Part shown: positions 1 through 64,000 of the stretch, piece after piece | How positions within the stretch are numbered: position 1 is the stretch's first letter | Layout of the letters: every line of letters begins with the position of its first letter | From: Pseudomonadota bacterium | GTDB lineage: Bacteria > Bdellovibrionota > Bacteriovoracia > Bacteriovoracales > Bacteriovoracaceae | NCBI GenBank assembly: GCA_027487515.1 | Contig: JAIYDL010000024.1 | Span: forward strand, 1 to 64,000 | Reading direction: 5' to 3' | DNA length: 64,000 nucleotides | Position numbers and translations under genes: made by a program | Notes under the pieces: model-generated | What the model saw: the letters and a program-made list of their open reading frames with translations, nothing else | Databases searched by the model: none | What the model was told of the DNA's origin: nothing

Positions 1-51
1 GAATGAAGAAGCAGAGAGAGCGATGAGAGCAGCGAAAAGAAAAGTTTTCAT
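1..51 (-). CDS. Secreted protein, N-terminus only (partial)
   Basis: Only the first 17 codons lie inside the window; the gene continues past base 1. The visible peptide is a typical signal-peptide start: Met-Lys-Thr-Phe followed by a hydrophobic Leu/Ala/Ile run and Ser-rich residues. The start is supported by a strong Shine-Dalgarno (GAGGAGG, bases 57-63 on the opposite strand) 5 nt before the ATG. The AT-rich leader from 64 to about 125 contains a TATATT-like -10. Function cannot be told from this fragment; it is exported or a lipoprotein. Confidence 0.75.
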   Translation of the reverse strand, partial: MKTFLFAALIALSASSF

Positions 52-181
52 GTTATCCTCCTCAGGATGTTTATGATGAGAATCTTTTGATTCCCGTGTT
101 TTGTGAGGATAATATAATATGACTCGCCGCAGCTTTCGAATTATATATTTTGCGCAAGATAATCCCACAAGATGAACCAAA

Positions 182-208
182 AAAAGGACCACCTTTGGTG
201 ATCCTTTT
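182..208 (-). terminator. Rho-independent terminator, distal of two
   Basis: A 12-bp stem with one mismatch (182-193 pairs with 197-208, loop TTT). On the minus strand it is followed by a run of seven T. It lies downstream of folA and would stop leftward transcription of thyA-folA before the next leftward gene. Confidence 0.7.
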
Positions 209-311
209 GACCGGTCTGCCCTCAAAAATTTACCGTCTCCGGTTTCTTTTTTTGCTCAAGAAAGGGATTTCGAACTCCCCCTCCCCGGTTAAGTTTCATT
301 CTAGCAAAACG

Positions 312-330
312 GGACCCCCGCCGGGAGTCC
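312..330 (-). terminator. Hairpin downstream of folA, proximal of two
   Basis: On the minus strand an 8-bp GC-rich stem (GGACTCCC / GGGGGTCC with one G-T pair) closes a GGCG loop and is followed by CGTTTTGC. It starts about 40 nt after the folA stop, so the operon ends in two tandem hairpins (this one and 182-208). The rest of 52-370 shows no gene. Confidence 0.5.
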
Positions 331-370
331 TTCCTTCAAAAACTTACCGCAAGAAAGCTGATGAGCTCGG

Positions 371-862
371 TTACTTTCGGTCTAGGATCGAGAAAACGAA
401 CTCGTGGTCATTGCCCGGCTTTAAGGGGAAGATTTCCTCGGAAACGGTCTTCCAATTTTTCAGCGAAAGCACGGGAAAGAACGCGTCCCCTTCGATCTCG
501 GCCTTAACTTCTGTGAGATAGATTCGGTCGGCCAGAGAGAGCGCCGAGCGGAAAATCTTTTCGCCCCCGATGATGAAGAGCTCGCTTTCCCCCATTCGTT
601 CGGCCTGCTTGATGGCGCGAAAAATTGAGGTGAACCAAAGGACCGATTCCTCGTTCGCCCGAGGCCCCGAAGAAACCACGAGGCTCATCCTTCCGGGGAG
701 AGGTTTTCCGATGGACTCGAAAGTCTTGCGGCCCATGAGGATGTGGTGGCCCATGGTGATTCTCTTGAAGTTTTGGAGATCATCTTTGAGGTGCCAAGGG
801 AGCTGATTGTTGACCCCAATGACGTGATTCTGAGATTTCGCAACGATGAATGAAATACGCAT
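371..862 (-). CDS. folA: Dihydrofolate reductase
   Basis: Reduces dihydrofolate to tetrahydrofolate with NADPH, restoring the cofactor that thymidylate synthase oxidises; cytosolic. The 163-residue product has the DHFR order: an N-terminal ISFIVAKSQNHVIGVNNQLPWHL segment split around the usual G-x-x-N-x-L-P-W motif, then the cofactor loop GRKTFESIGKPLPGR, then the IIGGEKIF segment, and Asp/Glu near the end. Length matches bacterial chromosomal DHFRs (about 160). I chose the ATG at 862 over an upstream in-frame start because the longer form would run into thyA. The ATG lies one base after the thyA stop, so the two genes are almost certainly co-transcribed and translationally coupled. Confidence 0.96.
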   Translation of the reverse strand: MRISFIVAKSQNHVIGVNNQLPWHLKDDLQNFKRITMGHHILMGRKTFESIGKPLPGRMSLVVSSGPRANEESVLWFTSIFRAIKQAERMGESELFIIGGEKIFRSALSLADRIYLTEVKAEIEGDAFFPVLSLKNWKTVSEEIFPLKPGNDHEFVFSILDRK

Positions 863-863
863 G

Positions 864-1658
864 TTAAACCGCCACCGGAGCTTTAATGTGAGGATGCGCT
901 TGGTAGTTCCGGACCTCAAAGTCCTCGAAGGTGAAATCAAAAATATCCTTGACCCCTGGATTGATCCACAACTCCGGCAGTGGGAACTCCTCCCGTGAAA
1001 GCTGGAGCTGGGCCTGCTCGAGGTGGTTCACGTAAAGGTGCGCGTCCCCGAACGTGTGGACGAAGTCGCCGACCTCAAGACCCGTCACCCTGGCCACCAT
1101 GTGGGTCAGTAAAGCGTAGCTCGCGATGTTGAATGGCACCCCCAGGAACACATCGGCCGAGCGCTGGTAGAGTTGGCAGGAGAGTTTTCCGTGGGCCACG
1201 TAGAACTGGAACATCGTGTGGCACGGAGGCAGTGCCATTTTCTCAACATCGGACACGTTCCAGGCAGAAACGATGAGCCGCCGCGAATCCGGATTCTTCT
1301 TAAGCATCTCAATCAGGCCCCGGATCTGGTCAACGGTCCGTCCGTCGTGAGTTTTCCAGCTGCGCCATTGAACACCGTAAACGGGACCTAAATCACCGTT
1401 GTCGTCGGCCCACTCATCCCAGATCGAGACGCCGTTGTCTTTGAGGTACTTAATGTTTGATTCACCCTTCAGGAACCAGAGGAGTTCGTGGATGATGGAC
1501 TTGGTGTGGACCTTTTTCGTCGTGACCAGGGGAAACCCCTCGGCGAGGTTAAAGCGCATCTGGTGACCGAAAACGGAGAGGGTGCCGGTACCAGTTCGAT
1601 CATCCTTACGAACGCCCTCGGCGAGCACCCGGCGCATGAGATCGTGGTATTGCTTCAT
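864..1658 (-). CDS. thyA: Thymidylate synthase
   Basis: Methylates dUMP to dTMP using methylene-tetrahydrofolate, producing dihydrofolate, which the next gene (folA) recycles. The 264 residues equal the Escherichia coli enzyme in length. Visible signatures are the phosphate-binding Arg in DDRTGTGT (residues 19-26), the catalytic Cys146 in [25 protein letters not shown], and the C-terminal [10 protein letters not shown] that closes over the active site. The ATG is preceded by a GGAGGGG Shine-Dalgarno. First gene of a thyA-folA operon with its own promoter at 1692-1721. Confidence 0.98.
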
Positions 1659-1691
1659 TTGTCCCCTCCAGTAGCTGTCGTGTGTAGAAAA

Positions 1692-1721
1692 ATAGTAGCA
1701 GAGCTACCATATCCTGTACAA
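1692..1721 (-). promoter_or_regulatory. Predicted sigma-70 promoter of thyA-folA
   Basis: On the minus strand: -35 TTGTAC (1721-1716), 18-nt spacer, -10 TACTAT (1697-1692). It lies 34-63 nt before the thyA ATG with the strong ribosome-binding site in between. Pattern match only. Confidence 0.55.
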
Positions 1722-1760
1722 GGGAAGCTTCGGCGCCAAGATTTTGACGGAGATCTCTGA

Positions 1761-1789
1761 TTGATTGAATTCAAAATACTCCCTAGAAT
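1761..1789 (+). promoter_or_regulatory. Predicted sigma-70 promoter of the NamZ-type gene
   Basis: -35 TTGATT (1761-1766), 17-nt spacer, -10 TAGAAT (1784-1789), giving a start of transcription near 1796. The TTG that could open a longer reading frame is the first triplet of this -35 box, which favours the ATG at 1818 as the translation start. Confidence 0.6.
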
Positions 1790-1817
1790 ATGGGAAAAGC
1801 ATTTTACGGGAGTTTTT

Positions 1818-3008
1818 ATGGCCGTGGTTTCTACCGGGTTACAGCGTTTGATCGAAGAAAAATCTCTTCAGGATAAGTTCAAAGGAAAGATCGGTTACCT
1901 CTGCCACAGTGCTTCCGTCACAAAGGAGCTTGAGCATGGTCTCCATGCCCTCCAGCGCGTCTTTGGTTCTCGGCTCACAAAAATCTTCGGCCCTCAACAC
2001 GGATTCGTCACCGACGTGCAGGACAACATGGTCGAAACCACCCACTACATCCATCCCTACTTTAAGCTGCCGGTGTATTCCCTCTACTCAGAAACACGAA
2101 CCCCCACGGACGAGATGCTCGAGGGGCTTGACCACGTTTTCGTCGACCTCCAGGACGTCGGGACACGGATCTACACCTACATCTACACCATGACTCTCCT
2201 CCTCGAGGCGTGCCAGAAAAAAGGCATCGAAGTCGTCATCCTCGATCGCCCAAACCCCATCGATGCCCAGACTCTAGAAGGTAACATTCTTGATCCCCAC
2301 TACGCCTCCTTCGTGGGCCGCCATCCGATTCCCGTCCGGCACGGTCTCACCATGGGTGAGGTCGCGAAGATGCATCAGAAATACTGGGCCCAGGGGAGCT
2401 GCCCGCTCACGGTCATCGAGATGAAAGGCTACCAGCGCCACATGAGCTACGAGGACACGAAGCTCCCTTGGGTTCTCCCGTCTCCGAACCTCGCCACCAT
2501 AGAGGCGGCCTACACGTTCGTCGGGACCGTCCTCTACGAAGGCACGAACATCTCCGAGGGGCGAGGCACAACGCGCTCGCTTGAGATCCTCGGGCACCCG
2601 AAGCTCGAGGCCTTTGGCTTCTTCCAAAAACTCCAACCGGTGCTTGCGGCCGCGAACCTCCGGGGCTTCGTGCTGCGCCCGCTAGTCTTTTTGCCGACCT
2701 TCCAAAAGCACATGGGGAAACCCTGTGGAGGCTACCAGATTCACGTCACCGACCGAAGAGCCTTCGAGCCTTGGCGCCTGTGCCAGTACCTCCTCCGGGA
2801 GCTCTACCATGAACTCGGGAGCGATTTCGCCTGGAAGCAGCCACCCTATGAATACGAATACCATAAGATGCCGGTGGATCTGATCAACGGGACCGACGAG
2901 CTCCGCCATTGGGTCGAACGCCGAGGCAGCGAGGAGGAATACCAGGGCATCATGAGAAAGGGCCAGAACCAGTACAGCGAAGAGCGGGCATCGATTCTCC
3001 TCTACTAA
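1818..3008 (+). CDS. NamZ-type exo-beta-N-acetylmuramidase (DUF1343 / GH171 family)
   Basis: Members of this family cleave N-acetylmuramic acid from the non-reducing end of peptidoglycan fragments. The 396-residue product carries the family's hallmark FGPQHGFVTDVQDN near residue 62, followed by VDLQDVGTRIYTYIYTM, ILDRPNPI, RHGLTMGE and WVLPSPNL, in the order typical of the family. The start at 1818 has a GGGAG Shine-Dalgarno 6 nt upstream and agrees with the promoter position. Many family members are exported, but here I see no signal peptide, so a cytosolic role in recycling imported muropeptides is more likely (inference). Divergent from thyA; followed after 61 nt by a secreted protein. Confidence 0.85.
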   Translation: MAVVSTGLQRLIEEKSLQDKFKGKIGYLCHSASVTKELEHGLHALQRVFGSRLTKIFGPQHGFVTDVQDNMVETTHYIHPYFKLPVYSLYSETRTPTDEMLEGLDHVFVDLQDVGTRIYTYIYTMTLLLEACQKKGIEVVILDRPNPIDAQTLEGNILDPHYASFVGRHPIPVRHGLTMGEVAKMHQKYWAQGSCPLTVIEMKGYQRHMSYEDTKLPWVLPSPNLATIEAAYTFVGTVLYEGTNISEGRGTTRSLEILGHPKLEAFGFFQKLQPVLAAANLRGFVLRPLVFLPTFQKHMGKPCGGYQIHVTDRRAFEPWRLCQYLLRELYHELGSDFAWKQPPYEYEYHKMPVDLINGTDELRHWVERRGSEEEYQGIMRKGQNQYSEERASILLY

Positions 3009-3069
3009 GTCCTAGGGAGTCTTTACACGAAGGCTTGCGAGGACCCCAGGAAGAGGTAAGCTTCATGGG

Positions 3070-3750
3070 ATGAAAATGCGAATCCTGGTGCTGTTCCTCT
3101 TCACTGCATCTGGGGCCCACGCTGGGGCCCGAATGCGGGAGTCGTTTAGCTTCGGGGACATGCGCTCGGAAGTTTCCTGGGCCATCAATGACACTGGGGG
3201 GGACGCGCTCCGAGGCTTGGTGAGCTTTACACCCAATTCAGCGGCCCCTGCCTGTGAGCGCCTGAGCTTCATTCAAACCGCTCGAGTGCGAGTCGACTCA
3301 AGCACCGATTTCCCTTGGCAAGCAGGGAGCGGGCAAACCAACCGGAGCCTCATGAAAACCGTCGAAGGGCCCACCGTGGAAGGTGGATTCTTCATCGATC
3401 ACGATGCGAGCGTGTGCCGTGCGGGGCAAGAGTGCTCGCCCTTCTACCGGGACAGCTGGCCCAATCCGGAGGAGTCCGCCGACGGAAGCTCGACGGCGGT
3501 AGAGAAAAAGACTGCCTCTCTTTTTGATGCGCCCTTTGGCTGGGAGAGCTTCGAATCCATCGAACTCGAGGCCTGCGCCGTCTGCCTAAACCAGCGCCGT
3601 TACGAAGTCTTCGCTTGCGTCCGTTGGGGTGGGAAATGGCCCCTCACCGCCGAACGGTTTCTCCTTCCCCTCTCCATGGCCCCGAAGGCATCGCCGACGT
3701 TCAACGAGGCGCTGGAGCGGTTCTTCGAGTTCTACGGACCTCGTCCCTAA
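3070..3750 (+). CDS. Secreted protein of unknown function
   Basis: A 226-residue protein with a clear signal peptide (Met-Lys-Met-Arg, a Leu/Val/Phe core, then a GAHAGA cleavage region near residue 18). I do not recognise the mature part. It has six Cys in pairs (APACERL, ASVCRAGQEC, LEACAVCLN), suggesting disulfides in the periplasm or outside the cell. A second ATG two codons on (3076) is equally placed. It follows the NamZ-type gene on the same strand and its stop overlaps that of the next, opposite-strand gene by 4 nt (TTAA region). No regulator or partner is evident. Confidence 0.75.
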   Translation: MKMRILVLFLFTASGAHAGARMRESFSFGDMRSEVSWAINDTGGDALRGLVSFTPNSAAPACERLSFIQTARVRVDSSTDFPWQAGSGQTNRSLMKTVEGPTVEGGFFIDHDASVCRAGQECSPFYRDSWPNPEESADGSSTAVEKKTASLFDAPFGWESFESIELEACAVCLNQRRYEVFACVRWGGKWPLTAERFLLPLSMAPKASPTFNEALERFFEFYGPRP

Positions 3751-4340
3751 CCTTCTTCTGGTACGACACATTTCTTGAACTGCTTAATTGGGATCTCGAC
3801 GAGCACCGACTGAGGTGTGCCGGCGTCTAAAACGAGCACAACTTCCTGCCTGCAGTTCGGGCGAAAGTCAGACCCCATCTTCAACGCCGCTGCGACGATC
3901 CGATCGACCCGGGCCTGGGAGTAGGGGCCCACCGTTGAGCCATCGTAAGTGTCATCGATTAAGGACCAGATGGCGAGCTGCACATCACCAGACGTGTAGG
4001 CACCGAGATTGTCTCCCGACGATCTCCCCACCAAGGTTTGGTTGGCGATCCAGTTCACCTCATCGAGAAACTCTGGCCGGTGAACGAGCCCCGCCGGAAG
4101 ATTGAGATTGTAACTCGAATAGAAGCGGTACTGGTAGGATGTGTTCTCCTCAATCGGCCGCGCCCAGTCCGCGCACCACCCAGGGTACTTGCCGTCTGGG
4201 AGGTCAGCGCTTCCCGAGAGAGACACTTCAAAGTAGCTCTTCCCTTTCAGAGGGCGGTCTACACTCAGGCCAGCTGGGGAAGCGAAGGTCCCTCGAAGGA
4301 TGACGAGAAAAAAAGCGACGAGGACTGCGAACTTTTTCAT
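3747..4340 (-). CDS. Secreted protein with Cys/Gln motifs like an internal-thioester domain
   Basis: The start at 4340 has an AGGAGA Shine-Dalgarno; an upstream in-frame start would only add residues before the signal peptide. The 197-residue product begins with a signal peptide (MKKFAVLVAFFLVIL...FAS). The mature part contains YPGWCADWARP (about residue 50) and, about 75 residues later, SGDVQLAIWSLIDD. Thioester domains of Gram-positive adhesins pair a Cys in a [YF]C-x-D context with a Gln in a TQ-x-AIW context, and related sequences occur in planctomycete envelope proteins. The two motifs here fit that pattern in order and spacing, but the remaining sequence is not one I recognise. If the assignment holds, the protein would bind amine-bearing surfaces covalently. 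Family assignment is tentative; the secreted nature is well supported. Confidence 0.6.
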   Translation of the reverse strand: MKKFAVLVAFFLVILRGTFASPAGLSVDRPLKGKSYFEVSLSGSADLPDGKYPGWCADWARPIEENTSYQYRFYSSYNLNLPAGLVHRPEFLDEVNWIANQTLVGRSSGDNLGAYTSGDVQLAIWSLIDDTYDGSTVGPYSQARVDRIVAAALKMGSDFRPNCRQEVVLVLDAGTPQSVLVEIPIKQFKKCVVPEEG

Positions 4341-4515
4341 CCATTCTCCTTGGTAAAAATCCCTTAGGTGGAAGGTAGCGGTGACCCCGAGCAAAGGGGA
4401 AGACCCGCTACGGCGGAAGAGATGCCACCAGAAAAAGGCCTACAGAATAGGTTAGACAAGCACTCGCGTTTAATGCTGAAATAAAAAGATAGGCTATTTT
4501 TTGAAAGGAGTGAGC

Positions 4516-5889
4516 ATGCTACAAACCATCGAACAGATCACCGCCGACTTCGTAGGCGTGGTCTGGGGTGTCCCCCTGGTCCTTCTCCTCGTGGGATCCG
4601 GGATCTTTTTTACAGTTTATTTTGGTTTTCCTCAGGTGCGCTTTTTTAAGCACTCCATCCAAATCATTGCCGGGAAATACGACGATCCGAGTAATAAGGG
4701 AGAAATCTCTCACTTCCAGGCCCTCTGCGCAGCGCTCTCCGCTACAGTTGGTCTCGGAAACATCGCGGGAGTTGCCGTCGCCGTCTCTTTAGGAGGCCCG
4801 GGCGCGGTCTTCTGGCTTTGGGTCGCGGGCTTCATCGGTATGTGCACCAAGTTCACGGAAGTGACCCTGGCCCTTACTTACCGGGACGTGACAGACAAGG
4901 GCTCGGTCCACGGCGGACCGATGTTCGTGATCAAGAATGCCCTCTCCAAGAAATTTTATCCTATTGCTTGGCTCTATGCGGCCTTCGTGGTCCTCTCTTC
5001 CTTTGGTGCTGGGAACATGTTCCAGAGTAATCAGATGGCTGCGGTGCTCAAGACTTCGGCCGGCGTTCCGGAGTGGGTCTCTGGCGTAGTTTTCTGCATC
5101 GGCGCGGGTCTCATCCTTATTGGTGGGATTAAGCGCATCGGCCAGGTCACGGAGAAAATGGTTCCGGCAATGGTGGGTCTTTACCTCTTCGGCGCCATTT
5201 GGATCCTGATTGCTCGCTACGAGATGATTCCGGGCATGTTTGCCCAGATCTTCGCAGGTGCTTTCGCCGGTACCGCCGCAGTCGGTGGTTTCGCCGGAGC
5301 AGCGTTTAAAGAAGTCATCATCATGGGTATCCGCCGGGCCACGTTCTCCAATGAGGCCGGAATGGGTTCATCGGCCATGGCCCACTCGGCCGCCAAGTCG
5401 ACTCCAATCCAAGAAGGGATCGTTGCTCTCCTCGAGCCGTTCGTAGATACAATTGTCGTCTGCACCATTACTGCTGTGGCACTTCTTTTAACTGGTGCCT
5501 GGCACGCGGAAGGTGTTCCTGCAGGATCGGAAATGACGGCCTATGCGTTTGAGACGGTCATGGGGCCCGCAGGACGATGGATCGTTACGGCGACTGTTAC
5601 TCTCTTCGCTTTCTCGACCATCATCTCCTGGGAATACTACGGCGAACAAGGTATCACGTTCATCTTCGGTGACCGCTTTATTCCGGTTTACCGCTACGTG
5701 TTCATTGCCTTCATCTTCGTCGGTGCCATCGCTCAGCTGAACATCGTCCTGAATCTTTCTGACGCGGTTTATGGCCTTCTCGCACTCCCCAACATCATGG
5801 CGTGCTACATCCTTCTTCCGAAAGTTAAGATCGCTCTCGATGAATACAGTGCTAAGCTCAAGAGTGGTCAGATCAAGGCCTACAAGTAA
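4516..5889 (+). CDS. Amino acid (alanine/glycine):cation symporter, AGCS family
   Basis: Imports small neutral amino acids, usually Ala or Gly, with Na+ across the inner membrane. The 457 residues contain the AGCS signatures ALSATVGLGNIAGVAVAVSLGGPGAVFWLWVAG (split around residue 80-110), GGPMFVIKNAL, and RRATFSNEAGMGSSAMAHSAAK, with 10-11 hydrophobic segments, the family's normal length and topology. The ATG at 4516 follows an AAAGGAG Shine-Dalgarno; an in-frame TTG at 4501 would place that site inside the gene. Monocistronic: a strong terminator follows. Substrate preference cannot be read from sequence. Confidence 0.93.
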   Translation: MLQTIEQITADFVGVVWGVPLVLLLVGSGIFFTVYFGFPQVRFFKHSIQIIAGKYDDPSNKGEISHFQALCAALSATVGLGNIAGVAVAVSLGGPGAVFWLWVAGFIGMCTKFTEVTLALTYRDVTDKGSVHGGPMFVIKNALSKKFYPIAWLYAAFVVLSSFGAGNMFQSNQMAAVLKTSAGVPEWVSGVVFCIGAGLILIGGIKRIGQVTEKMVPAMVGLYLFGAIWILIARYEMIPGMFAQIFAGAFAGTAAVGGFAGAAFKEVIIMGIRRATFSNEAGMGSSAMAHSAAKSTPIQEGIVALLEPFVDTIVVCTITAVALLLTGAWHAEGVPAGSEMTAYAFETVMGPAGRWIVTATVTLFAFSTIISWEYYGEQGITFIFGDRFIPVYRYVFIAFIFVGAIAQLNIVLNLSDAVYGLLALPNIMACYILLPKVKIALDEYSAKLKSGQIKAYK

Positions 5890-5931
5890 TTTCACTGCTC
5901 CGCTGACGTTGAAGCTCTCTTCATTAAAAAC

Positions 5932-5953
5932 AACCACCCCGCAAGGGGTGGTT
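5932..5953 (+). terminator. Rho-independent terminator of the symporter gene
   Basis: Perfect 9-bp stem AACCACCCC / GGGGTGGTT with a GCAA tetraloop, followed by a short TCTCT stretch, 42 nt after the stop codon. Confidence 0.8.
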
Positions 5954-6389
5954 TCTCTCGGATCCTAACCGCCAGATCATGAGTCGAAATCATTTAAGAA
6001 TAGCCGCTTCGCCTTTTAGATTCTCTCCCTAAGATCCAGCACCAGTGTTCAGACGACGAAGCGTTGTTACTCCGGCCGGAGAGATCATCCTTGGAGACGA
6101 CATTTCTCCTCTCGCTCTTGGGTCCCAACGAGAACCTTCACCGTGCGTAGAGAGGTTCGCTCTCTCCCCTCAGCGGAAGTTGCTAAAGGAGACTTCTCGA
6201 CACTCCGCTTGCGAGGTCTAGAAAGATCTACGCCTCAAGGTGAGGAGCAGTCATGGTAAGTTGTTCGCTTTGAGCGGAAAGCATTTTTGAGGGACGTGAG
6301 ACCAAAGCGCGCTCAGTGAAAACTCTGTTATCAATCAGTGACGTGAATATGGGAAGGGATTCGCTTCAGAAAAGATCAGAACATGATAC
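5954..6389. other. 436-nt non-coding region rich in short inverted repeats
   Basis: No reading frame with coding character. Short stem candidates include CTCCGGCCGGAG (a perfect 12-nt palindrome near 6072), GAGAGGTTCGCTCTC near 6151 and TAGA-AAGA-TCTA near 6219. It lies between two gene ends with terminators on both sides (5932-5953 and 6390-6409). I looked for tmRNA, RNase P, 6S and SRP signatures and found none. It could hold a structured RNA, or simply be spacer. Confidence 0.3.
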
Positions 6390-6409
6390 GGGGCACCCGG
6401 AGGTGCCCC
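6390..6409 (-). terminator. Hairpin downstream of the S8 protease gene
   Basis: Perfect 8-bp stem GGGGCACC / GGTGCCCC with a CGGA loop, 9 nt beyond the protease stop codon. The T-tract on the minus strand is poor, so it may act as an RNA-stabilising or weak terminator hairpin. Confidence 0.55.
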
Positions 6410-6417
6410 TCGAATAA

Positions 6418-7749
6418 TTAGAGACGAAACATCGGGAACAAAGGAAGCGGAGTCACAGCAGAAGCGTCTGCCTCTTTAGTGCCTGTGGTTTCAACGTCGC
6501 GGACTTGGATCCGAGACTTGGCAATCGCAGAGGCAAGGCTTTCGCTACGGGACATTTGGGCAGCGATCACGGCACGCTCAGAGTTCACGATCCCAGCAGT
6601 TGAAACTTTTTCCTTGAGGAAGCTCTTCACATCGACGGTCCCGAGGATGATCGCCTTGATTTCCTTCGGCGTGAGCTTCGAGTTGGCGTCTTTTATTTGG
6701 GCCGCTACATTCGCTACGAAAGGAGCTGCCTGAGATGTGCCAGAAACGGCGAGGGTATCGTTCCCAGGAATGGCCGAGGTCACGAGCATCCCTGGAGCGG
6801 CAACGTCAACGGTCCGGGTGCCAAAGTTAGAGAACGGCGCAAAGAAACGGTTCTCATAGGTCGCACCGACGGTGATGGAATTATCAGCGCGGATGTTCGC
6901 CGGAGAAGTTCCGTACTCATCGTTCGAGAGTCCATCGTTACCGGCCGCGAACACGAAGAGCGTATCCGGGGCCGCACCGACGAAGCCCTGGCCAGACTTC
7001 AGGAGAGCGTTGATGAACAGACGAGCAGCGCGAGCAGAATCTTCTGGAGACGGCTTCTTAAAGAAAAGTGCACGGTACGCAAGATCCGTGATGACTTTCG
7101 CCTGATTAAACCCGGTTCCGAAAGATCCGTTGGCGACGTCAACCTGGTGAGAATTCACGAAGCGGCCAATGTCGGTGAGGAGTTTCATTTGCTCCGCCGC
7201 AAGAGTGTCAAACGCACGCTCAAGGAGCGCCCACCGGTCGACTGCCGAGGACTTATTTCGGAGGCCCTGGAAAAACGGAGTGACCTCGGTCGGAATGAGT
7301 TTTACGCCCATGACTCGGTTCAAGGAATTTTCAACCGTGATGCCCGCGACGTGGGTGCCGTGAACGAAGTTCCCGAACTTCGAGAGCTCCTGGATGAACT
7401 TACCGTCCTTCACTTTTTCGCGGATCCATTGAATCTCACTCTCCGTTGCTTTCCCGAGGAAGATCTTTCCCTGGACGTCGAAGTACTTCTTGCAATCCGG
7501 GGAAAAGGTCCCAAGGTACTTGTAGTCGATGATTCGGCCGTTCTGTTCTGCGAAGTTCCAGCCGTGGACGTCATCCTGATACCCGTTGCCATCGTTGTCA
7601 CGGCGGTCTTCAACTTCGTTCAGGTTCGTCCAGAGGTTCGGAACGATTCGATCGTGCTTGTAGTCGAGGCCCGAGTCAATGACTGCGATCGTGGCAGCGT
7701 TTGCTGCGGATAGCCCGCTCATGACGAACAACATTGAAATCCATTTCAT
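6418..7749 (-). CDS. Secreted subtilisin-like serine protease (S8)
   Basis: Hydrolyses peptide bonds outside the cytoplasm. All catalytic elements are visible: Asp25 in AVIDSGLDYKH, His133 in HGTHVAGI, the oxyanion Asn271 in AAGNDG and Ser339 in SGTSQAAPFVA. The signal peptide (MKWISM...SAANA) ends at about residue 18 and the catalytic domain begins at once, so the usual inhibitory propeptide is missing. A long insertion between Asp25 and His133 includes a DNDGNGYQDD segment, a likely Ca2+ site. About 70 residues follow the catalytic domain. Next to a second secreted protease on the same strand, with a terminator between them, so they are separate units. Confidence 0.92.
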   Translation of the reverse strand: MKWISMLFVMSGLSAANAATIAVIDSGLDYKHDRIVPNLWTNLNEVEDRRDNDGNGYQDDVHGWNFAEQNGRIIDYKYLGTFSPDCKKYFDVQGKIFLGKATESEIQWIREKVKDGKFIQELSKFGNFVHGTHVAGITVENSLNRVMGVKLIPTEVTPFFQGLRNKSSAVDRWALLERAFDTLAAEQMKLLTDIGRFVNSHQVDVANGSFGTGFNQAKVITDLAYRALFFKKPSPEDSARAARLFINALLKSGQGFVGAAPDTLFVFAAGNDGLSNDEYGTSPANIRADNSITVGATYENRFFAPFSNFGTRTVDVAAPGMLVTSAIPGNDTLAVSGTSQAAPFVANVAAQIKDANSKLTPKEIKAIILGTVDVKSFLKEKVSTAGIVNSERAVIAAQMSRSESLASAIAKSRIQVRDVETTGTKEADASAVTPLPLFPMFRL

Positions 7750-7813
7750 CTCTGTTCTCCTTGAAGAGTTAATACCTCATTGTCTGTGACCCAGTCTTTG
7801 ATCGTCAAATAAA

Positions 7814-7837
7814 AACGGCCTACATGTGGGGGCCGTT
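7814..7837 (-). terminator. Rho-independent terminator of the S1 protease gene
   Basis: On the minus strand AACGGCC / GGCCGTT (7-bp stem, 10-nt loop) followed by TTTTATTTG, 26 nt after the stop codon at 7864. Confidence 0.75.
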
Positions 7838-7863
7838 CCTGTCACTTAAGAGCTGAGAAGATT

Positions 7864-8736
7864 CTAGCGCAAGTGCTTGAGCGCCGGGATGCTTGTGATG
7901 GAAGTCACGTCCTCACCTCGGCACTCATTCTGGGCGCACCGATTGGAGACCTGACAGCCTTGTGCTGGGTCAAGAACGTAATCATTTTCCCCGCGGACAA
8001 GGATGCCCTCAACCTCATCGGTGTGGTGGTTAAACACCGCCGAACCGGAATTCCCACCGTAGGTATCAAGGCCTGCGACAAAGAATTTTGAGTTAACCTC
8101 ACGCACCGTCGCCCCGTCGGCGATCTTGGTCGGAAGACCGGTCGGGTGGCCGATCACCGCGACGGCAGTTCCAGGAGTGATCTGTCCGTGACGACGGAAC
8201 GCTAGCGCCGGCCGGTCCTGGACTCGTCGATCGAGTTCGATCACCGCGAAATCTTCCTTCGTGTCCTCATCGAGCGCACGGGAAATGATACGTTTGCAGA
8301 GGTACACAGAGGAAAGTGGAACCGTGACCGCCCCCTGATCAGCGGAGTCGACTCGGTAGTCAAAGACCCAGCGGTTTCTGGTGCAATCGGATTGATCCTG
8401 GATGCAATGCCCGGCCGTGACAAGGACGGTCGGTGAAACGAGAAATCCGGAGCAGCTCGCGGCCGAGATTTGGCGCGCAAAGCGCTCGGTCGCACAGATG
8501 CCTCGGGCCTGAAGTGTCGACGCTGAAACAACGGCCTCGGTTGCTCCGAGACGCAGGTTCTCGGGGCCAATCATCGCCGCGGTGGAGCGAGAGAGCTCGA
8601 CGAGAATGGAGTCAGAGGACTCGAAGACGTCGCGGCGGTTATCGTCTCCGTAGATGACGTCGACTTGGGAGGGACGTGCGTAAACGCTAGCACCGGAAAG
8701 AAGGAGTGAGCTCAAAAAGAGGATAGACAGCTTCAT
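7864..8736 (-). CDS. Secreted trypsin-like serine protease (S1 family, V8/glutamyl-endopeptidase-like)
   Basis: The start at 8736 has an AAGGGA Shine-Dalgarno and opens with a signal peptide (MKLSILFLSSLLLSGASVYA). The 290-residue product shows the full triad: His110 in VTAGHC, Asp162 in EDFAVIELD, Ser230 in YGGNSGSAVF. The NSGS form and the IGHPTGLP segment resemble bacterial V8-like enzymes more than vertebrate trypsins. Residues 21-95 may be a propeptide. Eight or so Cys, several in the last 35 residues, suggest disulfides. It acts in the periplasm or outside. It has its own terminator and is not in an operon with the neighbouring S8 protease. Confidence 0.92.
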   Translation of the reverse strand: MKLSILFLSSLLLSGASVYARPSQVDVIYGDDNRRDVFESSDSILVELSRSTAAMIGPENLRLGATEAVVSASTLQARGICATERFARQISAASCSGFLVSPTVLVTAGHCIQDQSDCTRNRWVFDYRVDSADQGAVTVPLSSVYLCKRIISRALDEDTKEDFAVIELDRRVQDRPALAFRRHGQITPGTAVAVIGHPTGLPTKIADGATVREVNSKFFVAGLDTYGGNSGSAVFNHHTDEVEGILVRGENDYVLDPAQGCQVSNRCAQNECRGEDVTSITSIPALKHLR

Positions 8737-8807
8737 CGGAAATCCCTTTCCCACCTGGGGAACAAAATTCTGCAAGGGATCATTCCAGAATGTGAAACCG
8801 AAGAGAA

Positions 8808-9206
8808 CTAAAAGTTTCTTACACTCAGCTCGGAAGGATCCGGAGGAAGGAGCGGCGCTGGCCGCTCGAGCTTAAACCGCCAAACACGGCCATCGGGATC
8901 AACGAGGTCACAGCGCTCTTCATCCGTGCCCAGGAAAAGAAACCGGGAAGCCCCCCGACGGTAATAAAAAAAACTCACCTTCTGTGCAAGGGCCTCGAAC
9001 TCAACTCCATCAAGGAGAAACTCCACGTTGCTGGCCACGAGGTAGGGGGCCGTGGGAACTTTCTTCACCTCAAGCCAGGTCCCCTGGAGGTCAAGGCGCA
9101 TGGAGATGTCCGTGAGCTCGAAGAGCTCGAGCTCAAGGACCTCCGTCAGGAACGAAAGGTAATCTTCGAAGTAAACGGTTTCCAGGGTGAGTCCGCTTAG
9201 GCGCAT
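8808..9206 (-). CDS. Small protein resembling the glyoxalase/VOC fold, possibly leaderless
   Basis: A 132-residue protein. The end of the likely domain, CDLVDPDGRVWRF, is what VOC-superfamily proteins (glyoxalase/bleomycin-resistance type) show at their C-terminal strand, and the alternating strand pattern SGLTLETVYFEDYLSFLTEVL fits the first half of that fold. I would not name a substrate. No Shine-Dalgarno precedes the ATG at 9206. A perfect TATAAT sits so that transcription would start on the A of the ATG, so this is a candidate leaderless mRNA. A TTG at 9221 extends the frame but lies within the -10 region. Confidence 0.6.
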   Translation of the reverse strand: MRLSGLTLETVYFEDYLSFLTEVLELELFELTDISMRLDLQGTWLEVKKVPTAPYLVASNVEFLLDGVEFEALAQKVSFFYYRRGASRFLFLGTDEERCDLVDPDGRVWRFKLERPAPLLPPDPSELSVRNF

Positions 9207-9212
9207 TCGTAA

Positions 9213-9242
9213 ATTATACAAACGATCCCGCTAAAGAGTAAA
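9213..9242 (-). promoter_or_regulatory. Predicted sigma-70 promoter giving a leaderless transcript
   Basis: Minus strand: -35 TTTACT (9242-9237), 18-nt spacer, -10 TATAAT (9218-9213), then six bases to the ATG at 9206. A standard 6-7 nt spacing puts the +1 on the start codon. Confidence 0.55.
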
Positions 9243-9296
9243 CCGCGCCCTCGGAAAGAAATTGATCCCTCGCCAGGACCCCGGTAGGATAGGCCC

Positions 9297-9935
9297 ATGA
9301 GTGACATCCTCCAAAAGCTCCAGGACTCCCGATTCCTTCACGTGCGCCAAGTCTACGAACCCTTCGAGTTCCTGGGCTTTGAGACGCGGAATAAGTACCA
9401 AATCCTCGACGACAAAGAGGGCCTCATCCTGTTTGCCGCAGAGGAGGCCACTGGTTTAGGTGGAGCTCTCCTGCGGCAGATCCTGGGCCACTGGCGAAGC
9501 TTCAAGGTCGTCATCTTTGACCAAGACCGGAACCCCAGGTTTCACCTGCACTTCCCTTTCCGCTGGTTTTTCAAGTCTCTCACGGTCACTGACGATCAAG
9601 GTCAAACCCTCGGCACACTCGAGGAGCGCTTTGCGATCCTGCGCAAAAAGTTCGATGTCCTCGATCCACAAGGAAGAGTGCTGGCAAGGATCAACAGCTC
9701 CTTCTTTCGGTTCTGGACCTTCGAGTTTTTCCACCGAGGGCGGTCTCTCGGAAAGATCCAGAAGAAATGGTCCGGAGGAATGGCCGAGCTCTTCACGGAT
9801 AAAGATAACTTCGTGGTCTCTTTTAGGCCGGGCCTTGAGAAAGAGACTCAAGTCCTCATGCTCGCGACCTGCATCATGGTGGACATCATTTACTTTGAAA
9901 ATAACAAGACGGACCTCGGGGACCTCGTCAACTAG
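9297..9935 (+). CDS. Phospholipid scramblase / LURP-one-related (tubby-like fold) protein
   Basis: A 212-residue protein matching the scramblase-like family in bacteria: VYEPFEFLGFETRNKYQILDD at the start, repeated beta-hairpins of the 'D-x-x-G-x-x-L' type (FDVLDPQGRVLARI), then GKIQKKWSGGMAELFTDKDNFVVSF and a hydrophobic C-terminal helix (VLMLATCIMVDIIYF). Eukaryotic relatives move phospholipids between leaflets or bind membranes; the bacterial role is not established. The C-terminal hydrophobic helix could sit in the barrel core, as in tubby-like folds, or in the membrane. Overlaps the folP stop by 4 nt in convergent orientation. Confidence 0.82.
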   Translation: MSDILQKLQDSRFLHVRQVYEPFEFLGFETRNKYQILDDKEGLILFAAEEATGLGGALLRQILGHWRSFKVVIFDQDRNPRFHLHFPFRWFFKSLTVTDDQGQTLGTLEERFAILRKKFDVLDPQGRVLARINSSFFRFWTFEFFHRGRSLGKIQKKWSGGMAELFTDKDNFVVSFRPGLEKETQVLMLATCIMVDIIYFENNKTDLGDLVN

Positions 9936-10732
9936 AGCTCACCCAGAAGCTCAGGCCGATGGGTTCGAATCCAGACCTCGCCGGTCATCGGAATTGACCG
10001 CAGCACCTCTCCGTGGATTCGGTCCAATTCTTCACGGTCCTGAAGCGTTAAGTTAAAGCGCCTCCGGAGGAAAGACTTCCGCGAAAATCCCAGGAGCCAC
10101 CGGTGATGGCCCGTCGCCTCTTGCAGCTCTTGAAAGTGGTTAAGCACGTACCAGTTCTGTTCAAAGGTTTTAGAGAAACCGAGGCAGGGGTCAAAGATCA
10201 CGCGAGGATGGACGTGGGGTCGGAAGTAGTGGGCGAGATCCAGGAGGAAATCTCTCTCCTCCAAGGGAGAGAGGAACTCCATGTGCTTACCGGTCAGTTC
10301 TCGCGTGGGCGCGAGATTATGACAGAACACATAGTGAAACCGCTCAGAAGAGGAAAGAAAGCTCCGGGCAAAGTGGTCGAACTTCCCCGAAACATCGTTC
10401 CAGAAAAGATTCACCGGAATTTTTTCCTGGAGCCACAGTTGCGCCACCCTTTCGATCGTTTCGGGATGGTAGGTATCGATGCTCACGGCAACGGGCGAGG
10501 CCATGAGCAATGGTAAGAAGGCCTCAAGTCGGCCCCACTCCTGGGCGGCGGTGATAGACCCATTCATCGGGGCCGTTGATTCGGCACCGGCATCGAGGGC
10601 ATCCACGGAACCAAAGGTCTTTAGCTTCTCCTCGAAGCGACCCCTTTGGTTAAACTCACCACCGTCTGAAAAAGAATCGGGGGTGAAATTCATCACCCCC
10701 ATTCGCTTAAGTGTGAACTGTGCCCGGTTCAA
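9932..10732 (-). CDS. folP: Dihydropteroate synthase
   Basis: Joins p-aminobenzoate to dihydropterin pyrophosphate in folate synthesis; cytosolic TIM barrel. The 266 residues show MGVMNFTPDSFSDGG, DAGAESTAP, VSIDTY, FWNDVSG, IFDPCLGFSKT, GFSRKSFL and the terminal WIRTH, all in the expected order. Most enzymes read GGESTRPG in the second motif; here the Arg is replaced (ESTAPM), an unusual change in the pyrophosphate/sulfonamide loop. The gene follows ftsH by 7 nt in the common tilS-ftsH-folP order. It supplies the folate pathway whose folA and thyA genes lie 9 kb away. Confidence 0.93.
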   Translation of the reverse strand: MNRAQFTLKRMGVMNFTPDSFSDGGEFNQRGRFEEKLKTFGSVDALDAGAESTAPMNGSITAAQEWGRLEAFLPLLMASPVAVSIDTYHPETIERVAQLWLQEKIPVNLFWNDVSGKFDHFARSFLSSSERFHYVFCHNLAPTRELTGKHMEFLSPLEERDFLLDLAHYFRPHVHPRVIFDPCLGFSKTFEQNWYVLNHFQELQEATGHHRWLLGFSRKSFLRRRFNLTLQDREELDRIHGEVLRSIPMTGEVWIRTHRPELLGEL

Positions 10733-10739
10733 GGTCCAA

Positions 10740-12635
10740 CTAGGCCGGAGTCGGTTTCCCAGCTCCGAAGAGTGGATTCGCAGCAGGGACGGTTCCCGTC
10801 GGTGCCGTGTCTGTGGGCTTTTTGGTCATCACCGGTTGACCGATGTCTTTCCCGGCAACGATCTCTCGGATCTGTTCAGCGTCAAGTGTTTCCCACACGA
10901 CGAGGGCCTCTGTCAGACGGTGCAAAGAGTCCATGTTGTCCTGGAGGATCCGCTTGGCGACCTCGTAGTTCTTCTGCACGAAGTTTGAGATCTCCATGTC
11001 GATTTTCCGGGAAGTATCGTCTGAGAAACTCACCCCTTCTCCGTACATTGGACTTGGGCTCTGCTTAGCGTAGTTGATCGGTCCGAGCCGCTCGGACATC
11101 CCCCAGTTACAAACCATGCTGCGAGCGAGGTCGGTCGCCCGTTCGATGTCGTTAGAAGCGCCGTTGGTCATTTCGCCATACACCAGCTCTTCGGCGACTC
11201 GACCACCCATGAGGAAGGAGATGAAATTCTCTCCCTTCTCTTTTGAGAGGTTGAGCATGTCTTCGTTCGGAAGCGTCTGAGTCACACCCAGGGCCTGGCC
11301 CCGCGGGATGATCGACACCTTATGAATCGGATCTGTGTAGGGAAGATTCATCCCAACGAGAGTGTGCCCTGCCTCGTGGTACGCGGTGAGCTTTTTTTCC
11401 TTCTCGGAGATCATCATCGACTTGCGCGCAACCCCCATCAAAACTTTATCTTTGGCGTTCTCAAAATCGATCATCGCCAGGGCCTTCTTACTATCCCGGG
11501 CCGCGAGAAGTGCCGCCTCGTTAACCAAGTTGGCCAGATCCGCTCCGGTGAAGCCCGGAGTCCCCTTCGCGATCACTTCGAGGTCGATGTCATTTGAAAG
11601 TGGAGTCTTCCGGGTATGGACTTTAAGGATCTGGTGGCGACCCCGCACGTCGGGACGACCGACGGTCACACGACGGTCGAAGCGGCCAGGCCGCAGGAGG
11701 GCCGGGTCAAGCACATCGATCCTGTTCGTCGCGGCCATGATGATCACGCCCTCGTTGGATTCGAACCCATCCATCTCGACCAGGAGCTGGTTCAGGGTCT
11801 GTTCGCGCTCGTCGTGGCCTCCGCCCATCCCGGCACCACGGTGACGTCCAACGGCATCGATCTCATCGATGAAGATGATACAAGGAGCGTGCTTCTTCCC
11901 TTGCTCGAAGAGGTCTCGCACTCGGGAAGCACCGACCCCGACGAACATCTCTACGAAGTCGGAGCCTGAGATAGAGAAGAAGGGAACACCCGCTTCTCCG
12001 GCCACCGCGCGGGCCAGGAGGGTCTTCCCTGTTCCCGGAGGACCTACCAGGAGACAGCCTTTGGGAATCTTCCCACCGAGGGAAGTGTACTTCTTTGGAT
12101 CCTTTAAGAAGTCGACGATCTCGACCAGCTCTTCTTTGGCTTCTTCGACACCAGCGACGTCCACGAAGGTCATGCGCTTGTCATTCTCGGTGAGCATCTT
12201 GGCGCGCGCTTTCCCGAAACTCATGGCTTTTCCTCCGCCGCTCTGGAGCTGGCGCAGGAAGAAAAAGAAAAAGAGGAAGAGCAGGATCATCGGGAGCCAG
12301 TTGATGAGAAGGGTCGCGAGGAAGCCTTGCTTCTCTTCGCGCTTGTAGTTCGGGATAATCCCGGCGCCTTTGAGGATCCGGAAGGTCTCATCTCCGGTGT
12401 TGCCGGTGAGCTCAAAGTAAGCCCCGTTTTCGTAGCCGGACTTAAACTTTCCTTGGATCGTATTGTCACCCTGGAACGTCACCTGCTCGATGTTACCTTT
12501 CTCGACGGCAGTGATGAAGTTGCTGAAGTTGATATTCTTGGCCGTAACCGTCTTTTGCTCGAGGACCTTCATCACAAAGGCCATGATCAAAATAACAACG
12601 ATCCAAAGCATTAATGTTTTCTGTTGTTTTCTCAT
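10740..12635 (-). CDS. ftsH: ATP-dependent zinc metalloprotease FtsH
   Basis: Membrane-anchored AAA+ protease that extracts and degrades membrane proteins and short-lived regulators. Order of parts in 631 residues: TM1 (8-22), periplasmic domain, TM2 (107-128), Walker A GPPGTGKT (198-205), Walker [10 protein letters not shown], second region of homology [20 protein letters not shown] (split), and the zinc motif HEAGH (420-424) with the distant Asp ligand region [11 protein letters not shown]. The low-complexity Pro/Thr tail is usual. Middle gene of tilS-ftsH-folP, 72 nt after tilS. Confidence 0.98.
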
Positions 12636-12707
12636 GACAGGAACCTTCTTTGTAGCATTAGGAATGGCCGACTGGGAATCGACTGAATTGATTATACCGA
12701 AAGTCCG

Positions 12708-14054
12708 CTATCGTTGGGAAGTAAAGAGATTAGAAAGGTTATACAAGAGTAAAAGCTTGATCGTTTTAGGCAGCCTCTGCTCTTTCTGTCTCCAGGTATC
12801 AAGACATTTCCGGAGAGGGACGAACCGTAGACCTCGTTCCTGACAAAGCTTAGACACCTCGGGGAACCGTGGATCATAGACAGACGAGTTTAACACTTTG
12901 TGTATCACCGGCGTGTCGAGGACGAGGATGAGACCCGGCAGATGCGCCAGAGCATCATGCCGCTCCAAGAGCCGCTGCCATGCCAGTTCGAGTTCGAGCC
13001 TTCCCATAGAGGCCTGGGCCTCTATGGCCTCTGGAGAGAGCCGTCCGAGCGCGGCGGCGATCGCTTTGTCGGCGGTCACGAATCCGCGCCGGTAAAGGAG
13101 AAGGAGTCCGGGCGAGTAGTACGCCTCGACCCCTCCGCTAAAGTGGAAGGGCCCTTTCTTTCGGTTCTCGATCGCCAGGAGCATCCGCTCCACAGGGGTT
13201 GAGGTCTCGCCTCGATCCTTGAGCGAGTACCGATGGATGAGCTTCTGAAGCTCCGACGAGGAGAACCGAGTGCCTTCGATCGCGGCCCCGGCTTCGAAGA
13301 CATGCACGTGACGGACGTCGGCGCGGGAAGCCGGGAGATCCACCTTCAGGAGCGAGGCCATGGAGTTCGCCCACTGAGCGTAGAGCTTTAAGTATTTCGG
13401 ATACCGAGCGAGGACCAACGGAGAAATCTTCTCCCGCACATAGTTGCGCTCAAACCGCACATCCCGGTTCGTTGGATCAACAGCGGAGGGAAGGTTGACG
13501 AACTGACCAAGCCGCTCGATCTGCGCTCGGGTCACACACAGGAACGGTCGCACGATCCGGTGGTTCCTTACCGGGATGCCGATCGCCGATCGCACCTGCG
13601 CTGACCGGTGGCGCTGCATGAAGTTCCATTCAAAAGAATCGTCCAGGTGATGCCCAACCCAGAGGAGCTCTTGAGGTGCCAGCTCTGCTAGGCAAAGCCG
13701 GCGCCGCTCTTTGCGCGCGCGCTCTTCGAAGTTCCCCGCAGAGGATTGAAGATCCGTGGCGCGGAGTTCAACGAAAGGAATCTCCTGCTCGGCACAGAAC
13801 CGCCGAACGAGCTCTCCCTCCTGCTGTTGAGCTGGTCGCGTTTGATGGTTGACAAAAATCGCCCGCACGGGTCCGAGCTTCTGCTGCCGGCGAAGCTCGT
13901 GGGCCACCCAAAGCAGGGCCATAGAATCGGGCCCACCGGAGACTGCAACAGCATGATTTCCGGCGAGCTCGCGAGGGCTTGCCGCACGACTGAGAAAGCG
14001 CCAGAGGTGCTTTAAAAAGAGGGTTTGGTAAGCAGCAGAACTCAATTTTTTCAT
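12708..14054 (-). CDS. tilS: tRNA(Ile)-lysidine synthase
   Basis: Converts C34 of the CAU-anticodon tRNA-Ile to lysidine using ATP and lysine, so that it reads AUA. The N-terminal PP-loop AVSGGPDSMALLWVA (residues 36-50), the VGHHLDDSFEWNFMQ segment and FERNYVREKISPLV are characteristic. The C-terminal third (residues 300-448) is less conserved and ends with the domain that clamps the tRNA. The 448-residue length is normal. First gene of the tilS-ftsH-folP cluster, divergent from a CAT-anticodon tRNA gene 68 nt away. Confidence 0.93.
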   Translation of the reverse strand: MKKLSSAAYQTLFLKHLWRFLSRAASPRELAGNHAVAVSGGPDSMALLWVAHELRRQQKLGPVRAIFVNHQTRPAQQQEGELVRRFCAEQEIPFVELRATDLQSSAGNFEERARKERRRLCLAELAPQELLWVGHHLDDSFEWNFMQRHRSAQVRSAIGIPVRNHRIVRPFLCVTRAQIERLGQFVNLPSAVDPTNRDVRFERNYVREKISPLVLARYPKYLKLYAQWANSMASLLKVDLPASRADVRHVHVFEAGAAIEGTRFSSSELQKLIHRYSLKDRGETSTPVERMLLAIENRKKGPFHFSGGVEAYYSPGLLLLYRRGFVTADKAIAAALGRLSPEAIEAQASMGRLELELAWQRLLERHDALAHLPGLILVLDTPVIHKVLNSSVYDPRFPEVSKLCQERGLRFVPLRKCLDTWRQKEQRLPKTIKLLLLYNLSNLFTSQR

Positions 14055-14074
14055 CGGACAAACATTTAATAATA

Positions 14075-14103
14075 TTGACGGACAGTCTTGGGAAATCTAG
14101 TAT
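14075..14103 (+). promoter_or_regulatory. Predicted sigma-70 promoter of the tRNA gene
   Basis: -35 TTGACG (14075-14080), 17-nt spacer, -10 TAGTAT (14098-14103). Transcription would begin near 14110, about 13 nt before the mature tRNA 5' end. Confidence 0.65.
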
Positions 14104-14122
14104 GACACTACTTTTTTATCGG

Positions 14123-14199
14123 GGCAACGTAGCTCAGTTGGTGAGAGCACAGCATTCATAACGCTGGGGTCGGCAGTTCAATTCTGCCCGTTGCTACCA
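14123..14199 (+). tRNA. tRNA with CAT anticodon, most like elongator tRNA-Met
   Basis: A 77-nt cloverleaf with encoded CCA. Acceptor GGCAACG pairs with CGTTGCT (one G-T pair), D arm AGCTCAGTTGGTGAGAGC, anticodon loop TTCATAA (anticodon CAT), T arm GGCAG-TTCAATT-CTGCC, discriminator A. Sequence features (GGC...GTAGCTCAGTTGGT, GGGGTC variable region) resemble elongator Met tRNAs. A CAT anticodon is also that of tRNA-Ile2, the TilS substrate, and tilS is the adjacent divergent gene, so the Ile2 identity is not fully excluded. Confidence 0.93.
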
Positions 14200-14344
14200 T
14201 CTTTTTGGTGGCCCATTCTTTTTATCCCCTGATCACATAGGTCCGAACCCCAGTTTTAGGTATTGCCGAGGCTGAGTGTCTTATTAAATTTGAAGAGACA
14301 CAGACTTTGATGAACGCCCTGAGACACAAAACTAACTCAGCGGG

Positions 14345-15232
14345 CTACGGGATAGCGTAATTCTTCATCAACGCCTGAGCAATAGGATTAGAGATCTTTC
14401 GCTCAGAGCAAATGAGAAAGAGTTCCTCGAAGACGCCGGAGAGCTGCCCGATCTCCACCAGCTCCCGTGCTTCGAGTTGACGCTGGACCGTTGGCCGAGA
14501 GGCAGGAATCATCGCCAAGTTATTGGTACACATGAGCTTCTTGAGTGCGATGTCCTGGGTCTCTGCGATCACATCCACGTTGACCCCGTTAAGCTTCATC
14601 CAGTGCTCGATATCATAGCGGAGCTGACTATCGAAGGTCGGGAGAACGAAAGGCTGCTCGTTGAGGGACTCCGGGAAATTTTTCGCCAGAGTTTTGAACC
14701 GCGGGGCCCCGTAGACTGAGACGGGTCGCTTGGACAACGACCGGTGAAACAAGCCTTTGTTGGCCTCACTGTGAGGCAAAAAATTGGTGATGGCAATGTC
14801 GACCTTATGGGCCCGCACCTCCCGGAGGAGGTCTTCGAACTTCCCTTCGATCAAGGTGATCTTACAAGGCGCTACTTTGAGTGCCGTCTCCGTCAGCTGC
14901 AGGACCACCTGCTTGGGGATGCTGTCCAGGGCGCCGATGGAGATGTTCATCTTCGAGGGACGTAAGCGGTCGTGGAGAGCTTCGTACATCTCCCCGCCGA
15001 GGCTGAAGATGTTCCGTGCGTAATCTAGCGCAATCTTCCCGTGCTCGGTGAGGATGAGCTTTTTGTGCTGGCGCTCGAAGAGCTGGACCCCGAGGTTTTC
15101 TTCAAACTGCTTGAGCTGCGCGCTGAGCGTGGGCTGCCCGAGGAGAAGCTTCTCTGCCGCCTTGGAAATGCTCCCCAGTTCGGCGATGGTCTTGAAGTAG
15201 AAAAGGTGGTGATAGTTGATCCACTTAGACAT
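14345..15232 (-). CDS. LysR-family transcriptional regulator, NhaR-like
   Basis: DNA-binding regulator. Residues 1-60 form the winged HTH: INYHHLFYFKTIAELGSISKAAEKLLLGQPTLSAQLKQFE is very close in pattern to NhaR, the activator of Na+/H+ antiporter genes in enterobacteria. Residues about 95-295 are the periplasmic-binding-protein-like effector domain. The 295-residue length is normal. No antiporter gene is adjacent; the divergent neighbour is a response regulator, 361 nt away. A CPA2-type antiporter lies at 43154-44212, too far to infer control. The 145 nt between the tRNA and this gene's stop contain a GTGTCT...AGACAC hairpin near 14277-14302. Confidence 0.88.
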   Translation of the reverse strand: MSKWINYHHLFYFKTIAELGSISKAAEKLLLGQPTLSAQLKQFEENLGVQLFERQHKKLILTEHGKIALDYARNIFSLGGEMYEALHDRLRPSKMNISIGALDSIPKQVVLQLTETALKVAPCKITLIEGKFEDLLREVRAHKVDIAITNFLPHSEANKGLFHRSLSKRPVSVYGAPRFKTLAKNFPESLNEQPFVLPTFDSQLRYDIEHWMKLNGVNVDVIAETQDIALKKLMCTNNLAMIPASRPTVQRQLEARELVEIGQLSGVFEELFLICSERKISNPIAQALMKNYAIP

Positions 15233-15593
15233 CGAGAAATCCTTTGTTAGCTTCGATCGTATGCGAAAAAGTGACTTCTCAAAAATCGATAATAAGTATT
15301 CGACCCATCACTTAATATGATCGACTCGCCTCCTCATGTTGGAGAGACTCCAGCGGTCACTCCCCCCAAGCTTTGATCCTAGAATCAACGAAGCTCTACG
15401 GGGGCGATGAAGCTCATTCCAATCAATCGACAACACGCATTCGATCCCTTCGCTTTTAAGAACCGCCACGATCCTTCAAGTGACCCGTAAAGAAATTTTA
15501 ACGTGGACCACGAACAAAGTTTCAGAGCATTAAGCGTTGACACGGAAACTCCTGAATCCTAACTTAATTGGAGTTCCCTTAGCGAGGTTAGGT
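15233..15593. promoter_or_regulatory. Divergent intergenic region between the LysR-type and response regulator genes, with one promoter candidate
   Basis: 361 nt, AT-rich near both ends. A consensus -35 TTGACA at 15537-15542 is followed after 17 nt by a weak -10 TAACTT (15560-15565), suitable for the response regulator. ATCGA-type pentamers recur near 15256-15325 close to the LysR-type gene and may be self-regulatory sites, a guess. I see no further gene in the region. Confidence 0.45.
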
Positions 15594-16268
15594 ATGATGA
15601 ACATCCTTGTCGTCGAAGACGAAAAAAAAGTCGCAGCTCTCATACAACAAGGTCTCCGGGAGGCAGGCTATCAAGTCGAAACGGCCGAGTCCCCAACGCT
15701 CGCCCGCGAGGCCATGCGGACCCAACGCTTCGATCTGATGATCCTCGATGTCATGCTTCCGGATCAAAGCGGTATGGACTTTGCCAAAGAGCTCCGGATC
15801 GGTGGTCACAGGGGGTTCATCCTCATGCTCACCGCCCTGTCTACCACGAAAGACAAGATCCAGGGGTTAGATGCTGGGGCGGATGACTACTTAAGTAAGC
15901 CCTTCGAGTTTGAGGAGCTCCTGGCGCGAGTCCGGGCACTCTTTCGCCGAAAGATCGACGATAAGGCGCAACTGAAGAACGGAGAGCTCATCATGGACCT
16001 CATTGGTCGCTGGGTGACCCGGGAGGGCATCCGCATCGACCTTACCACCAAGGAGTTCACACTGCTTGAGCTGTTCCTCAGGAACGTGGACCGAGTCCTC
16101 GACCGGAATGCCATCGCTCGGCAAGTCTGGGGAACGGACTTTGATCCGGATTCGAACGTCATCGACGTCTACGTGAATCACCTGCGGAAAAAGCTCGATG
16201 TCCCGTTCCCCAGGAAGATCCTGAAAACCGTCGTGGGCCAGGGTTATGTCCTCAGTAAACTGGAATAG
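15594..16268 (+). CDS. OmpR/PhoB-family response regulator
   Basis: Receives phosphate from the histidine kinase encoded next and binds DNA. The receiver domain (residues 2-118) has the acidic pair Glu8-Asp9, phospho-acceptor Asp52 in LMILDVMLPDQSG, switch Thr in MLTALS and Lys in YLSKPF. The C-terminal winged helix (about 130-224) ends with GTDFDPDSNVIDVYVNHLRKK (split) and VVGQGYVL. It resembles the CopR/CusR-like subgroup. Two adjacent ATGs (15594, 15597) follow a GAGG Shine-Dalgarno. The kinase start overlaps this gene's end by 23 nt. The CP-ATP-grasp block begins just after the kinase, making it a candidate target. Confidence 0.94.
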   Translation: MMNILVVEDEKKVAALIQQGLREAGYQVETAESPTLAREAMRTQRFDLMILDVMLPDQSGMDFAKELRIGGHRGFILMLTALSTTKDKIQGLDAGADDYLSKPFEFEELLARVRALFRRKIDDKAQLKNGELIMDLIGRWVTREGIRIDLTTKEFTLLELFLRNVDRVLDRNAIARQVWGTDFDPDSNVIDVYVNHLRKKLDVPFPRKILKTVVGQGYVLSKLE

Positions 16269-17682
16269 GCACTTCAAGGGCATCCGCTTCCGCCTCACCC
16301 TGGTCTATGCCACCCTCTTTGGCCTGGTCCTGATCGTCTTTGCCTACGTCATCAGTAAGCAGTACTTGGACTCAGGCCGCGCCGATTTCGACTCGAACCT
16401 CATCAACCTTGCCATCGACCTCTCCGATCACCTCACCGTTGACAAGGCCGGCGCCGGCATGACCATCGAGGTCCCGCGCTCGGAGGTGGAGAAAGTCTTT
16501 CCCTTCATCCTGAAACAAACTCACTACGCCATCCGGGACCTCGCGGGAAAAGTGATCATGCGGGCGCCGGATGCTTCAAGTCTCCGGATTCCCTATGACC
16601 CCGAACTTCCGCTGAAGCCGGATTACACCCACCGACTCCTCACCTTCGAAAGTGACGGCGCAAACTACCGAGCGGTCAACATGCGAATCACCAACATTCA
16701 GGGAAAATCCGCGATCCTTCAGGTGGCCACCTCCTTTGACTCTGTCATCGACCGGGAGAAGAACCACCTCTTAGTGACGGTCCTCATGATTCCCATCTTG
16801 ATCCTGGCCTCGAGTTTTTTCTCCTTCGTGATCACGGGCAATGCTCTGGCCCCCATCCGGCAGCTGAGTAACACGGCCAATTCGATCGCGGCCCAGAACC
16901 TCTCCCTGCGCCTGCCCCTCGTGGACACGGGTGACGAAGTCGAGGAGCTCACCAAGACCCTTAACAATCTTCTGGCCCGCCTCGAGACCGCCTTCGAGGC
17001 CCAGGAAAACTTCGTCGCTAACGCCAGCCACCAGCTCAACACGCCCTTGGCGATCATCAAAGGGGAACTTGACGTCCTCGAGGCCAAAGAGCGCTCCCCG
17101 GAGGAGATCCAGCGGTTTCACCGCTCCCTTCGTGAGGAGTTGCAACGGCTGATCGAACTCGTGAAGAACATGCTCCTGGTGTCTCGGGTTTCGGCCGACG
17201 TTGTTCCGGTCACCTTCCACCCGGTCCGTCTTGATGACCTCCTCATCACGACCGCGGCCCGACTGCAGACCAAAGCGCGCGAAAAGCGCATGATCGTTCG
17301 CTTTAACATCGACGAAGCCTTGGGCCCCAAGGAGCTCGAGGTGCCGGCCGAGCGCCAACTCCTCGATGCGCTGTTTGAGAACTTACTTGATAACGCGATC
17401 AAGTACTCTCCGGAGGGGAGCACGCTTGAAATAGCGATCAAAGAGACCCATGGCAACACCGAGGTCTGCATTCAGGATGAAGGTCCGGGCCTCCAGGGAA
17501 ACACCTTCAATGAGATCGTCGGGGCCCGATTCAGGCGGGGTAATGGTCACGTCCCAGGCAGCGGGATTGGACTGTCCATTGCGGCCAAGATCGCTCAGGT
17601 CCATAACGCCAGTATTCTGCATGAGAATATTGCGCCTCGAGGGAGCTTATTTCGGGTTAGGTTTTCCTCTAAGGGCCCTTAA
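16246..17682 (+). CDS. Sensor histidine kinase (HAMP-HisKA-HATPase)
   Basis: Inner-membrane sensor paired with the preceding response regulator. Order in 478 residues: TM1 (about 13-35), periplasmic sensor of about 140 residues, TM2 (about 178-200), HAMP linker (NALAPIRQLSNTANSIA), HisKA with phospho-acceptor His262 in NASHQLNTPLAIIKGE, N box LFENLLDNAIKYSPEG, G1 box EDEGPGL-like (QDEGPGLQ) and G2 box GSGIGLSIA. The 23-nt overlap with the regulator implies translational coupling. The periplasmic sensor is not one I can assign to a ligand, but it points to an envelope signal. Confidence 0.94.
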   Translation: MSSVNWNRHFKGIRFRLTLVYATLFGLVLIVFAYVISKQYLDSGRADFDSNLINLAIDLSDHLTVDKAGAGMTIEVPRSEVEKVFPFILKQTHYAIRDLAGKVIMRAPDASSLRIPYDPELPLKPDYTHRLLTFESDGANYRAVNMRITNIQGKSAILQVATSFDSVIDREKNHLLVTVLMIPILILASSFFSFVITGNALAPIRQLSNTANSIAAQNLSLRLPLVDTGDEVEELTKTLNNLLARLETAFEAQENFVANASHQLNTPLAIIKGELDVLEAKERSPEEIQRFHRSLREELQRLIELVKNMLLVSRVSADVVPVTFHPVRLDDLLITTAARLQTKAREKRMIVRFNIDEALGPKELEVPAERQLLDALFENLLDNAIKYSPEGSTLEIAIKETHGNTEVCIQDEGPGLQGNTFNEIVGARFRRGNGHVPGSGIGLSIAAKIAQVHNASILHENIAPRGSLFRVRFSSKGP

Positions 17683-18009
17683 CTAGGGCCGGTCTGGAGA
17701 CCTGAGTTCAACAAAAAATTCAATAAAATTGGCAGGTTGCTTCTAGTACCAAATTGCCCAAACTTTAGACATATGTCCTCGTATGTAACGCGTTAAATCA
17801 TATAAGTGTTTAAAATAAGGCCCTTCTCCCGCTGTCACCAGATTTGCATCCAGATGATCGGGGTTTTGGAATTCAAAAGACGTGATTTGCCAACCACTCG
17901 TGTAGGTATTACACACTGAAGGAGTAGTTAATGCGACGCACAATTCCTTTGGATACACTCCCCATAGTTTGGAAATTCATTTGCTAGCTTACATTCCGGA
18001 GAGGTCACA
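17683..18009 (+). promoter_or_regulatory. AT-rich leader of the ATP-grasp locus with two palindromes
   Basis: 327 nt, clearly richer in A/T than the flanking genes. It holds two perfect 10-nt palindromes spaced by 8 nt: GACATATGTC (17768-17777) and TAACGCGTTA (17786-17795). They are plausible operator half-sites for the upstream response regulator, an inference. A TATAAG follows at about 17801. A possible minus-strand frame (17743-17958, 71 codons, GTG start) has no proper ribosome-binding site and I do not call it. The Shine-Dalgarno for the next gene is GGAGAGG just before 18010. Confidence 0.4.
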
Positions 18010-21000
18010 GTGATTAAAGTTAAAAACGCTCGAAAGAAGCTTAGTCCGTATAACCCGAACCAGGGTTTCATCGGATCAGTGAAAGTCGATGTTGCCAACT
18101 ATATCTTCTCCTCCCGAAGGAAGCGGGCCCCCTACAACCATTCCCGCGCCCTCGTGAAAAACCTCCTCTCGCGGGAGGTGTCCGTGCACCTCAAGGAGTC
18201 CCAGAACCTGACGAAGTTCATCCGCAAACGGGATCTGACCTTCCAGAAGTCGGACGCCGAAGGGAACTACAAGATCTTCACTGTCCCGTGCACGACAACC
18301 ATCGTGCCCCTGCAGAAATCCGTCTTCAACACGATCGAAAAAGCAGCGCAAGCGCTGATCGTCTCCCTCCGGTGTGTGATCCAAGACATCTACGGCTCGA
18401 AGTCCGTTAAAGATTCTCCGTTCGTGAAGTCACTTCCGGTGGAGATCCGAAGCATCTTCATCCAGGCGATCATCGATTCGCCCAACTATTTCCCGCAGCT
18501 GCATCACCCGAACATGAAGAAGTATCCCTTCTTCGATAACGTGGGCCTCGACCTCGTGCTGATCGAAGACTACGTGGAGCAATCGAAGAGCTTCGACCAG
18601 ATCCTGAAGTCAAAGCGCTTCGAAAAACTTCCGACGCAGCTCCCCTTCCGAATCCTAGAACTCAACGCCGGTGCCCCGAGTGGTGCCTCCAATAACATGA
18701 ACGTGCTCGAAGGCCACTACGAGCAGAACCCGGAGGTTCTCGAAAGCCTCGGGCGTTTGCTCCCGAACGATCACTTCTCCGTGCTAGCAGAGACCTACCG
18801 ATCCCTCGGTGAGGACTGGACCGGAATCAAAGACGGAATCCAGGTGATCCTTCCGCCGGGTGGAATGAACGGCGCCGCACCGGAGATCCATAACCTTGCC
18901 GCCTACTCCGGCCTGGTCTACGCCGACCCAGTCCAACTCTTCCAAGATGAGAAAGGCCACATCCGCCTGCGCACGATCAACGGTTCGAACCCGATCGTGA
19001 CAGCGATCTATTCGCGGATCAACGCTGACTCGGCCCTCTTCGACATCGACAAGGGAATCTTCCTTCGGGACCCCGACACGAATGAGCCGATCTTTCTCCG
19101 GGACTCGCTCAAACTCGGGCAAGAGGGAGAAGCTCCCCTCGTCCTCGACGTGAACGGGAACCCGATTCCGCTCCAGAGCGACTACGCAGTTCCGGGCCTT
19201 CTCGATGCGATCCTCGGGAAGCGCATCTACATGGGGGGCCTCAACCGCATCCTCGACAACAAGATCATCCTCGCAGCCCTCACAACCTACGCGCCGAAGT
19301 TCTTCGCCCCGAAACTGCGGGAGCTCGGGCTTCAAACGAACGGGCCCAAGATCACACCGCCAGACACCCTTCCGCCGAAGGCAGAATCCGTTAAAATCAT
19401 CGAAAAGAATATGGATGAGTGGGTCATCAAAGCACCGAACCTTTCCGGAGGCTCTGGGATCTACATCATGAAGACCTTGTCCGAAGCTCAGAAGAAAGAC
19501 GTGATGGACATGATCCGGAAGGACCCGGGCCATTACGCTTACCAAAAGCTGGTGAAGATCGCACGGATTCCAGTGGCGATGAAGGACAAGAACGGCTCCC
19601 GGTTCGCGAATCTCGCAGCCGACATCCGTCTCTGGGTCTTCTACGGAGGAGGGGCGAAGGCACTCCCGAAAATGACTCACAACGCTCTGGTGCGCTACGC
19701 CCCTGAGGAGAAAGGGCCCATGAGCTCGATCGTGAATACCTCGAAGGGCGGCGGCTACGCCCCGTTCGTCGTGGTCGACGATGTGGGGACGCCGGAGGCC
19801 GTGACGGCGTCTGAGTTCATCCGTCCGAAGGCCCCGGTTCCTCTTCAGACCCACCTCCCGATGTTCGTCGCCGCTCAGTTGATTCAGGTTGGCCGCCTCG
19901 CCTCAGAGATGTACAATCACCTGAAGAACGGGACCGCAGACAGCTATACCCTCCTGGGGTTAACCCTCTCCCTGAAAACGCAGTGCCGCGAGGTCCTCTC
20001 GTTCTTGAACCCCCGAGCGATCGAGCCGATCTACAAAGTGATCGACGTCCTCGAGACCAAGCAGGCCAAGACGGCGATCGCCGCCTATTTTGAAAAGATT
20101 AACACGAACCAGATTCGATTGGTTCAGCTCCTCGCAACCCTCGAAGGAAAGAACAAGCTCTCGAAGAACTTCCGTGACCTCATGGACGAGCTCCTGGTCC
20201 TCGACCAGGACATCGTTTATCAGAACTACACCGTTGAGCATCGGAAACACGACCGACGGATCCTCCGGGAGCTGCGCACGGCCCTCATCGAGCGCGCCGG
20301 AGACGACCTCAAACTTAAAAAAGAATTCGGCACCATCCTCTCCATCCTTCGGAGTTCCATCGAGGCGTCGTTCCCTCGAGAGACGATCACGGGTAAAACT
20401 GCCACCAACATGCTCCGCCTGATCGAAGGATTCTTGGCGACCGTGCGGGAGCGGCTCCAGAACTCGGAGAAGGCGATCGAGTTCGCGAAACTCTTCACTC
20501 CGGAAACGGTTCACCCAGAACTCAAGTTTGAAACCTTTGGACTTTCGGAAGCGTCCCTGGGAAAAAGCAGTGGCTTCGCCAACGCCTCCCAGCGTGAGTT
20601 CGCCACGGGCGAGCTCCTGACCGACTCTGACTATATCCCAGCGCACGTCCGCGCGGCGCGGACGGCGTGGCTCACGGTTGAAGCCGAGGCGAAGAAGCTC
20701 CCGGTCCGAGACCGGGAGGCCTTCCTGGCTCGGAAGCGCACGGCACACTTTCAAGAGTTTCCGTTCCTCGCGCGCATGACCGAGATCATGACCTCCCGTC
20801 GGGTCGGAGTGAAGGATCTCATCGAACTCATGCCGGCCATGCCCTATGCCATGTATAACCTCGAACAGTTCGCCAAGAAGCAGGGTCTGGCCCTCGAGGA
20901 GATCTTCACCAACGAACTGACGCCGAATAAGATCTCCATCCTCTCGTCGAAGAAGATCCGGGAGGCCCACCTCTCCGCCCGGGAAGACGCCGGAGAGTGC

Positions 21001-21774
21001 TTCGCGAAGAAACGCAAGTCCCACGGCCTCTTTTCTGACTCCGACATCTTCATCTGGGTCCGCAAAGAACTCGACCCGCTTACCCAGATCTACACCGCGG
21101 GCCACGAGGTCATCCACTTCCACCAGATCGAAGAGACCACCAAGATGGAAGCGAAGGCGCTCTCCGACGGCGCCATTGCCCAGGCGTACTTCCTGAACTT
21201 CTACGGAAACTTCCTCGGAGTATCTGCGGCGAGCCTCGAAGGCCTGAACGTTGACATCTCGGTGGAACGGCAGCCGCTCTATGGCCTCGCGGACCGGATC
21301 GTCCCCTACTTCTTGACCGATCTCATCACCGAGATCCGCACCGGGATCAATGCGTCCCGGGAAGAATACGATGCGGTCCTCGACAAGTACGGCTCACTCT
21401 TTGGCTACATGATGCCGAACTCAAACCAGGTCAAGGTCAAGGCCCTCCAGGAAGTGATCCCGGCGCTCGAAAACGCGAAGAACATCACCTTCGCCAAAGA
21501 GCTCGGGCTCGAGATCGGCTGGGATGAGATCCGCTCGGCGCTCCCGTCGGCGAACCGCCGCCAGATCAAGCTCAACGAGGCCAAGATCAAGCGCGCGATC
21601 CGCAAGGCACGGCCAGACTACGAGGCCCTGACGGCGATCGGGAATCACCAGTTCTACGGAGTGAGCTTCGCGAGGAAACTCGACCTCAATCGGTCGATCA
21701 CGCTGAGACCGATTCTGTCGACGATTTCTCTTGGGAATAGCTACAACCAGACGCAACAGCAACAGCAGCAATAG
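18010..21774 (+). CDS. Giant circularly permuted ATP-grasp protein with C-terminal HExxH metalloprotease-like region
   Basis: The GTG start has a GGAGAGG Shine-Dalgarno. Residues about 160-610 match the circularly permuted ATP-grasp (DUF404/DUF407) family in order: LDLVLIEDY, ILELNAGAPSGASNN, the region EIHNLAAYSGLVYADP, RTINGSNPIVTAIYSRIN, VPGLLDAILG, the ATP-binding VIKAPNLSGGSG (472-483), DPGHYAYQKLV and ADIRLWVFYGGG. Such enzymes are amide/peptide-bond-forming ligases. Residues about 620-830 are helical and may be an alpha-E (DUF403)-like segment (QLIQVGRLASEMYNHL). Near the C-terminus AGHEVIH places an HExxH zinc motif at 1032-1036, followed by KMEAKALSDGAIAQAY, where a third ligand could lie. 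The protein ends in a Gln run (QTQQQQQQ). No signal peptide: cytosolic. At 1254 residues it is much longer than usual members (about 480-850). First gene of a run 18010-25026. Confidence 0.88.
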   Translation: MIKVKNARKKLSPYNPNQGFIGSVKVDVANYIFSSRRKRAPYNHSRALVKNLLSREVSVHLKESQNLTKFIRKRDLTFQKSDAEGNYKIFTVPCTTTIVPLQKSVFNTIEKAAQALIVSLRCVIQDIYGSKSVKDSPFVKSLPVEIRSIFIQAIIDSPNYFPQLHHPNMKKYPFFDNVGLDLVLIEDYVEQSKSFDQILKSKRFEKLPTQLPFRILELNAGAPSGASNNMNVLEGHYEQNPEVLESLGRLLPNDHFSVLAETYRSLGEDWTGIKDGIQVILPPGGMNGAAPEIHNLAAYSGLVYADPVQLFQDEKGHIRLRTINGSNPIVTAIYSRINADSALFDIDKGIFLRDPDTNEPIFLRDSLKLGQEGEAPLVLDVNGNPIPLQSDYAVPGLLDAILGKRIYMGGLNRILDNKIILAALTTYAPKFFAPKLRELGLQTNGPKITPPDTLPPKAESVKIIEKNMDEWVIKAPNLSGGSGIYIMKTLSEAQKKDVMDMIRKDPGHYAYQKLVKIARIPVAMKDKNGSRFANLAADIRLWVFYGGGAKALPKMTHNALVRYAPEEKGPMSSIVNTSKGGGYAPFVVVDDVGTPEAVTASEFIRPKAPVPLQTHLPMFVAAQLIQVGRLASEMYNHLKNGTADSYTLLGLTLSLKTQCREVLSFLNPRAIEPIYKVIDVLETKQAKTAIAAYFEKINTNQIRLVQLLATLEGKNKLSKNFRDLMDELLVLDQDIVYQNYTVEHRKHDRRILRELRTALIERAGDDLKLKKEFGTILSILRSSIEASFPRETITGKTATNMLRLIEGFLATVRERLQNSEKAIEFAKLFTPETVHPELKFETFGLSEASLGKSSGFANASQREFATGELLTDSDYIPAHVRAARTAWLTVEAEAKKLPVRDREAFLARKRTAHFQEFPFLARMTEIMTSRRVGVKDLIELMPAMPYAMYNLEQFAKKQGLALEEIFTNELTPNKISILSSKKIREAHLSAREDAGECFAKKRKSHGLFSDSDIFIWVRKELDPLTQIYTAGHEVIHFHQIEETTKMEAKALSDGAIAQAYFLNFYGNFLGVSAASLEGLNVDISVERQPLYGLADRIVPYFLTDLITEIRTGINASREEYDAVLDKYGSLFGYMMPNSNQVKVKALQEVIPALENAKNITFAKELGLEIGWDEIRSALPSANRRQIKLNEAKIKRAIRKARPDYEALTAIGNHQFYGVSFARKLDLNRSITLRPILSTISLGNSYNQTQQQQQQ

Positions 21775-21787
21775 CTGCAAGGTAAGT

Positions 21788-24007
21788 ATGAAGCACGAAT
21801 TCCTGACTTCGGACGTTGAGCAGCTGCTCCCGTTTCTAGAATCAGTCCTCCAAGACGGTGGCCAGCGCCGCTATGACATCAACGGCACCATCTCACCGGT
21901 GCGGTTCCTGAACGGGATGAGTGGGTTCGCGTACCAGGTCGAGGGCATCGAAGGAGAGCTCCTCGTGGGACTCATCCTCGGGGGGACAGGGTACGCTCTC
22001 AAACGGATCCTCCGCCAGGACGGGGTCACGAAAGAGCGCCATGATTACTTTAACATTCAAGGCGGCCTCACGTTCTCGGCCGACCGAGAGGCCCTGAAGT
22101 CCGTCATCGTGGACTTCCACGAGATGGACCTCTCCTGCCCGATCCTCAATCACCTCTACAATTACCTCTCGCTGGAGTACAAAAACGCGGCCGAAGGTCG
22201 CTCCCAGACCGCACTGGTCCACGGGGTAGAGAAGTTCCTCCGCACCCTGGGCCGCTCCCAGGAAATTGTGCTTCCGGTCCGCCACAGGACCGAAGACTCC
22301 GCCATCGAGGCCATCTACAACCGAATCCTCGCCACCGAGCTCGATCCCGTGCTCACCTGGGAGGAGCGGCAACTCGTCTTCACGAACCTCCGGCAGGAGC
22401 GGGACCTGATTTTGGGAACCAAAATTCGTGCCCACCGGCTCTCGAAATTTGCCTTCAAGCTGAGCCTTTTGCGCCGGACTGCGGAGAACTTCTGCGCTCG
22501 ACTGGTGGCACGCCCGCTCGACAACATCTCGGGTCTTCTGTACCGGTACACCGTGGGAAAGATCATCTGGTTCTTCCAGACGGTCCGGAACAATCTTGGC
22601 TACTCCATTGCTCTGGCCGTCTACGGCCCGTTCACGTACTACTTCATCACCATGCCCATGAATCCGCATGCCATGCAGGCGGTGGGCCGAGTCCGGAGCG
22701 CGTACCTTGAGGCCAAGACAAGCCTCTCCGACCTTCTCGAAAGTTCTGAGAAAGTCGCGCAAGACCTCGGTGCAAAAGAGGCCATCGCCGGCGCCAACGT
22801 AACCCCAGTGAGCGACACCGTCTCGACCAACCAGGCGGCCCCACAGACGGCAAGCCCAGGACCGATTCCGCTTGCGAACATCATCTACCAGTCCCCGGTG
22901 ACTACGGCCTCCGCACAACCCCACGTGGTCAACCTCGGAGACGGCGTCACGGAAAAGATCGTGCCGGCGCATCTGAACATGCTCCTCACCACGGACTCTG
23001 ACTCCGTGAACCGAGCGACCTGGTCCGAGCGCATGAGTAACTTTAAACAGCTCCAGATCGCCTACGAAGAGAACATCGAATACGCCTCCCGGATGGGCCG
23101 CCTCGAGCAGCTCGAAACCCAGTACAACTTTCCGATTCAGGTCGAGGCCACCTGGGAAGAACTCGAACGCTACTCCCAGGCGATCTTTAAGCTCCGGGGC
23201 GAGAACCCGAACCTCTCTGCGAAGATGAAGCAGTATCTTTTCAACGAGATCAACCGCACCCAGCAGCTCCAGCTCTACCTCTGGGACCGGATGGGGCGCT
23301 TCATCCTCGATCAGATCTACGTCATGCTCGACCAGGACCGGGAACAGAAGCGAAACGACTACTACGTGGGCCGGGCCTTCGTCTTTATGGAAGAGATGAC
23401 CAATATCCTCTCCTGGCGCTACAAGGGCCTCAAGCTCCCGGCGGGCCACGAGCGGATCAGTGCTCTGGCAGAGCACTACGCCAAGACTCGGAAGGAAACC
23501 GGAACGGTGCTGCGCAATCTGGTGGCGAACTCCGACCTCTTCAAACAAAAAGACGTCTACGACACAAAAGAGTTCCGGGGCTACATGAAGCGCCAATGGG
23601 AAATTCTCTTCCTTCAGAATTCGAAAGCAGAAGAGGCCTCCAACATGGGACTCAACATGTACATCTGGTCCGTCAGAAACACCGTCTGGGTGCTCCAGTC
23701 GGTCTACTCGGCCAAGCGCGAAGAGCTCGCTCTACTTTTGAAGCGTGATGTCTCGGGCCAGATGTTCACACCGGCCGAGAACCTTGCCCGCACGAAAGTG
23801 TCCATGCTCTACGAAACCCTCCTCCACAACCTCACGCTCGAGTACGTGGGGATCCGGGAAGAGATCAAGAATCGCCTCGGGAAGGACATCGAATCGAGCC
23901 AGCGGATGATCGTCATCGACAACCTTAAAGAATTTCTCTCCGACCGTGAGAAACTCGACAACCTCAACATCGCCGCGAGTAAGAATACGGCCGGGACCAA
24001 ACTATGA
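21788..24007 (+). CDS. Large one-TM, mostly helical protein of the ATP-grasp locus
   Basis: Starts 13 nt after the ATP-grasp gene with an AAGGTAAG ribosome-binding site; an upstream in-frame ATG (21731) lies inside that gene and is rejected. 739 residues that I cannot assign to a family. Residues 1-250 look soluble (mixed alpha/beta, no signal peptide). One hydrophobic stretch at about 257-288 (IIWFFQTVRNN...IALAVYGPFTYYFITM) is the likely membrane anchor. A Pro/Thr/Ser/Gln linker (about 330-390) follows, and residues 400-739 are helix- and charge-rich. Probable topology: N-domain in the cytoplasm next to the ligase, C-part in the periplasm. Its stop overlaps the next gene's start (ATGA). Confidence 0.8.
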   Translation: MKHEFLTSDVEQLLPFLESVLQDGGQRRYDINGTISPVRFLNGMSGFAYQVEGIEGELLVGLILGGTGYALKRILRQDGVTKERHDYFNIQGGLTFSADREALKSVIVDFHEMDLSCPILNHLYNYLSLEYKNAAEGRSQTALVHGVEKFLRTLGRSQEIVLPVRHRTEDSAIEAIYNRILATELDPVLTWEERQLVFTNLRQERDLILGTKIRAHRLSKFAFKLSLLRRTAENFCARLVARPLDNISGLLYRYTVGKIIWFFQTVRNNLGYSIALAVYGPFTYYFITMPMNPHAMQAVGRVRSAYLEAKTSLSDLLESSEKVAQDLGAKEAIAGANVTPVSDTVSTNQAAPQTASPGPIPLANIIYQSPVTTASAQPHVVNLGDGVTEKIVPAHLNMLLTTDSDSVNRATWSERMSNFKQLQIAYEENIEYASRMGRLEQLETQYNFPIQVEATWEELERYSQAIFKLRGENPNLSAKMKQYLFNEINRTQQLQLYLWDRMGRFILDQIYVMLDQDREQKRNDYYVGRAFVFMEEMTNILSWRYKGLKLPAGHERISALAEHYAKTRKETGTVLRNLVANSDLFKQKDVYDTKEFRGYMKRQWEILFLQNSKAEEASNMGLNMYIWSVRNTVWVLQSVYSAKREELALLLKRDVSGQMFTPAENLARTKVSMLYETLLHNLTLEYVGIREEIKNRLGKDIESSQRMIVIDNLKEFLSDREKLDNLNIAASKNTAGTKL

Positions 24008-25026
24008 ACACTCGAACTTTTAACCTCCGTCCGCTGCTCGTCGCACTTGGCACCCTCTCCACTGGAGGCGCCTTCGCGCAGAGTACGAATGATCCGGTCT
24101 TTGCCCAGGTGAATAACCAGGGAAGCTACCAGGCCCAGAACCAGACCGTCCCAGGCCAGGTGATCCAGCGCTCCCTACCTCGGAAAGATCTGGCCCGTCG
24201 GCTGATCGACAACACTTCGCTCTCCTACTACCAGCAGTTCCTGGGCCCGACACCCGTGGGGTCGGGGTCCGAGACCTACAACGTCTTCCAAGAGGGCATC
24301 GACTCTCCTGGAACAGGGCGTGCCCCCCTCCAGTCATTCCATGCCCTGAACTTGCGGCATCAGATCACGCAAGACTGGGCGATCGGAACAACCCTCTCCG
24401 CCGTCAACGGCTACACCCGGGAAGTCCGGAACGAGAACGACAAAGGCGAAGTCTACACCAACACCTCGGACTGGCTCTTCTTCAACGCTCGCGCCTACGT
24501 CAACGTGCCCTCGCTGGCACTCTCATTCGGGACACTCTACACGACTCTCTCCTATGAGCACCCGACGTCGAACATCTCAAAAGATGATGAGATGCGCTGG
24601 GCGTGGGTGGTGGCGCAATCATTTGCCCTCAATCTTCCCAGCGTAAACTGGAGCGCCGGTCTCATGGGCCAGGTCTACAGGATGTACTACCAAAACAATG
24701 TCAAGGCCCCACCCTTCCCGGTTGAGTTCGGAGGAAGGCCCACGCCGCTTCAGACGATGATCGTCTCCGGTGGACCCTACGTGAACTACCGGTTCAGTGA
24801 CCGCTGGATGCTCGGGTCCGTCGTGACCTTCGACTGGGATCAGCGGGGAGTCCAGTCGAGCACCCAGGACTTCAACAATAACCTCTCCGACCGGGCCCGG
24901 CTGACGTTGAGCTACTTCCCGCAGAAGATTCCCTTCCTGAAGTCCGTGGGACTCTTCACGCAGACACTCCTGAAGTTTAGGCCTGAGACCAGCGCCATTG
25001 GTGCGGACCTTACACTGCGGTTTTAA
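24004..25026 (+). CDS. Outer-membrane beta-barrel protein of the ATP-grasp locus
   Basis: 340 residues with a signal peptide (MNTRTFNLRPLLVALGTLSTGGAFAQ) followed by amphipathic strands rich in aromatic residues and ending in ADLTLRF, a C-terminal Phe signature for BAM-mediated insertion. Residues 30-80 are a Gln/Asn-rich periplasmic stretch. No specific porin or transporter family is recognised. Four-base overlap with the previous gene and a downstream hairpin (25054-25076) make it the last gene of this transcriptional unit, suggesting it works with the ATP-grasp and membrane proteins. Confidence 0.85.
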   Translation: MNTRTFNLRPLLVALGTLSTGGAFAQSTNDPVFAQVNNQGSYQAQNQTVPGQVIQRSLPRKDLARRLIDNTSLSYYQQFLGPTPVGSGSETYNVFQEGIDSPGTGRAPLQSFHALNLRHQITQDWAIGTTLSAVNGYTREVRNENDKGEVYTNTSDWLFFNARAYVNVPSLALSFGTLYTTLSYEHPTSNISKDDEMRWAWVVAQSFALNLPSVNWSAGLMGQVYRMYYQNNVKAPPFPVEFGGRPTPLQTMIVSGGPYVNYRFSDRWMLGSVVTFDWDQRGVQSSTQDFNNNLSDRARLTLSYFPQKIPFLKSVGLFTQTLLKFRPETSAIGADLTLRF

Positions 25027-25053
25027 GTCTCTGCGATCAAAGTCATGACTGAC

Positions 25054-25076
25054 TGAAGGCCCCCGAGAGGGGTCTT
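25054..25076 (+). terminator. Hairpin after the barrel gene
   Basis: Stem GAAGGCCCC / GGGGTCTTC (nine pairs including one G-T) with a CGAGA loop, followed by TTCCGTT, 28 nt after the stop codon. Likely separates the first three genes of the locus from the two transglutaminase-like genes. Confidence 0.6.
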
Positions 25077-25208
25077 CTTCCGTTGACTTGCCTGAACCAA
25101 ATTCCATCTGTCACTCCCGAATGTAATCTTTACTAAACTTCGCGAATGATCTCGAAGTCACTCCGGGTTTTTGATACACCACTGTGCATATTCTCTTCCG
25201 GAGGTTCT

Positions 25209-26882
25209 ATGAAGACCAAGCACTATCTCATGATGTCCCTGACTCTCGCCGTGCTCTCTAGCCACGGCCACGCGCAGATGCTGCCGAACCAAGACGACTG
25301 CGACGAAGAGACTCAGGACTGCTCAACCCAAGGAAGAGTTGGCGACGCCAACAGGTCGATCTATCCCTTTAAGCCGTTTACGACAGATCACATCAAGGCC
25401 CGGCTCACGGCCCTCAACGAGGGAGAGAACTACATCTCCAACGTCTTCCAAATGGAGCGCCGGGGCCTTAACCGCGCCAACACGAAAGTCCAGCCCTGGG
25501 GTGGTCCGTACTGGGCACTCTACCAGGGGATGATCGGGAACACCTACCAAGACAAGGATCTTGATACCTTCGTCTTCTCACTCCGCCGGAACCTCGACTG
25601 GAAGAAGAACGTCAGTGACTACAAGAAGCGCGCCGAGAAGGTGCATCCGAAAATCTACGACCTCGATGAAGAAGAACTCGGAAAGCTTGCTCCGTCGGAG
25701 AAGTATGATCTGCTCCTCGGAGACACGAGCTTTGACCTTACGAACCGCATCTGGGCCTACGCCGAGAAATGGGGAAGTGAAAAGAAATGGGGCTTCCTTT
25801 CGGCGATCAATCTCCCGGACGGCTTCCGCGTCCCGAGTGTGAACCAGCGGATGGCCCTCTGGGAAGGGATTTGCCACGGTTGGGCGGTGGCCGCAGGACA
25901 CACGCCGCGGCCTGAGCGCACCGTCACGGTGACTCTCCCGAATGGCAAGCGCATGCCATTCTACCCGAACGACATCAAGGCCCTGATCTCTCTCATGTGG
26001 GCGAACTCCACACTCCAGTCGAACGTGATCTTCGAAGGTAACCGCTGCAACAAGAAGAATCCTGACAAGGACAGAAATGGCCGCTACATCGACTTGGTTA
26101 AAGACCGGGATGACGTGAGCCTCCTCCCCCGCTGCGCCGACGTTCACCCAGGGATTTTCCACGTCTCCTTGGTGAACATCCTCGGAGTCGAAGGTCGAAG
26201 CTTCGTGGTTGATAAAACCGCCGAGGCACCGATCGCAAACCAGCCGGTCTCCGGGTACGAACTGTACTACTTTAACCCGCGCACCGGGAAAGAGGGTCCG
26301 CTCTCGGAGTCTGTCCTCTCCCGCACCATCTACGGTGACAAGGACCCGTTCCGGAGCTCCCGGAACGCCGAGGCCACCCACATCGTCGGCGTCGAAGTTA
26401 AGCTGAAGTACGTCGACTGGGAGTACCCGAGGAAGGCGGTAACGAACGGCCCGGGGGATGACAAGATCTCGGACTTTAGCTTCACCTACGACCTCGAGCT
26501 CGACTGGCGCGGAAACGTGGTCGGAGGTCAATGGCGAGTGGCGCGGAAAGGAGGCCCGGGAGTGGTCAACACGAAGACCCACCAACCGGACTTCTTCTGG
26601 GTTGTCCCTCGGGATTGGAAAGAGTACTTCAAGCCACTCTCTCTGCCAGCGTGGAACTTCTCTCGCAGCACTCTTCCACCGAGTGACTTCGCACCGGCCG
26701 CGCGCGGCGCCCATAGCTTTATCTACGAAGAATCCAAGCGCTACTGGGGCGTCTCTCCGATGTGCCCCGTGTTCCCGGAGAACGGAGGAGCACCAATCAT
26801 GGTTGAGTGCGAGTTCCGCTACCCGCGGCCTCAGCCGCTCATCAACGTCATCGAGACACTCCTCGATCAGTCGCGAAGGTAG
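25209..26882 (+). CDS. Secreted transglutaminase/cysteine-peptidase-like protein A (TGase-elicitor-like)
   Basis: The start at 25209 follows GGAGG by 5 nt and opens a signal peptide (MKTKHYLMMSLTLAVLSSHGHAQ); an upstream in-frame start adds only non-hydrophobic residues. In 557 residues a Cys-His-Asp triad can be placed by comparison with the next gene: Cys222 in WEGICHGWAVAAGH, His318 in HPGIFHVSL, Asp335 in SFVVDKTAE. The C-x-GWA arrangement resembles the family of the oomycete transglutaminase elicitor and its bacterial homologues, which cross-link or cleave Gln/amide bonds. This copy has an extra N-terminal segment with four Cys (DDCDEETQDC) and a C-terminal extension of about 130 residues with Cys pairs. 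Periplasmic or secreted. Followed after 6 nt by its paralogue. Confidence 0.8.
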   Translation: MKTKHYLMMSLTLAVLSSHGHAQMLPNQDDCDEETQDCSTQGRVGDANRSIYPFKPFTTDHIKARLTALNEGENYISNVFQMERRGLNRANTKVQPWGGPYWALYQGMIGNTYQDKDLDTFVFSLRRNLDWKKNVSDYKKRAEKVHPKIYDLDEEELGKLAPSEKYDLLLGDTSFDLTNRIWAYAEKWGSEKKWGFLSAINLPDGFRVPSVNQRMALWEGICHGWAVAAGHTPRPERTVTVTLPNGKRMPFYPNDIKALISLMWANSTLQSNVIFEGNRCNKKNPDKDRNGRYIDLVKDRDDVSLLPRCADVHPGIFHVSLVNILGVEGRSFVVDKTAEAPIANQPVSGYELYYFNPRTGKEGPLSESVLSRTIYGDKDPFRSSRNAEATHIVGVEVKLKYVDWEYPRKAVTNGPGDDKISDFSFTYDLELDWRGNVVGGQWRVARKGGPGVVNTKTHQPDFFWVVPRDWKEYFKPLSLPAWNFSRSTLPPSDFAPAARGAHSFIYEESKRYWGVSPMCPVFPENGGAPIMVECEFRYPRPQPLINVIETLLDQSRR

Positions 26883-26888
26883 GGTGTT

Positions 26889-28115
26889 ATGAAGAGCCTT
26901 CTCCTCATCTCCGCACTCGTCTCTGCCACCGCCTTCGGGCAAGCGGCGAAAACAGAGGAAGACCCGACCCCTCTCTTCGAGGGTCAACGGGAAGTACGCT
27001 CCCTCTCGGAAGCGGCGAGGCTGGGTCTTAACCGGGGTCAAACGGCGCTGGACCTCTGGTCCGGTTCCTACTGGCCAACCTACCAGGGGGCCCTGGCCGT
27101 GCGGTACCGGGCCCAGGAGCTGAAGCCTCTTCTGGAAGGAAAAGCTCAGTGGGACAAGCACCGCGAGCTCTACGAGAAACTCCCGCTCTACAGCTTCATC
27201 GGGCGCGAGAACGAACTCTCTCCGGCGGAGAAGTACGACCTCCTCGTTGGGGACGAAGAGATGACCCTCACGAAATACGCCTGGGAGCTCGGAGAGAAGA
27301 GTAACCTGGGAGGGAAAGTGAAGACCTGGCGCGGGCTCTGCGACGGCTGGGCTTCCGCAGCCCAGATGATGCCGAGGCCTCGGAAGAGCGTGACTCTTGT
27401 GACCCCGAAGGGACTCCCACTGACGTTCTTTCCCGAAGACATCAAGGCCCTGGGGTCTCAGATGTACGCCCGCTCTCAGGGACCCGTCATCTTCATCGGT
27501 AAGCGCTGCCGGCCCGTGATCGGGACCTTCACCGGCGCCTGCGACGAAACCAATCCCGGAACCTTTCACCGGGCCCTCCTGACTCGAGTCGGGAAGCTCC
27601 GGAAGACCTTCATCGCCGACGTGTCCCCCGGGGGAGAAGTCTGGAACTATCCGGTGGAGAGCTACCAGGTCACCTACTACAACGTGTTCGACGATGAGGA
27701 GTCGCAAGACTTCGAGACCGTGAAAGAGGCGTTCGATAAGAAAGGCCGGTTCGCACGCCCAGGGCGTCGGGATCCACGGACGGCGTTTATTGTGGGCGTG
27801 AAGCTCACGGTGAACTACCGGGACATGCGCGACGCGAACTTAAGCGAGACGGATGGACCACTGCTGGATAAGGTTCTCACCAAGACCTACGTCTACGACC
27901 TCGAACTCGACGGCCAGAACAATATCCTCCGCGGGGAATCCTTTTCGAAGAACCTTCCGGATTTCATCTGGGCCCCGAATGACCGGACGTATCCGCTCTC
28001 GGACGCAGAGGAAAGGAATGCTTCGACGTCAGTCGTTGAGCTCTCGAAGGTTTCTGCGAAACGAGGACAGCCGCTCGCACGGATCGTGGAGCGGTTGTTC
28101 GAGCTCGCAAAATAG
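26889..28115 (+). CDS. Secreted transglutaminase/cysteine-peptidase-like protein B, paralogue of A
   Basis: 408 residues with a signal peptide (MKSLLLISALVSATAFGQ). It aligns by eye with protein A along its length: YWPTYQGALA with YWALYQGMIG, SPAEKYDLLVGD with APSEKYDLLLGD, FPEDIKALGS with YPNDIKALIS, SYQVTYYN with GYELYYFN. The triad is Cys151 (WRGLCDGWASAAQ), His227 (NPGTFHRAL), Asp244 (TFIADVS). It lacks the Cys-rich N- and C-terminal extras of A, so it is the compact form. The pair probably arose by tandem duplication and then diverged (identity looks low, perhaps a quarter to a third). The stop lies 2 nt from that of the convergent metalloprotease. Confidence 0.8.
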   Translation: MKSLLLISALVSATAFGQAAKTEEDPTPLFEGQREVRSLSEAARLGLNRGQTALDLWSGSYWPTYQGALAVRYRAQELKPLLEGKAQWDKHRELYEKLPLYSFIGRENELSPAEKYDLLVGDEEMTLTKYAWELGEKSNLGGKVKTWRGLCDGWASAAQMMPRPRKSVTLVTPKGLPLTFFPEDIKALGSQMYARSQGPVIFIGKRCRPVIGTFTGACDETNPGTFHRALLTRVGKLRKTFIADVSPGGEVWNYPVESYQVTYYNVFDDEESQDFETVKEAFDKKGRFARPGRRDPRTAFIVGVKLTVNYRDMRDANLSETDGPLLDKVLTKTYVYDLELDGQNNILRGESFSKNLPDFIWAPNDRTYPLSDAEERNASTSVVELSKVSAKRGQPLARIVERLFELAK

Positions 28116-28117
28116 GT

Positions 28118-28783
28118 CTATTCGTGGAGTGGCTTTGACGAGAGCTTCTTAGCAATGTCTCCCACGATGTAGCCGATGGCATACGGGGCAGAGTCGTACT
28201 CGCTGGCCGACCGGTGGTCGAAGCCGAGCTTGTGGGTCCACTCGTGGGCCAAGTTGGCAGCGACGTCGGCGGGCGCGTAGTTCCGGAAGAAGCGCCAGTT
28301 GATGTTGATCGTATTCGTCGTCGCCGAGGTGTACCCGATGACCCGGGACCAGGGCCGGTTGTAGAGACGAAGGTAGAAGTTCATCTCGCCAGGGGTCTGG
28401 GGCTGGAGCGTTTCGCGCCCTTCCATGAACTGCTCGTAGATTTGCTCGTTCGTGAAGCCCTTGTTCGAAGCGAAGGCAGGTTCGCCTTTGGAGTTCTTGA
28501 AATTGAGCACCCGGTCCTTAAACTCTTCGCTGTTGACGGCTGCCTCGAGGACCTTGAAAGCGCTCTGAAGCTTCTGCAGGGAGGCCCCCGAGAAGCCCTC
28601 GATCTGCATCCCCCGAACCTGGAGATCGCGGGTTTCAACCAGCGCCGGATCGAGGTACTGGGCGTCCTCTACCGAGAAGGTCGCAGGTGCGTGTGAGTCG
28701 TCATGGGAGAGCATGAGCTGGTTCTGTGAATCTTGGAGCCCCAAGGTAGCAAACAGCGCCATTGAAAAAACCCATTTTTTCAT
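28118..28783 (-). CDS. Secreted zinc metalloprotease with metzincin-type motif
   Basis: 221 residues starting with a short hydrophobic leader (MKKWVFSMALFATLGL), so exported or membrane-tethered. The zinc-binding motif HEWTHKLGFDH (180-190) fits HExxHxxGxxH, with Glu181 as general base. The usual downstream Met-turn is not obvious; a SAPYAIGYIVGD segment takes its place, as I recall for some small bacterial metalloprotease families. N-terminal residues 25-110 could be a propeptide. It is convergent with, and only 2 nt from, the second transglutaminase-like gene. Substrate unknown; a role in maturing or trimming products of the same locus is an inference from position. Confidence 0.82.
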   Translation of the reverse strand: MKKWVFSMALFATLGLQDSQNQLMLSHDDSHAPATFSVEDAQYLDPALVETRDLQVRGMQIEGFSGASLQKLQSAFKVLEAAVNSEEFKDRVLNFKNSKGEPAFASNKGFTNEQIYEQFMEGRETLQPQTPGEMNFYLRLYNRPWSRVIGYTSATTNTININWRFFRNYAPADVAANLAHEWTHKLGFDHRSASEYDSAPYAIGYIVGDIAKKLSSKPLHE

Positions 28784-28924
28784 AGGCCATCCTTTTTGGT
28801 TAGAGTGGATGGATGCTCTTCGGCTCCTAGGGTAAAAATTGATCCTTGAGGTGGGCCGGGCCTAGAAGAGGAAAAAAATGCCGATGCCCTTTTAGGAAAC
28901 GAGAAAAGGTGAGAAGAACGCTCC

Positions 28925-29695
28925 ATGAAAAGGCTCTTCTTCCTCATGCTTTGTTCTGCCAGTGCCTGGGGGCAATCTCACGTGGTCATCAGCTACTTCG
29001 ATCCCTTCGGAGGAGCGGCGTTTAACAACTCGGAGCGCGTCGCCAGAGCGCTCGAGAGTAAACTCCGTGGTCACCCATCGCTCACCGTCCACCTCTGTGC
29101 TCTTGAGACCGTGTTCGAGCGCTCCTTCGGGCAGCTCGAGGCCTGCGTGCGCTCGCTCCCCACTCCCCCGACAGTTGTCCTGGGTCTTGGAGAAACGGGA
29201 TGCAATTTGAAAGTCGAGCTGCTGGGAAGAAATCTCGATCACTCATTTGGCCCGGACAATAGCGGGGTCATGCGGAAAACAAGTCCGATCAATCCGGGCG
29301 GTCCGCAGGAACTCGGTCTGCGCTACCCGCTGGCACAGATGTACTGCGCCCTCTCACCCGAAGAGCGACGAGCGGTGGTGGTCTCGAATGATGCCGGAAG
29401 CTTTGTGTGTAACAACGTCGCCTACCAGTACGCCTGGCGCTACCCCGAGGAGCGCTTCGGCTTCATCCACGTGCCGTCGAATGACTGCCGGAACCTCGAG
29501 CGGAAAAATCGGGACGTGATACCGGCACTCGAGAAAATGATCCTGGCCGCTACGCTGACCGATGCCTCCGCCCGACTCCCGGTCAGGAAAGTCGAACTCG
29601 ACGTCCTTCGGGAGCGGCACCGAGGGGACTCGTGCCTCAAGGAATTCTACAAACGAGCTAGGGGAATTGACGAGCAAGGTCCGTGGCGATTTTAA
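28925..29695 (+). CDS. Secreted pyroglutamyl-peptidase-like cysteine peptidase (C15 family)
   Basis: Canonical C15 enzymes remove N-terminal pyroglutamate and are cytosolic. This 256-residue copy starts with a signal peptide (MKRLFFLMLCSASAWGQ). The family landmarks follow: SYFDPFGGAAFNNSE (substrate loop), Glu98 in CNLKVELLGRN, Cys162 in NDAGSFVCNNVAYQ and His182 in FGFIHVP, consistent with a Glu-Cys-His active site. A C-terminal extension of about 60 residues adds two basic segments. Export of such an enzyme is unusual, and its closeness to transglutaminase- and metalloprotease-like genes (same region, about 140 nt past the metalloprotease start) hints at a shared peptide substrate. Its end overlaps the next gene's by 38 nt, tail to tail. 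Confidence 0.83.
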   Translation: MKRLFFLMLCSASAWGQSHVVISYFDPFGGAAFNNSERVARALESKLRGHPSLTVHLCALETVFERSFGQLEACVRSLPTPPTVVLGLGETGCNLKVELLGRNLDHSFGPDNSGVMRKTSPINPGGPQELGLRYPLAQMYCALSPEERRAVVVSNDAGSFVCNNVAYQYAWRYPEERFGFIHVPSNDCRNLERKNRDVIPALEKMILAATLTDASARLPVRKVELDVLRERHRGDSCLKEFYKRARGIDEQGPWRF

Positions 29696-30653
29696 GTGCG
29701 AGCGTAAAAGCATTCTTATAGAGGCCCCCGATGAAAGTTAAGTCGCCGTGCGGAACCACGTAGGGGGCCCGACGCCTGGCCTTCTCTCGGAGACCGACCT
29801 TGATCACTCCCGCTTCAAAGGCCGGAATCTCAAGCCAGAGTCGGGAGGTCAACCGCTCATGAAGAGAACGAAGCTCACCTGCAGGTGGTAACAGGTGGCC
29901 GACGTCCTCGCTCGTGGAGCCAACGAAGAGCCGCCGGAGGGCGAGGTTCCAAACGACGTTATCTCCGTCGAGGGTCAGAGAAAATGATGGGCGATCCCAG
30001 GGCACGTTGTGAAACTCGAGGTAGCTCCCCTGGACAGGTTTCGACGTCGAGAGCTCGGTGTCTGGTGCGAGAGCTTTCCAGAAGCGGTTGTAAGTCCCGC
30101 ATGCAAAAACGACTCGGTCAGCGGAGAACTTGCGCCCGTGGAGGGTGGAGAGGGTGACGGGAGAGGTCTCTCCAACCTCGGTCACTAGCTCTGAGACCTC
30201 TTCGAGCCGAGACCCGTAGAAGGTCCGCGCCTCACCGAGGAGCCAGTCTACGTAGGCCCGAGTGTCGACGAGGAACGCAGGCTCCTGTGCGGAGTACGTC
30301 GGAACGCGGAAAAAATCGCTCGCGATTGTCCCACCGGGAAACCGTTGAGAAAAGAGATCGATGTTTTCCATCGCAGCGTTATGTTGGGTGATGGGAGTGA
30401 GACCCAAAGGTCGATCACTCTTCACGTGTTCGCTGAGCGTTGCGAGGCCTTCGACGAGAAGGTCACCGAGCGCGGAGTGTCCCCTGGTCACCCCTCTCGG
30501 TGCAGCGACAGCAGTGGAGTGTGCCGTGCAGGGAAAGGTGACGTCGTCAGAAGAGAGAAGGACGACTTTTTCAAAAAGCTTTCGTTCCCGAGCAAGAGCG
30601 TACAGGAGGCTTCTGCCCGCGATCCCACTACCCACGATGGCAAGCGTCGTCAA
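29658..30653 (-). CDS. FAD-dependent oxidoreductase (DAO-like)
   Basis: 331 residues. The dinucleotide fold opens the protein: LAIVGSGIAGRSLLYAL (GxGxxG at 8-13). Middle segments ADRVVFACGTYNRFWKAL and YLEFHN and the C-terminal YVVPHGDLTFIGGLYKNAFTLALKIA resemble the FAD-contacting parts of D-amino-acid-oxidase/glycine-oxidase-type enzymes. It probably oxidises an amine or amino acid, substrate unknown; no signal peptide, so cytosolic. Convergent with the pyroglutamyl-peptidase gene (38-nt overlap) and divergent from tex, with a 121-nt shared upstream region. Confidence 0.78.
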   Translation of the reverse strand: MTTLAIVGSGIAGRSLLYALARERKLFEKVVLLSSDDVTFPCTAHSTAVAAPRGVTRGHSALGDLLVEGLATLSEHVKSDRPLGLTPITQHNAAMENIDLFSQRFPGGTIASDFFRVPTYSAQEPAFLVDTRAYVDWLLGEARTFYGSRLEEVSELVTEVGETSPVTLSTLHGRKFSADRVVFACGTYNRFWKALAPDTELSTSKPVQGSYLEFHNVPWDRPSFSLTLDGDNVVWNLALRRLFVGSTSEDVGHLLPPAGELRSLHERLTSRLWLEIPAFEAGVIKVGLREKARRRAPYVVPHGDLTFIGGLYKNAFTLALKIATDLARQFP

Positions 30654-30774
30654 TGCAAATCCTTTTCATTTAATTCCCCTCACATCTTCTCACAACTTCT
30701 TGCCAATTTCCACCCGCTATCGTTACCCTTTGAGTCCAGGATTTTTCGCATACCTCACAGGAGAGACGTTCACC

Positions 30775-33123
30775 ATGGCCGCGCAGACACTCGATCCGAA
30801 CGCAATGATTTTTTGTACGACGAAACTCGGCATCGCCCCAGCGAAGATCATGGCCACCTGTAAGCTCCTCTTCGAAGAAGAGTGCACCATTCCCTTCATC
30901 TCCCGCTACCGGAAGGAAGTGACCGGAAACCTCGACGAGGTCCAGATCCGGGACATCCAGGAAAGCTACAACGAGTACGTTGAAACGGAAAAGAGACGCG
31001 CCTACGTCATCGACGCCATCAAGAAGATGGAGGCCCTGACTCCGGAGCTCGAGCGGCAGATCAAGGCGGCGGCCACGCTCACCCAGCTCGAGGATATCTA
31101 CGCCCCGTACAAGTCGAAGAAGAAGACCAAGGCGATGATCGCCAAGGACAATGGCCTGGAGCCTCTGTCCGAAATGATCCTCACCGGGGAAAAAGACATC
31201 CGGTCACTCATCACTGAACTCGACGAGAAGTTCGTGAAACCAACCGCGGGCAAGGTGAAGGATGTCCAGGAGGCCATCGCCGGCGCCTGCGACATTCTGA
31301 TCGAAACGTTCTCCCATCAGCTCGAACTCAAAGAAAAGATTCGCCACACGTTCTGGGACTCCGGCGTAATGAAAACCGCCCTTCGAAAGGACGGGGATAA
31401 GATCGAGGATGCGTCGAAGTTCAAAGACTTCTTCGAATTCTCCGAACCCCTCGCCAAGCTCAAAGATCCGAAGGCGTCGCACCGGTACATGGCCATGCGC
31501 CGGGGCATGAACCTGAAGATCCTTAAGGTGGACGCGGAAATTATACCGGAGGTGGGAATCGGCCTCATCGAGCAGCAATTCTTTGCGAAAAAAGACAAAC
31601 TCGGAAACCTCGAGCTCTTGAAAAAGTGTGCCGAGAAATCCTTCACCAACTACATTCAGCCCTCCCTCGACCTCGAGGTGAAAAACGAACTCAAGAAGAT
31701 TGCCGACACCGCGGCGATCTCGGTCTTCGGGATCAACCTTAAAAACCTCCTCCTCCAGCCCTACCTCGGCTCGAAGGCCGTCCTCGGCGTCGATCCCGGG
31801 ATCCGCACAGGGTGCAAGCTCGTCATCGTCGATGACACAGGGAAGTTTGTCGGCGACCACGTGGTCTACCCCCACGAGCCTCGGAACGACAAAGTCGGTG
31901 CCGCACAGATCATCACGAAGATGATCGAGATGTTCAAGGTCGAATACATCGCGATCGGAAACGGCACCTACGGCCGCGAGACTCTCGAGTTCATCGAATC
32001 GCACATTCCGCAGGTCAAAGAAGGGAAGGTCAAGGCCACCATGATCTCCGAGTCCGGTGCCTCTATTTACTCGGCGTCCGACATCGCTCGGGAAGAGTTC
32101 CCGGATAAAGACGTCACCGTCCGAGGCGCCATTTCGATCGCGCGAAGGTTTCAGGACCCTCTCGCCGAACTCGTTAAGATTGACCCGAAGTCCATCGGCG
32201 TGGGCCAGTACCAACACGACGTCAATCAAGTGCAACTCAAGAACAGCCTCGAGGCAGTGGTCGAGTCCTGCGTGAACTTCGTCGGCGTGGACCTGAACAC
32301 GGCTTCCGCTCCACTCCTCTCCTACGTCTCCGGCATTGGACCCACGGTCGCCCAGAACGTAGTCAAGTACCGAGAAGCGAACAAAGGGTTTAAGTCTCGG
32401 GCGGAGCTTTTGAAGATTCCACGGTTCTCGCAGAAGGTCTTCGAGCAGTCCGCAGGGTTCCTGCGGATCTACAACGGACCCCATCCCCTCGACGGCACCT
32501 TCATTCACCCCGAGCGCTATCCCGTGCTCGAAGAATGGGTGACCGGGAAAAAGAAGGATCTCAAAGACCTTCTCACCGACGAAGCGCTCCAGAACGAACT
32601 TGCCACAGACAAAGCGCTCAGAGACAAGATCGGAGAGATCACTCTCGGGGACATCGTGAAGTGCCTTAAGGCACCCTCTCAAGATCCACGGACAGCGTTT
32701 AAGTCGGTGGAGTTCACCAAAGGGATCTCTGATCTTAAGGACATCAAAATCGGCCAGTGGTACCAGGGCCAGGTCACAAACATCACCATGTTCGGGGCCT
32801 TCGTCGACATTGGCATCAAAGAAAACGGCCTGCTTCACATCTCCGAGATGAGTGACCGGTTCGTCGAGAACGCCATGGATGTCCTTAAAGTAGGACAAGA
32901 GATCAAGGTGCGGGTGCTGGGGATCGACATGGACCGGCGGCGGATCTCACTTTCCTGCAAGTCGGATTCTCAGACCGAGGGAGTCACGGGAACAGGAACC
33001 AACGCGGGTCCCCGCAGAGGCCAGGGAGGACCCCGGCCAGACGCGAGACCGCAACAACCTTCTGGGCCGCAGTTTAAGAACAACGCCTTCGCGGGACTCA
33101 AGAACATTCAGGTTAAAAAGTAG
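30775..33123 (+). CDS. tex: Tex family nucleic-acid-binding transcription accessory protein
   Basis: Conserved RNA-binding protein linked to transcription. 782 residues in the Tex order: N-terminal helical region (KLGIAPAKIMATCKLL, FISRYRKEVTGNLDEVQIRDIQE split), YqgF/RuvC-like domain starting AVLGVDPGIRTGCKLVIVD (about residue 340), tandem helix-hairpin-helix (NTASAPLLSYVSGIGPTVAQNVV, split), and a C-terminal S1 domain GQVTNITMFGAFVDIGIKENGLLH (split). A Gly/Arg/Pro-rich tail follows. The start at 30775 has AGGAGA 10 nt upstream; the reading frame continues upstream without coding character. Followed by tRNA-Arg. Confidence 0.96.
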   Translation: MAAQTLDPNAMIFCTTKLGIAPAKIMATCKLLFEEECTIPFISRYRKEVTGNLDEVQIRDIQESYNEYVETEKRRAYVIDAIKKMEALTPELERQIKAAATLTQLEDIYAPYKSKKKTKAMIAKDNGLEPLSEMILTGEKDIRSLITELDEKFVKPTAGKVKDVQEAIAGACDILIETFSHQLELKEKIRHTFWDSGVMKTALRKDGDKIEDASKFKDFFEFSEPLAKLKDPKASHRYMAMRRGMNLKILKVDAEIIPEVGIGLIEQQFFAKKDKLGNLELLKKCAEKSFTNYIQPSLDLEVKNELKKIADTAAISVFGINLKNLLLQPYLGSKAVLGVDPGIRTGCKLVIVDDTGKFVGDHVVYPHEPRNDKVGAAQIITKMIEMFKVEYIAIGNGTYGRETLEFIESHIPQVKEGKVKATMISESGASIYSASDIAREEFPDKDVTVRGAISIARRFQDPLAELVKIDPKSIGVGQYQHDVNQVQLKNSLEAVVESCVNFVGVDLNTASAPLLSYVSGIGPTVAQNVVKYREANKGFKSRAELLKIPRFSQKVFEQSAGFLRIYNGPHPLDGTFIHPERYPVLEEWVTGKKKDLKDLLTDEALQNELATDKALRDKIGEITLGDIVKCLKAPSQDPRTAFKSVEFTKGISDLKDIKIGQWYQGQVTNITMFGAFVDIGIKENGLLHISEMSDRFVENAMDVLKVGQEIKVRVLGIDMDRRRISLSCKSDSQTEGVTGTGTNAGPRRGQGGPRPDARPQQPSGPQFKNNAFAGLKNIQVKK

Positions 33124-33189
33124 CCGCGGTGGCAACAGAGAAAATTGGCCGTATCTATAGTTGATTTTCTTTGCTAGGATTTTGTCATT

Positions 33190-33265
33190 CACCCCATAGT
33201 TTAACTGGATAAAACGAGACCTTCCTAAGGTTTTGATCCTGGTTCAAGTCCGGGTGGGGTGACCA
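33190..33265 (+). tRNA. tRNA-Arg(CCT)
   Basis: A 76-nt cloverleaf with encoded CCA. Acceptor CACCCCA pairs with TGGGGTG, anticodon stem AGACC/GGTTT encloses loop TTCCTAA (anticodon CCT, reads AGG), T arm CCTGG-TTCAAGT-CCGGG, discriminator A. The 66 nt between tex and the tRNA are AT-rich and may hold its promoter. Confidence 0.94.
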
Positions 33266-33730
33266 CTTGTCACATTTCAGTTATTAAGAAGCCTCCCCTC
33301 TTTTTTCGAAACCCCGATTCCAACTCCTCAAAGGTCAAACTTTTTGTTTGAGGCCAAAGATTCTAAAGAGAGCTCCTGCGATTCTACCGGTGAAAACAGC
33401 GAGCAGATTTTGGACAGAACCCTCCTTAAGTTTCAGCGACGCGATTTCTTCCTCGAGGAGCGTGTTCTGCATTTTACGTTCAACATGCAACCCCTGACCC
33501 AATCCGTTTCTGCGCCCCTTGGATGTTGCGGTCACTGAGTGATACGGCTTCGTGAATCATGGCAACCAGGGCAGCATGATTGACGAGTGGATTGAAGGAG
33601 TTTTCCCAGTGGGAACCCAGTGGATTCCGTTCTCCTTCGAAGCCTCCGGTTTCTGCACAGCTCAAACCCAAGCTCATTGACAACTAGGCGCCCCACACAA
33701 TAACCTCGTAGGATAATCTCGGAGATTCTT
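33266..33730 (-). other. 465-nt region beside tRNA-Arg with two short overlapping minus-strand frames (possible gene remnant)
   Basis: No confident gene. Two minus-strand frames overlap in different phases: 33480-33683 (67 codons) and 33335-33535 (66 codons, containing QNTLLEEEIASLKLKEGSVQNLL, which looks like a coiled coil when split). Together they could be one frameshifted gene of about 115 codons, but neither has a good ribosome-binding site. The position just 3' of a tRNA gene is where integrating elements often leave debris. A GGAG-like site for the following gene is present at about 33719. Confidence 0.25.
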
Positions 33731-35500
33731 ATGAAGTTCTTTTTGATGCTCGCTTGCCTCGCGCCGATTTTTTCCTTCGCCTCGACGCACACTCAAACTC
33801 TTGCGCAAAAAGGCTATCCGAATGGACTCATCTCCCGAGAAGGGAAGTCAACGGCGTCGGTCTACGTCCGGCTCCCTTCACCGGGCCGAATCACCTCGGC
33901 CAATCTCAAGCTGGAGCTCGAGAGCTCCCCGCTCCTTAAATCTCCCTCGATGGTGAAGATTTTTTTTTTTTTTTTTCTTCTGACCCAGATTCCGCTCACT
34001 GGCTCCGCAGGCAGTGAGTTTGTGAAGACTTCACTTTCTCTCCCGCTGCCAAGGACTTCCCTGGCCGCGAAGTACGGTCGCTTTGATTTTCAGTTCGTGA
34101 ACATCGTTTCTGGGGACCCGTGCCTTGATCAGCGCCTCGGCGAAGGTTTGGTTCGGGTCACGGAGCGAACGGCGCTAGAGTTGAGTCTGGACGATTCGGA
34201 CCTCACAGTGGGAGACTTCTTTCTCACTCTCCCACAAGTCGTTCGTGTCTCAGTGCCGGCCGATAGATCTCCAGGGACGATGAAACTTCTCCTTCAACTG
34301 ATCGCGATCGTCCAAAGTTCTGGCGGCCGCGTCGAGTTCGTGACGAGTCCAGACGATGCCGAAATCGTTTTGACGGAGACCGGGTCAGACATCGAACTTC
34401 GCACGTTGAACGGAACTCCTCGCCTGATGGTTCCTCTGAAAGCTTCCTTCGCTGCCGCTCCCTTTCTGGGAGACATCGGAGGACTGTTTCAGACCACGGT
34501 GATGCCGTCCGTGACTCTCGCCGAGGACGCGCCAAGAACCTGGCTCGCCCGGAATGAACTGGGCCTATCCGCAACCGGTGAGCCCACGACAAGTGGCAGG
34601 AGCTGGGCGGTGAATCTCCCGAAGCTCTCTGGCCGCAATGAGACCCCGACTAAACTCCACCTCTCCCTCACCACCGCACCAAGCTTCGGGCAGCGTCCGG
34701 CCGCGCTGTATGTCTACCTGGGGGAAGAACTCCTTCGGGTGATCTCGCTTCTAGATTCCGAGCTCCCGCAGTACCACCAAGTCCTCTTGCCAGAGCGTCT
34801 GCCAGAGTGGCCAACGACTCTTCGACTTGAGGTCCGCCGAAACGACCTTGCCGGAAAATGTGGTCAGGACTACGGCAGAAATTTTGACCTGAGGCTTCTT
34901 GAAGACTCGGCCCTTGAGTACGCTGCGCCGACAGAAAAAGCGGCCGACTTCGTTGGCTTCGCCCGAGTTGACACAGATCTCGAGGTCATTTTACCCAAGA
35001 CTTCCGGGACAGACCTTCGCTGGCTCCATCAGCTCGCCTGGCTCAGGAAGTCCTTTGACTTGAACGTTGACCGCATGCACTTCACTACTACCGAGGGATC
35101 TGCATCTCGCAGGATCCGGCTCGTGCAACCAAAGTCCACGGATCCCGTGGTCCTCCGCTTCCTTGCATCGCGGAAGCTTTCGGTTTCAAGCCTTCGCAAG
35201 ATCACGCTCGTGACTGCGGGCCTGGAAGGTGAGACTCCGACGCTTACCGTAGAGGCCCTGGGTGGACCGTTTGTGACCCGCGCCCCAAGTTTTTCACCCG
35301 ATCACCATGACCTATTAGCGTTCGGAGCCGAGCGAGTAGAAGCCTTAGGCGCAACACGAGAGCTTAGGGAGCGAGTCGCGCGCCATGGGCAAGGACCGTC
35401 CCTCATCACTTTCCTTGAGGAATGGCGCTATCTCTTGCTGGGTCTTGCCTGGGTAGCACTCACCCTCGCCTTCCTTGCTCTTGGGAAAAAGTTCAAGTGA
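33731..35500 (+). CDS. BcsB-like periplasmic polysaccharide-synthase subunit
   Basis: In cellulose-type systems BcsB sits in the periplasm, anchored by one C-terminal TM helix, and guides the polymer from the synthase. The 589 residues have that plan: signal peptide (MKFFLMLACLAPIFSFA), tandem beta-rich halves with PGRITSANLKLELESSPLL (split), IPLTGSAGSEF and a second repeat (LPKLSGRNETPTKLHLSLTTAP split, EELLRVISL), then one TM near 560-585 (YLLLGLAWVALTLAFLAL). Residues 78-82 are Phe encoded by a T17 run that can slip. First gene of a tightly overlapping operon (33731-41003) with a GT2 synthase, which supports the assignment. Confidence 0.75.
   Translation: MKFFLMLACLAPIFSFASTHTQTLAQKGYPNGLISREGKSTASVYVRLPSPGRITSANLKLELESSPLLKSPSMVKIFFFFFLLTQIPLTGSAGSEFVKTSLSLPLPRTSLAAKYGRFDFQFVNIVSGDPCLDQRLGEGLVRVTERTALELSLDDSDLTVGDFFLTLPQVVRVSVPADRSPGTMKLLLQLIAIVQSSGGRVEFVTSPDDAEIVLTETGSDIELRTLNGTPRLMVPLKASFAAAPFLGDIGGLFQTTVMPSVTLAEDAPRTWLARNELGLSATGEPTTSGRSWAVNLPKLSGRNETPTKLHLSLTTAPSFGQRPAALYVYLGEELLRVISLLDSELPQYHQVLLPERLPEWPTTLRLEVRRNDLAGKCGQDYGRNFDLRLLEDSALEYAAPTEKAADFVGFARVDTDLEVILPKTSGTDLRWLHQLAWLRKSFDLNVDRMHFTTTEGSASRRIRLVQPKSTDPVVLRFLASRKLSVSSLRKITLVTAGLEGETPTLTVEALGGPFVTRAPSFSPDHHDLLAFGAERVEALGATRELRERVARHGQGPSLITFLEEWRYLLLGLAWVALTLAFLALGKKFK
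33960..33976 (+). repeat. T17 homopolymer inside the BcsB-like gene
   Basis: Seventeen consecutive T spanning codon 77 to codon 82. In the present state the frame stays open. Loss or gain of one T would shift the frame and truncate the protein, so this is a candidate phase-variation tract; it is also a place where assemblies err. Confidence 0.9.
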
Positions 35501-36303
35501 TTGGGATCCTCTTCCTTCTCGTTTCGGCCCTGGGCCATACCGCGGCCAATATTCCGGCCGTAGGGAAGGGGCAACTCTTTCTGGGAATGAATACCTACGA
35601 GGCCCGCGCTCAGTTCGACGGAAACGGTGGCCGCGACTCCTTCGGGAACTCTGGCAAGTTCACAAAAAGTGAATTCACGTACTATGCAGTTTATACCCTC
35701 CGGGAAAAGCTCGCCGTCCTGGCGACGGGCGCGGCCTTCAACCGTCTTCGGTATGAGGATTCAACTAGTGACCGCAGCTTCACCGGTAGCGGTGACCAGG
35801 GCCTGGGGTTGCGCTACCTATTTCAGCGAGACAATTCTGGGGCCCGGGCGCTGCAACTTGTGGCCACGGCTCCGGCCTATTCGCGGTCAGCAGATCCAGG
35901 GCCTGGCAACCGCCAGCATGACGTGGAACTGCGCTACCTCCAAGACCACTACCAACTCAGAGGCCTTGACTTCATCACCTTCGAAGTTGGATTTCGCAAG
36001 CGCTTCTCGACCCCCGCAGACCAGCTCCGAGGAGATTTGAGTTTTGGAAAAAACTTCCGGTCTCTCCTTCTCTTGGGCCACGTCTCGTACACCAAGGGTT
36101 TGCGCAACGACGACGGCTTAAGTTCGAACACGAACCCCACCGTCGCTACCGATTATGATCTCCTTAAAGTGGGCCCTAGCGTGGCCTGGCGCTACCGCGC
36201 AGGTGAGGCGATTCAGCTTGGGTACCTCCGGGACCTGGCCGGACGTAACGTCGGTCAGGGGCACGCGCTCTTTACCACATGGTGGAAAGAGTTTTCGCTA
36301 TGA
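35497..36303 (+). CDS. Outer-membrane barrel-like protein of the exopolysaccharide operon
   Basis: GTG start at 35497 overlaps the previous stop (GTGA) and opens a signal peptide (MIGILFLLVSALGHTAA); a longer frame from 35422 lies inside the BcsB-like gene. The 268-residue product is made of alternating amphipathic strands (ELRYLQDHYQLRG, FITFEVGFRKRF, LLLLGHVSYTKGL), typical of a small beta-barrel. It may be the polymer exit channel, analogous to the barrel end of BcsC; family not certain. The C-terminus (FTTWWKEFSL) lacks a classical terminal Phe. ATGA overlap with the next gene. Confidence 0.75.
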   Translation: MIGILFLLVSALGHTAANIPAVGKGQLFLGMNTYEARAQFDGNGGRDSFGNSGKFTKSEFTYYAVYTLREKLAVLATGAAFNRLRYEDSTSDRSFTGSGDQGLGLRYLFQRDNSGARALQLVATAPAYSRSADPGPGNRQHDVELRYLQDHYQLRGLDFITFEVGFRKRFSTPADQLRGDLSFGKNFRSLLLLGHVSYTKGLRNDDGLSSNTNPTVATDYDLLKVGPSVAWRYRAGEAIQLGYLRDLAGRNVGQGHALFTTWWKEFSL

Positions 36304-38132
36304 GCCGCTTAGGGGAGATCCTCTCCGCGCAGGGTAAGATCACTCTCGAAGACCTGACACGAGCACTGGAACTGCAGCGGCAGCGTGGGGTCCAACTGGG
36401 TCAGATTTTCGTTCAAGAAGGTATCTTAAGGCCCGAGGAACTCGACCGGGCCCTGGCGTCTCAGCTTGGCCTAAGCTACCGAGAAAAACTACCGGACACC
36501 ATCGGCCTCACCCACCTCACGGCCTCGGAGGCACGGCGCTGCCTGGACGAGCTGGTGCTCCCGCTGTCAGAATCCGAACTCGCGGTCGCAGACGTCACTT
36601 TAGAGAAAGTCAAACGCCTCAGGGCCGTCTTTGGAACCAGCATGGAGTTCGTGGTGACCTCACGGTTCCAGCTCCTCTACCACCTCCACATCGGTCTCCG
36701 GGAGCACCTCTCCCACCTCTCGGTTTACGCGCTCGCTTCATCGTATCCACACTATTCCGCTGCCCGGGTCATCGTCGGAGAACAGCTCCTGGTGCTCTAC
36801 GTCCTCGCCAGCGCCTCTCTCCTCTGGCTGTTCTTTGCGCCCTGGAGCTTCCTTCTCGCCTTGAACGTGCTGGTGACGATTTTCCTTGTCGTGAGCTTTG
36901 GCTTTAAGTTCCTGCTGGCGTGGAAGGGCTCCCACAGGTCCGTGGACTTGAAAGTCGGCCCCCAGGATCTGGCCCAGATGAAGGACGCTGGCCTTTCGAC
37001 TTACACGATCCTTGTGCCGATGTACAAGGAACCAGAAGTTTTACCCATCATCGTCCGATCTCTGGCCGAGCTCGACTACCCGAAAGAGAAGCTCGACATC
37101 AAGTTCGTTCTCGAAGAAGACGACCACGAAACCCAAGCGCGAGCCCGGGAACTCTGCCTTGGGGAAAAGATGGAAATCGTCGTCGTTCCCAAGTCCCACC
37201 CGAAGACAAAACCCAAGGCCTGCAACTACGCGCTCCAGTTCGCCCGCGGCGAATACCTCACGATCTACGACGCCGAAGATAAGCCGGAGCCGGACCAGCT
37301 CAAGAAGGCCTTCTGGGTCTTTGGCCAAGGGCCTCGGAGTTTGGCCGTGGTCCAGGCCCGGCTGAACTTTTTTAACGACGAAGAGAACTGGCTCACGCGG
37401 ATGTTCACGATGGAGTACTCTCTGTGGTTCGACTTCTACCTCCCGGCCCTAGAGCGGCTCAATGTTCCGATCCCGCTCGGGGGGACGTCGAATCACTTCC
37501 GCACCGACTACCTGCGGGCCGTCGGGGGATGGGACCCCTTCAATGTCACCGAAGATGCAGACCTCGGGATCCGGTTCACCCAGTTCGGTTACACGGTGGG
37601 TGTGGTGAACTCCACGACGCTCGAGGAAGCGAACACGAACTACGGCAACTGGATCCGACAGCGCTCCCGCTGGATCAAGGGGTACATGCAGACCTACCTT
37701 GTGCACATGCGGGCACCCTTTAAACTGTGGAACAAGATCGGAAACCGGGCCTTCTTTTCGTTTCAGTTCTTCATCGGCGGAACCTTTTTGACCGCACTCG
37801 TGACTCCGCTCCTCTACGGCGTCTTCGGCTACTGGCTCCTCTCGGGTACCGACGTCTTCGACCCGATGTTCGTGGAGCCCCTGCTCTACCTCTCGCTTTT
37901 AAATCTTCTCCTCGGGAACGCCTTTTTTATCTACATCCAGATGGTCGGCGTGTTCAAGCGCAAGAAGTACCACCTTATCCCCTGGGCGCTCACGACTCCT
38001 CTGTACTGGCTCATGCTCTCTCGCGCAGCGCTCAAGGGCCTGTGGCAGCTCTTCACCAATCCTTTTTACTGGGAAAAGACCCAGCACGGCCTCTCGAAAA
38101 TGACAAAACAGTTGGTGAAAGATGCGTCCTAG
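36300..38132 (+). CDS. MshEN-GT2 fusion: c-di-GMP-type domain plus processive glycosyltransferase
   Basis: The synthase of the operon. Residues 1-60 form an MshEN (GspE N-terminal) domain with the paired 24-residue motifs starting at RLGEILSAQG and QLGQIFVQEG, each ending in a Leu-x-x-Gln-type unit; such motifs bind c-di-GMP. TM helices at about 160-206 follow, then a family-2 glycosyltransferase: LVPMYKEPEVL (238-248), DAED (324-327), TEDADLG (417-423) and QRSRW (454-458), the Q-x-x-R-W signature of processive synthases. At least four C-terminal TM helices close the channel. Polymer identity is unknown. Escherichia coli NfrB has a related pair of domains with MshEN at the C-terminus. ATG overlaps the previous stop (ATGA). 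Confidence 0.88.
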   Translation: MSRLGEILSAQGKITLEDLTRALELQRQRGVQLGQIFVQEGILRPEELDRALASQLGLSYREKLPDTIGLTHLTASEARRCLDELVLPLSESELAVADVTLEKVKRLRAVFGTSMEFVVTSRFQLLYHLHIGLREHLSHLSVYALASSYPHYSAARVIVGEQLLVLYVLASASLLWLFFAPWSFLLALNVLVTIFLVVSFGFKFLLAWKGSHRSVDLKVGPQDLAQMKDAGLSTYTILVPMYKEPEVLPIIVRSLAELDYPKEKLDIKFVLEEDDHETQARARELCLGEKMEIVVVPKSHPKTKPKACNYALQFARGEYLTIYDAEDKPEPDQLKKAFWVFGQGPRSLAVVQARLNFFNDEENWLTRMFTMEYSLWFDFYLPALERLNVPIPLGGTSNHFRTDYLRAVGGWDPFNVTEDADLGIRFTQFGYTVGVVNSTTLEEANTNYGNWIRQRSRWIKGYMQTYLVHMRAPFKLWNKIGNRAFFSFQFFIGGTFLTALVTPLLYGVFGYWLLSGTDVFDPMFVEPLLYLSLLNLLLGNAFFIYIQMVGVFKRKKYHLIPWALTTPLYWLMLSRAALKGLWQLFTNPFYWEKTQHGLSKMTKQLVKDAS

Positions 38133-39636
38133 CTTGGGGAGCTCCCTTTTCCTTGCGACATTTTTCTTCGGCATCGTCGCCGCCGGACTCGAGCTCCGGG
38201 AGCGCTTCTTCCTCCCAAGCATAGAGCTGCGGCTGTGGGCGATCCAAGGACCTGCGCTGGCCGATCCCCTGGGCTTTGCCTCTTACCTCTCGAACGCACC
38301 CCTGGCCTTCCATAACCTTCTGGGCCCTCTCGTCAAACTCCTCGGGGTCCAGAGCTTCTTTCTCCCCTATGTCTTGGTCCTCGCGGTCTTCACATTTCTC
38401 CTGGCGCTAAACCTCTTCCGAGTTGAGACCTGGGGAACACTGGCGCCGCGCCTCCTCCTCGTCACACTCTGCTTCTCGCACCCGGAGGCGCTGGAGATTC
38501 TGACCACGAATCCCCTCGCTCTTTTGCTCCTCATCTTCTTGTGGCTCTTCACCAAGGGCCTCCTGGAGGCCAACGCCGGAAACCTGGGCCGTGGTGTTCT
38601 CTTGATGGGCTTCTCGAGCGCACTTCTGGTCCTCTCCGGCGCCCTAGGCATCGCCTACGCTCTAGCACTCTTTGCCTTGGTCCCGATCCTCATCCGAGGC
38701 GATCTCTTCCGCGAATCCGTCACCGGTGGTTTTCTCGTGTTAACTTTTCCCACCGCCGCCGCTCTAATCGGACTCTTCTACCTGGGCTGGCTGTACCATA
38801 AACCTGCTGCAGATCTCGCCTTCATGTCTCCGGTGACTCTCTCGCTGAACCTCGAATTCCTTCCATGGCTGCCATTCCTACCGCTCATCCCCGGACTCGT
38901 CCTGCCTTGGGGTGGCAGAGGAATCATGGCCCGCATCTTCAGCTTAAAGACCCCCCTTCTGGGAGTTCTCGCCTACGTCTTTGCGGCGGCCCTGGGGATG
39001 GAGTTTTCCCTGGAGACCATCCTCGGCATGACGGCGATCGGTGCTGGCCTAGAGTTTCTTAACCGGCAGCACCTCTCTTCGCTTCATTTCCTGGCCGCCG
39101 TGAGTTTTTCAGTCGCTGCCTGGCTCTCACCGGTCACCGTTCACCAATCTCCCTCCATCCGAGGATCAAGCTGGCACGCGCTCCAGGGCTGGGTTCGGGC
39201 CCAAGCGGAGGGGCAGGTTCTCATCCTCTCCCCAAGGCATACCCTTTTGACTTTAGGCGCACAGAATCGAGGCGACCTTTTAGCTCCCGGTGGAGTCAAC
39301 TTTAAGCAGCGACTTATTCTGGGTAACTTTCAAGGGATTGGTCGACTGATCGTGGAGATCCCGTTTGGTAAAGCGGCCGTAGACACCCTAGGCCGCTACC
39401 AGGAGCGGTATTTCTTCTCCCCTCCACCTGGCCTGCAACTGGTCTTCGACGATGAAACTTTCAGGGTCTATGATCGAAATCCTAAGCTTGCGGCCCCTCG
39501 GATCGGCCAGGGCCCGCTTTCTCAAGGCCTCACCGACCCCTGGCGCCTGATCCGCGATGTATTTACAGGAGTCCTTTTCCTGGGGGTCCTTCTTGTGGTA
39601 GGTAAACGTGGCACTAACTCTGAGAGAAACGCATGA
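38122..39636 (+). CDS. Polytopic inner-membrane protein of the exopolysaccharide operon
   Basis: 504 residues, 11-nt overlap with the synthase gene. I count about eleven hydrophobic segments in residues 1-345, then a soluble domain of about 110 residues (SSWHALQGWVRAQAEGQVLI...DETFRVYDRN) and a last TM near the C-terminus. The layout (many TM helices, then an extracytoplasmic domain) is that of GT-C-type glycosyltransferases such as ArnT/PMT relatives, but I see no clear catalytic Asp/Glu motif in the first loop, so this is only a suggestion. ATGA overlap with the next gene. Confidence 0.7.
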   Translation: MRPSLGSSLFLATFFFGIVAAGLELRERFFLPSIELRLWAIQGPALADPLGFASYLSNAPLAFHNLLGPLVKLLGVQSFFLPYVLVLAVFTFLLALNLFRVETWGTLAPRLLLVTLCFSHPEALEILTTNPLALLLLIFLWLFTKGLLEANAGNLGRGVLLMGFSSALLVLSGALGIAYALALFALVPILIRGDLFRESVTGGFLVLTFPTAAALIGLFYLGWLYHKPAADLAFMSPVTLSLNLEFLPWLPFLPLIPGLVLPWGGRGIMARIFSLKTPLLGVLAYVFAAALGMEFSLETILGMTAIGAGLEFLNRQHLSSLHFLAAVSFSVAAWLSPVTVHQSPSIRGSSWHALQGWVRAQAEGQVLILSPRHTLLTLGAQNRGDLLAPGGVNFKQRLILGNFQGIGRLIVEIPFGKAAVDTLGRYQERYFFSPPPGLQLVFDDETFRVYDRNPKLAAPRIGQGPLSQGLTDPWRLIRDVFTGVLFLGVLLVVGKRGTNSERNA

Positions 39637-41003
39637 AATTCTTCCTTCTTGGACTCATTTTATCCGGAGCGGCAGCGGCCGCAGACATTGGAGTCAATCC
39701 TCTTTTCACCTACGGGAACCTTCAGCGCTTCGATGAGGTCACAAACCTTACACCGGGGGATTCTCCGGAAGTCGACGAGCGCGGCGAGAATGGCTACCAA
39801 ATCCTTTCTGTGGGGAAGGCGTATCTCTCGGGCGGGGCCCAGGGGTCGACCTCCATCGGTACGGACTTTTATACCGGTTTAGGACTCTACCCATCCGTGA
39901 ACGCGTACTCGAAGTGGAGCGGACGAGTGAACAGCGTATCGGAGCTCGAAAATTTTTCACGCGCTCTCCCCATCACTCGCGAGAGACTCTTAGCGATGAA
40001 GACCGGAGACGCGGCCTACTGGAATGCTCTGGGCGGAGTCGCGGTCAGCTTATCCGTGGGCTCGGGCCCCATCTCGGCGGGACCTAAAGTTATCTTAGAG
40101 GGTGGGTTCGCAGTCTACGTCGAACGAAAAGATGCCTCCACCTACTACGCGGAAGTGCGCCGCATGCGCGCGGGCACCTTCGGTGTGCTCGCCGGGACCT
40201 ACATTGCCTATGCTGAACTTTCCCGACTGGTCGAGAAAACCTCAGGGCTTGCCTTTGTGATTGACGCGAGCACGGAGGAAGGACTCGATCTCCTCTTGGG
40301 TCTCGTCCGGCGGGGCCGGGCCGACCGACTCCAAGAATCAGACCGAGTCCGCTATCAGGTCGGTGACCTGTCTGCGCTAAAAACTCTCACCTCTGCGAAG
40401 GCCGTGGCCGGAACACCGTTCGTGCCTGTGATTGAGCTCAAGCGCGGGTCGGGGATGGAAATCATCCACGAAGAGCGAAGCGACATCTGGGACAATTCCT
40501 CCACGGTCATCCGAGCACTCTCCTTTCGAGACCGCTCGGTGCGCCTCCTCCGCTACCAGACCTACATGCAGACGGCGGCACTTGCTGAAAGCACCGAGCG
40601 CAATGGCGTGAGTGAGCTCCGGGCCCAGCTCCACTGGTTCCGGAAAGGAAATCGGATGAGCGGCCGCTCACTTGGCAAGGCCCTCACGAAGCTCATCAAT
40701 CAAACGGGCCTCACCTCGCTGCAAGTCTCCGTTCCCCAGGGAGGTCTCGGGTTCGCGAAGGTGGACTTCACGGCCACTCCCTCCTCCGCACTACTCAAGG
40801 CACTCGCGGAGAAGTTCGAACTTAAGTCACCCAAGGAGATCGCTCGCAAGTTCCAGTCTTACTGGAATGGTCCGCGGGCCTTCGCCGAGATCCACGCCCT
40901 CATCCAGGCCTGTGGCGGGAGTGTGATCTTAGAGGTCAGCGGGCAGAAGCTTAAGCGCTTCGTCAACGCGCAGTCTTACCCCGAAGCGGCGTGCTCTCCT
41001 TAA
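39633..41003 (+). CDS. Secreted protein of the exopolysaccharide operon, unknown function
   Basis: 456 residues with a signal peptide (MKFFLLGLILSGAAAAAD). Not recognised. The mature protein alternates beta-rich and helical parts (SVNAYSKWSGRVNS, GGFAVYVERKDASTYYAEVRRM, FVIDASTEEGLDLLLGLV) and ends in a helical stretch with a single Cys pair (IQACGG, EAACSP). Last gene of the rightward operon, overlapping the previous stop by 4 nt and the end of the convergent gene by 41 nt. By position it may modify or anchor the polymer. Confidence 0.7.
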   Translation: MKFFLLGLILSGAAAAADIGVNPLFTYGNLQRFDEVTNLTPGDSPEVDERGENGYQILSVGKAYLSGGAQGSTSIGTDFYTGLGLYPSVNAYSKWSGRVNSVSELENFSRALPITRERLLAMKTGDAAYWNALGGVAVSLSVGSGPISAGPKVILEGGFAVYVERKDASTYYAEVRRMRAGTFGVLAGTYIAYAELSRLVEKTSGLAFVIDASTEEGLDLLLGLVRRGRADRLQESDRVRYQVGDLSALKTLTSAKAVAGTPFVPVIELKRGSGMEIIHEERSDIWDNSSTVIRALSFRDRSVRLLRYQTYMQTAALAESTERNGVSELRAQLHWFRKGNRMSGRSLGKALTKLINQTGLTSLQVSVPQGGLGFAKVDFTATPSSALLKALAEKFELKSPKEIARKFQSYWNGPRAFAEIHALIQACGGSVILEVSGQKLKRFVNAQSYPEAACSP

Positions 41004-42282
41004 GAAGCTCCCGCCTCGCCTTGGCACTTCCCGGTTCTAGAACACCGAGATGATCCCACCGACCGTGGGTCCAGTACTGAACGAACAAGAGACTCTGAGC
41101 ATCCTTTAAGACGTCGGCGTAGGACTGGGTCTCCGGATCAAGGGCAAACTCCCCGAAGCCCAGGGGCTTGGACGCCATCACTTCGATCACCTCCGGGGCC
41201 TTGGGACAAAGTTCGTTGAGCCGTTCGCGGAAGCGGGCCCGGTAAGCGTCGATGGTTTTAGGAAGAGAGAGATGGCCACCGTCTGACTTCTCAAAGTGGC
41301 CCTTGTCCCCGTACATGGACGGGGTGAGGCCGTCGAGGCCCGCCAGCAGACGCTTCAGTTCGGAGCAGTCATGCCCACGCTCTGCCGTCAGATCTTTTCC
41401 GTGAAAGAAGTCCCCATTGGTATTCAAGTAATAGCGGGCCGCAGGTCGTCGGAGGCGCTTTAGTTCTGCCTCGAGCCACGCTTGGCCCGCCCGCACCTTT
41501 CGCGCATAAGAGAAGACCATGGGATCTAACTCCGCCGCCAGAGTGAGTGAAAGGGGTGCCGACGTGAAGGCCTTCGGTCTTTTGGTGAGGTAGGTTAACA
41601 AAGGGCCGAACCCGTGATGAAAGTAGTGATCGTCGATCGGAATCCCAGAAACCAGCCTCCAGTCTTCCTCGGTGCCTGAGTCCACCATCGCCTTCACTCC
41701 CTCGAGGTGAGGCACGTAATGGAGCCTAAGCTTTTCACGGTCAATCAGATCGAGGCACGCCTCAAACTCGGATTGAGAAAAATGCAGGGTCGTCTCAAAG
41801 CGCCAGTGCTTGCCGTAGGTCGGGCCTCTGGGCATTTTATAGCTCTTGGAATTTCCGCCCGAAAAATGCACGGGATGGTAGTAGGCAATGGTCTGAGACC
41901 CGAGGGCCTTGGCGGCCGCGACAACTTTGGGGCAAGTGGCACTCAGTTCTCCGCGCTTGAAGGCGATGATTCCCAGGTGCTGAGGGACTGGGTAGGTGAA
42001 GCTCTGTTGCACGAACTCCCGGGCCTCACTCGACGGCGATCGAGAAGATTCGAGCTGGGCCTTGACGCCGTAAGCGAGGTACCTTTGATAAATGTTTCGA
42101 TAGCCGGGCTCGAGGAAGGTCCGCTCGACCAGACCCTGGTCGTAGGTCAAATGCCGGAAGCTTTCCTCGGAAAAATAGTCGACTTCATAGCTGTAAGGAC
42201 CGAGATCTTCGAGAATCCGGGTCTTCTCTCCAGCGATCAAAGGTAGGGCAACGAGGCCCAAGATCCAAAAAAGTTGGCGCAT
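40963..42282 (-). CDS. Secreted protein resembling a TIM-barrel glycoside hydrolase
   Basis: The start at 42282 opens a signal peptide (MRQLFWILGLVALPLIAG); the frame extends upstream without hydrophobic character. 439 residues. Strand-loop-helix repeats with acidic residues at strand ends (HLGIIAFKRGE, LRLHYVPHLEGVK, ARYYLNTNGDFFHG, GLTPSMYGDKGHFE, LGFGEFALD, LLFVQYWTHGRWDHLGV) look like a (beta/alpha)8 barrel of the GH type, but no family motif is clear. Convergent with the exopolysaccharide operon (41-nt overlap), so a lyase or hydrolase acting on that polymer is reasonable, as inference. Confidence 0.6.
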   Translation of the reverse strand: MRQLFWILGLVALPLIAGEKTRILEDLGPYSYEVDYFSEESFRHLTYDQGLVERTFLEPGYRNIYQRYLAYGVKAQLESSRSPSSEAREFVQQSFTYPVPQHLGIIAFKRGELSATCPKVVAAAKALGSQTIAYYHPVHFSGGNSKSYKMPRGPTYGKHWRFETTLHFSQSEFEACLDLIDREKLRLHYVPHLEGVKAMVDSGTEEDWRLVSGIPIDDHYFHHGFGPLLTYLTKRPKAFTSAPLSLTLAAELDPMVFSYARKVRAGQAWLEAELKRLRRPAARYYLNTNGDFFHGKDLTAERGHDCSELKRLLAGLDGLTPSMYGDKGHFEKSDGGHLSLPKTIDAYRARFRERLNELCPKAPEVIEVMASKPLGFGEFALDPETQSYADVLKDAQSLLFVQYWTHGRWDHLGVLEPGSAKARRELLKESTPLRGKTAR

Positions 42283-42585
42283 AGAACTCCTGACTATTCT
42301 TGTCGGAGAACCTGCTTTAATTCTTGAGTTTTTAGCTCTTGTATATCGTCTTTTCCGAGTCTTGCACTGGCCTGCGGCCAGGCCAAAAGTCAATGAACTC
42401 TGATTGCCAAGGTCTGCCAGAAGCGCCCAAGGGACTCTTCCTCACACCATGAAGTAATTACCAGATCGGTACGCTTAAAAGTGCCCTGCTTAAAATAGTT
42501 TCGCGCCACAATACACAGCACTCGAATTTTTGAGTGCATGTCGCTATAACCATGCAGCCTCGTAAACAAGAATAGGGAGTTTAAA
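42283..42585. other. Divergent intergenic region, 303 nt
   Basis: AT-rich with no gene. Contains a GGCCTGCGGCCAGGCC inverted repeat near 42368 and a GCACTC...GAGTGC hairpin (42519-42537). A TATAAC just after the second hairpin could be the -10 of the following gene. Confidence 0.4.
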
Positions 42586-43044
42586 ATGAAAATGATCTAC
42601 TTAGTTTTAGGACTGGTACTTTCAATCTCGTCAGCTCTGGCCTCGGCCCCATGGAATTTTATGACACGAAAAAACTTCCAGGACGCGCATCGGGGAGGCT
42701 TCTATACCAATCATCAAAACTTCATCACTCTCGGGTCGAGACACATCCGGCTGTCCTGGGTAACCATCCACTACTATGGCCGAATAGATGATGTCCATTT
42801 TTCAGTTGCGCATGTTCGCGAAGATGATCCAACAGACGAGCTAGATGAGGGTGAGTTTACCAGCTTGTTGCGCACGCTGGATTGTGGCAGAAACAATCGC
42901 ACTCTGAGCTACTCAGTTCTGGACCCCTCGAGAATCGCATTCAACTGCTCCCGAAGACTGGAAGACGTAAGCGTGTTTGCAGGAACCAAATCGATCATCG
43001 TGAACTTGGATTCGATGAGTGCACGGATCGTGACTCAAAGATAG
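42586..43044 (+). CDS. Small secreted protein, unknown function
   Basis: 152 residues with a signal peptide (MKMIYLVLGLVLSISSALAS). An AGGGAG Shine-Dalgarno precedes the ATG at 42586 (a second ATG lies two codons on). The mature part is beta-rich (IRLSWVTIHYYGRIDDVHFSVAH) with two Cys that could form one disulfide (TLDCGRN, AFNCSRR). Codon use looks more AT-rich than its neighbours, which may mark a later arrival. No operon partner; the next gene is convergent. Confidence 0.65.
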   Translation: MKMIYLVLGLVLSISSALASAPWNFMTRKNFQDAHRGGFYTNHQNFITLGSRHIRLSWVTIHYYGRIDDVHFSVAHVREDDPTDELDEGEFTSLLRTLDCGRNNRTLSYSVLDPSRIAFNCSRRLEDVSVFAGTKSIIVNLDSMSARIVTQR

Positions 43045-43153
43045 GAAGTCTTTAAGAAGCAGTCACCCGGTGAGGATTCGAGTGACCAGTTCTCATGGAG
43101 GCCTGAGGGCATCAGTGCGTGCCGTTGAGCTGGGTGCTAAAGTAGAGAGCCGC

Positions 43154-44212
43154 TCAAACCTTGGGCCGTCCCACGACTTCCAGGCCCGCCAATCCCACCC
43201 AGGTCGTTACCGAGACCACGAGGATCAGGATGGTGAAGAGCTCAGCTCCGATGAGTCCCTGAGAAACGGCCGTACTCGCGAACGCAAACCCAGGGATTCC
43301 TCTCGGGACAAGCCCCCAGGAAACCAGCGGCGGATCGAGGTCCGCGCGTTTCCGGAGTACCCACGCTGCCGTCCCGTACTTCGTTAAGACCGCCACCACC
43401 GAGAGCACCAGCGAAAAGCCAAGGGCCCAGGATCCGGTGAAGACGCCGGGGGAGAGCTTCATCCCAATCGACACCATGTAGAGGAGAAGAAATGGCCTTA
43501 AGAGTTTGTCTAAGTGAGTCTGAAGCTCACTGCGAAAGGAGCTAAAAAGAGCGCCAAGGAGAACGCCCGCAGCGAGGCCCCCCATCACCAACGAGATATG
43601 GAGGCGCTCAAGGGTCAAGGCCAGAGCGACGCCAAAACTGAGGGCCAGCACACTCGCCGCGGGAGATCGAAATCGGAATTGGAGCTTCGACACAAGGGCC
43701 AGCGCAAGAAGAGCGACGAGCGCAACGAAGGCTGAGTTTCCTCGGAAGAGGGACCCCTCGACCTGGGGTAGCGGAGCAGAAAAAAGCAGCAGCGACATCA
43801 GGAGCGCCGCGGGAACATCATCGAGCGCAGAGACGAGAGTCAGGAAGGTTCCCGCGCGGGTCTGAAGGAGGCCCAGGTTCGCGAGGGTCTGGATCGTCAC
43901 ACCGGTGCCCGTTGTGATCAGGACCACCGACAGCGTGAGTGCAGGAAACAGCTCCACGCCGAAGAGGAGGGCCGTGAGAACGAAGACGACAAAGGGAACG
44001 ACGGTCGTCACGCCGACCAACACACTCACGATGCGGAGGTCCTCGGAAAAAGATCGCTTCTCGAGTTGCAGGCCGACGCCGAGGAAAAGCCCGATGACAG
44101 AGAAAGTGGTCCAGCTAAGAAATTCCTCGAGCGCAGCAGACTGGGGCAAGAGGGCCTTCAGGAGTGCACCGAGCAGTAGCTGAGCAAGGACAGAGCGAGT
44201 GAGGTAGCTCAT
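43154..44212 (-). CDS. CPA2/Kef-type cation:proton antiporter
   Basis: Exchanges Na+ or K+ for H+ across the inner membrane. 352 residues, almost all hydrophobic, about eleven TM helices. The family marks are visible: LFLGVGLQLE near residue 45, the ion-binding pair around LITTGTGVTIQTLANLGLL and VSALDDVPAALLMSL (ALDD, the conserved Asp pair), and SIGMKLSP in a later helix. Shorter than KefB/C (no C-terminal TrkA-N domain) and slightly truncated at the N-terminus relative to typical 380-420-residue members. Six nt after rmuC on the same strand. Confidence 0.85.
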   Translation of the reverse strand: MSYLTRSVLAQLLLGALLKALLPQSAALEEFLSWTTFSVIGLFLGVGLQLEKRSFSEDLRIVSVLVGVTTVVPFVVFVLTALLFGVELFPALTLSVVLITTGTGVTIQTLANLGLLQTRAGTFLTLVSALDDVPAALLMSLLLFSAPLPQVEGSLFRGNSAFVALVALLALALVSKLQFRFRSPAASVLALSFGVALALTLERLHISLVMGGLAAGVLLGALFSSFRSELQTHLDKLLRPFLLLYMVSIGMKLSPGVFTGSWALGFSLVLSVVAVLTKYGTAAWVLRKRADLDPPLVSWGLVPRGIPGFAFASTAVSQGLIGAELFTILILVVSVTTWVGLAGLEVVGRPKV

Positions 44213-44218
44213 GGACGG

Positions 44219-45355
44219 CTAGGTCTCAAGCTGCAGCACCTTGGTGGTTTTTGCCCCCAACTCTTTAAGATTCTCCATCCGGTGCGCCAGACTCCCCTTC
44301 CCCGTGAGCATGCGGGACCTCAGGTCGTCGAACGAATCGCCGACTTTTCTGATCTGCCCTTGCATGTGGTTCAGCTCATCCGCGACACCAGCGAACTTGT
44401 CATACAGAAGACCGGCCTGCCGAGCGATCTCAAGAGCGTTCTTGGTCTGTCGCTCTTGCTTCCAGAGGCCCGCGACAGTCCGGAGCGTCGCCAGAAGCGT
44501 CGAGGGGCCAACCAGCATGATGTTCCGTTCCCAGGCGTGAGAAAAGAGCTCCCGGTCCTTCTGCAACGCAAGCATGAAGGCGCCCTCGATCGGAACAAAA
44601 AGCATCACGTAATCGGGAGAGGCGAGTCGGTCGAGTTGCTGGTAGTTTTTGGCCGAGAGACCCTTGATGTGGGCATAGAGGGAATCCAGGAAGTGCGACA
44701 AGTCCTCCTCTCCTTCCCCGTTCACAAACCGCTCGTAGGCCACGAGACTCACTTTGGCATCGATGATGAGGTGCTTGTTCTCCGGGAGATTGATGATGAC
44801 GTCCGGCCTCTGAGTGCGGCCCTCCTCGTCTTTGAGGTCCAACTCAAGACCCTGAACGATGAACTCCTCACCGGGCCTGAGCCCCGAAGCCTCGAGGAGG
44901 CGCTCGAGGATCATCTCCCCCCAGTTTCCCTGGAACTTGACGTCACCCTTCAGGGCCCGGGTCAAGTTCTCTGTCTCAAGGCTCATCCTCTGTCCCGTGA
45001 GCACGATGCGCTCAATTTCGGCCGAAAGCCTTACCCGATCTTTCGTGTCAGACAGGTGCATCTCTTCCACCCGCCGTTGGAAGTCGCTCATCTTTTCTCG
45101 AAAGGGATTGAGGATGAGCTCCATGCCTCGGAGCGAGTCCTCCCGGAACCGCTTGGTCTTCTCTTCGAAGATTTCCTGGGACAGCTCCTTGAGTTTAAGT
45201 TCGAGCCGAGCTGAGGAATCTTGATGATTCTTCTCTTGGAGCGAGAACTTTTCTTGCAGGACCGCATGCTCCAGGAGCAGGGGCTGGACCCGCAGGTGGT
45301 AGATGAGAAGGCCCAAAAAAAGGCCACCGAGGCCAGCGAGAATCGGAAGCACCAT
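44219..45355 (-). CDS. rmuC: DNA recombination protein RmuC
   Basis: RmuC limits inversions at short repeats and has a nuclease-like core. 378 residues: an N-terminal TM helix (VLPILAGLGGLFLGLLIYH), a long coiled coil (about 25-130), then the PD-(D/E)XK-like core KFQGNWGEMILERLLEASGL, RPDVIINLPENKHLIIDAKVSLVAYERF (split), YVMLFVPIEGAF and LVGPSTLLATLRTV. The order and length match the family. The leftward partner is the antiporter; the rightward neighbour, a tyrosine recombinase, is divergent with a 66-nt gap. Confidence 0.94.
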   Translation of the reverse strand: MVLPILAGLGGLFLGLLIYHLRVQPLLLEHAVLQEKFSLQEKNHQDSSARLELKLKELSQEIFEEKTKRFREDSLRGMELILNPFREKMSDFQRRVEEMHLSDTKDRVRLSAEIERIVLTGQRMSLETENLTRALKGDVKFQGNWGEMILERLLEASGLRPGEEFIVQGLELDLKDEEGRTQRPDVIINLPENKHLIIDAKVSLVAYERFVNGEGEEDLSHFLDSLYAHIKGLSAKNYQQLDRLASPDYVMLFVPIEGAFMLALQKDRELFSHAWERNIMLVGPSTLLATLRTVAGLWKQERQTKNALEIARQAGLLYDKFAGVADELNHMQGQIRKVGDSFDDLRSRMLTGKGSLAHRMENLKELGAKTTKVLQLET

Positions 45356-45421
45356 GGTCGAATCTCCGTTCTCTGTATTATCACTCTAGCGCTGAAGTTG
45401 TTCAACCCGTAGAATGAGACT

Positions 45422-46423
45422 ATGGCAAAGAAGACGGACGCTGCGTTGACCACCAAGTTTAATCCTGAACTCGCGCGCAAGTTCCAGGAAGCTGCCGGTA
45501 AGAAACTGGAGATCCAGGACTTCGTGCGGGAGTTTTTGGACCAGTTCCTTTCCCCGGACACCAAAACCGCCTACCTCAAAGACCTGAAGTTTTTCTTCGA
45601 TTTCCTGCGCTCCGGAGACGTCGTGATCACGCATCCCCGGGAGATCCAGAGCTACCACTTTCAGCTCTACCGAGACCAGCTCCTCGCCCGAGGGCTCTCG
45701 TCGGCGACGGTCAACCGCCGGCTCGTGTGCATCCGCTCATTCCTCAAGTGGGCGATCGCGGCCCGCCTCATCGACTTTAACCCCCTCGACGCCGTCAAGC
45801 TCCCGAAGGTCCAGACCGAGTCTCCCACCGTCGCCTTCGACGACGAAGAGGTGCAGCGGATGATCGATGCCCCGGATCGGTCGACGCACAGGGGACGGAC
45901 CCATCGCCTCGTCATGGTCTTACTTTTCCACCTGGGCCTGCGCCGAGCCGAGCTCACGCAACTCAAACTCCAGCATCTGGTGGAGGAGCGAGGGCACCGG
46001 ATCCTGCGGATTCTTGGGAAAGGTGAGAAGGTGCGCCTCGTGCCGCTCAATGCTGCCGTCCAACGAGAGCTCCAGATCTACCTCGCCGCACTTGAGGCCC
46101 AGGATCAAAAGCTCGGCCCCGACGACTATCTCTTGCAAACCGAAGATTCGCAGAAAAACGACAGGCCCATCGACGGCTCCACCATCTTCCGGATCATCAC
46201 CCGGTACGCTCGGAAGGTTGGGATCACGAAAACCGTCTCCCCCCACTCCTGCCGCGCGACGGTCATCTCACACCTCCTCGATACCCAAGACGCGGCGATC
46301 CGAGACGTCGCAACCTTCGCCGGGCACTCCAACATTACGACCACCGAGCGCTACGATAAACGCCGCAAGAACCTCGACAAGAGTGCGGCCTATCAGGTTG
46401 ATTTTTACAAAAAAGATGCCTAA
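45422..46423 (+). CDS. Tyrosine recombinase (XerC/D-like integrase)
   Basis: 333 residues. N-terminal SAM-like DNA-binding domain (about 30-120), then the catalytic domain with the full set: Arg174 (LGLRRAEL), Lys200 (LGKGEKVR), His275 and Arg278 (SPHSCRAT), His302 (AGHSNITTTERY) and nucleophile Tyr311. This is close to XerC/XerD-type proteins, slightly longer at the N-terminus. No element ends or att-like direct repeats are evident around it, so a housekeeping or orphan recombinase is as likely as a mobile-element integrase. Its stop overlaps that of the next gene by 4 nt, convergent. Confidence 0.9.
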   Translation: MAKKTDAALTTKFNPELARKFQEAAGKKLEIQDFVREFLDQFLSPDTKTAYLKDLKFFFDFLRSGDVVITHPREIQSYHFQLYRDQLLARGLSSATVNRRLVCIRSFLKWAIAARLIDFNPLDAVKLPKVQTESPTVAFDDEEVQRMIDAPDRSTHRGRTHRLVMVLLFHLGLRRAELTQLKLQHLVEERGHRILRILGKGEKVRLVPLNAAVQRELQIYLAALEAQDQKLGPDDYLLQTEDSQKNDRPIDGSTIFRIITRYARKVGITKTVSPHSCRATVISHLLDTQDAAIRDVATFAGHSNITTTERYDKRRKNLDKSAAYQVDFYKKDA

Positions 46424-47346
46424 GCGGACTTCTGCTCGAAGCGGGTTCCGAAGTGCAGCCGAACGAGGTCCCGAGCGTGGGCCACGAAATCCCGGATGAG
46501 CGTCAGGTTCTTCGGATCGGAGCTTGAGAGGTTGTCGTAGGAGACGAAGAGGAAGACTTTACGGTTCTTCGAGAAGTCGAAGGCCGATTGTATGGAAAGG
46601 TGCCTAAGGCTGCATTCCACGGCGTCGGTCTTCACGGAGGAGTAAAGGAAATTGTGCGCGGACTGAGAGAGGTGGGGTTTCATCTCCTCGAGGGACATCC
46701 CGAGCGTCGGTGCCAGGGTCGAAGCGTTCACGAGAAAGCGGACGCTCTCTCCGCCCACGACCTTCCGGGTGAACACATCGGCGTCGAGGGAGATCAGAAG
46801 TCCCGTGGCCGTGAGCTGCTCGATCGCGACGACCTCGGCCCCGCCCAATTCTGCGCCGTACTCCATGAGGATCTTACTCTTGAGTCGGATCCGGAAGTCT
46901 CGCTTCGGGAGCTTTCCCTGTAAGAGGTAAACGATGACGAAGTCACGGTAGGTGGTCGGGTTAAAGCAGTCCGTGATCGAGAGCAGCTTGAAGGGTCCCG
47001 TCGGAGAGATGAAAGAAATCTCAGAGGGATAAAAGGGATCGAGACCGACGAGCTGAATCTGATTGAGAAGATACCGCTCGTAGAGACCGTAAACCGTTGT
47101 CTGGAAGACCTGGTGCTGAGTCCGGACCCAGATCGGGACATGGGCGAGGCCCGCGAGATGATGTTCCCGGCGCTTGAGATCGGCGGCGAGGGAAGCATCT
47201 TGAAGGAGCTGAGTCTTCACGAGGTCGCAGGTTTCAAAAAAATCTGCCCAATGGAAAACGACGGACCTCCGGTCACAGAGGACGAGGTCTTCGCCGAGTT
47301 TCGAGAGCGACGCAGATTGCACCAGGGAGAGATTTCGAAGCGGCAT
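46420..47346 (-). CDS. Protein of unknown function with a possible PilZ-like region
   Basis: 308 residues with no signal peptide or TM. The only hint is residues about 148-185, KRDFRIRLKSKILMEYGAEL...VVAIEQLTATGLLISL, which follows the RxxxR...(beta)...(D/L)-x-SxxG-like order of PilZ domains but lacks a clear second motif; if real it would be another c-di-GMP-related protein. The C-terminal FVSYDNLSSSDPKNLTLIRDFVAHARDLV is a helix. It lies between the recombinase (convergent) and the LolC/E-like permease (same strand, 74-nt gap). Confidence 0.55.
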   Translation of the reverse strand: MPLRNLSLVQSASLSKLGEDLVLCDRRSVVFHWADFFETCDLVKTQLLQDASLAADLKRREHHLAGLAHVPIWVRTQHQVFQTTVYGLYERYLLNQIQLVGLDPFYPSEISFISPTGPFKLLSITDCFNPTTYRDFVIVYLLQGKLPKRDFRIRLKSKILMEYGAELGGAEVVAIEQLTATGLLISLDADVFTRKVVGGESVRFLVNASTLAPTLGMSLEEMKPHLSQSAHNFLYSSVKTDAVECSLRHLSIQSAFDFSKNRKVFLFVSYDNLSSSDPKNLTLIRDFVAHARDLVRLHFGTRFEQKSA

Positions 47347-47420
47347 AGGTTCCTCTTGAGAGATTTCTATTTTATCAGATCGGTCAAAAGGAGGTTAATT
47401 TTTACTCGAATTTCTAGCTT

Positions 47421-48590
47421 CTATCCTAGACTTCTTACGATCGCCACAAACGATTGATTTTCCTTCCTGAAATTGGCGAAGGAAAAGTAACTAAATACGA
47501 CGGAGATTCCAAAGGGGATCAAAAGGCTAATCACGACGTGTGCGAAATCCAGCTCCACCGGGAGCCGCCGCTCAACGAAAATATCGGGCATGAGCTCGTG
47601 CCCGAAAGTTTCCAGGAGCTTAAGCGCCAGGAAACCGCAGGCCCCGCCGATGGCGACGGTGATTGCCGAGAGAATCAGTACGAATTTAAAACACAGGGCC
47701 AGCAATTTTTTCTGGGACATCCCAAGGATCCAGAAGCTCATCAGGTCACGGCGGATCTTGGAGTAGAAGATCAAAAGGCCTGAGGTGATCGCGATCGCCA
47801 CGAGAAGGCTCATGCTGATGAAAAGAAAGAGCATTACCTTGGTCTCGAGATTGAGCGACCACACGAGGGCCCCGTTCATCTGCTCCCAGCTCAGGATGCG
47901 CTTGGGAACACCCGTCTCCGTGCGCCGGAGCTGCGCCAGCACCCGCTCGGGGACTTCGCCGAAGAGTCGGATCTGATTCACCCCTCGGCGACGGACAAGA
48001 TTTTGCACCATGGGAAGCCGCACCCAGGCCTCGAAATCGTCGACCTCGGAAATTTCAGTGTAGAGGTAGTCAGAGAGCGTCTCCGAGACGAAGCGCGGAA
48101 CCTCCCCCATGAGCGTGTCCGTGATCCCCGGTGCGATCACCTGCAACTCGTCTAAGAACTGGAGCTTAGTTTTCGCCGCCAGCTCTGACCCCATGACGAC
48201 GCCGGAGAATTCCTTCTCGGCCAAGAACTGAGGCCGCTCGTCCTCAAGGTCAATCCCGTGAAGTTTCGCGGGGGCCACGAAATTCTTGTTCCGAAGCATC
48301 ACCTCGACTTCGAGCTCGGAGTAAAAGGGCACCGCTGCCTTCCGCAGAATGTCTTTGAGCTCCGGAAGGCCCTCTTCCGTGACTCCCTCGAAGACCAGGA
48401 GGTAGGAGCCATTCACAGCTTTTGACCGCGAAATAAGACCCTCCTGGAGGCCCCCCATGATCCCCTGGATGACAAGCAAACTAAACGCTGAGAGGAAGAG
48501 CCCGGTCACGGCGATGAACAGGAGCCGCTGCCGGGTCTTCGCCCGAAGGATGTAGGAAAAAAAATAACTAAAGAAAGGCCAGGATCTCAC
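47421..48590 (-). CDS. LolC/LolE-like lipoprotein-releasing ABC permease
   Basis: 389 residues with the four-TM FtsX/LolE plan: TM1 about 20-45 (LLFIAVTGLFLSAFSLLVIQGIM), a periplasmic domain of about 200 residues, and three TMs near the end (about 250-275, 300-325, 350-380) with the coupling segment around FWILGMSQKKLLAL. It begins with FSYFFSYILRAK, like the YRFLR start of LolC/E. It would work with a LolD ATPase and another permease, neither in this window. The stop of the preceding fadJ gene overlaps this start by 4 nt, an odd operon partner. Confidence 0.85.
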   Translation of the reverse strand: MRSWPFFSYFFSYILRAKTRQRLLFIAVTGLFLSAFSLLVIQGIMGGLQEGLISRSKAVNGSYLLVFEGVTEEGLPELKDILRKAAVPFYSELEVEVMLRNKNFVAPAKLHGIDLEDERPQFLAEKEFSGVVMGSELAAKTKLQFLDELQVIAPGITDTLMGEVPRFVSETLSDYLYTEISEVDDFEAWVRLPMVQNLVRRRGVNQIRLFGEVPERVLAQLRRTETGVPKRILSWEQMNGALVWSLNLETKVMLFLFISMSLLVAIAITSGLLIFYSKIRRDLMSFWILGMSQKKLLALCFKFVLILSAITVAIGGACGFLALKLLETFGHELMPDIFVERRLPVELDFAHVVISLLIPFGISVVFSYFSFANFRKENQSFVAIVRSLG

Positions 48591-50713
48591 AGGTCGTAGA
48601 ACTTCTTCTTATCGGCCACCATCAGGGAGAGGAACGGGGCGATCGAATACCGAGCAGCGCTCACGTCCTTCGTGAAGTTGTGGAGACGCTCCGCGATCTG
48701 ATCCAGGCCTTCCTGATCCGCCCAGCGGCAGAGGCCTCCCCGGAACGGAGGAAAGCCGGTGCCGTAGATCATGCCGATGTCCACCGTTGCGGCCTTGTCG
48801 ACGATCCGGTCTGCGAAGATGTACGCCGCCTCGTTGACCATCGGCAGGAAGAGCCGCATCTGAAGTTCCATCTCGTCTCTTCGGAGCTTCTTGGCCGTGA
48901 GGAGTTTCACCACGTCTGGATTTTTTCCCGTCACCTTCCCCTTCTCATCGTAGAGGTAGAAGCCGCGGCCGTTCTTTTTCCCGAGGAGCTTTGCCTCGTA
49001 GAGCTTCGTCGAAAGCTCACTCGGAAGGGCGCGGTCGCCGAGGCCATCGTGCATGATCTTTCCGACCTTCACGCAGACGTCGAGACCGATCTCATCCATC
49101 AAGCGGCAGGGCCCCATGGGCATCCCGAAATTCAGGGCTGCTTCATCGAGGGCCTCGATGGTAACACCTTCCTCGAGGAGGAAAGCGGCTTCGTTTAAGT
49201 ACGGTGCGAGGATCCGGTTCACGAGGAAGCCCGGGCCATCTTTAACGACGATCGGCGTCTTCTTGACGTCGAGGACCCACTTCACCAAAGCGTCGATGGT
49301 GTCTTTGGACGCCCGCTCGTGAGTGATGATTTCAACCAGCGGCATCTTGTTCACCGGATTAAAGAAATGGAGACCCGCGAACCGCTCCGGTCGCTGGAGC
49401 GCTTTACTCATCTCTTCGACCGACAACGATGAGGTGTTCGACGTCAGCATCGCGTCCGGGCGGACGTGTCCCTCGAGCTCGGCGAAGACCTTCTTCTTCA
49501 CGTCCATGTTCTCTACCACGGCCTCGACGACCAGGTCCGCCGAGCGGAGCCCTTCGAACGAGAGCGTCGGTTCGATGGAGCGCATTTTCCGATTGAACTC
49601 GTCCTCGGAAAGGCGCCGCTTCTTGAGGGCCGCGGAGAAGTTCTGCGAGGCCTGCTTGAGACCCAGCTCCAGCGCTGCGGGCGTGAGATCCTTCATCAGT
49701 GGTGCCTGATTGTTCTGGGCAAAGAGCCACGCGATGCCACCACCCATGACCCCGGCGCCGAGGACCGCCCCTCGGTGTACCGTCGGGAGCTGATCTTTGT
49801 TATCGAGTTTCTTCGAGGCATCGGTGAGGAAGAAGATGTGCTGAAGGTTCTTACTTTGAACACTCTGAGAGAGCTCCGCGAAGGCCTGGGCCTCTAGCGC
49901 CAGGTAATCTGACCTTCCCTTCCCCGCGCCGCTTTCGAGGACCTCGAGGATCTTCAACGGGGCCGGGTAGAAGCCCTTCGTCGATTCCAGAACTTTTTCC
50001 CGGGCCTTTTGGAAGATGATTTTCCGAGTCAGGAAGTTATCCATCGCCGCGGCCTGAACCTCTTCTTTGACACTCTTCCTCTTTCCGGTCTTTTTCTCGA
50101 GGAGGTAGGCCTTTGCGAGCTCTCGCATGCGCTCGGTGGGGAGCATCGCATCGGCGAGCCCCAGCTTGAGGGCGTTTTTCCCTTTCACCTGTTTCCCGGT
50201 AAGAATCATATCCAGCGCGGTCGGCAGCCCGACCTTCCGGGGAAGCCGGTAGGTCCCCCCGAACCCCGGGAGAACACCGAGCATGACCTCTGGCAGGCCG
50301 AGCGCGGTCTTCGGGTTATCGGAGACAAAGATTTTCTTGCACGCCAAGGAGAGTTCAAGGCCCCCACCAAGACAAATACCGTCCACGAGGGCCACCGTCG
50401 GCATCTTCAGATCATCCAGGGCATTGAAGATGGTGTGCGCCTCATCGAGGGCCCGCAGGGCCTCGGCCTCCGTCTTCAGGGAATTGATCACCGAGATGTC
50501 TACCCCGGCGAGGAACACACCGGGCTTGTGCGAGAAGAACACGAGCCCCTTCACCGCACTCCTCTTGTCGAGCTCCGCCGCTTCCAGGATCGCTTGCCGC
50601 AGCTCGAGCAGCGTCTCCCGGGTGAAGGTCGTCATCGACTTCTTTTCATACTTTCCGAAGCCGATCCAAAAAAGATCATCCTTGGTTTCAACCGTGAGGT
50701 TCTCGTAGCTCAT
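48587..50713 (-). CDS. fadJ: Fatty-acid oxidation multifunctional protein (enoyl-CoA hydratase / 3-hydroxyacyl-CoA dehydrogenase), FadJ/FadB-like
   Basis: Catalyses hydration of enoyl-CoA and oxidation of the hydroxyacyl-CoA. 708 residues in the usual order: hydratase (GICLGGGLELSLACK; LPEVMLGVLPGFGGTYRLPR split) residues 1-290, then the NAD-binding VLGAGVMGGGIAWLFA (about 318-333), the FNPVNKMPLVEI motif, VVKDGPGFLVNRIL and the C-terminal repeat with YGTGFPPFRGGLCRW. The C-terminal isomerase role of FadB is not evident. Twelve nt downstream of the thiolase gene, forming a beta-oxidation operon. Confidence 0.94.
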   Translation of the reverse strand: MSYENLTVETKDDLFWIGFGKYEKKSMTTFTRETLLELRQAILEAAELDKRSAVKGLVFFSHKPGVFLAGVDISVINSLKTEAEALRALDEAHTIFNALDDLKMPTVALVDGICLGGGLELSLACKKIFVSDNPKTALGLPEVMLGVLPGFGGTYRLPRKVGLPTALDMILTGKQVKGKNALKLGLADAMLPTERMRELAKAYLLEKKTGKRKSVKEEVQAAAMDNFLTRKIIFQKAREKVLESTKGFYPAPLKILEVLESGAGKGRSDYLALEAQAFAELSQSVQSKNLQHIFFLTDASKKLDNKDQLPTVHRGAVLGAGVMGGGIAWLFAQNNQAPLMKDLTPAALELGLKQASQNFSAALKKRRLSEDEFNRKMRSIEPTLSFEGLRSADLVVEAVVENMDVKKKVFAELEGHVRPDAMLTSNTSSLSVEEMSKALQRPERFAGLHFFNPVNKMPLVEIITHERASKDTIDALVKWVLDVKKTPIVVKDGPGFLVNRILAPYLNEAAFLLEEGVTIEALDEAALNFGMPMGPCRLMDEIGLDVCVKVGKIMHDGLGDRALPSELSTKLYEAKLLGKKNGRGFYLYDEKGKVTGKNPDVVKLLTAKKLRRDEMELQMRLFLPMVNEAAYIFADRIVDKAATVDIGMIYGTGFPPFRGGLCRWADQEGLDQIAERLHNFTKDVSAARYSIAPFLSLMVADKKKFYDL

Positions 50714-50725
50714 TCTTGACTCCGC

Positions 50726-52018
50726 TTAGACTTTAAGGTTTTCGATAATCACAGCACCACCCTGACCGCCGCCGATACAGAGGGTCGCCAGGCCGTAGCG
50801 CTGCTTGCGGCGCTTGAGCTCGTGCGCCAGAGTCACCACCAGTCGTGCACCCGTGGAACCAACGGGATGGCCTAGAGCGATCCCGCCACCGTTCACGTTG
50901 AGTTTCTCCAGCGGAACCTCACCGATGGTCTCTTCGATGCCCCACCTCTGCGAGAGGGTTTTATCCTTCATCACCTTGAGGCAGGCGATGACCTGGGCGG
51001 CGAAGGCCTCGTTGAGTTCAACGAGGTCCATCTGGGAGAGCTTAAGTCCGGTGCGCTTCAACACTCCATGGGTCGCGAGCACGGGCCCGAGGCCCATGCG
51101 TTCAGGCTCAAGGCCATGGAAGTGGTAGTCCACCATGCGTGCCACCGGATCGAGGTTATGTTTTCTGACCGCTTCTTCAGACGCGAGCAGCCACATGGAC
51201 CCGCCGTCCGTGATCGGACAGGCATTGGCCACGGTGACTGTGCCGGTTTCTCGCTCGAAGTAGGGCTTGAGTTTTCCGAGGCCTTCGACGGTGGAGTTGG
51301 CACGGAAGCCGATGTCGTCGGCGATCATCTTATCGAGCTTGTGGCCCGCGGTGATGGGAAGAATCTCATCCCGGAACTTCCCTTGCTTGGTGGCCTCGGC
51401 GGTTTTGTGGTGAGAGGAGTTCGCGAACTCATCCTGCTCGCGGCGAGAGATCCCGAGCTCCCGGGCCAGCGTCTCTGCCGTCTGCCCCATGTTTCGGCCG
51501 CAGAAAGGATCCGTGAGCCCTTGCTCAATCGCGATGATCGGCGCGAGGTAATGGGGGCGGAACGTGGAGAGGATTTGGAGCTTCTGAAGGGACGTCGCCT
51601 TCGGGTTCATGAGTTTGGCGAAGAACTCCGTCATCGACTTACTGTAAAGGAGTGGCATCTGCGACATGCTCTCGACGCCGCCGGCGAAGATCAGCCCATT
51701 GCGGCCGCTGGCAATCTTGTCGTAGGCCTGGGAGAGGGCCTCCATCCCGGAGGCGCAGTTACGGTGAACGGTGTAGCCGGAAGTTTTCTTATTGAGGCCT
51801 GCTTCGAGAGCAATGACTCGGCCCACGTTGGGGTACTTTGCGGGAGAGCCAGTGTTCCCCACGATCACTTCATCGATTTGATCCAAGCCGAGCCCGAACT
51901 TGTCGACGAGGTGGCGGATGAGGTAGTGACCTAAGAACGGCGCTGCAATTTCCTTCAGCTCCGCTCCGGCCTTGACCTGCGGAGTGCGTTTACCATCAAC
52001 AAGATAAACTGGTTTCAT
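50726..52018 (-). CDS. fadI: 3-ketoacyl-CoA thiolase / acetyl-CoA acyltransferase, FadI-like
   Basis: Cleaves 3-ketoacyl-CoA with CoA, the last step of beta-oxidation. 430 residues. Acylated Cys in the NCASGMEALSQA motif (about residue 89), NVNGGGIALGHPVGSTGAR containing the catalytic His, and LCIGGGQGGAVIIE with the second Cys. Length and motifs fit the longer FadI type rather than FadA. First gene of fadI-fadJ. Its upstream region (52019-52110) is AT-rich and may hold the promoter. Confidence 0.95.
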   Translation of the reverse strand: MKPVYLVDGKRTPQVKAGAELKEIAAPFLGHYLIRHLVDKFGLGLDQIDEVIVGNTGSPAKYPNVGRVIALEAGLNKKTSGYTVHRNCASGMEALSQAYDKIASGRNGLIFAGGVESMSQMPLLYSKSMTEFFAKLMNPKATSLQKLQILSTFRPHYLAPIIAIEQGLTDPFCGRNMGQTAETLARELGISRREQDEFANSSHHKTAEATKQGKFRDEILPITAGHKLDKMIADDIGFRANSTVEGLGKLKPYFERETGTVTVANACPITDGGSMWLLASEEAVRKHNLDPVARMVDYHFHGLEPERMGLGPVLATHGVLKRTGLKLSQMDLVELNEAFAAQVIACLKVMKDKTLSQRWGIEETIGEVPLEKLNVNGGGIALGHPVGSTGARLVVTLAHELKRRKQRYGLATLCIGGGQGGAVIIENLKV

Positions 52019-52119
52019 TTCGAATTCCTTTTCGAGAGAAAGTTTAGTCGTTATAAGGGCTTATTCTATGCTAGGAAGTCTATTTGATTAAGTGAAAAGC
52101 GTTTCTGTCAGGTTAGTCC

Positions 52120-52139
52120 GGTTCGAGTCGTCCTCGAAC
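52120..52139 (+). repeat. Hairpin with a tRNA T-loop/CCA-like sequence, no complete tRNA
   Basis: GGTTCGAG-TCGTC-CTCGAACC (8-bp stem) followed by ACCACCA. It looks like the 3' end of a tRNA, but the T stem does not pair with anything upstream and no acceptor partner is found, so it is at most a relic. Confidence 0.35.
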
Positions 52140-52152
52140 CACCAAAAGCCAT

Positions 52153-52184
52153 AAAAAAGGCCCTCAAACCTGAGGGCCTTTTTT
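52153..52184. terminator. Bidirectional rho-independent terminator
   Basis: Perfect inverted repeat: A6 GGCCCTCA - AACC loop - TGAGGGCC T6. It serves the leftward barrel gene (stop at 52207) and would also stop rightward transcripts. Confidence 0.9.
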
Positions 52185-52206
52185 AGAAATCGTGGTTCCA
52201 GAAGAA

Positions 52207-53367
52207 TTAGAAGTTAATCACAGCACCAGCGAAGACGGAAAGGGCCGCGGCGTTGATGATCTCATCGCCGAGTTCGTTTAACCGACGCTGGTCGGGAGAC
52301 GTTCCACCGTTTTTAGCGGCTTTTGAGGACAGGCTATCTCCGAGGCCCGTCGAATACGCGCCTTCGATGTTGATCCCGAAAGTCCGAGTGATCATGATCT
52401 CTGAACCGATCATAAGGTTCCCGTTCACGAAGCTCGTGTTGTACTCTTCCGAGCCGTAGCTGAACGAGCTGAACTGATCGATGTACGGGTTGTTGTCGTT
52501 GTATTTCATGGTCGCGCGGGCGTAACCGAGGCCCGCACCGAGGTAAGGGCGGAAGCGCTCACCGTTGGTTAAGAAAAACTTCCCGTACACATCAAGGCCC
52601 ATCGAGCGGTACTGAATTTCCCGGCCCTCGATTCCGTATTGCCCAAGGTAGCCCTGGTTCATGTAGTTCGAGTTGTTGGCGAAGTCATTGGTCTTGAGCT
52701 GGTTCAGGTTAAATCCGATCCCCATGGAGAAGCGGGTCGTGATGTTGGACTCAAGGCGCAGACCCGCAGACAGTTGCGTCTCGAGCTGCTCGACGTCGCC
52801 GTTGTACGATGTGGCACCGGCGTACGGGAGGAGCTTGATCGCCTCGAACGGAGCACCCGCGATCTGAGCGACTTCGGTTTGGGAAATCACTGGTGTTGCG
52901 GCCGCCTGAGAAACCTTCACTTCCTGGACTTCTTCGACTTGAGCTTCCTGGACGCGGTTCTTTTTGTACTTGCTCATGTACGGCTCACATTCCTTCGAAT
53001 CTGACTCTTCCATGATGCAGCGGAGTTTGCGCTGACCTTCCTCGTACTTCGAGTTGAATTCTTTGATCGCTTGAGTGCTTTCGATCTTTTGATCGATGTA
53101 CTCATCCTGGCTCTCGAGGAGCTTTTCGGTCTGGTTCGTGAGTTTACCAAGATCCTTGGCCTTCTCCTTGTTCAGCACCGTGCCGGTCTTCTGCTTGTTA
53201 ATCTCCGATCGAATCTGCTCGAGCTCACCGTCGGTGACTGGCTTCTCATGGAGGTATCCGTCCACGTCGATCGGCGCTGAGTTTAGCACCTGTTCTTCAT
53301 TCACCTGAGCGTAAGCTTGCGCGAAGCTCATAGACAGGGCCAGCACCAATAGGGTTTTCGTTTTCAT
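52207..53367 (-). CDS. Outer-membrane barrel protein with N-terminal coiled coil
   Basis: The start at 53367 follows GAGGAGGAG and opens a signal peptide (MKTKTLLVLALSMSFAQAYAQ). 386 residues: a charged, coiled-coil-like periplasmic segment (about 25-140, GELEQIRSEINKQK...EKLLESQDEYIDQKIE), a Val/Gln-rich linker with a TPVISQTEV stretch, then a beta-barrel of about 200 residues (LSAGLRLESNITTRFSMGIGFNLNQL, YRPYLGAGLGYARATMKY-like, IEGAYSTGLGDS) ending in AGAVINF with a terminal Phe. The coiled coil could contact peptidoglycan. A TATACT -10 lies upstream near 53413-53418. Monocistronic with its own terminator. Confidence 0.85.
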   Translation of the reverse strand: MKTKTLLVLALSMSFAQAYAQVNEEQVLNSAPIDVDGYLHEKPVTDGELEQIRSEINKQKTGTVLNKEKAKDLGKLTNQTEKLLESQDEYIDQKIESTQAIKEFNSKYEEGQRKLRCIMEESDSKECEPYMSKYKKNRVQEAQVEEVQEVKVSQAAATPVISQTEVAQIAGAPFEAIKLLPYAGATSYNGDVEQLETQLSAGLRLESNITTRFSMGIGFNLNQLKTNDFANNSNYMNQGYLGQYGIEGREIQYRSMGLDVYGKFFLTNGERFRPYLGAGLGYARATMKYNDNNPYIDQFSSFSYGSEEYNTSFVNGNLMIGSEIMITRTFGINIEGAYSTGLGDSLSSKAAKNGGTSPDQRRLNELGDEIINAAALSVFAGAVINF

Positions 53368-53468
53368 AACACTCCTCCTCAAAAGGAAATGACTCTTTGC
53401 GTTAAGAGTATAGGAACTCCCCGCCAAGTAGTAGGAGCCATGAAAAGATTACATGAGGGACTAGAAGT

Positions 53469-53690
53469 TTAGCGCGCCATTCTAATAGGGAAGCGCTTGT
53501 ATTTTCCGTTTTGATCCATGGCCTGACGATAGGAATTCAAAGGCTTACCCACAAGACCATTAGGATTTTTGATAAGATACTCATCCAATTTCTTGAAAAC
53601 AGCGATGCCCAGGCTAACCGCAACCGCAACCATCATCACGTATTCTACGGCAGTCTGACCTTTCTCGGATTTTACAATACGACCAAGCAT
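53469..53690 (-). CDS. Flp/Tad-type pilin-like protein
   Basis: 73 residues. The start MLGRIVKSEKGQTAVEYVMMVAVAVSLGIAVF has a short basic leader, a Gly just before the cleavage point, Glu at the +5-like place, and an N-terminal hydrophobic helix, as in Flp (type IVb) pilins processed by a prepilin peptidase. The small C-terminal part after the helix (residues 32-73) is basic. No other tad genes are in the window. It is separated from the gene upstream by 14 nt; a TATAAT lies in that gap with the same distance to the ATG as at 9206, so an own, leaderless transcript is possible. Confidence 0.8.
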   Translation of the reverse strand: MLGRIVKSEKGQTAVEYVMMVAVAVSLGIAVFKKLDEYLIKNPNGLVGKPLNSYRQAMDQNGKYKRFPIRMAR

Positions 53691-53702
53691 GCTTGGATTA
53701 TA
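53683..53702 (-). promoter_or_regulatory. -10 box and palindrome overlapping the pilin start codon
   Basis: TATAAT at 53702-53697 (minus strand) followed six bases later by the pilin ATG. The ATG sits in the perfect 14-nt palindrome CCAAGCATGCTTGG (53683-53696). No good -35 is seen. The palindrome could be an operator or a small RNA hairpin that occludes the start. Confidence 0.4.
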
Positions 53703-53704
53703 AC

Positions 53705-55045
53705 CTAGATCCCCTCAATGCCGTAAGCCAGGCCTAAAAGTCCCTGAGTTTGGTAGCGGAATGGTCCCCAATACTCGAAGCCCTTGATCACCCGATCTTC
53801 GGCGATGATGTCCATCGGCAATCTTTTGAGGACCGGGGCCTCGTGCTTGCGATCACTTTTGAGGCGCCGAAGATCCAGAGTCACGCTCCCGGTGAAGGTA
53901 AGCTCCACGGGCACCTGGGAAAAAGGTAGGAGGGCGGCGTCCTCCTCGAAGGCAAGCCGCAAATCCCGTTGGAAAAACTCGGGTTTTGAGCCCGGTAACT
54001 CTAGATAAGGCCAGTGATAAAAGGCAAACTCCCGTCCCTGCCCTAGAACTCGGTAAGGCCGATCCGTGCCCAGAAGTCCCTCGTCGGCAAAGTATGTCAA
54101 AGAGGCCGGCGGGAAGGGGGCGGTCATCCGCTTGACGGGGGTGAGCTGAGTTTTCCGAAAGAAGCCGAAGGAGGAAGCGATGTGAAAGGGAACGTCTTCC
54201 GGAAGGTGCGCAAAGAAAAGCACCCGCTCCCCGGAAATAACCCCCTCGAAGCTCTCCAGAAGGAGGTTCTCAAACCGGTGTTCAAAGAACTGCCAAAACT
54301 GCACCCCACTTTCTTTGTAGTCCCCACCTAAAAGAACCAGTCTCCGTTTGAGCTGAGTGGTGAGGAAAAAGTCGTGGAGCCGGTAGACCGGCGAGAACGT
54401 CCGGAAAAAGTAAAACGGAACTTCTTCAGCGCCGAGGGACGTTTTGAGCTTTTCCTCGTGGTGGAGTCCCAGCAGGTGCAAGAGAACTGCGTACTTGAGG
54501 TCCTTCGACTCCCGGTACTCCTGGTTCATGAGCTCACCGAAGCGAGCGTAGATGGTCTTAAGCCATTTCGGGCCCTGGAGCTCAAAGCGGTGGCCCTTGG
54601 GTCTCATGCTCGCTTCGAAGTTCTGGGTCTCAAAGCGCGAAAGCTCGGCCAGGAAACTCCGGTTAAACTCTTCCTCCGGCTCAGCGAAAACTTGTTCCAA
54701 GTCCGACGGATCTAAGAGTTCGGGGTACTTCCGAAGGAGCTCTTTGAGATTCTCGAGCGGCGCACGACCAAGTCGAAGACGGCTTTGATCTGTTGCAAGC
54801 GCAATGTCCGCCGGGACCAAGAACTGCCGCAGATCCGAGAGTTCGGGGATGTCGTACTTCTTTCCGATCCGGAGCAGTGCCAGGATTTCGAGCTCAGATA
54901 AAAAAAGACCCGGATAGCTGTCGACGGTGAAGCGCCGGTCGTCGATCAGCAGGGTCGTCCGGTTGCGCTTCAGAGAAATGATTCCCCGGACGATGGACAT
55001 GAGGCCCACGCCGACTAAAATTTCTTGGTAACGATTTTTCAACAT
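53705..55045 (-). CDS. Conserved-looking protein of unknown function in the waaF-waaA operon
   Basis: 446 residues. The first 30 (EILVGVGLMSIVRGIISLKRNRTTLLIDD) look like a Rossmann-type Gly-rich loop and strand, as in FAD/NAD-binding proteins or the start of phytoene-desaturase-like enzymes, but no further FAD motif follows with confidence. Later segments are alpha/beta with Phe-rich patches (FYFFRTFSPVYRLHDFFL). The start overlaps the waaA-like gene's end by 7 nt, so it is translated with LPS-core genes. I cannot name a function. Confidence 0.65.
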   Translation of the reverse strand: MLKNRYQEILVGVGLMSIVRGIISLKRNRTTLLIDDRRFTVDSYPGLFLSELEILALLRIGKKYDIPELSDLRQFLVPADIALATDQSRLRLGRAPLENLKELLRKYPELLDPSDLEQVFAEPEEEFNRSFLAELSRFETQNFEASMRPKGHRFELQGPKWLKTIYARFGELMNQEYRESKDLKYAVLLHLLGLHHEEKLKTSLGAEEVPFYFFRTFSPVYRLHDFFLTTQLKRRLVLLGGDYKESGVQFWQFFEHRFENLLLESFEGVISGERVLFFAHLPEDVPFHIASSFGFFRKTQLTPVKRMTAPFPPASLTYFADEGLLGTDRPYRVLGQGREFAFYHWPYLELPGSKPEFFQRDLRLAFEEDAALLPFSQVPVELTFTGSVTLDLRRLKSDRKHEAPVLKRLPMDIIAEDRVIKGFEYWGPFRYQTQGLLGLAYGIEGI

Positions 55046-56298
55046 GAGATCACCAACTCCCGCATGACAATGTAATCCCTGGCCAGGGACTCGATTCTAC
55101 CACGCTCCACCGAGAGCGAATCCTGCGCGAGCCAGCGCTGGAACTCTTCGGAGGTGGTGACTTCTGTTATTTGGTTAAACGTCGCCGCCACGTCGAACTC
55201 CGTTGAACGGTGGTGGGCAGGCCCGCAGGCGAGAGGCCCGGAACCGGCGACCAAAGGCTCGAGGATCGAGTGAACGCTCCCCTCGAACCCTCCGCCCACG
55301 TAGGCGTGTCCGAAGTCCGCGTAGAGCTCACACAGAAGGCCCTTCCGGTTCAGAAGAAAAGTCTCGCCCTGGACAAGAGGTCTCGCGTCGTGGTCGATCT
55401 CCTGGGCTTCGCGGCCTAGGGCCCGAAGCTGCGAGCGAAACTCACTCAGAACTTTAGGCGATAGGCTGTGGGGAACGATCAAGACCAGCACCTCCGCGGG
55501 AAGACCCCGCAAGAGGAAGAGGTCGCTAGGCCATGCGTTCCCGAGGATCACGCGACGCGGGTGCTCCTCGAGGAGGGCCCTGAACTCTCTGTACTGAGGA
55601 AACTCGTGCTGGAACTTCGACTCGCGAAGCGCCACGCGCCGACGGATTTGCTCGATCCGAAAATCAAAAACTAACCCCGGAGCGTGCAGCTCCGCGCCCA
55701 GACGTGCCTCAGGCCCACCGGCGTAAACCACCACGCGGGCGGCCTTAAGAAAGAGCCGTTTCCACCGGGAGGGCGCTCGGCGAAGGGAGCGCTCTTTTTT
55801 AAAGCTCATCCACAAAAGCACGAGGCCATTCCCCGGAGCAAGCGCCCACAGCAAGAGTTCGGGGAACAAGTCATAGCGAACCATCACCAAAGTACGGGCC
55901 GTCGTCCAGTGAGTGAATGACCGGCGCGCCACGAAAGGAAGGATCCGAACTAGCGGGTAGCGGAGGTACCGGATCTGCTGGGGGTGGGCCTTTGCCAGCG
56001 TCATGACTCCCTTTTCCACACTGGGGGAGAAAAAGACGAGTTCCACTTTCTTCCCCGCGGCCAGGGCGTCGTCGACCAAAGGAGCGATCTGCTGGAACTC
56101 TCCCTCGGAGGAGAACTCAAAGCACAGGTCTGCGACCGCACCGATATCCGCAAACGAGTGCGCGAGGCGCTCGAACTTATTCCTCTTCTCAAACCGGTTT
56201 CGCTCTCGCACAGCGGGGTGCCAGCACAGCAAGAGAGCAAGCCCGCGAACGACGGGGACTGCGACGAACCAAAACAGAAACCACAGGAGCGGTCTCAC
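55039..56298 (-). CDS. WaaA-like Kdo transferase (GT30 family)
   Basis: Would transfer Kdo onto lipid A. 419 residues with an N-terminal hydrophobic anchor (PLLWFLFWFVAVPVVRGLALLL), the SEGEFQQIAPLV segment where family members show S-x-GE (catalytic Glu), VIVYAGGPEARLGAE, NAWPSDLFLL and the C-terminal nucleotide-binding LLCELYADFGHAYVGGGF...ILEPLVAG, which parallels the GELYAxxxxAxVGGSxxxxGGHNxLEPA region but with clear divergence (no GGHN). Probably a divergent WaaA or a related glycosyltransferase. Its start overlaps the waaF-like gene by 4 nt. Confidence 0.75.
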   Translation of the reverse strand: MRPLLWFLFWFVAVPVVRGLALLLCWHPAVRERNRFEKRNKFERLAHSFADIGAVADLCFEFSSEGEFQQIAPLVDDALAAGKKVELVFFSPSVEKGVMTLAKAHPQQIRYLRYPLVRILPFVARRSFTHWTTARTLVMVRYDLFPELLLWALAPGNGLVLLWMSFKKERSLRRAPSRWKRLFLKAARVVVYAGGPEARLGAELHAPGLVFDFRIEQIRRRVALRESKFQHEFPQYREFRALLEEHPRRVILGNAWPSDLFLLRGLPAEVLVLIVPHSLSPKVLSEFRSQLRALGREAQEIDHDARPLVQGETFLLNRKGLLCELYADFGHAYVGGGFEGSVHSILEPLVAGSGPLACGPAHHRSTEFDVAATFNQITEVTTSEEFQRWLAQDSLSVERGRIESLARDYIVMRELVISC

Positions 56299-57350
56299 AG
56301 ATCCCCCAACATTTGCCGGATGGTTTCACGGACTTCCGCTACGCTGATCTCTTCCATGCAATAGTGCCGGTCTCGGTAGCAGGCGTATTTCCCGGTCGTC
56401 GAACAGGGTCGACAGAACATTTCTTTGGCAAGGAACCGGGACTTCGTTCCATGGGGGGCGAATCCGAACCGCGGGTCGGTGGGCCCGAAGATGGTCAGGC
56501 AGGGGACCCCGGCCGCCTCCGCGATATGGTTCATGCCGGAGTCGTTGCCCACACAAAGGGTGGCGTGGGCCAAGATGTCCATGCTCTGGCCGAGGGAGGT
56601 CTTCCCCTGAAGATTATGAAGCCTCTCCGAGGCCAGAGCCCCGAAGGCATCACAGAAGGAGTCCTCCGGCCCGGCCAGGATCACCAGGTGGTACGGAGTC
56701 TCGGCCAGAAGAATTCTCGTGAGCTCGACGAACGAAGCCACGGGCCAGCGCTTCGGCGCAAACGAGGCCGATGGGGCGAGGACGATGTAGGGCGCCGGGA
56801 GTGGGTAGCGGACCCTCGCTCCGATGGAGGTCAGCTCCTGGTTCGCTCCCCGGCGGAACTCGATCGTGCGCCGGACTCCCCGGCCGTCGTCGAAGATGCC
56901 TTCGAAGTCGCGGATGATCCGCGTCACCTGAGGCTCGAGACCGAAGAGGTCTAAGTCGAAGACACGCTTGACCCAAACGGACTTGATCTTCGTTAAAAAA
57001 AAGCGCTCCCACCGGCGCTTATCCACGGTGAGGGCCGGGATCTGCCACAACGAGCACCGGAGGCGAAACGAGCGCAGGGTTGCGTGTAAATCGAGGATGA
57101 GATCAATGCGCCTCTCCGAATGGAGGGATCGAATTTTGCGCTTCAGGTCCCCCCACGTCTCACCGTTCCTCCGGTCAAAACTAATGACCGTCCCCACTTC
57201 CGGGTGGGCGCCGATCATGGAGACGAACTCCGAGCTCGTGACGAAACTAAAATGAGCGTCTTTCCCGAGCAAGGCACGGAGCCAGTTGAGCGTGGCGCTT
57301 TGGAGGACCACGTCTCCCATGCTGGAAAAACGGACGAGCAGAATGTGCAT
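56295..57350 (-). CDS. Heptosyltransferase (GT9, WaaF/WaaC-like)
   Basis: Adds heptose to the LPS inner core from an ADP-heptose donor. 351 residues: N-terminal LVRFSSMGDVVLQSATLNWLR (acceptor-binding loop with Asp13), IVLAPSASFAPKRWP and the C-terminal CVGNDSGMNHIAEAAGVPCLTIFGPTDP (donor site). A Cys-rich stretch FCRPCSTTGKYACYRDRHYCME is normal for the family. Which heptose it adds cannot be told. In the order sufE-hemB-(57405)-this-waaA. Confidence 0.92.
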   Translation of the reverse strand: MHILLVRFSSMGDVVLQSATLNWLRALLGKDAHFSFVTSSEFVSMIGAHPEVGTVISFDRRNGETWGDLKRKIRSLHSERRIDLILDLHATLRSFRLRCSLWQIPALTVDKRRWERFFLTKIKSVWVKRVFDLDLFGLEPQVTRIIRDFEGIFDDGRGVRRTIEFRRGANQELTSIGARVRYPLPAPYIVLAPSASFAPKRWPVASFVELTRILLAETPYHLVILAGPEDSFCDAFGALASERLHNLQGKTSLGQSMDILAHATLCVGNDSGMNHIAEAAGVPCLTIFGPTDPRFGFAPHGTKSRFLAKEMFCRPCSTTGKYACYRDRHYCMEEISVAEVRETIRQMLGDL

Positions 57351-57404
57351 GGGAAAATTATACGTTCAGCGGATTGGCTTTTACAGAAGTTTCCAGGCCA
57401 TCGC

Positions 57405-57968
57405 TCAGATTCCCATGAAGATAAAGGGCCCGTTGTCTTCGAGCTGCTTCCGGTAGCCTTTCTGATTGAACGCCTCCCGGAACTTCTGATAGCGCTGCCA
57501 GTTTTTTTTCCCGTGCAGGGCCTCGAGCCGCTGGTGGAAGGCCTCTTCCTTGTCGATCATCTGCCGGCGCTCGGCGAAGGAGAGCTCCCGCATGGGGGCC
57601 TTCTGCCAGAGCTGACCCATCTCTCGGAAGAACTCTTCTCTCAGCCGCTGATGGGCCTGGAGCTTCTCCTCACTCACTCCCAGCTCCTCCGACAAAAACT
57701 CCTCGCGATCGGCCTCCATTTTTTCCGCGGCTTCCTGGAATTCCTCTGGGACAGCGGGACCGGGATCCCTGGGCGCAGATCTCTGAGCAACCGGATCCGG
57801 TGACGAGACCAGTTTTTCCGGCGACGGCACCGCGGGCACCAGGGACCGGGGTTCGTTGTGGGTTTCGATGATGAGCCGCTCTCGCCCAGGAGAGGCAGCC
57901 GGTCGCAGCAAGAGGATGGCGAGCGCGACATTGGAGAGGAGGCTCGCGGCGAGGAGGAACTTCATCAT
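57405..57968 (-). CDS. Exported or membrane-anchored Pro/Glu-rich helical protein
   Basis: 187 residues. One N-terminal hydrophobic helix (FLLAASLLSNVALAILLL), uncleaved or a signal peptide, then a Pro/Ser linker, and a charged helix from about 75 (EEFQEAAEKMEADREEFLSEELGVSEEKLQAHQRL, split) to the end. It reminds me of heavy-metal-resistance/CpxP-like or periplasmic adaptor helices but has no LTxxQ motif. The gene overlaps hemB by 4 nt (ATG at 57968, or the second ATG at 57965). Confidence 0.65.
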   Translation of the reverse strand: MMKFLLAASLLSNVALAILLLRPAASPGRERLIIETHNEPRSLVPAVPSPEKLVSSPDPVAQRSAPRDPGPAVPEEFQEAAEKMEADREEFLSEELGVSEEKLQAHQRLREEFFREMGQLWQKAPMRELSFAERRQMIDKEEAFHQRLEALHGKKNWQRYQKFREAFNQKGYRKQLEDNGPFIFMGI

Positions 57969-58945
57969 GTCCGCAGGAGCCGGGCTGCGTCTTTGGCAAA
58001 GTACGTGAGGATCACGTCGGCCCCGGCTCGGCGGAAGCAGGTCAAAGTTTCTAAGACCACCTTATCGTGATCGATCCATCCGTTCTGTGCCGCGGCCTTG
58101 ACCATGGCGTACTCACCGGAGACGTTGTACGCAGCGATCGGAAGCGTCGACATCTCTTTTAATCGGTAGATGATGTCGAGGTACGGGAGCCCCGGTTTCA
58201 CCATCAGAATATCTGCGCCTTCGTCGGCGTCGAGTTGAGCTTCTCGAAGCGCCTCGGTCGAATTCGCGGGGTCCATTTGATACGTTTTCTTGTCCCCCCG
58301 CTTCGGCGCGGAGTCCAGGGCCTCGCGGAAGGGTCCGTAGTACCCAGAGGCGTACTTCGCGGTGTAGCTCATGATGAGTGTGTTCTGGAAGCGCGACTCA
58401 TCGAGCGCGCGACGCAAGACCCCCACTCTGCCGTCCATCATGTCGGAGGGCCCGAGGATGTCTGCGCCCGCTTCGGCCGCACATAGGGCCTGTTTGGCCA
58501 GCACTTCCAACGTCGGATCGTTGAGGATTTCCCCGGTCTTCGGATCGACTAAACCATCGTGCCCATCGGAGGAGTAAGGGTCTAGTGCGATGTCCCCCAT
58601 GACCATCATTCCGGGCAGCGCCTCTTTGACCGCTCGGATGGCGCGGGCGTTGAGGCCGTCTCGGTTGTAGGCCTCTCGGGCGTCGGGGGTCTTGAGCTTT
58701 TCATCGATGGCCGGAAAGAGTGCCACGCACCGGACCCCGAGGCCATAGAGTTCCTTGGCCTCGCGGACCAATTCGTCGATGGAAAATCGGGCCTGTCCGG
58801 GCATGGAGTTAATGGGAATGACCGCACCCTTGCCTTCGACCACGAAGAGCGGCGCAATCAGATGATCCGGTGAGAGGTGGCTCTCGCGCACCATGGAGCG
58901 AATGACTTCGTTTTGGCGGTTCCGACGGGGGCGGTGAAAATTCAT
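57965..58945 (-). CDS. hemB: Delta-aminolevulinic acid dehydratase (porphobilinogen synthase)
   Basis: Condenses two 5-aminolevulinates to porphobilinogen in haem synthesis. 326 residues. The two Schiff-base lysines are Lys197 (MSYTAKYASGYYGPFREA) and Lys250 (ILMVKPGLPYLDI). The Zn-site region reads DIALDPYSSDGHDGL, with none of the three Cys ligands, so this is a Mg2+- or metal-independent-site type enzyme rather than the Zn type. Three nt after sufE. Confidence 0.97.
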   Translation of the reverse strand: MNFHRPRRNRQNEVIRSMVRESHLSPDHLIAPLFVVEGKGAVIPINSMPGQARFSIDELVREAKELYGLGVRCVALFPAIDEKLKTPDAREAYNRDGLNARAIRAVKEALPGMMVMGDIALDPYSSDGHDGLVDPKTGEILNDPTLEVLAKQALCAAEAGADILGPSDMMDGRVGVLRRALDESRFQNTLIMSYTAKYASGYYGPFREALDSAPKRGDKKTYQMDPANSTEALREAQLDADEGADILMVKPGLPYLDIIYRLKEMSTLPIAAYNVSGEYAMVKAAAQNGWIDHDKVVLETLTCFRRAGADVILTYFAKDAARLLRT

Positions 58946-58948
58946 GGG

Positions 58949-59377
58949 TCACTCAACCTTTTGCATGGATTTGAATACCAGTGCGTACATCTGCATCTGC
59001 TTCATCATGGCCGCAAGACCATTCGAGCGGTTCATAGAAAGATGCTCGGTGATCCCGACTTCTTTGAGGAAGTCGGGCTTCGTGCTGAGGATCTCCTCGG
59101 GTGTTGCGTTCGAGTAAACGCTCACGAGAAGGCCCACGATCCCTTTGACTAAGAGAGCATCCGAATCGGCGAGGAAATACACGCGCCCCTCTTTGAACTC
59201 CGGGTAGAGCCAGACCTGGCTTTGGCAGCCCTTAACCTTATACTTCTCGTCGCGCTTATCATCGGGATAGAAGGAAAGCTCGCGCCCCAGGTGAATGAGC
59301 TCTTTATAGCGGTCTTCCCAGTCACTGTACTGAAGGAAGCGTCCTCTCACTTGACTGATTCGTTCTTGCATACTCAC
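58949..59377 (-). CDS. sufE: Cysteine desulfuration protein SufE
   Basis: Takes persulfide sulfur from SufS for Fe-S cluster assembly. 142 residues with the acceptor Cys51 in VKGCQSQVWLYPE, the same number as in Escherichia coli, and the FLADSDALLVKGIVGLLVSVYSN helix. No sufS or sufBCD is nearby. First gene of the leftward operon that continues through hemB and the LPS genes. A second ATG lies two codons on (59371). Confidence 0.93.
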   Translation of the reverse strand: MSMQERISQVRGRFLQYSDWEDRYKELIHLGRELSFYPDDKRDEKYKVKGCQSQVWLYPEFKEGRVYFLADSDALLVKGIVGLLVSVYSNATPEEILSTKPDFLKEVGITEHLSMNRSNGLAAMMKQMQMYALVFKSMQKVE

Positions 59378-59511
59378 GTAATTTCCTCTGATTGTGGCAG
59401 GTTAGTATCCCCCTTCAGGAGAGCTTCGTCAAAACTGTCAATAAATTGTGTAGACATTTTTAAAGGTTTTGACGCGTCGAGCCGAAAGGAATTAGGTAAA
59501 GGTGGACTTAG

Positions 59512-60606
59512 ATGGTTGCCATTGACCTAAAACCATTGTCGGAAGAAACGATCCAGGAAATGGGCTTCGGCCCTCATGACCTCTGGCTCGTGAAGATCAG
59601 CTCGGTGGTGTTCGGACCGTTTGAGACCGAGACCCTGAAGCACTACGTTCTTGAGAATGAAGTGCTCTTCGAGACCGCCGAAGCTTCCCGCACCGACGAA
59701 ACGGAGTGGAAACCTTTTTGGACCCACACGAAGTTTCAACGGCGAAGGCCACAGATCGTCTCCGGTGAACGCCACGAAGGTCCCTTCTGGACCCTCACCG
59801 GTGGGGTCAAGTCCGGTCCCTACGGCTTCCATGACATCGACAAGAAGCTCGAGATGGGTCTTCTTGGCATGACCGATCGCCTGTCCACTGATAACGGCGA
59901 GAGCTGGGTCAAGATCTACGAGATCTCTGACTTCGATCGCCGCTCCCACGTTCCGGAGGAGCTGCCGGTCGCGCCGACGGAATCGACGCTCCAGCGCTCC
60001 CGCCTCCACCTGATGGGTGAGCACGGCGAGCAGAAGTTTTCGGCGGCCGAAGGTCTGGCAGAAATGGCCTGGGAAGGGAAGCAGGCGCAAGTGCTTCAAC
60101 TCAAGCTCGATGAGCTCGGACACATCCCCACCAGCGAACAGCTCATCAGTCCGACCATGAAGTTCGCAGTTCCGATCGCCGCGAGTCTCGTCTTCGCCCT
60201 GATCAGCGGCGCGTACCTCTTCTCCCAAGACCCGGACCCCGATGCTTCGCTAACCGCAGAGACCGAGAAGCCCTTCTACCAGAGGAAAGCCCCGTCGAGG
60301 AGCCTGGGAGAGGTCTCCGGGGCACAGATCCGGATGCCGGCCAGCACCGGTTACGCTCGGCCTTCGGCGGGCTTCCAGCAGACCGAGCACTCGCGCTATC
60401 CGACTCAGATCATCACACACGAAGACGCCAATAACATGCCCCCACCCGAGCATTTCGACCAGCAGTCTCCGGATGCTCAGCCTGCCCAAGAGCATTCTCT
60501 CGTGACGGAAAACACCGGAACACCGGAAGAGAACTCCCTGGACGCAGCGATGAATGGGTCCGCCGAGGCTCCTCAGCCCGTGGTCGAAGAGGCAACTGAT
60601 TTTTAG
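59512..60606 (+). CDS. Single-TM protein with two GYF_2-like domains
   Basis: 364 residues. Two repeats of the GYF_2 type: WLVKISSVVFGPFETETLKHYV (about 26-47) and FWTLTGGVKSGPYGFHDIDKKLEMGLLGMTDRLST (about 92-126, split here), followed by a segment WVKIYEIS. These small domains usually bind proline-rich ligands in membrane proteins of unknown job. A TM helix (FAVPIAASLVFALISGAYLF) lies at about 223-242, so the GYF-like domains are cytosolic and the Pro/Gln/Glu-rich tail (about 245-364) periplasmic. An AAAGGTGG precedes the ATG. Divergent from sufE and upstream of tmk. Confidence 0.75.
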   Translation: MVAIDLKPLSEETIQEMGFGPHDLWLVKISSVVFGPFETETLKHYVLENEVLFETAEASRTDETEWKPFWTHTKFQRRRPQIVSGERHEGPFWTLTGGVKSGPYGFHDIDKKLEMGLLGMTDRLSTDNGESWVKIYEISDFDRRSHVPEELPVAPTESTLQRSRLHLMGEHGEQKFSAAEGLAEMAWEGKQAQVLQLKLDELGHIPTSEQLISPTMKFAVPIAASLVFALISGAYLFSQDPDPDASLTAETEKPFYQRKAPSRSLGEVSGAQIRMPASTGYARPSAGFQQTEHSRYPTQIITHEDANNMPPPEHFDQQSPDAQPAQEHSLVTENTGTPEENSLDAAMNGSAEAPQPVVEEATDF

Positions 60607-60652
60607 GGCCGACCCTATACACTTGCCGCCCCCTTCGTTATGATTCGGTGTA

Positions 60653-61327
60653 ATGGAAACGCCCTCCCCGACAATGAAATCCCACTTCCGACACCCCGTG
60701 ACTCCCGGGAGCCTCTTTCTTTCGCTCGAAGGAATCGAGGCATCGGGGAAAACCACACAGATCAAAGAAATCGAGGAACTGGTGGTGAAAAAGGGTCTGC
60801 GCGTACTCACTCTCCGAGAGCCCGGAGGCACCGCTTTCGGGGAGAAACTTCGCGAAGCGATTCTGAGTTCGTCGGCGCCGCTTCATCCCCTCGCCGAGTG
60901 CCACCTCTTCCTCGCAAGCCGAGCTCAGCTGTTAAAAGAAATGATCCTCCCGTTTCTCCTCACACCGGGATCGGTGGTCATCCTCGATCGCTACATCGAT
61001 TCCACGCTGGCGTACCAGGGCAAGGCCCGCAGGCTTGGCTATGAGACGGTCCTCACGCTGCACCAGCACGACCCCTTGAACCTCCTTCCCCATCGGACTT
61101 ACTTTTTGGACATCGATCTTCACACCTCCCTGCAGCGGCAGACGGTGCGCGGGAACACGAAGGATTACTTCGAGTCTCAGAAAGGAGAATTCTACCAGAA
61201 CCTCATCGACGGGTACCGGGAGCTTGCGGGGATGTATCCGGAGCGCATCCTCCACGTCGACGCCCAGCGGTCCGCCGGTGAAATCACCCAAGTCATCAAG
61301 TCTGACCTCGAAAAATTCTTCCCATGA
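60653..61327 (+). CDS. tmk: Thymidylate kinase
   Basis: Phosphorylates dTMP (from ThyA) to dTDP. 224 residues with the P-loop GIEASGKTT (about 26-34), the substrate-binding DRYIDSTLAYQGKARR and the PGGTAFGEKLRE segment; the LID region is short. An ATG at 60674 is an alternative start that would remove seven N-terminal residues; no good ribosome-binding site decides. Start of a tmk-holB-ricT run, with 4-nt overlap to holB. Confidence 0.94.
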   Translation: METPSPTMKSHFRHPVTPGSLFLSLEGIEASGKTTQIKEIEELVVKKGLRVLTLREPGGTAFGEKLREAILSSSAPLHPLAECHLFLASRAQLLKEMILPFLLTPGSVVILDRYIDSTLAYQGKARRLGYETVLTLHQHDPLNLLPHRTYFLDIDLHTSLQRQTVRGNTKDYFESQKGEFYQNLIDGYRELAGMYPERILHVDAQRSAGEITQVIKSDLEKFFP

Positions 61328-62103
61328 ATCTCCACGACGTACTGTTTAAAAAAGCCAAGGACGGACAGCTCGGGCATTTCTACGTGATCGAGTCCTCAGC
61401 TCCCGAAGAAGAGGCCCACGCGCAGCTCATCGCTTTCGTCGGTGACTTCATCCGCGAGTACTATCAAAAAGTCGAAGGCCATCGGCAATCCCTCGCCGTG
61501 CTCATGGATCACCCTGACGTCTATGTCCTGGGGAACACCGACCGCGGCGGTGACGAGAAATTAGAAAAAGCCTTCCGAGTGGAAGAGGCCGAAGCCCTCT
61601 CGCGGTTTTTTGAGTTCAAGGCCCTCCAGAGCAAGAGGAAATTCGCCGTCATCACTGAAGGCCACCGGGTGAACGTTCTAGTGGCCAATAAATGGCTCAA
61701 GCTCCTCGAAGAGCCCTGCGGTGAGTCCACGATCTTTCTTCTGAATCCCCGCCGAGTGCAGCTCCTTCCCACGATCCACTCCCGGGCGATCCACTTACGG
61801 CTGCCTTCGGTGCCTCGAGTGGTTGAGAGCTCCAGTTGGAAAGCCTTTCTGGAGGATGTAAAGAAAATGCCACTCTCCCAGTTTCTCGAGAAACACTCGC
61901 GGGGGAGCGAGACCCTGGGCCAGCGTTTAAGCGAGCTCATCGTCTGGGAATCTGAGCAGTCTGATCGCTTCGCTTCAAAAGCGGCCCTCTCGCATTGGCT
62001 GAAGAAGTTTGAAGAAATGGAGACGTTTCATCAACCTGCCGCAACAAAATGGTCCCTCTTTTATGCGTATCTAAAAGAGCACGTTTTACCCCGCCTCCCT
62101 TGA
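61324..62103 (+). CDS. holB: DNA polymerase III delta-prime-like subunit
   Basis: Part of the clamp loader. 259 residues, shorter than the E. coli protein (334). The N-terminal P-loop is degenerate (YVIESSAPEEE where AAA+ proteins have GxxGxGKT), as expected for delta-prime. The strand/loop VANKWLKLLEEPCGESTIFLLNPRRVQLLPTIHSRA (split) matches the conserved LEEP and SRC-like region, with an SRA in place of SRC. Start overlaps tmk (ATGA). Its order between tmk and ricT is the usual one. Confidence 0.88.
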   Translation: MNLHDVLFKKAKDGQLGHFYVIESSAPEEEAHAQLIAFVGDFIREYYQKVEGHRQSLAVLMDHPDVYVLGNTDRGGDEKLEKAFRVEEAEALSRFFEFKALQSKRKFAVITEGHRVNVLVANKWLKLLEEPCGESTIFLLNPRRVQLLPTIHSRAIHLRLPSVPRVVESSSWKAFLEDVKKMPLSQFLEKHSRGSETLGQRLSELIVWESEQSDRFASKAALSHWLKKFEEMETFHQPAATKWSLFYAYLKEHVLPRLP

Positions 62104-62145
62104 TCGTTCATTGACTTCATAATCCTTTCTGGCCACAATCAGCAG

Positions 62146-63774
62146 ATGACTCAAGAGCAAATCGTAGAAGAGGAAAAGATTCCTCCTACGGAAGATATAA
62201 ATTCTGAGGACGAGTTCTCAGAAGATTCAGACACCTCCGAAGAGAAGCAAAGCCGAGAAGACAGCAGATTCAAAGATGGCCAAGTCCTTCGTTTTGTCCG
62301 GGTGCGTTTCCCCGGGAACTCCCGTTCCTTTCCCTTTCTCGTCGGCAAACGCCACATTGAGTACGGCCAAAAAGTCGTAGCGATGTCTGACCGCGGCATG
62401 GCCGTGGGGTACGTGAACTCCTTCCCTTACGACGTGACCTTCAATAAATCCATGCTCCCCGTTCGCAGCATTTCTAAGGTCGCCAACTACGACGACATCG
62501 ATCAAGACCGAGAGGCCTACCGCCAGCAAAAACTCGCGGAGAATGCCTGCACCGATTTGATCATGCGCTACAAACTCGACATGCAACTAACCCACGTAGA
62601 GTTCACCTCCTTCGGGAAGAAGGCGATCTTCTACTTCATCGCCCCTTCTCGGGTGGACTTCCGTGACCTCGTGAAAGAGCTGGTCGGGAAACTTAAAACC
62701 CGCATTGAACTGCGACAGATTTCTGTTCGCGACCGTTCCGCGTCCATCGGAGGCATCGGGCCCTGTGGGCGTGAGCTTTGCTGCTCCTCGTTTTTGACCA
62801 AGTACGGAAACGTCGGCATCAAGATGGCAAAAAACCAGGACCTGACGTTGAACTTCTCCAAGCTCAACGGCGTCTGTGGCCAGCTTAAGTGCTGCCTTCA
62901 ATACGAAGACGATGTTTACCGTGAAAAGCGCTCTCGGCTGCCGAAAGAGGGCGACATCGTCACGACCCATACTGGGGAGACAGGACGAGTAGACCGGATT
63001 CATCTTTTGTCTGAACAGTTCGACATGATGACAACACGCGGTATCCGGAAACGGTTCGTGGTCGACTTGTTTAAAGAAACTCTCAACAAAGAAACAGCAA
63101 ATTTCCCTAAGGAGTTTGAATCCGTCTCCGATGAAACGCATAAAATCATTGGAATGGATGAGGCCGAAACTCGCCAAGTTAAAGAGTTCGAAGCTGAGAT
63201 CAAATCCTACAAGGATAAGAGTAAGTCTTTCGCCGACGCAGTCTTCAAGGACCTGTTTGGCGAAACATCCCTCGACTACGCTCTCCCCGAAGTCCCAGAG
63301 CTCGAGTCCCAACTCGCTCGGGTCAAAACTCCGGATGAAGAGGAAGAGATTGTTTATACACCGTCGGAAGAGGAGCTCTTGCCTGAGGACGATGACGACG
63401 ATCTGTTGGACAACGAGCCCGTAAGGACTCAAGTCGACCTGCTCGATCAGCGGCCATCCCGAGACTCTCGTCCTCGAGAACGCCAGGACCAGAGAGGCCG
63501 TGGCCCTCGCCCTGAAGCTCGGAGTGAGCAAGACAACCGTGGACCTCGTCCAGACAATCGTGGTGGCCGTGGAGGCCAGGGCAACCGCGGCGATCAACGG
63601 AACCAGTCCCGCGGCCCTCGTCAAGAAGGTCCTCGTCCAGAAGGATCGCGGCCTGATGGGCAACGCGGTGGAGGCAGAGACGCCAACCGACAAGGCCGCC
63701 AAGGTGGTGGTCAGAGTCCTCAAGGTAGCGGACAGGGCCAGAATCAAGGAAGAAACAGACCTCCGAGATCATGA
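62146..63774 (+). CDS. ricT: PSP1-domain protein (RicT/YaaT family) with an Arg/Gly/Pro-rich tail
   Basis: In Bacillus, RicT acts with RicA/RicF on RNA processing and phosphorelay control; its role in Gram-negatives is not settled. 542 residues: acidic N-terminus (about 1-45), PSP1 core with VRFPGNSRSFPF, SIGGIGPCGRELCCSSFL and LNGVCGQLKCCLQYEDD (the Cys set of the family; about 200-250), then an acidic segment (EEEEIVYTPSEEELLPEDDDDD, split) and a low-complexity tail of about 110 residues built of RG, RP, NRG and QG units. The tail is unusual for RicT and resembles RGG-type RNA-binding or condensate-forming regions. Overlaps sbcD by 4 nt. Confidence 0.88.
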   Translation: MTQEQIVEEEKIPPTEDINSEDEFSEDSDTSEEKQSREDSRFKDGQVLRFVRVRFPGNSRSFPFLVGKRHIEYGQKVVAMSDRGMAVGYVNSFPYDVTFNKSMLPVRSISKVANYDDIDQDREAYRQQKLAENACTDLIMRYKLDMQLTHVEFTSFGKKAIFYFIAPSRVDFRDLVKELVGKLKTRIELRQISVRDRSASIGGIGPCGRELCCSSFLTKYGNVGIKMAKNQDLTLNFSKLNGVCGQLKCCLQYEDDVYREKRSRLPKEGDIVTTHTGETGRVDRIHLLSEQFDMMTTRGIRKRFVVDLFKETLNKETANFPKEFESVSDETHKIIGMDEAETRQVKEFEAEIKSYKDKSKSFADAVFKDLFGETSLDYALPEVPELESQLARVKTPDEEEEIVYTPSEEELLPEDDDDDLLDNEPVRTQVDLLDQRPSRDSRPRERQDQRGRGPRPEARSEQDNRGPRPDNRGGRGGQGNRGDQRNQSRGPRQEGPRPEGSRPDGQRGGGRDANRQGRQGGGQSPQGSGQGQNQGRNRPPRS

Positions 63775-64000
63775 GGCTTCTTCACACCTCTGACTGGCAC
63801 CTCGGGAAGCGACTCTTCAAGATGGACCGAGCAGCGGAGCACGACCGCTTCCTCAACTGGCTCGTCGAAGAAATCAAGTCTCAAGACGTTGATGCTCTTC
63901 TCATCGCTGGAGATGTGTTCGACACTCCGACTCCGCCGCACCAAGCGCTGGAAGCCTTCTTTAACTTTCTTCATCGGGTCTCCACCGAAACTCGGGCCCA
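63771..64000 (+). CDS. sbcD: Exonuclease SbcD, N-terminal part (runs off the window)
   Basis: Only the first 76 or so residues are present. SbcD is the Mre11-type nuclease subunit that with SbcC removes hairpins and protein-blocked ends. The start MRLLHTSDWHLGKRL gives the metal ligands of motif I (D-x-H), and LLIAGDVFDTPTPP is motif II (GDxxD). The ATG overlaps the ricT stop (ATGA), so it is co-transcribed. The sbcC partner would be expected downstream, outside the window. Confidence 0.9.
   Translation, partial: MRLLHTSDWHLGKRLFKMDRAAEHDRFLNWLVEEIKSQDVDALLIAGDVFDTPTPPHQALEAFFNFLHRVSTETRA

Follow-up and report, generated by a model that had tools for sequence, protein, structure and literature searches.

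A permuted ATP-grasp protein with a HExxH extension and a conserved glutamine tail, encoded beside candidate membrane partners in uncultured Bdellovibrionota-type genomes

Three adjacent genes in the 64,000-nucleotide stretch of DNA analysed here (the window), which we call g1, g2 and g3, may encode a trans-envelope ligase-peptidase unit that performs peptide or glutamine amide chemistry, a reading to which we assign a probability of roughly 45%. At its center stands g1, a permuted ATP-grasp protein with an additional HExxH domain and a terminal run of glutamines. This tail is a strictly conserved feature of g1 that the sequence-only reading of the window had not mentioned. The gene set belongs to uncultured relatives of predatory bacteria and is apparently undescribed; our literature search found no report of such a system in Bdellovibrio.

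The six open reading frames g1-g6 were found where the sequence-only reading had placed them (window 18010-28783; Table 1), and homologues with identities of 40-95% back the coding status of the locus genes. Judged from homologue starts, g2 begins at ATG 21788 and not at TTG 21731. The probable start of g4 is ATG 25209, downstream of a GGAGG. With these two starts revised, the proposed layout of three coupled genes, a pair and a convergent gene stands: g1, g2 and g3 are tightly spaced (a 13-bp gap and a 4-bp overlap), g4 and g5 form the pair, and g6 converges on them. Because a terminator-like stem (around 25060-25079, seen by eye and not returned by a terminator scan) separates g3 from g4, the locus likely comprises two operons and the convergent g6. 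A response regulator and a histidine kinase (15537-17682) immediately precede g1 on its strand; they are kept in much of the genus and may have a regulatory role.

Table 1. Genes, domains and motifs of the locus, in window coordinates.
Feature	Coordinates	Strand	Description	Basis
g1	18010..21774	+	1254 aa CP-ATP-grasp / HExxH protein, without signal peptide, predicted cytoplasmic	Pfam, homologues
g1 residues 212-340	18643..19029	+	first half of permuted ATP-grasp (LELNAGAPSGASNN)	PF04174; 3n6x alignment; invariant E217, N219, P223, S224, G225
g1 residues 457-585	19378..19764	+	second half (K474, GGSG 480-483, D538, R540, N576, GGG 580-582)	PF14403; 3n6x; invariant residues
g1 residues 598-860	19801..20589	+	helical domain without known relatives	AlphaFold2 model; PDB fold search; not alpha-E
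g1 HEVIH (1032-1036) and E1047	21103..21150	+	zincin-like site	invariance; weak DUF6782 match
g1 C-terminal tail YNQTQQQQQQ	21742..21771	+		44/44 complete homologues; a single match in each of 24/24 genus genomes
g2	21788..24007	+	739 aa orphan membrane-associated protein	homologues, model, co-occurrence with g1
g2 residues 270-288	22595..22651	+	highly conserved marginal membrane segment LGYSIALAVYGPFTYYFIT	invariant G271, A275, P281-T283, F286, I287
g3	24004..25026	+	340 aa probable outer-membrane beta-barrel; signal peptide, last residue Phe	homologues
g4	25209..26882	+	secreted TGase_elicitor-family cysteine enzyme	Pfam, 3tw5 homology
g5	26889..28115	+	second secreted TGase_elicitor-family enzyme	Pfam, conserved residues
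g6	28118..28783	-	secreted small metalloprotease, HEWTHKLGFDH	motif, orthologues

The first part of g1 matches two Pfam families, CP_ATPgrasp_2 (PF14403, 8.8e-18) and CP_ATPgrasp_1 (PF04174, 6.3e-10), with scores that exceed the gathering cut-offs (64.8 vs 32 bits and 39 vs 23.1 bits, respectively). Both halves of the permuted fold align with the structure 3n6x, and in this alignment g1 retains the ATP/Mg-binding and catalytic residues of permuted ATP-grasp enzymes. Twelve diverse homologues of 41-70% identity share with g1, without exception, the glycine loop and the residues E217, N219, K474, D538, R540 and N576. Because the ATP-grasp positions do not vary among these homologues, catalysis has likely been retained, although we know of no close homologue with known activity. 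The same invariance argues against a g1 that has lost ATP-grasp catalysis and serves as a structural or regulatory scaffold. The large extension domains, without assigned function, might otherwise point to such a role, which we consider highly improbable.

Some 650 C-terminal residues of g1 extend beyond the CP_ATPgrasp families and have no known relatives. Structure prediction, as suggested in the sequence-only reading, yielded models of this extension and of g2 and revealed no relatives: the AlphaFold2 model of g1 residues 598-1254 has a mean pLDDT of 89 and finds no match at E <= 0.001 in a PDB fold search, and the g2 model likewise matches no fold at E <= 0.001 in the PDB or in a viral library. 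Within the extension, the HExxH motif and the later glutamate E1047 are invariant across the homologues aligned, and DUF6782, a putative metallopeptidase family, matches 26 of 33 g1 homologues weakly (best 1.3e-4, below the cut-off). The HExxH domain would most likely cleave or edit a peptide. Together, the CP_ATPgrasp matches and the invariant HExxH bear out the earlier description of g1 as a permuted ATP-grasp protein with a zinc-protease-like motif.

A ligase and a probable hydrolase fused in the single g1 chain would also suit an enzyme that makes and breaks a small, glutathionylspermidine-like amide metabolite in the manner of GspSA, with g2 and g3 aiding export or sensing. Indeed, 3n6x, the only solved relative of g1, is named a putative glutathionylspermidine synthase. 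However, the hydrolase is zincin-like and not a CHAP domain, the protein-glutamine enzymes that recur nearby suggest peptide substrates, and fold searches with the g2 model detected no recognisable transporter fold, which together make a metabolite substrate decidedly unlikely.

The glutamine tail sets g1 apart from all its neighbors. The pattern Y-[NH]-[QS]-[TSAN]-[QE]-Q(n) closes every complete homologue, 38 of the 44 ending in YNQTQQ plus zero to six more glutamines and the remaining six in near variants. The exact degenerate pattern matches once in each genus genome and its reversed control gives 0 matches, and none of the 644 other ORFs of the g1 loci has at least three glutamines among its last six residues. 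The single match per genome rules out a tag placed on several proteins genome-wide. Nor does the tail reflect a signal in the DNA for the gene that follows: synonymous codons vary within it, and the tail persists in loci where g2 sits on the opposite strand. In the AlphaFold2 model of g1, tail residues beyond YNQ are disordered.

Four further permuted ATP-grasp homologues suggest that the tail goes with the enzyme. The distant homologues L100 and L101 have their own HExxH and Gln-rich ends (TQQQQ and QSQQ), whereas the shorter L102 and L103 have neither. Because the long homologues are tailed and the short ones are not, the tail appears to be intrinsic to g1 and not tied to g2, as far as these two cases suggest. 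A docking peptide for g2 only is less likely since L100 and L101 are tailed in genomes without a g2 profile match, two cases that may be convergent. All four proteins (L100:6601-9870, L101:5973-9437, L102:5985-8420 and L103:6843-9350) also bear apparent Sec/lipoprotein signal sequences, which is odd for an ATP-dependent enzyme.

The tail may even be g1's own substrate, which the ATP-grasp part would extend or join and the HExxH part would trim. This would amount to self-tagging, membrane-coupled amide ligation, possibly connected to secreted glutamine-acting enzymes. We rate this reading as rather unlikely because the cytoplasmic tail and the secreted g4-g6 would not meet without export.

The two putative membrane partners, g2 and g3, match no family above cut-off in Pfam or NCBIfam, and neither does g6. 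In the g2 model (mean pLDDT 79), an N-terminal domain rich in beta structure is followed by a long helix, within which residues 270-288 lie, and then by a disordered linker and a C-terminal domain made of helices; confidence is low along the membrane segment. The hydropathy of this segment is marginal (in the window protein, the best 19 residues stay below 1.3 Kyte-Doolittle), and the flanking lysines and arginines (3.6 on the N side vs 2.6 on the C side) lean towards an N-in orientation. The one-TM scaffold proposed earlier remains a conserved, putatively membrane-associated neighbor of g1, with a marginal membrane segment. Most g3 homologues have signal peptides and a C-terminal Phe, and on these two features g3 is a probable outer-membrane barrel, as the sequence-only reading had it. 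A second g2 copy, consisting of the N-terminal part only, lies distant from g1 in one genome (G173:C238:63906-64874).

Among 241 genomes of the phylum, the g2 profile matches 35, which are exactly the 35 with long-form g1; the other ten g1 matches are weaker ATP-grasp relatives without g2. In all named loci whose contig reaches far enough, g2 adjoins g1, and g3 usually comes next. Bacteriovoracaceae/Halobacteriovoraceae-type and Oligoflexia loci have the genes as g1-g2-g3, and the Bdellovibrionales loci of family f12 have them in a divergent arrangement (-g3 -g2 +g1); the trio thus outlasts operon inversion in another family. The association is near-universal only for g1-g2(-g3). The six genes that had been proposed as one system are not a fixed unit: the transglutaminase-type enzymes recur in three families, but the pair is missing from some loci and g6 is multi-copy. 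A scan of a genome collection returned 51 loci. All come from metagenome assemblies, and most carry the names Bacteriovoracaceae, Halobacteriovoraceae, Bdellovibrionales or Oligoflexia; a few records go under other names. So far, the gene set has been seen only in uncultured Bdellovibrionota-type genomes.

Downstream of the trio, g4, g5 and g6 encode predicted secreted enzymes. g4 and g5 match TGase_elicitor at 3e-35 and 2e-31 (122 and 109 bits vs a cut-off of 25), g4 is homologous to 3tw5 (3e-20), and C243 and H339 (numbered on the 578-aa ORF of g4) occur in 33 of 33 homologues. The metzincin-like motif of g6, HExxHxxGxxH, is invariant in 16/16 orthologues; HMM and PDB searches gave no hit for g6, and it belongs to a multi-copy secreted family. 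Next to g6, and adjoining it in 15 loci, is a pyroglutamyl peptidase gene (28925-29695; PF01470, 7e-18) whose product has a signal-peptide-like N-terminus and invariant Glu, Cys and His. Pyroglutamyl peptidases of this kind usually reside in the cytoplasm. In several loci (L111:17048-19000 and relatives, not in the window), an L,D-transpeptidase (YkuD_2) is encoded between g3 and the TGase genes. No anti-phage defence system was recognised, as PADLOC matched none of g1-g6.

How firmly these enzymes belong with the trio is the question on which the principal alternative turns. g1-g2-g3 alone could be the unit, and the TGase pair, g6 and the pyroglutamyl peptidase an independent island of secreted enzymes for prey digestion or nutrition, adjacent through shared local gene order. 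In line with this, the stem seen by eye lies between g3 and g4, each genome holds several scattered members of the TGase and g6 families, and the core stands without those enzymes in Halobacteriovoraceae-type loci and G004; the TGase pair is also absent next to the core in G009 and G016. By contrast, 6 of 17 genomes have a TGase_elicitor gene no more than 8 kb from g1, where 0.62 would be expected, and 10 of 22 have a Gln_deamidase_2 gene no more than 1 kb away, where 0.17 would be expected. Both counts are far above chance, with expectations that assume independent genomes and so disregard their relatedness. The linkage spans three families (f1, f12 and f8) in differing arrangements, and in G015, of the window genus, a Gln_deamidase_2 gene sits inside the cluster. 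Most of the genus has a g6 orthologue next to the cluster, and in the Oligoflexia locus L151 the gene after g3 encodes a g6-type protease. The linkage of g1 with secreted Gln-directed cysteine enzymes is real, if loose, and we regard a separate island as a substantial possibility that falls short of probable.

If g1-g2-g3 instead act as a trans-envelope unit, cytoplasmic g1 would work with g2 at the inner membrane. The ATP-grasp half would form an amide bond using ATP and the HExxH half would most likely cut or edit a peptide, making a fused pair of synthesis and hydrolysis. g2, its C-terminal domain in the periplasm, would probably take the reaction or its product to or through the inner membrane, and g3 would be located in the outer membrane. 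The secreted TGase_elicitor, Gln_deamidase_2 and small metalloprotease enzymes could then work outside the cytoplasm, on the product or on its targets, and the invariant tail may serve for docking, for inhibition or as a self-acceptor. A tag attached to an envelope protein or to peptidoglycan, the role raised in the sequence-only reading, would be a speculative extension of this account. Export signals are present in g4-g6 and absent from g1; because the inner membrane separates g1 from these enzymes, any substrate they share would require export. The weak membrane segment of g2, the orphan regions without a structural relative and the TGase pair that is not always linked all speak against a trans-envelope unit. 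In such an arrangement amide ligation would be tied to the inner as well as the outer membrane of a Gram-negative cell, and the chemistry would likely involve glutamine side chains. The tail gives a sharp handle on the system, being terminal, strictly conserved, easily deleted and readable by mass spectrometry, as do the built-in protease-like domain and the one obligate partner, g2.

For permuted ATP-grasp/transglutaminase gene neighbourhoods, Iyer and colleagues reportedly predicted peptide-bond chemistry in 2009. The sequence-only reading had tied the locus to this system. Searches with the products of the locus confirmed CP_ATPgrasp in g1 and TGase_elicitor in g4 and g5; alpha-E (PF04168) is absent from the window genome (G000) and from 56 of the 57 relatives searched. 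The possibility that the g1 extension or g2 conceals an alpha-E domain was ruled out, as no similarity was detected in either. Because alpha-E is absent and neither protein resembles it, the locus is a variant distinct from the Iyer/Aravind alpha-E/Anbu system, and the proposed tie falls away. In the only relative with alpha-E (G026:C235:669-1980), the gene directly follows a permuted ATP-grasp gene of the ordinary kind, which lacks the extension. The alpha-E/transglutaminase/Anbu operon, whose physiological hypotheses were still unconfirmed for the Anbu version in 2017 (PMC6376114), resembles the present locus in that a permuted ATP-grasp protein is linked to transglutaminase-type cysteine enzymes and amide-bond chemistry is predicted (PMC6376114). 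The present locus differs in lacking alpha-E, and within the cluster neither a Transglut_core protein nor Anbu is seen beside g1. Rather, it adds the HExxH extension, the Gln tail, g2 and g3, and its cysteine enzymes are secreted and come from other families, PF16683 and PF18626.

Compared with CP_ATPgrasp_2/CP_ATPgrasp_1 proteins (PF14403, PF04174; 3n6x), g1 has the same permuted fold motifs and conserved residues but carries the long C-terminal addition. The catalytic Cys and His of the Phytophthora TGase_elicitor GP42 (3tw5) have counterparts at the same positions in g4 and g5, which are, however, bacterial, secreted and paired. GspSA is a bifunctional glutathionylspermidine synthetase/amidase that is not permuted, has a CHAP amidase and has no membrane partners. 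It shares with g1 an amide ligase and a hydrolase (in g1, a probable one) on one chain; g1, by contrast, is permuted, has a HExxH domain in place of the CHAP amidase and has g2 and g3 as membrane partners. In Pup tagging (GGQ/E) and in the RimK extension of the S6 tail, ligase chemistry takes place at a C-terminal Gln/Glu tail. A C-terminal Gln/Glu tail together with ligase chemistry, which is predicted for g1, is what these systems have in common with the present locus, where, unlike in either of them, the tail is on the ligase g1 itself and occurs once per genome.

Follow-up and report, generated by a model that had tools for sequence, protein, structure and literature searches.

A CP-ATP-grasp ligase joined to a putative zinc peptidase, with a conserved glutamine tail, in some Bdellovibrionota

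Can one polypeptide carry both a site that makes an amide bond and a site that breaks one? The question is raised by a 1254-residue protein encoded in a 64,000-nucleotide stretch of DNA (the window; contig JAIYDL010000024.1, positions 1 to 64,000) from a member of the Bacteriovoracaceae, in which a sequence-only reading had noticed a CP-ATP-grasp module, a C-terminal HExxH motif and a poly-Gln end. The open reading frame, its length and the positions of both motifs (VIKAPNLSGGSG at residues 472-483 and HEVIH at 1032-1036) are as that reading described them, and the terminal run consists of six Gln (1249-1254). It had missed a conserved Y-N-Q-T-Q-Q tail beneath the poly-Q and an obligate partner gene. 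We find the joining of ligase and protease in one chain to be well supported as an architecture.

The fusion gene and its distribution

17998..18004, + strand: GGAGAGG ribosome-binding site, 5' of the GTG start (sequence)
18010..21774, + strand: CP-ATP-grasp / HExxH fusion protein, 1254 aa (open reading frame list, Pfam)

The fusion gene is present as a single copy in its own genome. When the C-terminal extension was sought elsewhere, the fusion was found in 44 of 290 genomes of the phylum, a count that excludes 14 partial ligase or domain-only matches. The 46 homologues span three Bdellovibrionota lineages at pairwise identities of 25-99%, and conservation was scored on 46 C-terminal and 42 full-length sequences. 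Named relatives are mainly MAGs labelled Bacteriovoracaceae, Halobacteriovoraceae, Bdellovibrionales or Oligoflexia, and the carriers are uncultured relatives of predatory bacteria. We also note that contigs titled Nitrosovibrio and Nonlabens (L116, L127) carry the gene; these are probably misbinned or mislabelled MAGs. No phage relative was found, and PADLOC and PHROGs searches returned no meaningful match.

Ligase half, HExxH domain and C-terminal tail

18079..19779, + strand: CP-ATP-grasp ligase part, residues ~24-590 (Pfam; predicted fold of the homologue L122)
18658..18666, + strand: E217-x-N219, invariant in the alignment, a candidate Mg-binding motif by analogy with glutathione synthetases
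19423..19458, + strand: VIKAPNLSGGSG, residues 472-483, K474 invariant (sequence, alignment)
19927..20649, + strand: helical linker, residues 640-880 (model, alignment)
20647..21729, + strand: putative metallopeptidase part, residues ~880-1240 (models; weak DUF6782 matches)
21103..21117, + strand: HEVIH, residues 1032-1036, with H, E and H invariant, on a predicted helix (1023-1053)
21469..21483, + strand: E1154-N-A-K-N1158, candidate third zinc ligand and helper (invariance, model)
21742..21771, + strand: C-terminal tail, YNQTQQ plus four extra Gln (alignment, models)

Pfam and the predicted fold both agree with the original assignment of the N-terminal half. In Pfam, the window protein matches PF14403 (CP_ATPgrasp_2; E 8.8e-18, 64.8 bits against a curated cut-off of 32) and PF04174 (CP_ATPgrasp_1; E 6.3e-10, 39 bits against 23.1). 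The full-length fold was modelled on L122, which is 57% identical, in place of the window protein (pLDDT 85.5, pTM 0.86), and residues 12-557 of this predicted model match PDB 3n6x with Z 33.0 and an rmsd of 2.9 over 437 aligned residues. Further matches of the modelled ligase part are to glutathione synthetases (Z ~21), YgiC (PDB 7uk8, Z 18.1), Cp1B (PDB 9cjn, Z 17.0) and the E. coli and trypanosomatid synthetase-amidases (Z 15-17; 16.6 for 2io7, 15.9 for 2vpm, and 15.4-16.6 across 2io7-2iob, 2vpm, 2vps and 2vob). Eight polar residues that a functional site should have (E217, N219, K418, K474, D538, R540, E567 and N576), with individual roles that we take from related enzymes, are invariant in 42 of 42 sequences. 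As modelled, then, the N-terminal half is a circularly permuted ATP-grasp that has retained both its fold and its catalytic residues.

The HExxH site is just as constant: none of the 46 C-terminal or 42 full-length sequences varies at H1032, E1033 or H1036. No full-length homologue is missing either site; loss of the motif in close homologues was one of the two refutations named beforehand. One HExxH is expected by chance 0.027 times in a protein of this composition and, with 6.7% of columns in the C-terminal half invariant, three motif positions would be invariant by chance with a probability of ~3e-4, a figure that serves only as a guide since the sequences are related. Window residues 640-1254 were modelled confidently (pLDDT 88.9), with strands at 995-1001 and 1011-1018 followed by the helix (1023-1053) that bears HEVIH. 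E1154, N1155 and N1158 are invariant among the fused members (42-46 sequences), as is E1148, and E1154 lies on a separate, confidently predicted helix. E1047, also invariant, is an unlikely ligand because it sits three turns farther along the motif helix. Gluzincins have a Glu-x-x-x-Asp/Asn arrangement that E1154-N1155-x-x-N1158 resembles, and E1154 within ENAKN is the likely third zinc ligand.

DUF6782 (PF20573), presumably a family of metallopeptidases, weakly matches 38 of the 46 members (best E 1.1e-4), the window protein itself scoring 14.4-15.8 bits, under the curated cut-off of 27. Foldseek and VIA-align searches with the C-terminal half, in which the helical linker took up the list, yielded no significant fold match of the peptidase part to a solved zincin, and a PDB profile search with the C-terminal alignment yielded no match. 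A 251-aa relative of the peptidase part (L063:8678-9433), encoded near transglutaminase-like genes, has lost both motif His while keeping the domain and is likely a pseudo-enzyme; its ENxKN segment is retained 26 residues after the second motif position, much closer than in the window protein and at a spacing seen in gluzincins.

Conservation differs sharply between the linker (mean 0.52) and the tail (mean 0.96, the highest of the segments compared), in which Y1245 and Q1250 are invariant. The poly-Q end of the window protein is one variant of the Y-N-Q-T-Q-Q tail, the extra Gln numbering 0 to 6 or more, a variation that is hard to square with use of an exact C-terminal carboxylate. In the model of the C-terminal half the tail is disordered (pLDDT <50), whereas in the full-length model of L122 the final tail block averages 81 pLDDT and the penultimate residue is assigned to a strand or bridge; the comparison is confounded, in that the protein is a different one, the alignment differs slightly and extra Gln are present, besides the ligase part. 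Since order in the modelled tail appears only where the ligase part is present, the tail probably lies docked against that half. Downstream signals as the cause of tail conservation were considered and rejected, since the f12 loci, in which the fusion gene is divergent from the partner gene, keep the tail.

Gene neighbourhood and a distant ligase group

21788..24007, + strand: obligate partner protein, 739 aa, no Pfam match (adjacency, co-occurrence)
24004..25026, + strand: 340-aa protein with a signal-peptide-like start and a beta-barrel-like C-terminal Phe (sequence features, loci)
25146..26882, + strand: exported transglutaminase-like protein (PF16683; Pfam 3.3e-35)
26889..28115, + strand: second exported transglutaminase-like protein (PF16683; Pfam 2.3e-31)

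The fusion protein and the 739-aa partner share the same 44 genomes, the partner being present in 0 of the 246 others, and the two genes adjoin in 23 of 23 loci read. The partner has strongly conserved segments, including the almost invariant core NLGYSxALAxYGPFTxYFITxPMNPHAM; a PDB profile search with its alignment gave no match. The gene for the 340-aa exported protein accompanies the pair in 21 of 23 loci, and in the window its start overlaps the partner stop by 4 bases. Judging by its signal-like start and terminal Phe, this protein probably sits in the outer membrane. Of 34 genomes, 17 have transglutaminase-like genes no more than 10 kb away, where 1.7 would be expected; since the genomes are related, this is only a guide.

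Other genes were noted in the window. Close downstream of the cassette (28925-29695) is a Peptidase_C15 (pyroglutamyl peptidase) with a signal-peptide-like start, found in the same place in some genomes of the genus; a Scramblase family protein (PF03803, 8e-35), here in a bacterium, is encoded at 9297-9935; and a cluster at 33731-41003, which includes a BcsB-like protein and a family 2 glycosyltransferase, consists of probable exopolysaccharide genes.

The phylum has a second, distant group of CP-ATP-grasp proteins, in which some members likewise carry HExxH (L069, L070, L072, L074, L186 and L187). Gln-rich tails are found in L069, L070/L186, L074 and L071, whose ligase and HExxH parts are separate open reading frames, and are absent from L072 and L187. 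Other members of the group lack the HExxH part, and the ligase can thus in some cases do without it. Signal-peptide-like starts occur in 9 of 10 distant proteins read, with or without HExxH, which is odd for an ATP-dependent enzyme; going by these starts, the HExxH-bearing members are apparently exported ATP-dependent ligases. When the HExxH parts of both groups were compared, no similarity was detected (probability 0.2%), a result that does not imply unrelatedness as one side comprised only 5 sequences.

Interpretation and comparison with known systems

Given an intact ligase domain, a conserved zinc-protease signature, a near-unchanging tail and a constant partner, the idea of a "make and cut" enzyme deserves to be taken seriously. 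The explanation that we favour as a whole, and to which we give a little less than an even chance, is a bifunctional cytoplasmic ligase and zinc peptidase, coupled by its tail and working with its partner. The N-terminal ligase, of the glutathionylspermidine-synthetase type, would activate a peptide carboxylate with ATP and join it to an amine. The C-terminal gluzincin-type peptidase, with H1032, H1036 and probably E1154 as ligands and E1033 as base, would split an amide bond within that pathway: it may set the ligation product free, undo its formation or trim the acceptor. The Gln tail may lie folded against the ligase half, where it would link the two sites by acting as a tethered acceptor or a pseudo-substrate. 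The fusion protein would act with the 739-aa partner and, mostly, with the exported beta-barrel-like protein, from which it would follow that the product probably serves the cell envelope. Counted in favour of this explanation is the recurrence of HExxH and Gln tails in the second CP-ATP-grasp group.

The same observations can be read as two separate enzymes that share a chain, in which the protease would process some other protein, for instance the 739-aa partner, while the tail would be a structural strap between domains. The obligate partner with its strongly conserved segments, the poorly conserved linker suggestive of two modules and the division of L071 into two reading frames all point that way; however, every full-length member of the three lineages retains the fusion and the conservation of the tail exceeds that usual for a strap, and we consider this account unlikely, if by no means negligible. 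That the HExxH domain is instead a non-catalytic or regulatory zincin fold (metal-binding, a scaffold or a pseudo-enzyme) has its parallel in L063, where the domain outlived both His, but is improbable, since none of the 42-46 fused members departs from H, E, H, E1154 and N1158. Weak Pfam support and the lack of a fold match for the peptidase part would be expected were HEVIH a chance motif in an ordinary helix; invariance at 25-99% identity, a helix that follows strands and the DUF6782 matches make this very improbable.

A more specific proposal is that the protein's own Gln tail is the ligase acceptor, extended or charged at the ATP-grasp site, with the product released at the HExxH site. 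We think it distinctly improbable; if true, it would make the protein a ligase that primes itself and has its releasing protease built in. RimK and LysX/ArgX, ATP-grasp enzymes whose target is the C-terminal tail of a protein and which are among the fold matches (PDB 5zct, 5k2m), offer a model for this idea, although they are not circularly permuted, their tail is on another protein and they carry no protease.

Returning to the favoured bifunctional ligase and peptidase, a metallopeptidase version with a near-invariant tail, perhaps docking on the ligase, would allow coupled or self-primed amide chemistry to be tested in a concrete case. To our knowledge, few enzymes make and break amides in one chain, and those described that we know of use a cysteine amidase. 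The two to three genes of the locus form, in addition, a cassette seen here only in some Bdellovibrionota, in which the partner protein belongs to no known family.

Among systems with related parts, the CP-ATP-grasp peptide ligases 3n6x, YgiC/YjfC (7uk8) and Cp1B (9cjn) have the ligase fold in common with the fusion protein but lack a metallopeptidase part, and the DUF6782 proteins share, weakly, the HExxH region, the window protein differing in being ligase-fused and below the family cut-off. In the CP-ATP-grasp, Alpha-E and transglutaminase peptide-modification systems, as the part of Iyer et al. (2009) quoted in PMC3597751 describes them, a CP-ATP-grasp gene likewise lies near transglutaminase-like genes; here, however, the transglutaminase family is another one (PF16683), the ligase is fused to HExxH and the partner is different. 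An Alpha-E gene (PF04168) had no match in the genome itself and was found in 1 of 114 genomes of the phylum.

The glutathionylspermidine/trypanothione synthetase-amidases (2io7, 2vpm) resemble the fusion protein in combining a ligase fold of CP-ATP-grasp type with a hydrolase in one chain, and in trypanothione synthetase-amidase the two carry out opposing reactions (PMC11124245). With this precedent, and with both sites looking intact, the sequence-only reading's suggestion that the protein edits its own product stands as possible. The hydrolase of the synthetase-amidases is an N-terminal Cys/His amidase, for which the window protein has no Pfam domain, its chain beginning with the ligase part, whereas that of the fusion protein would be the C-terminal HExxH domain; the fusion protein is also about twice as long, its Gln tail is conserved and it comes with an obligate partner.
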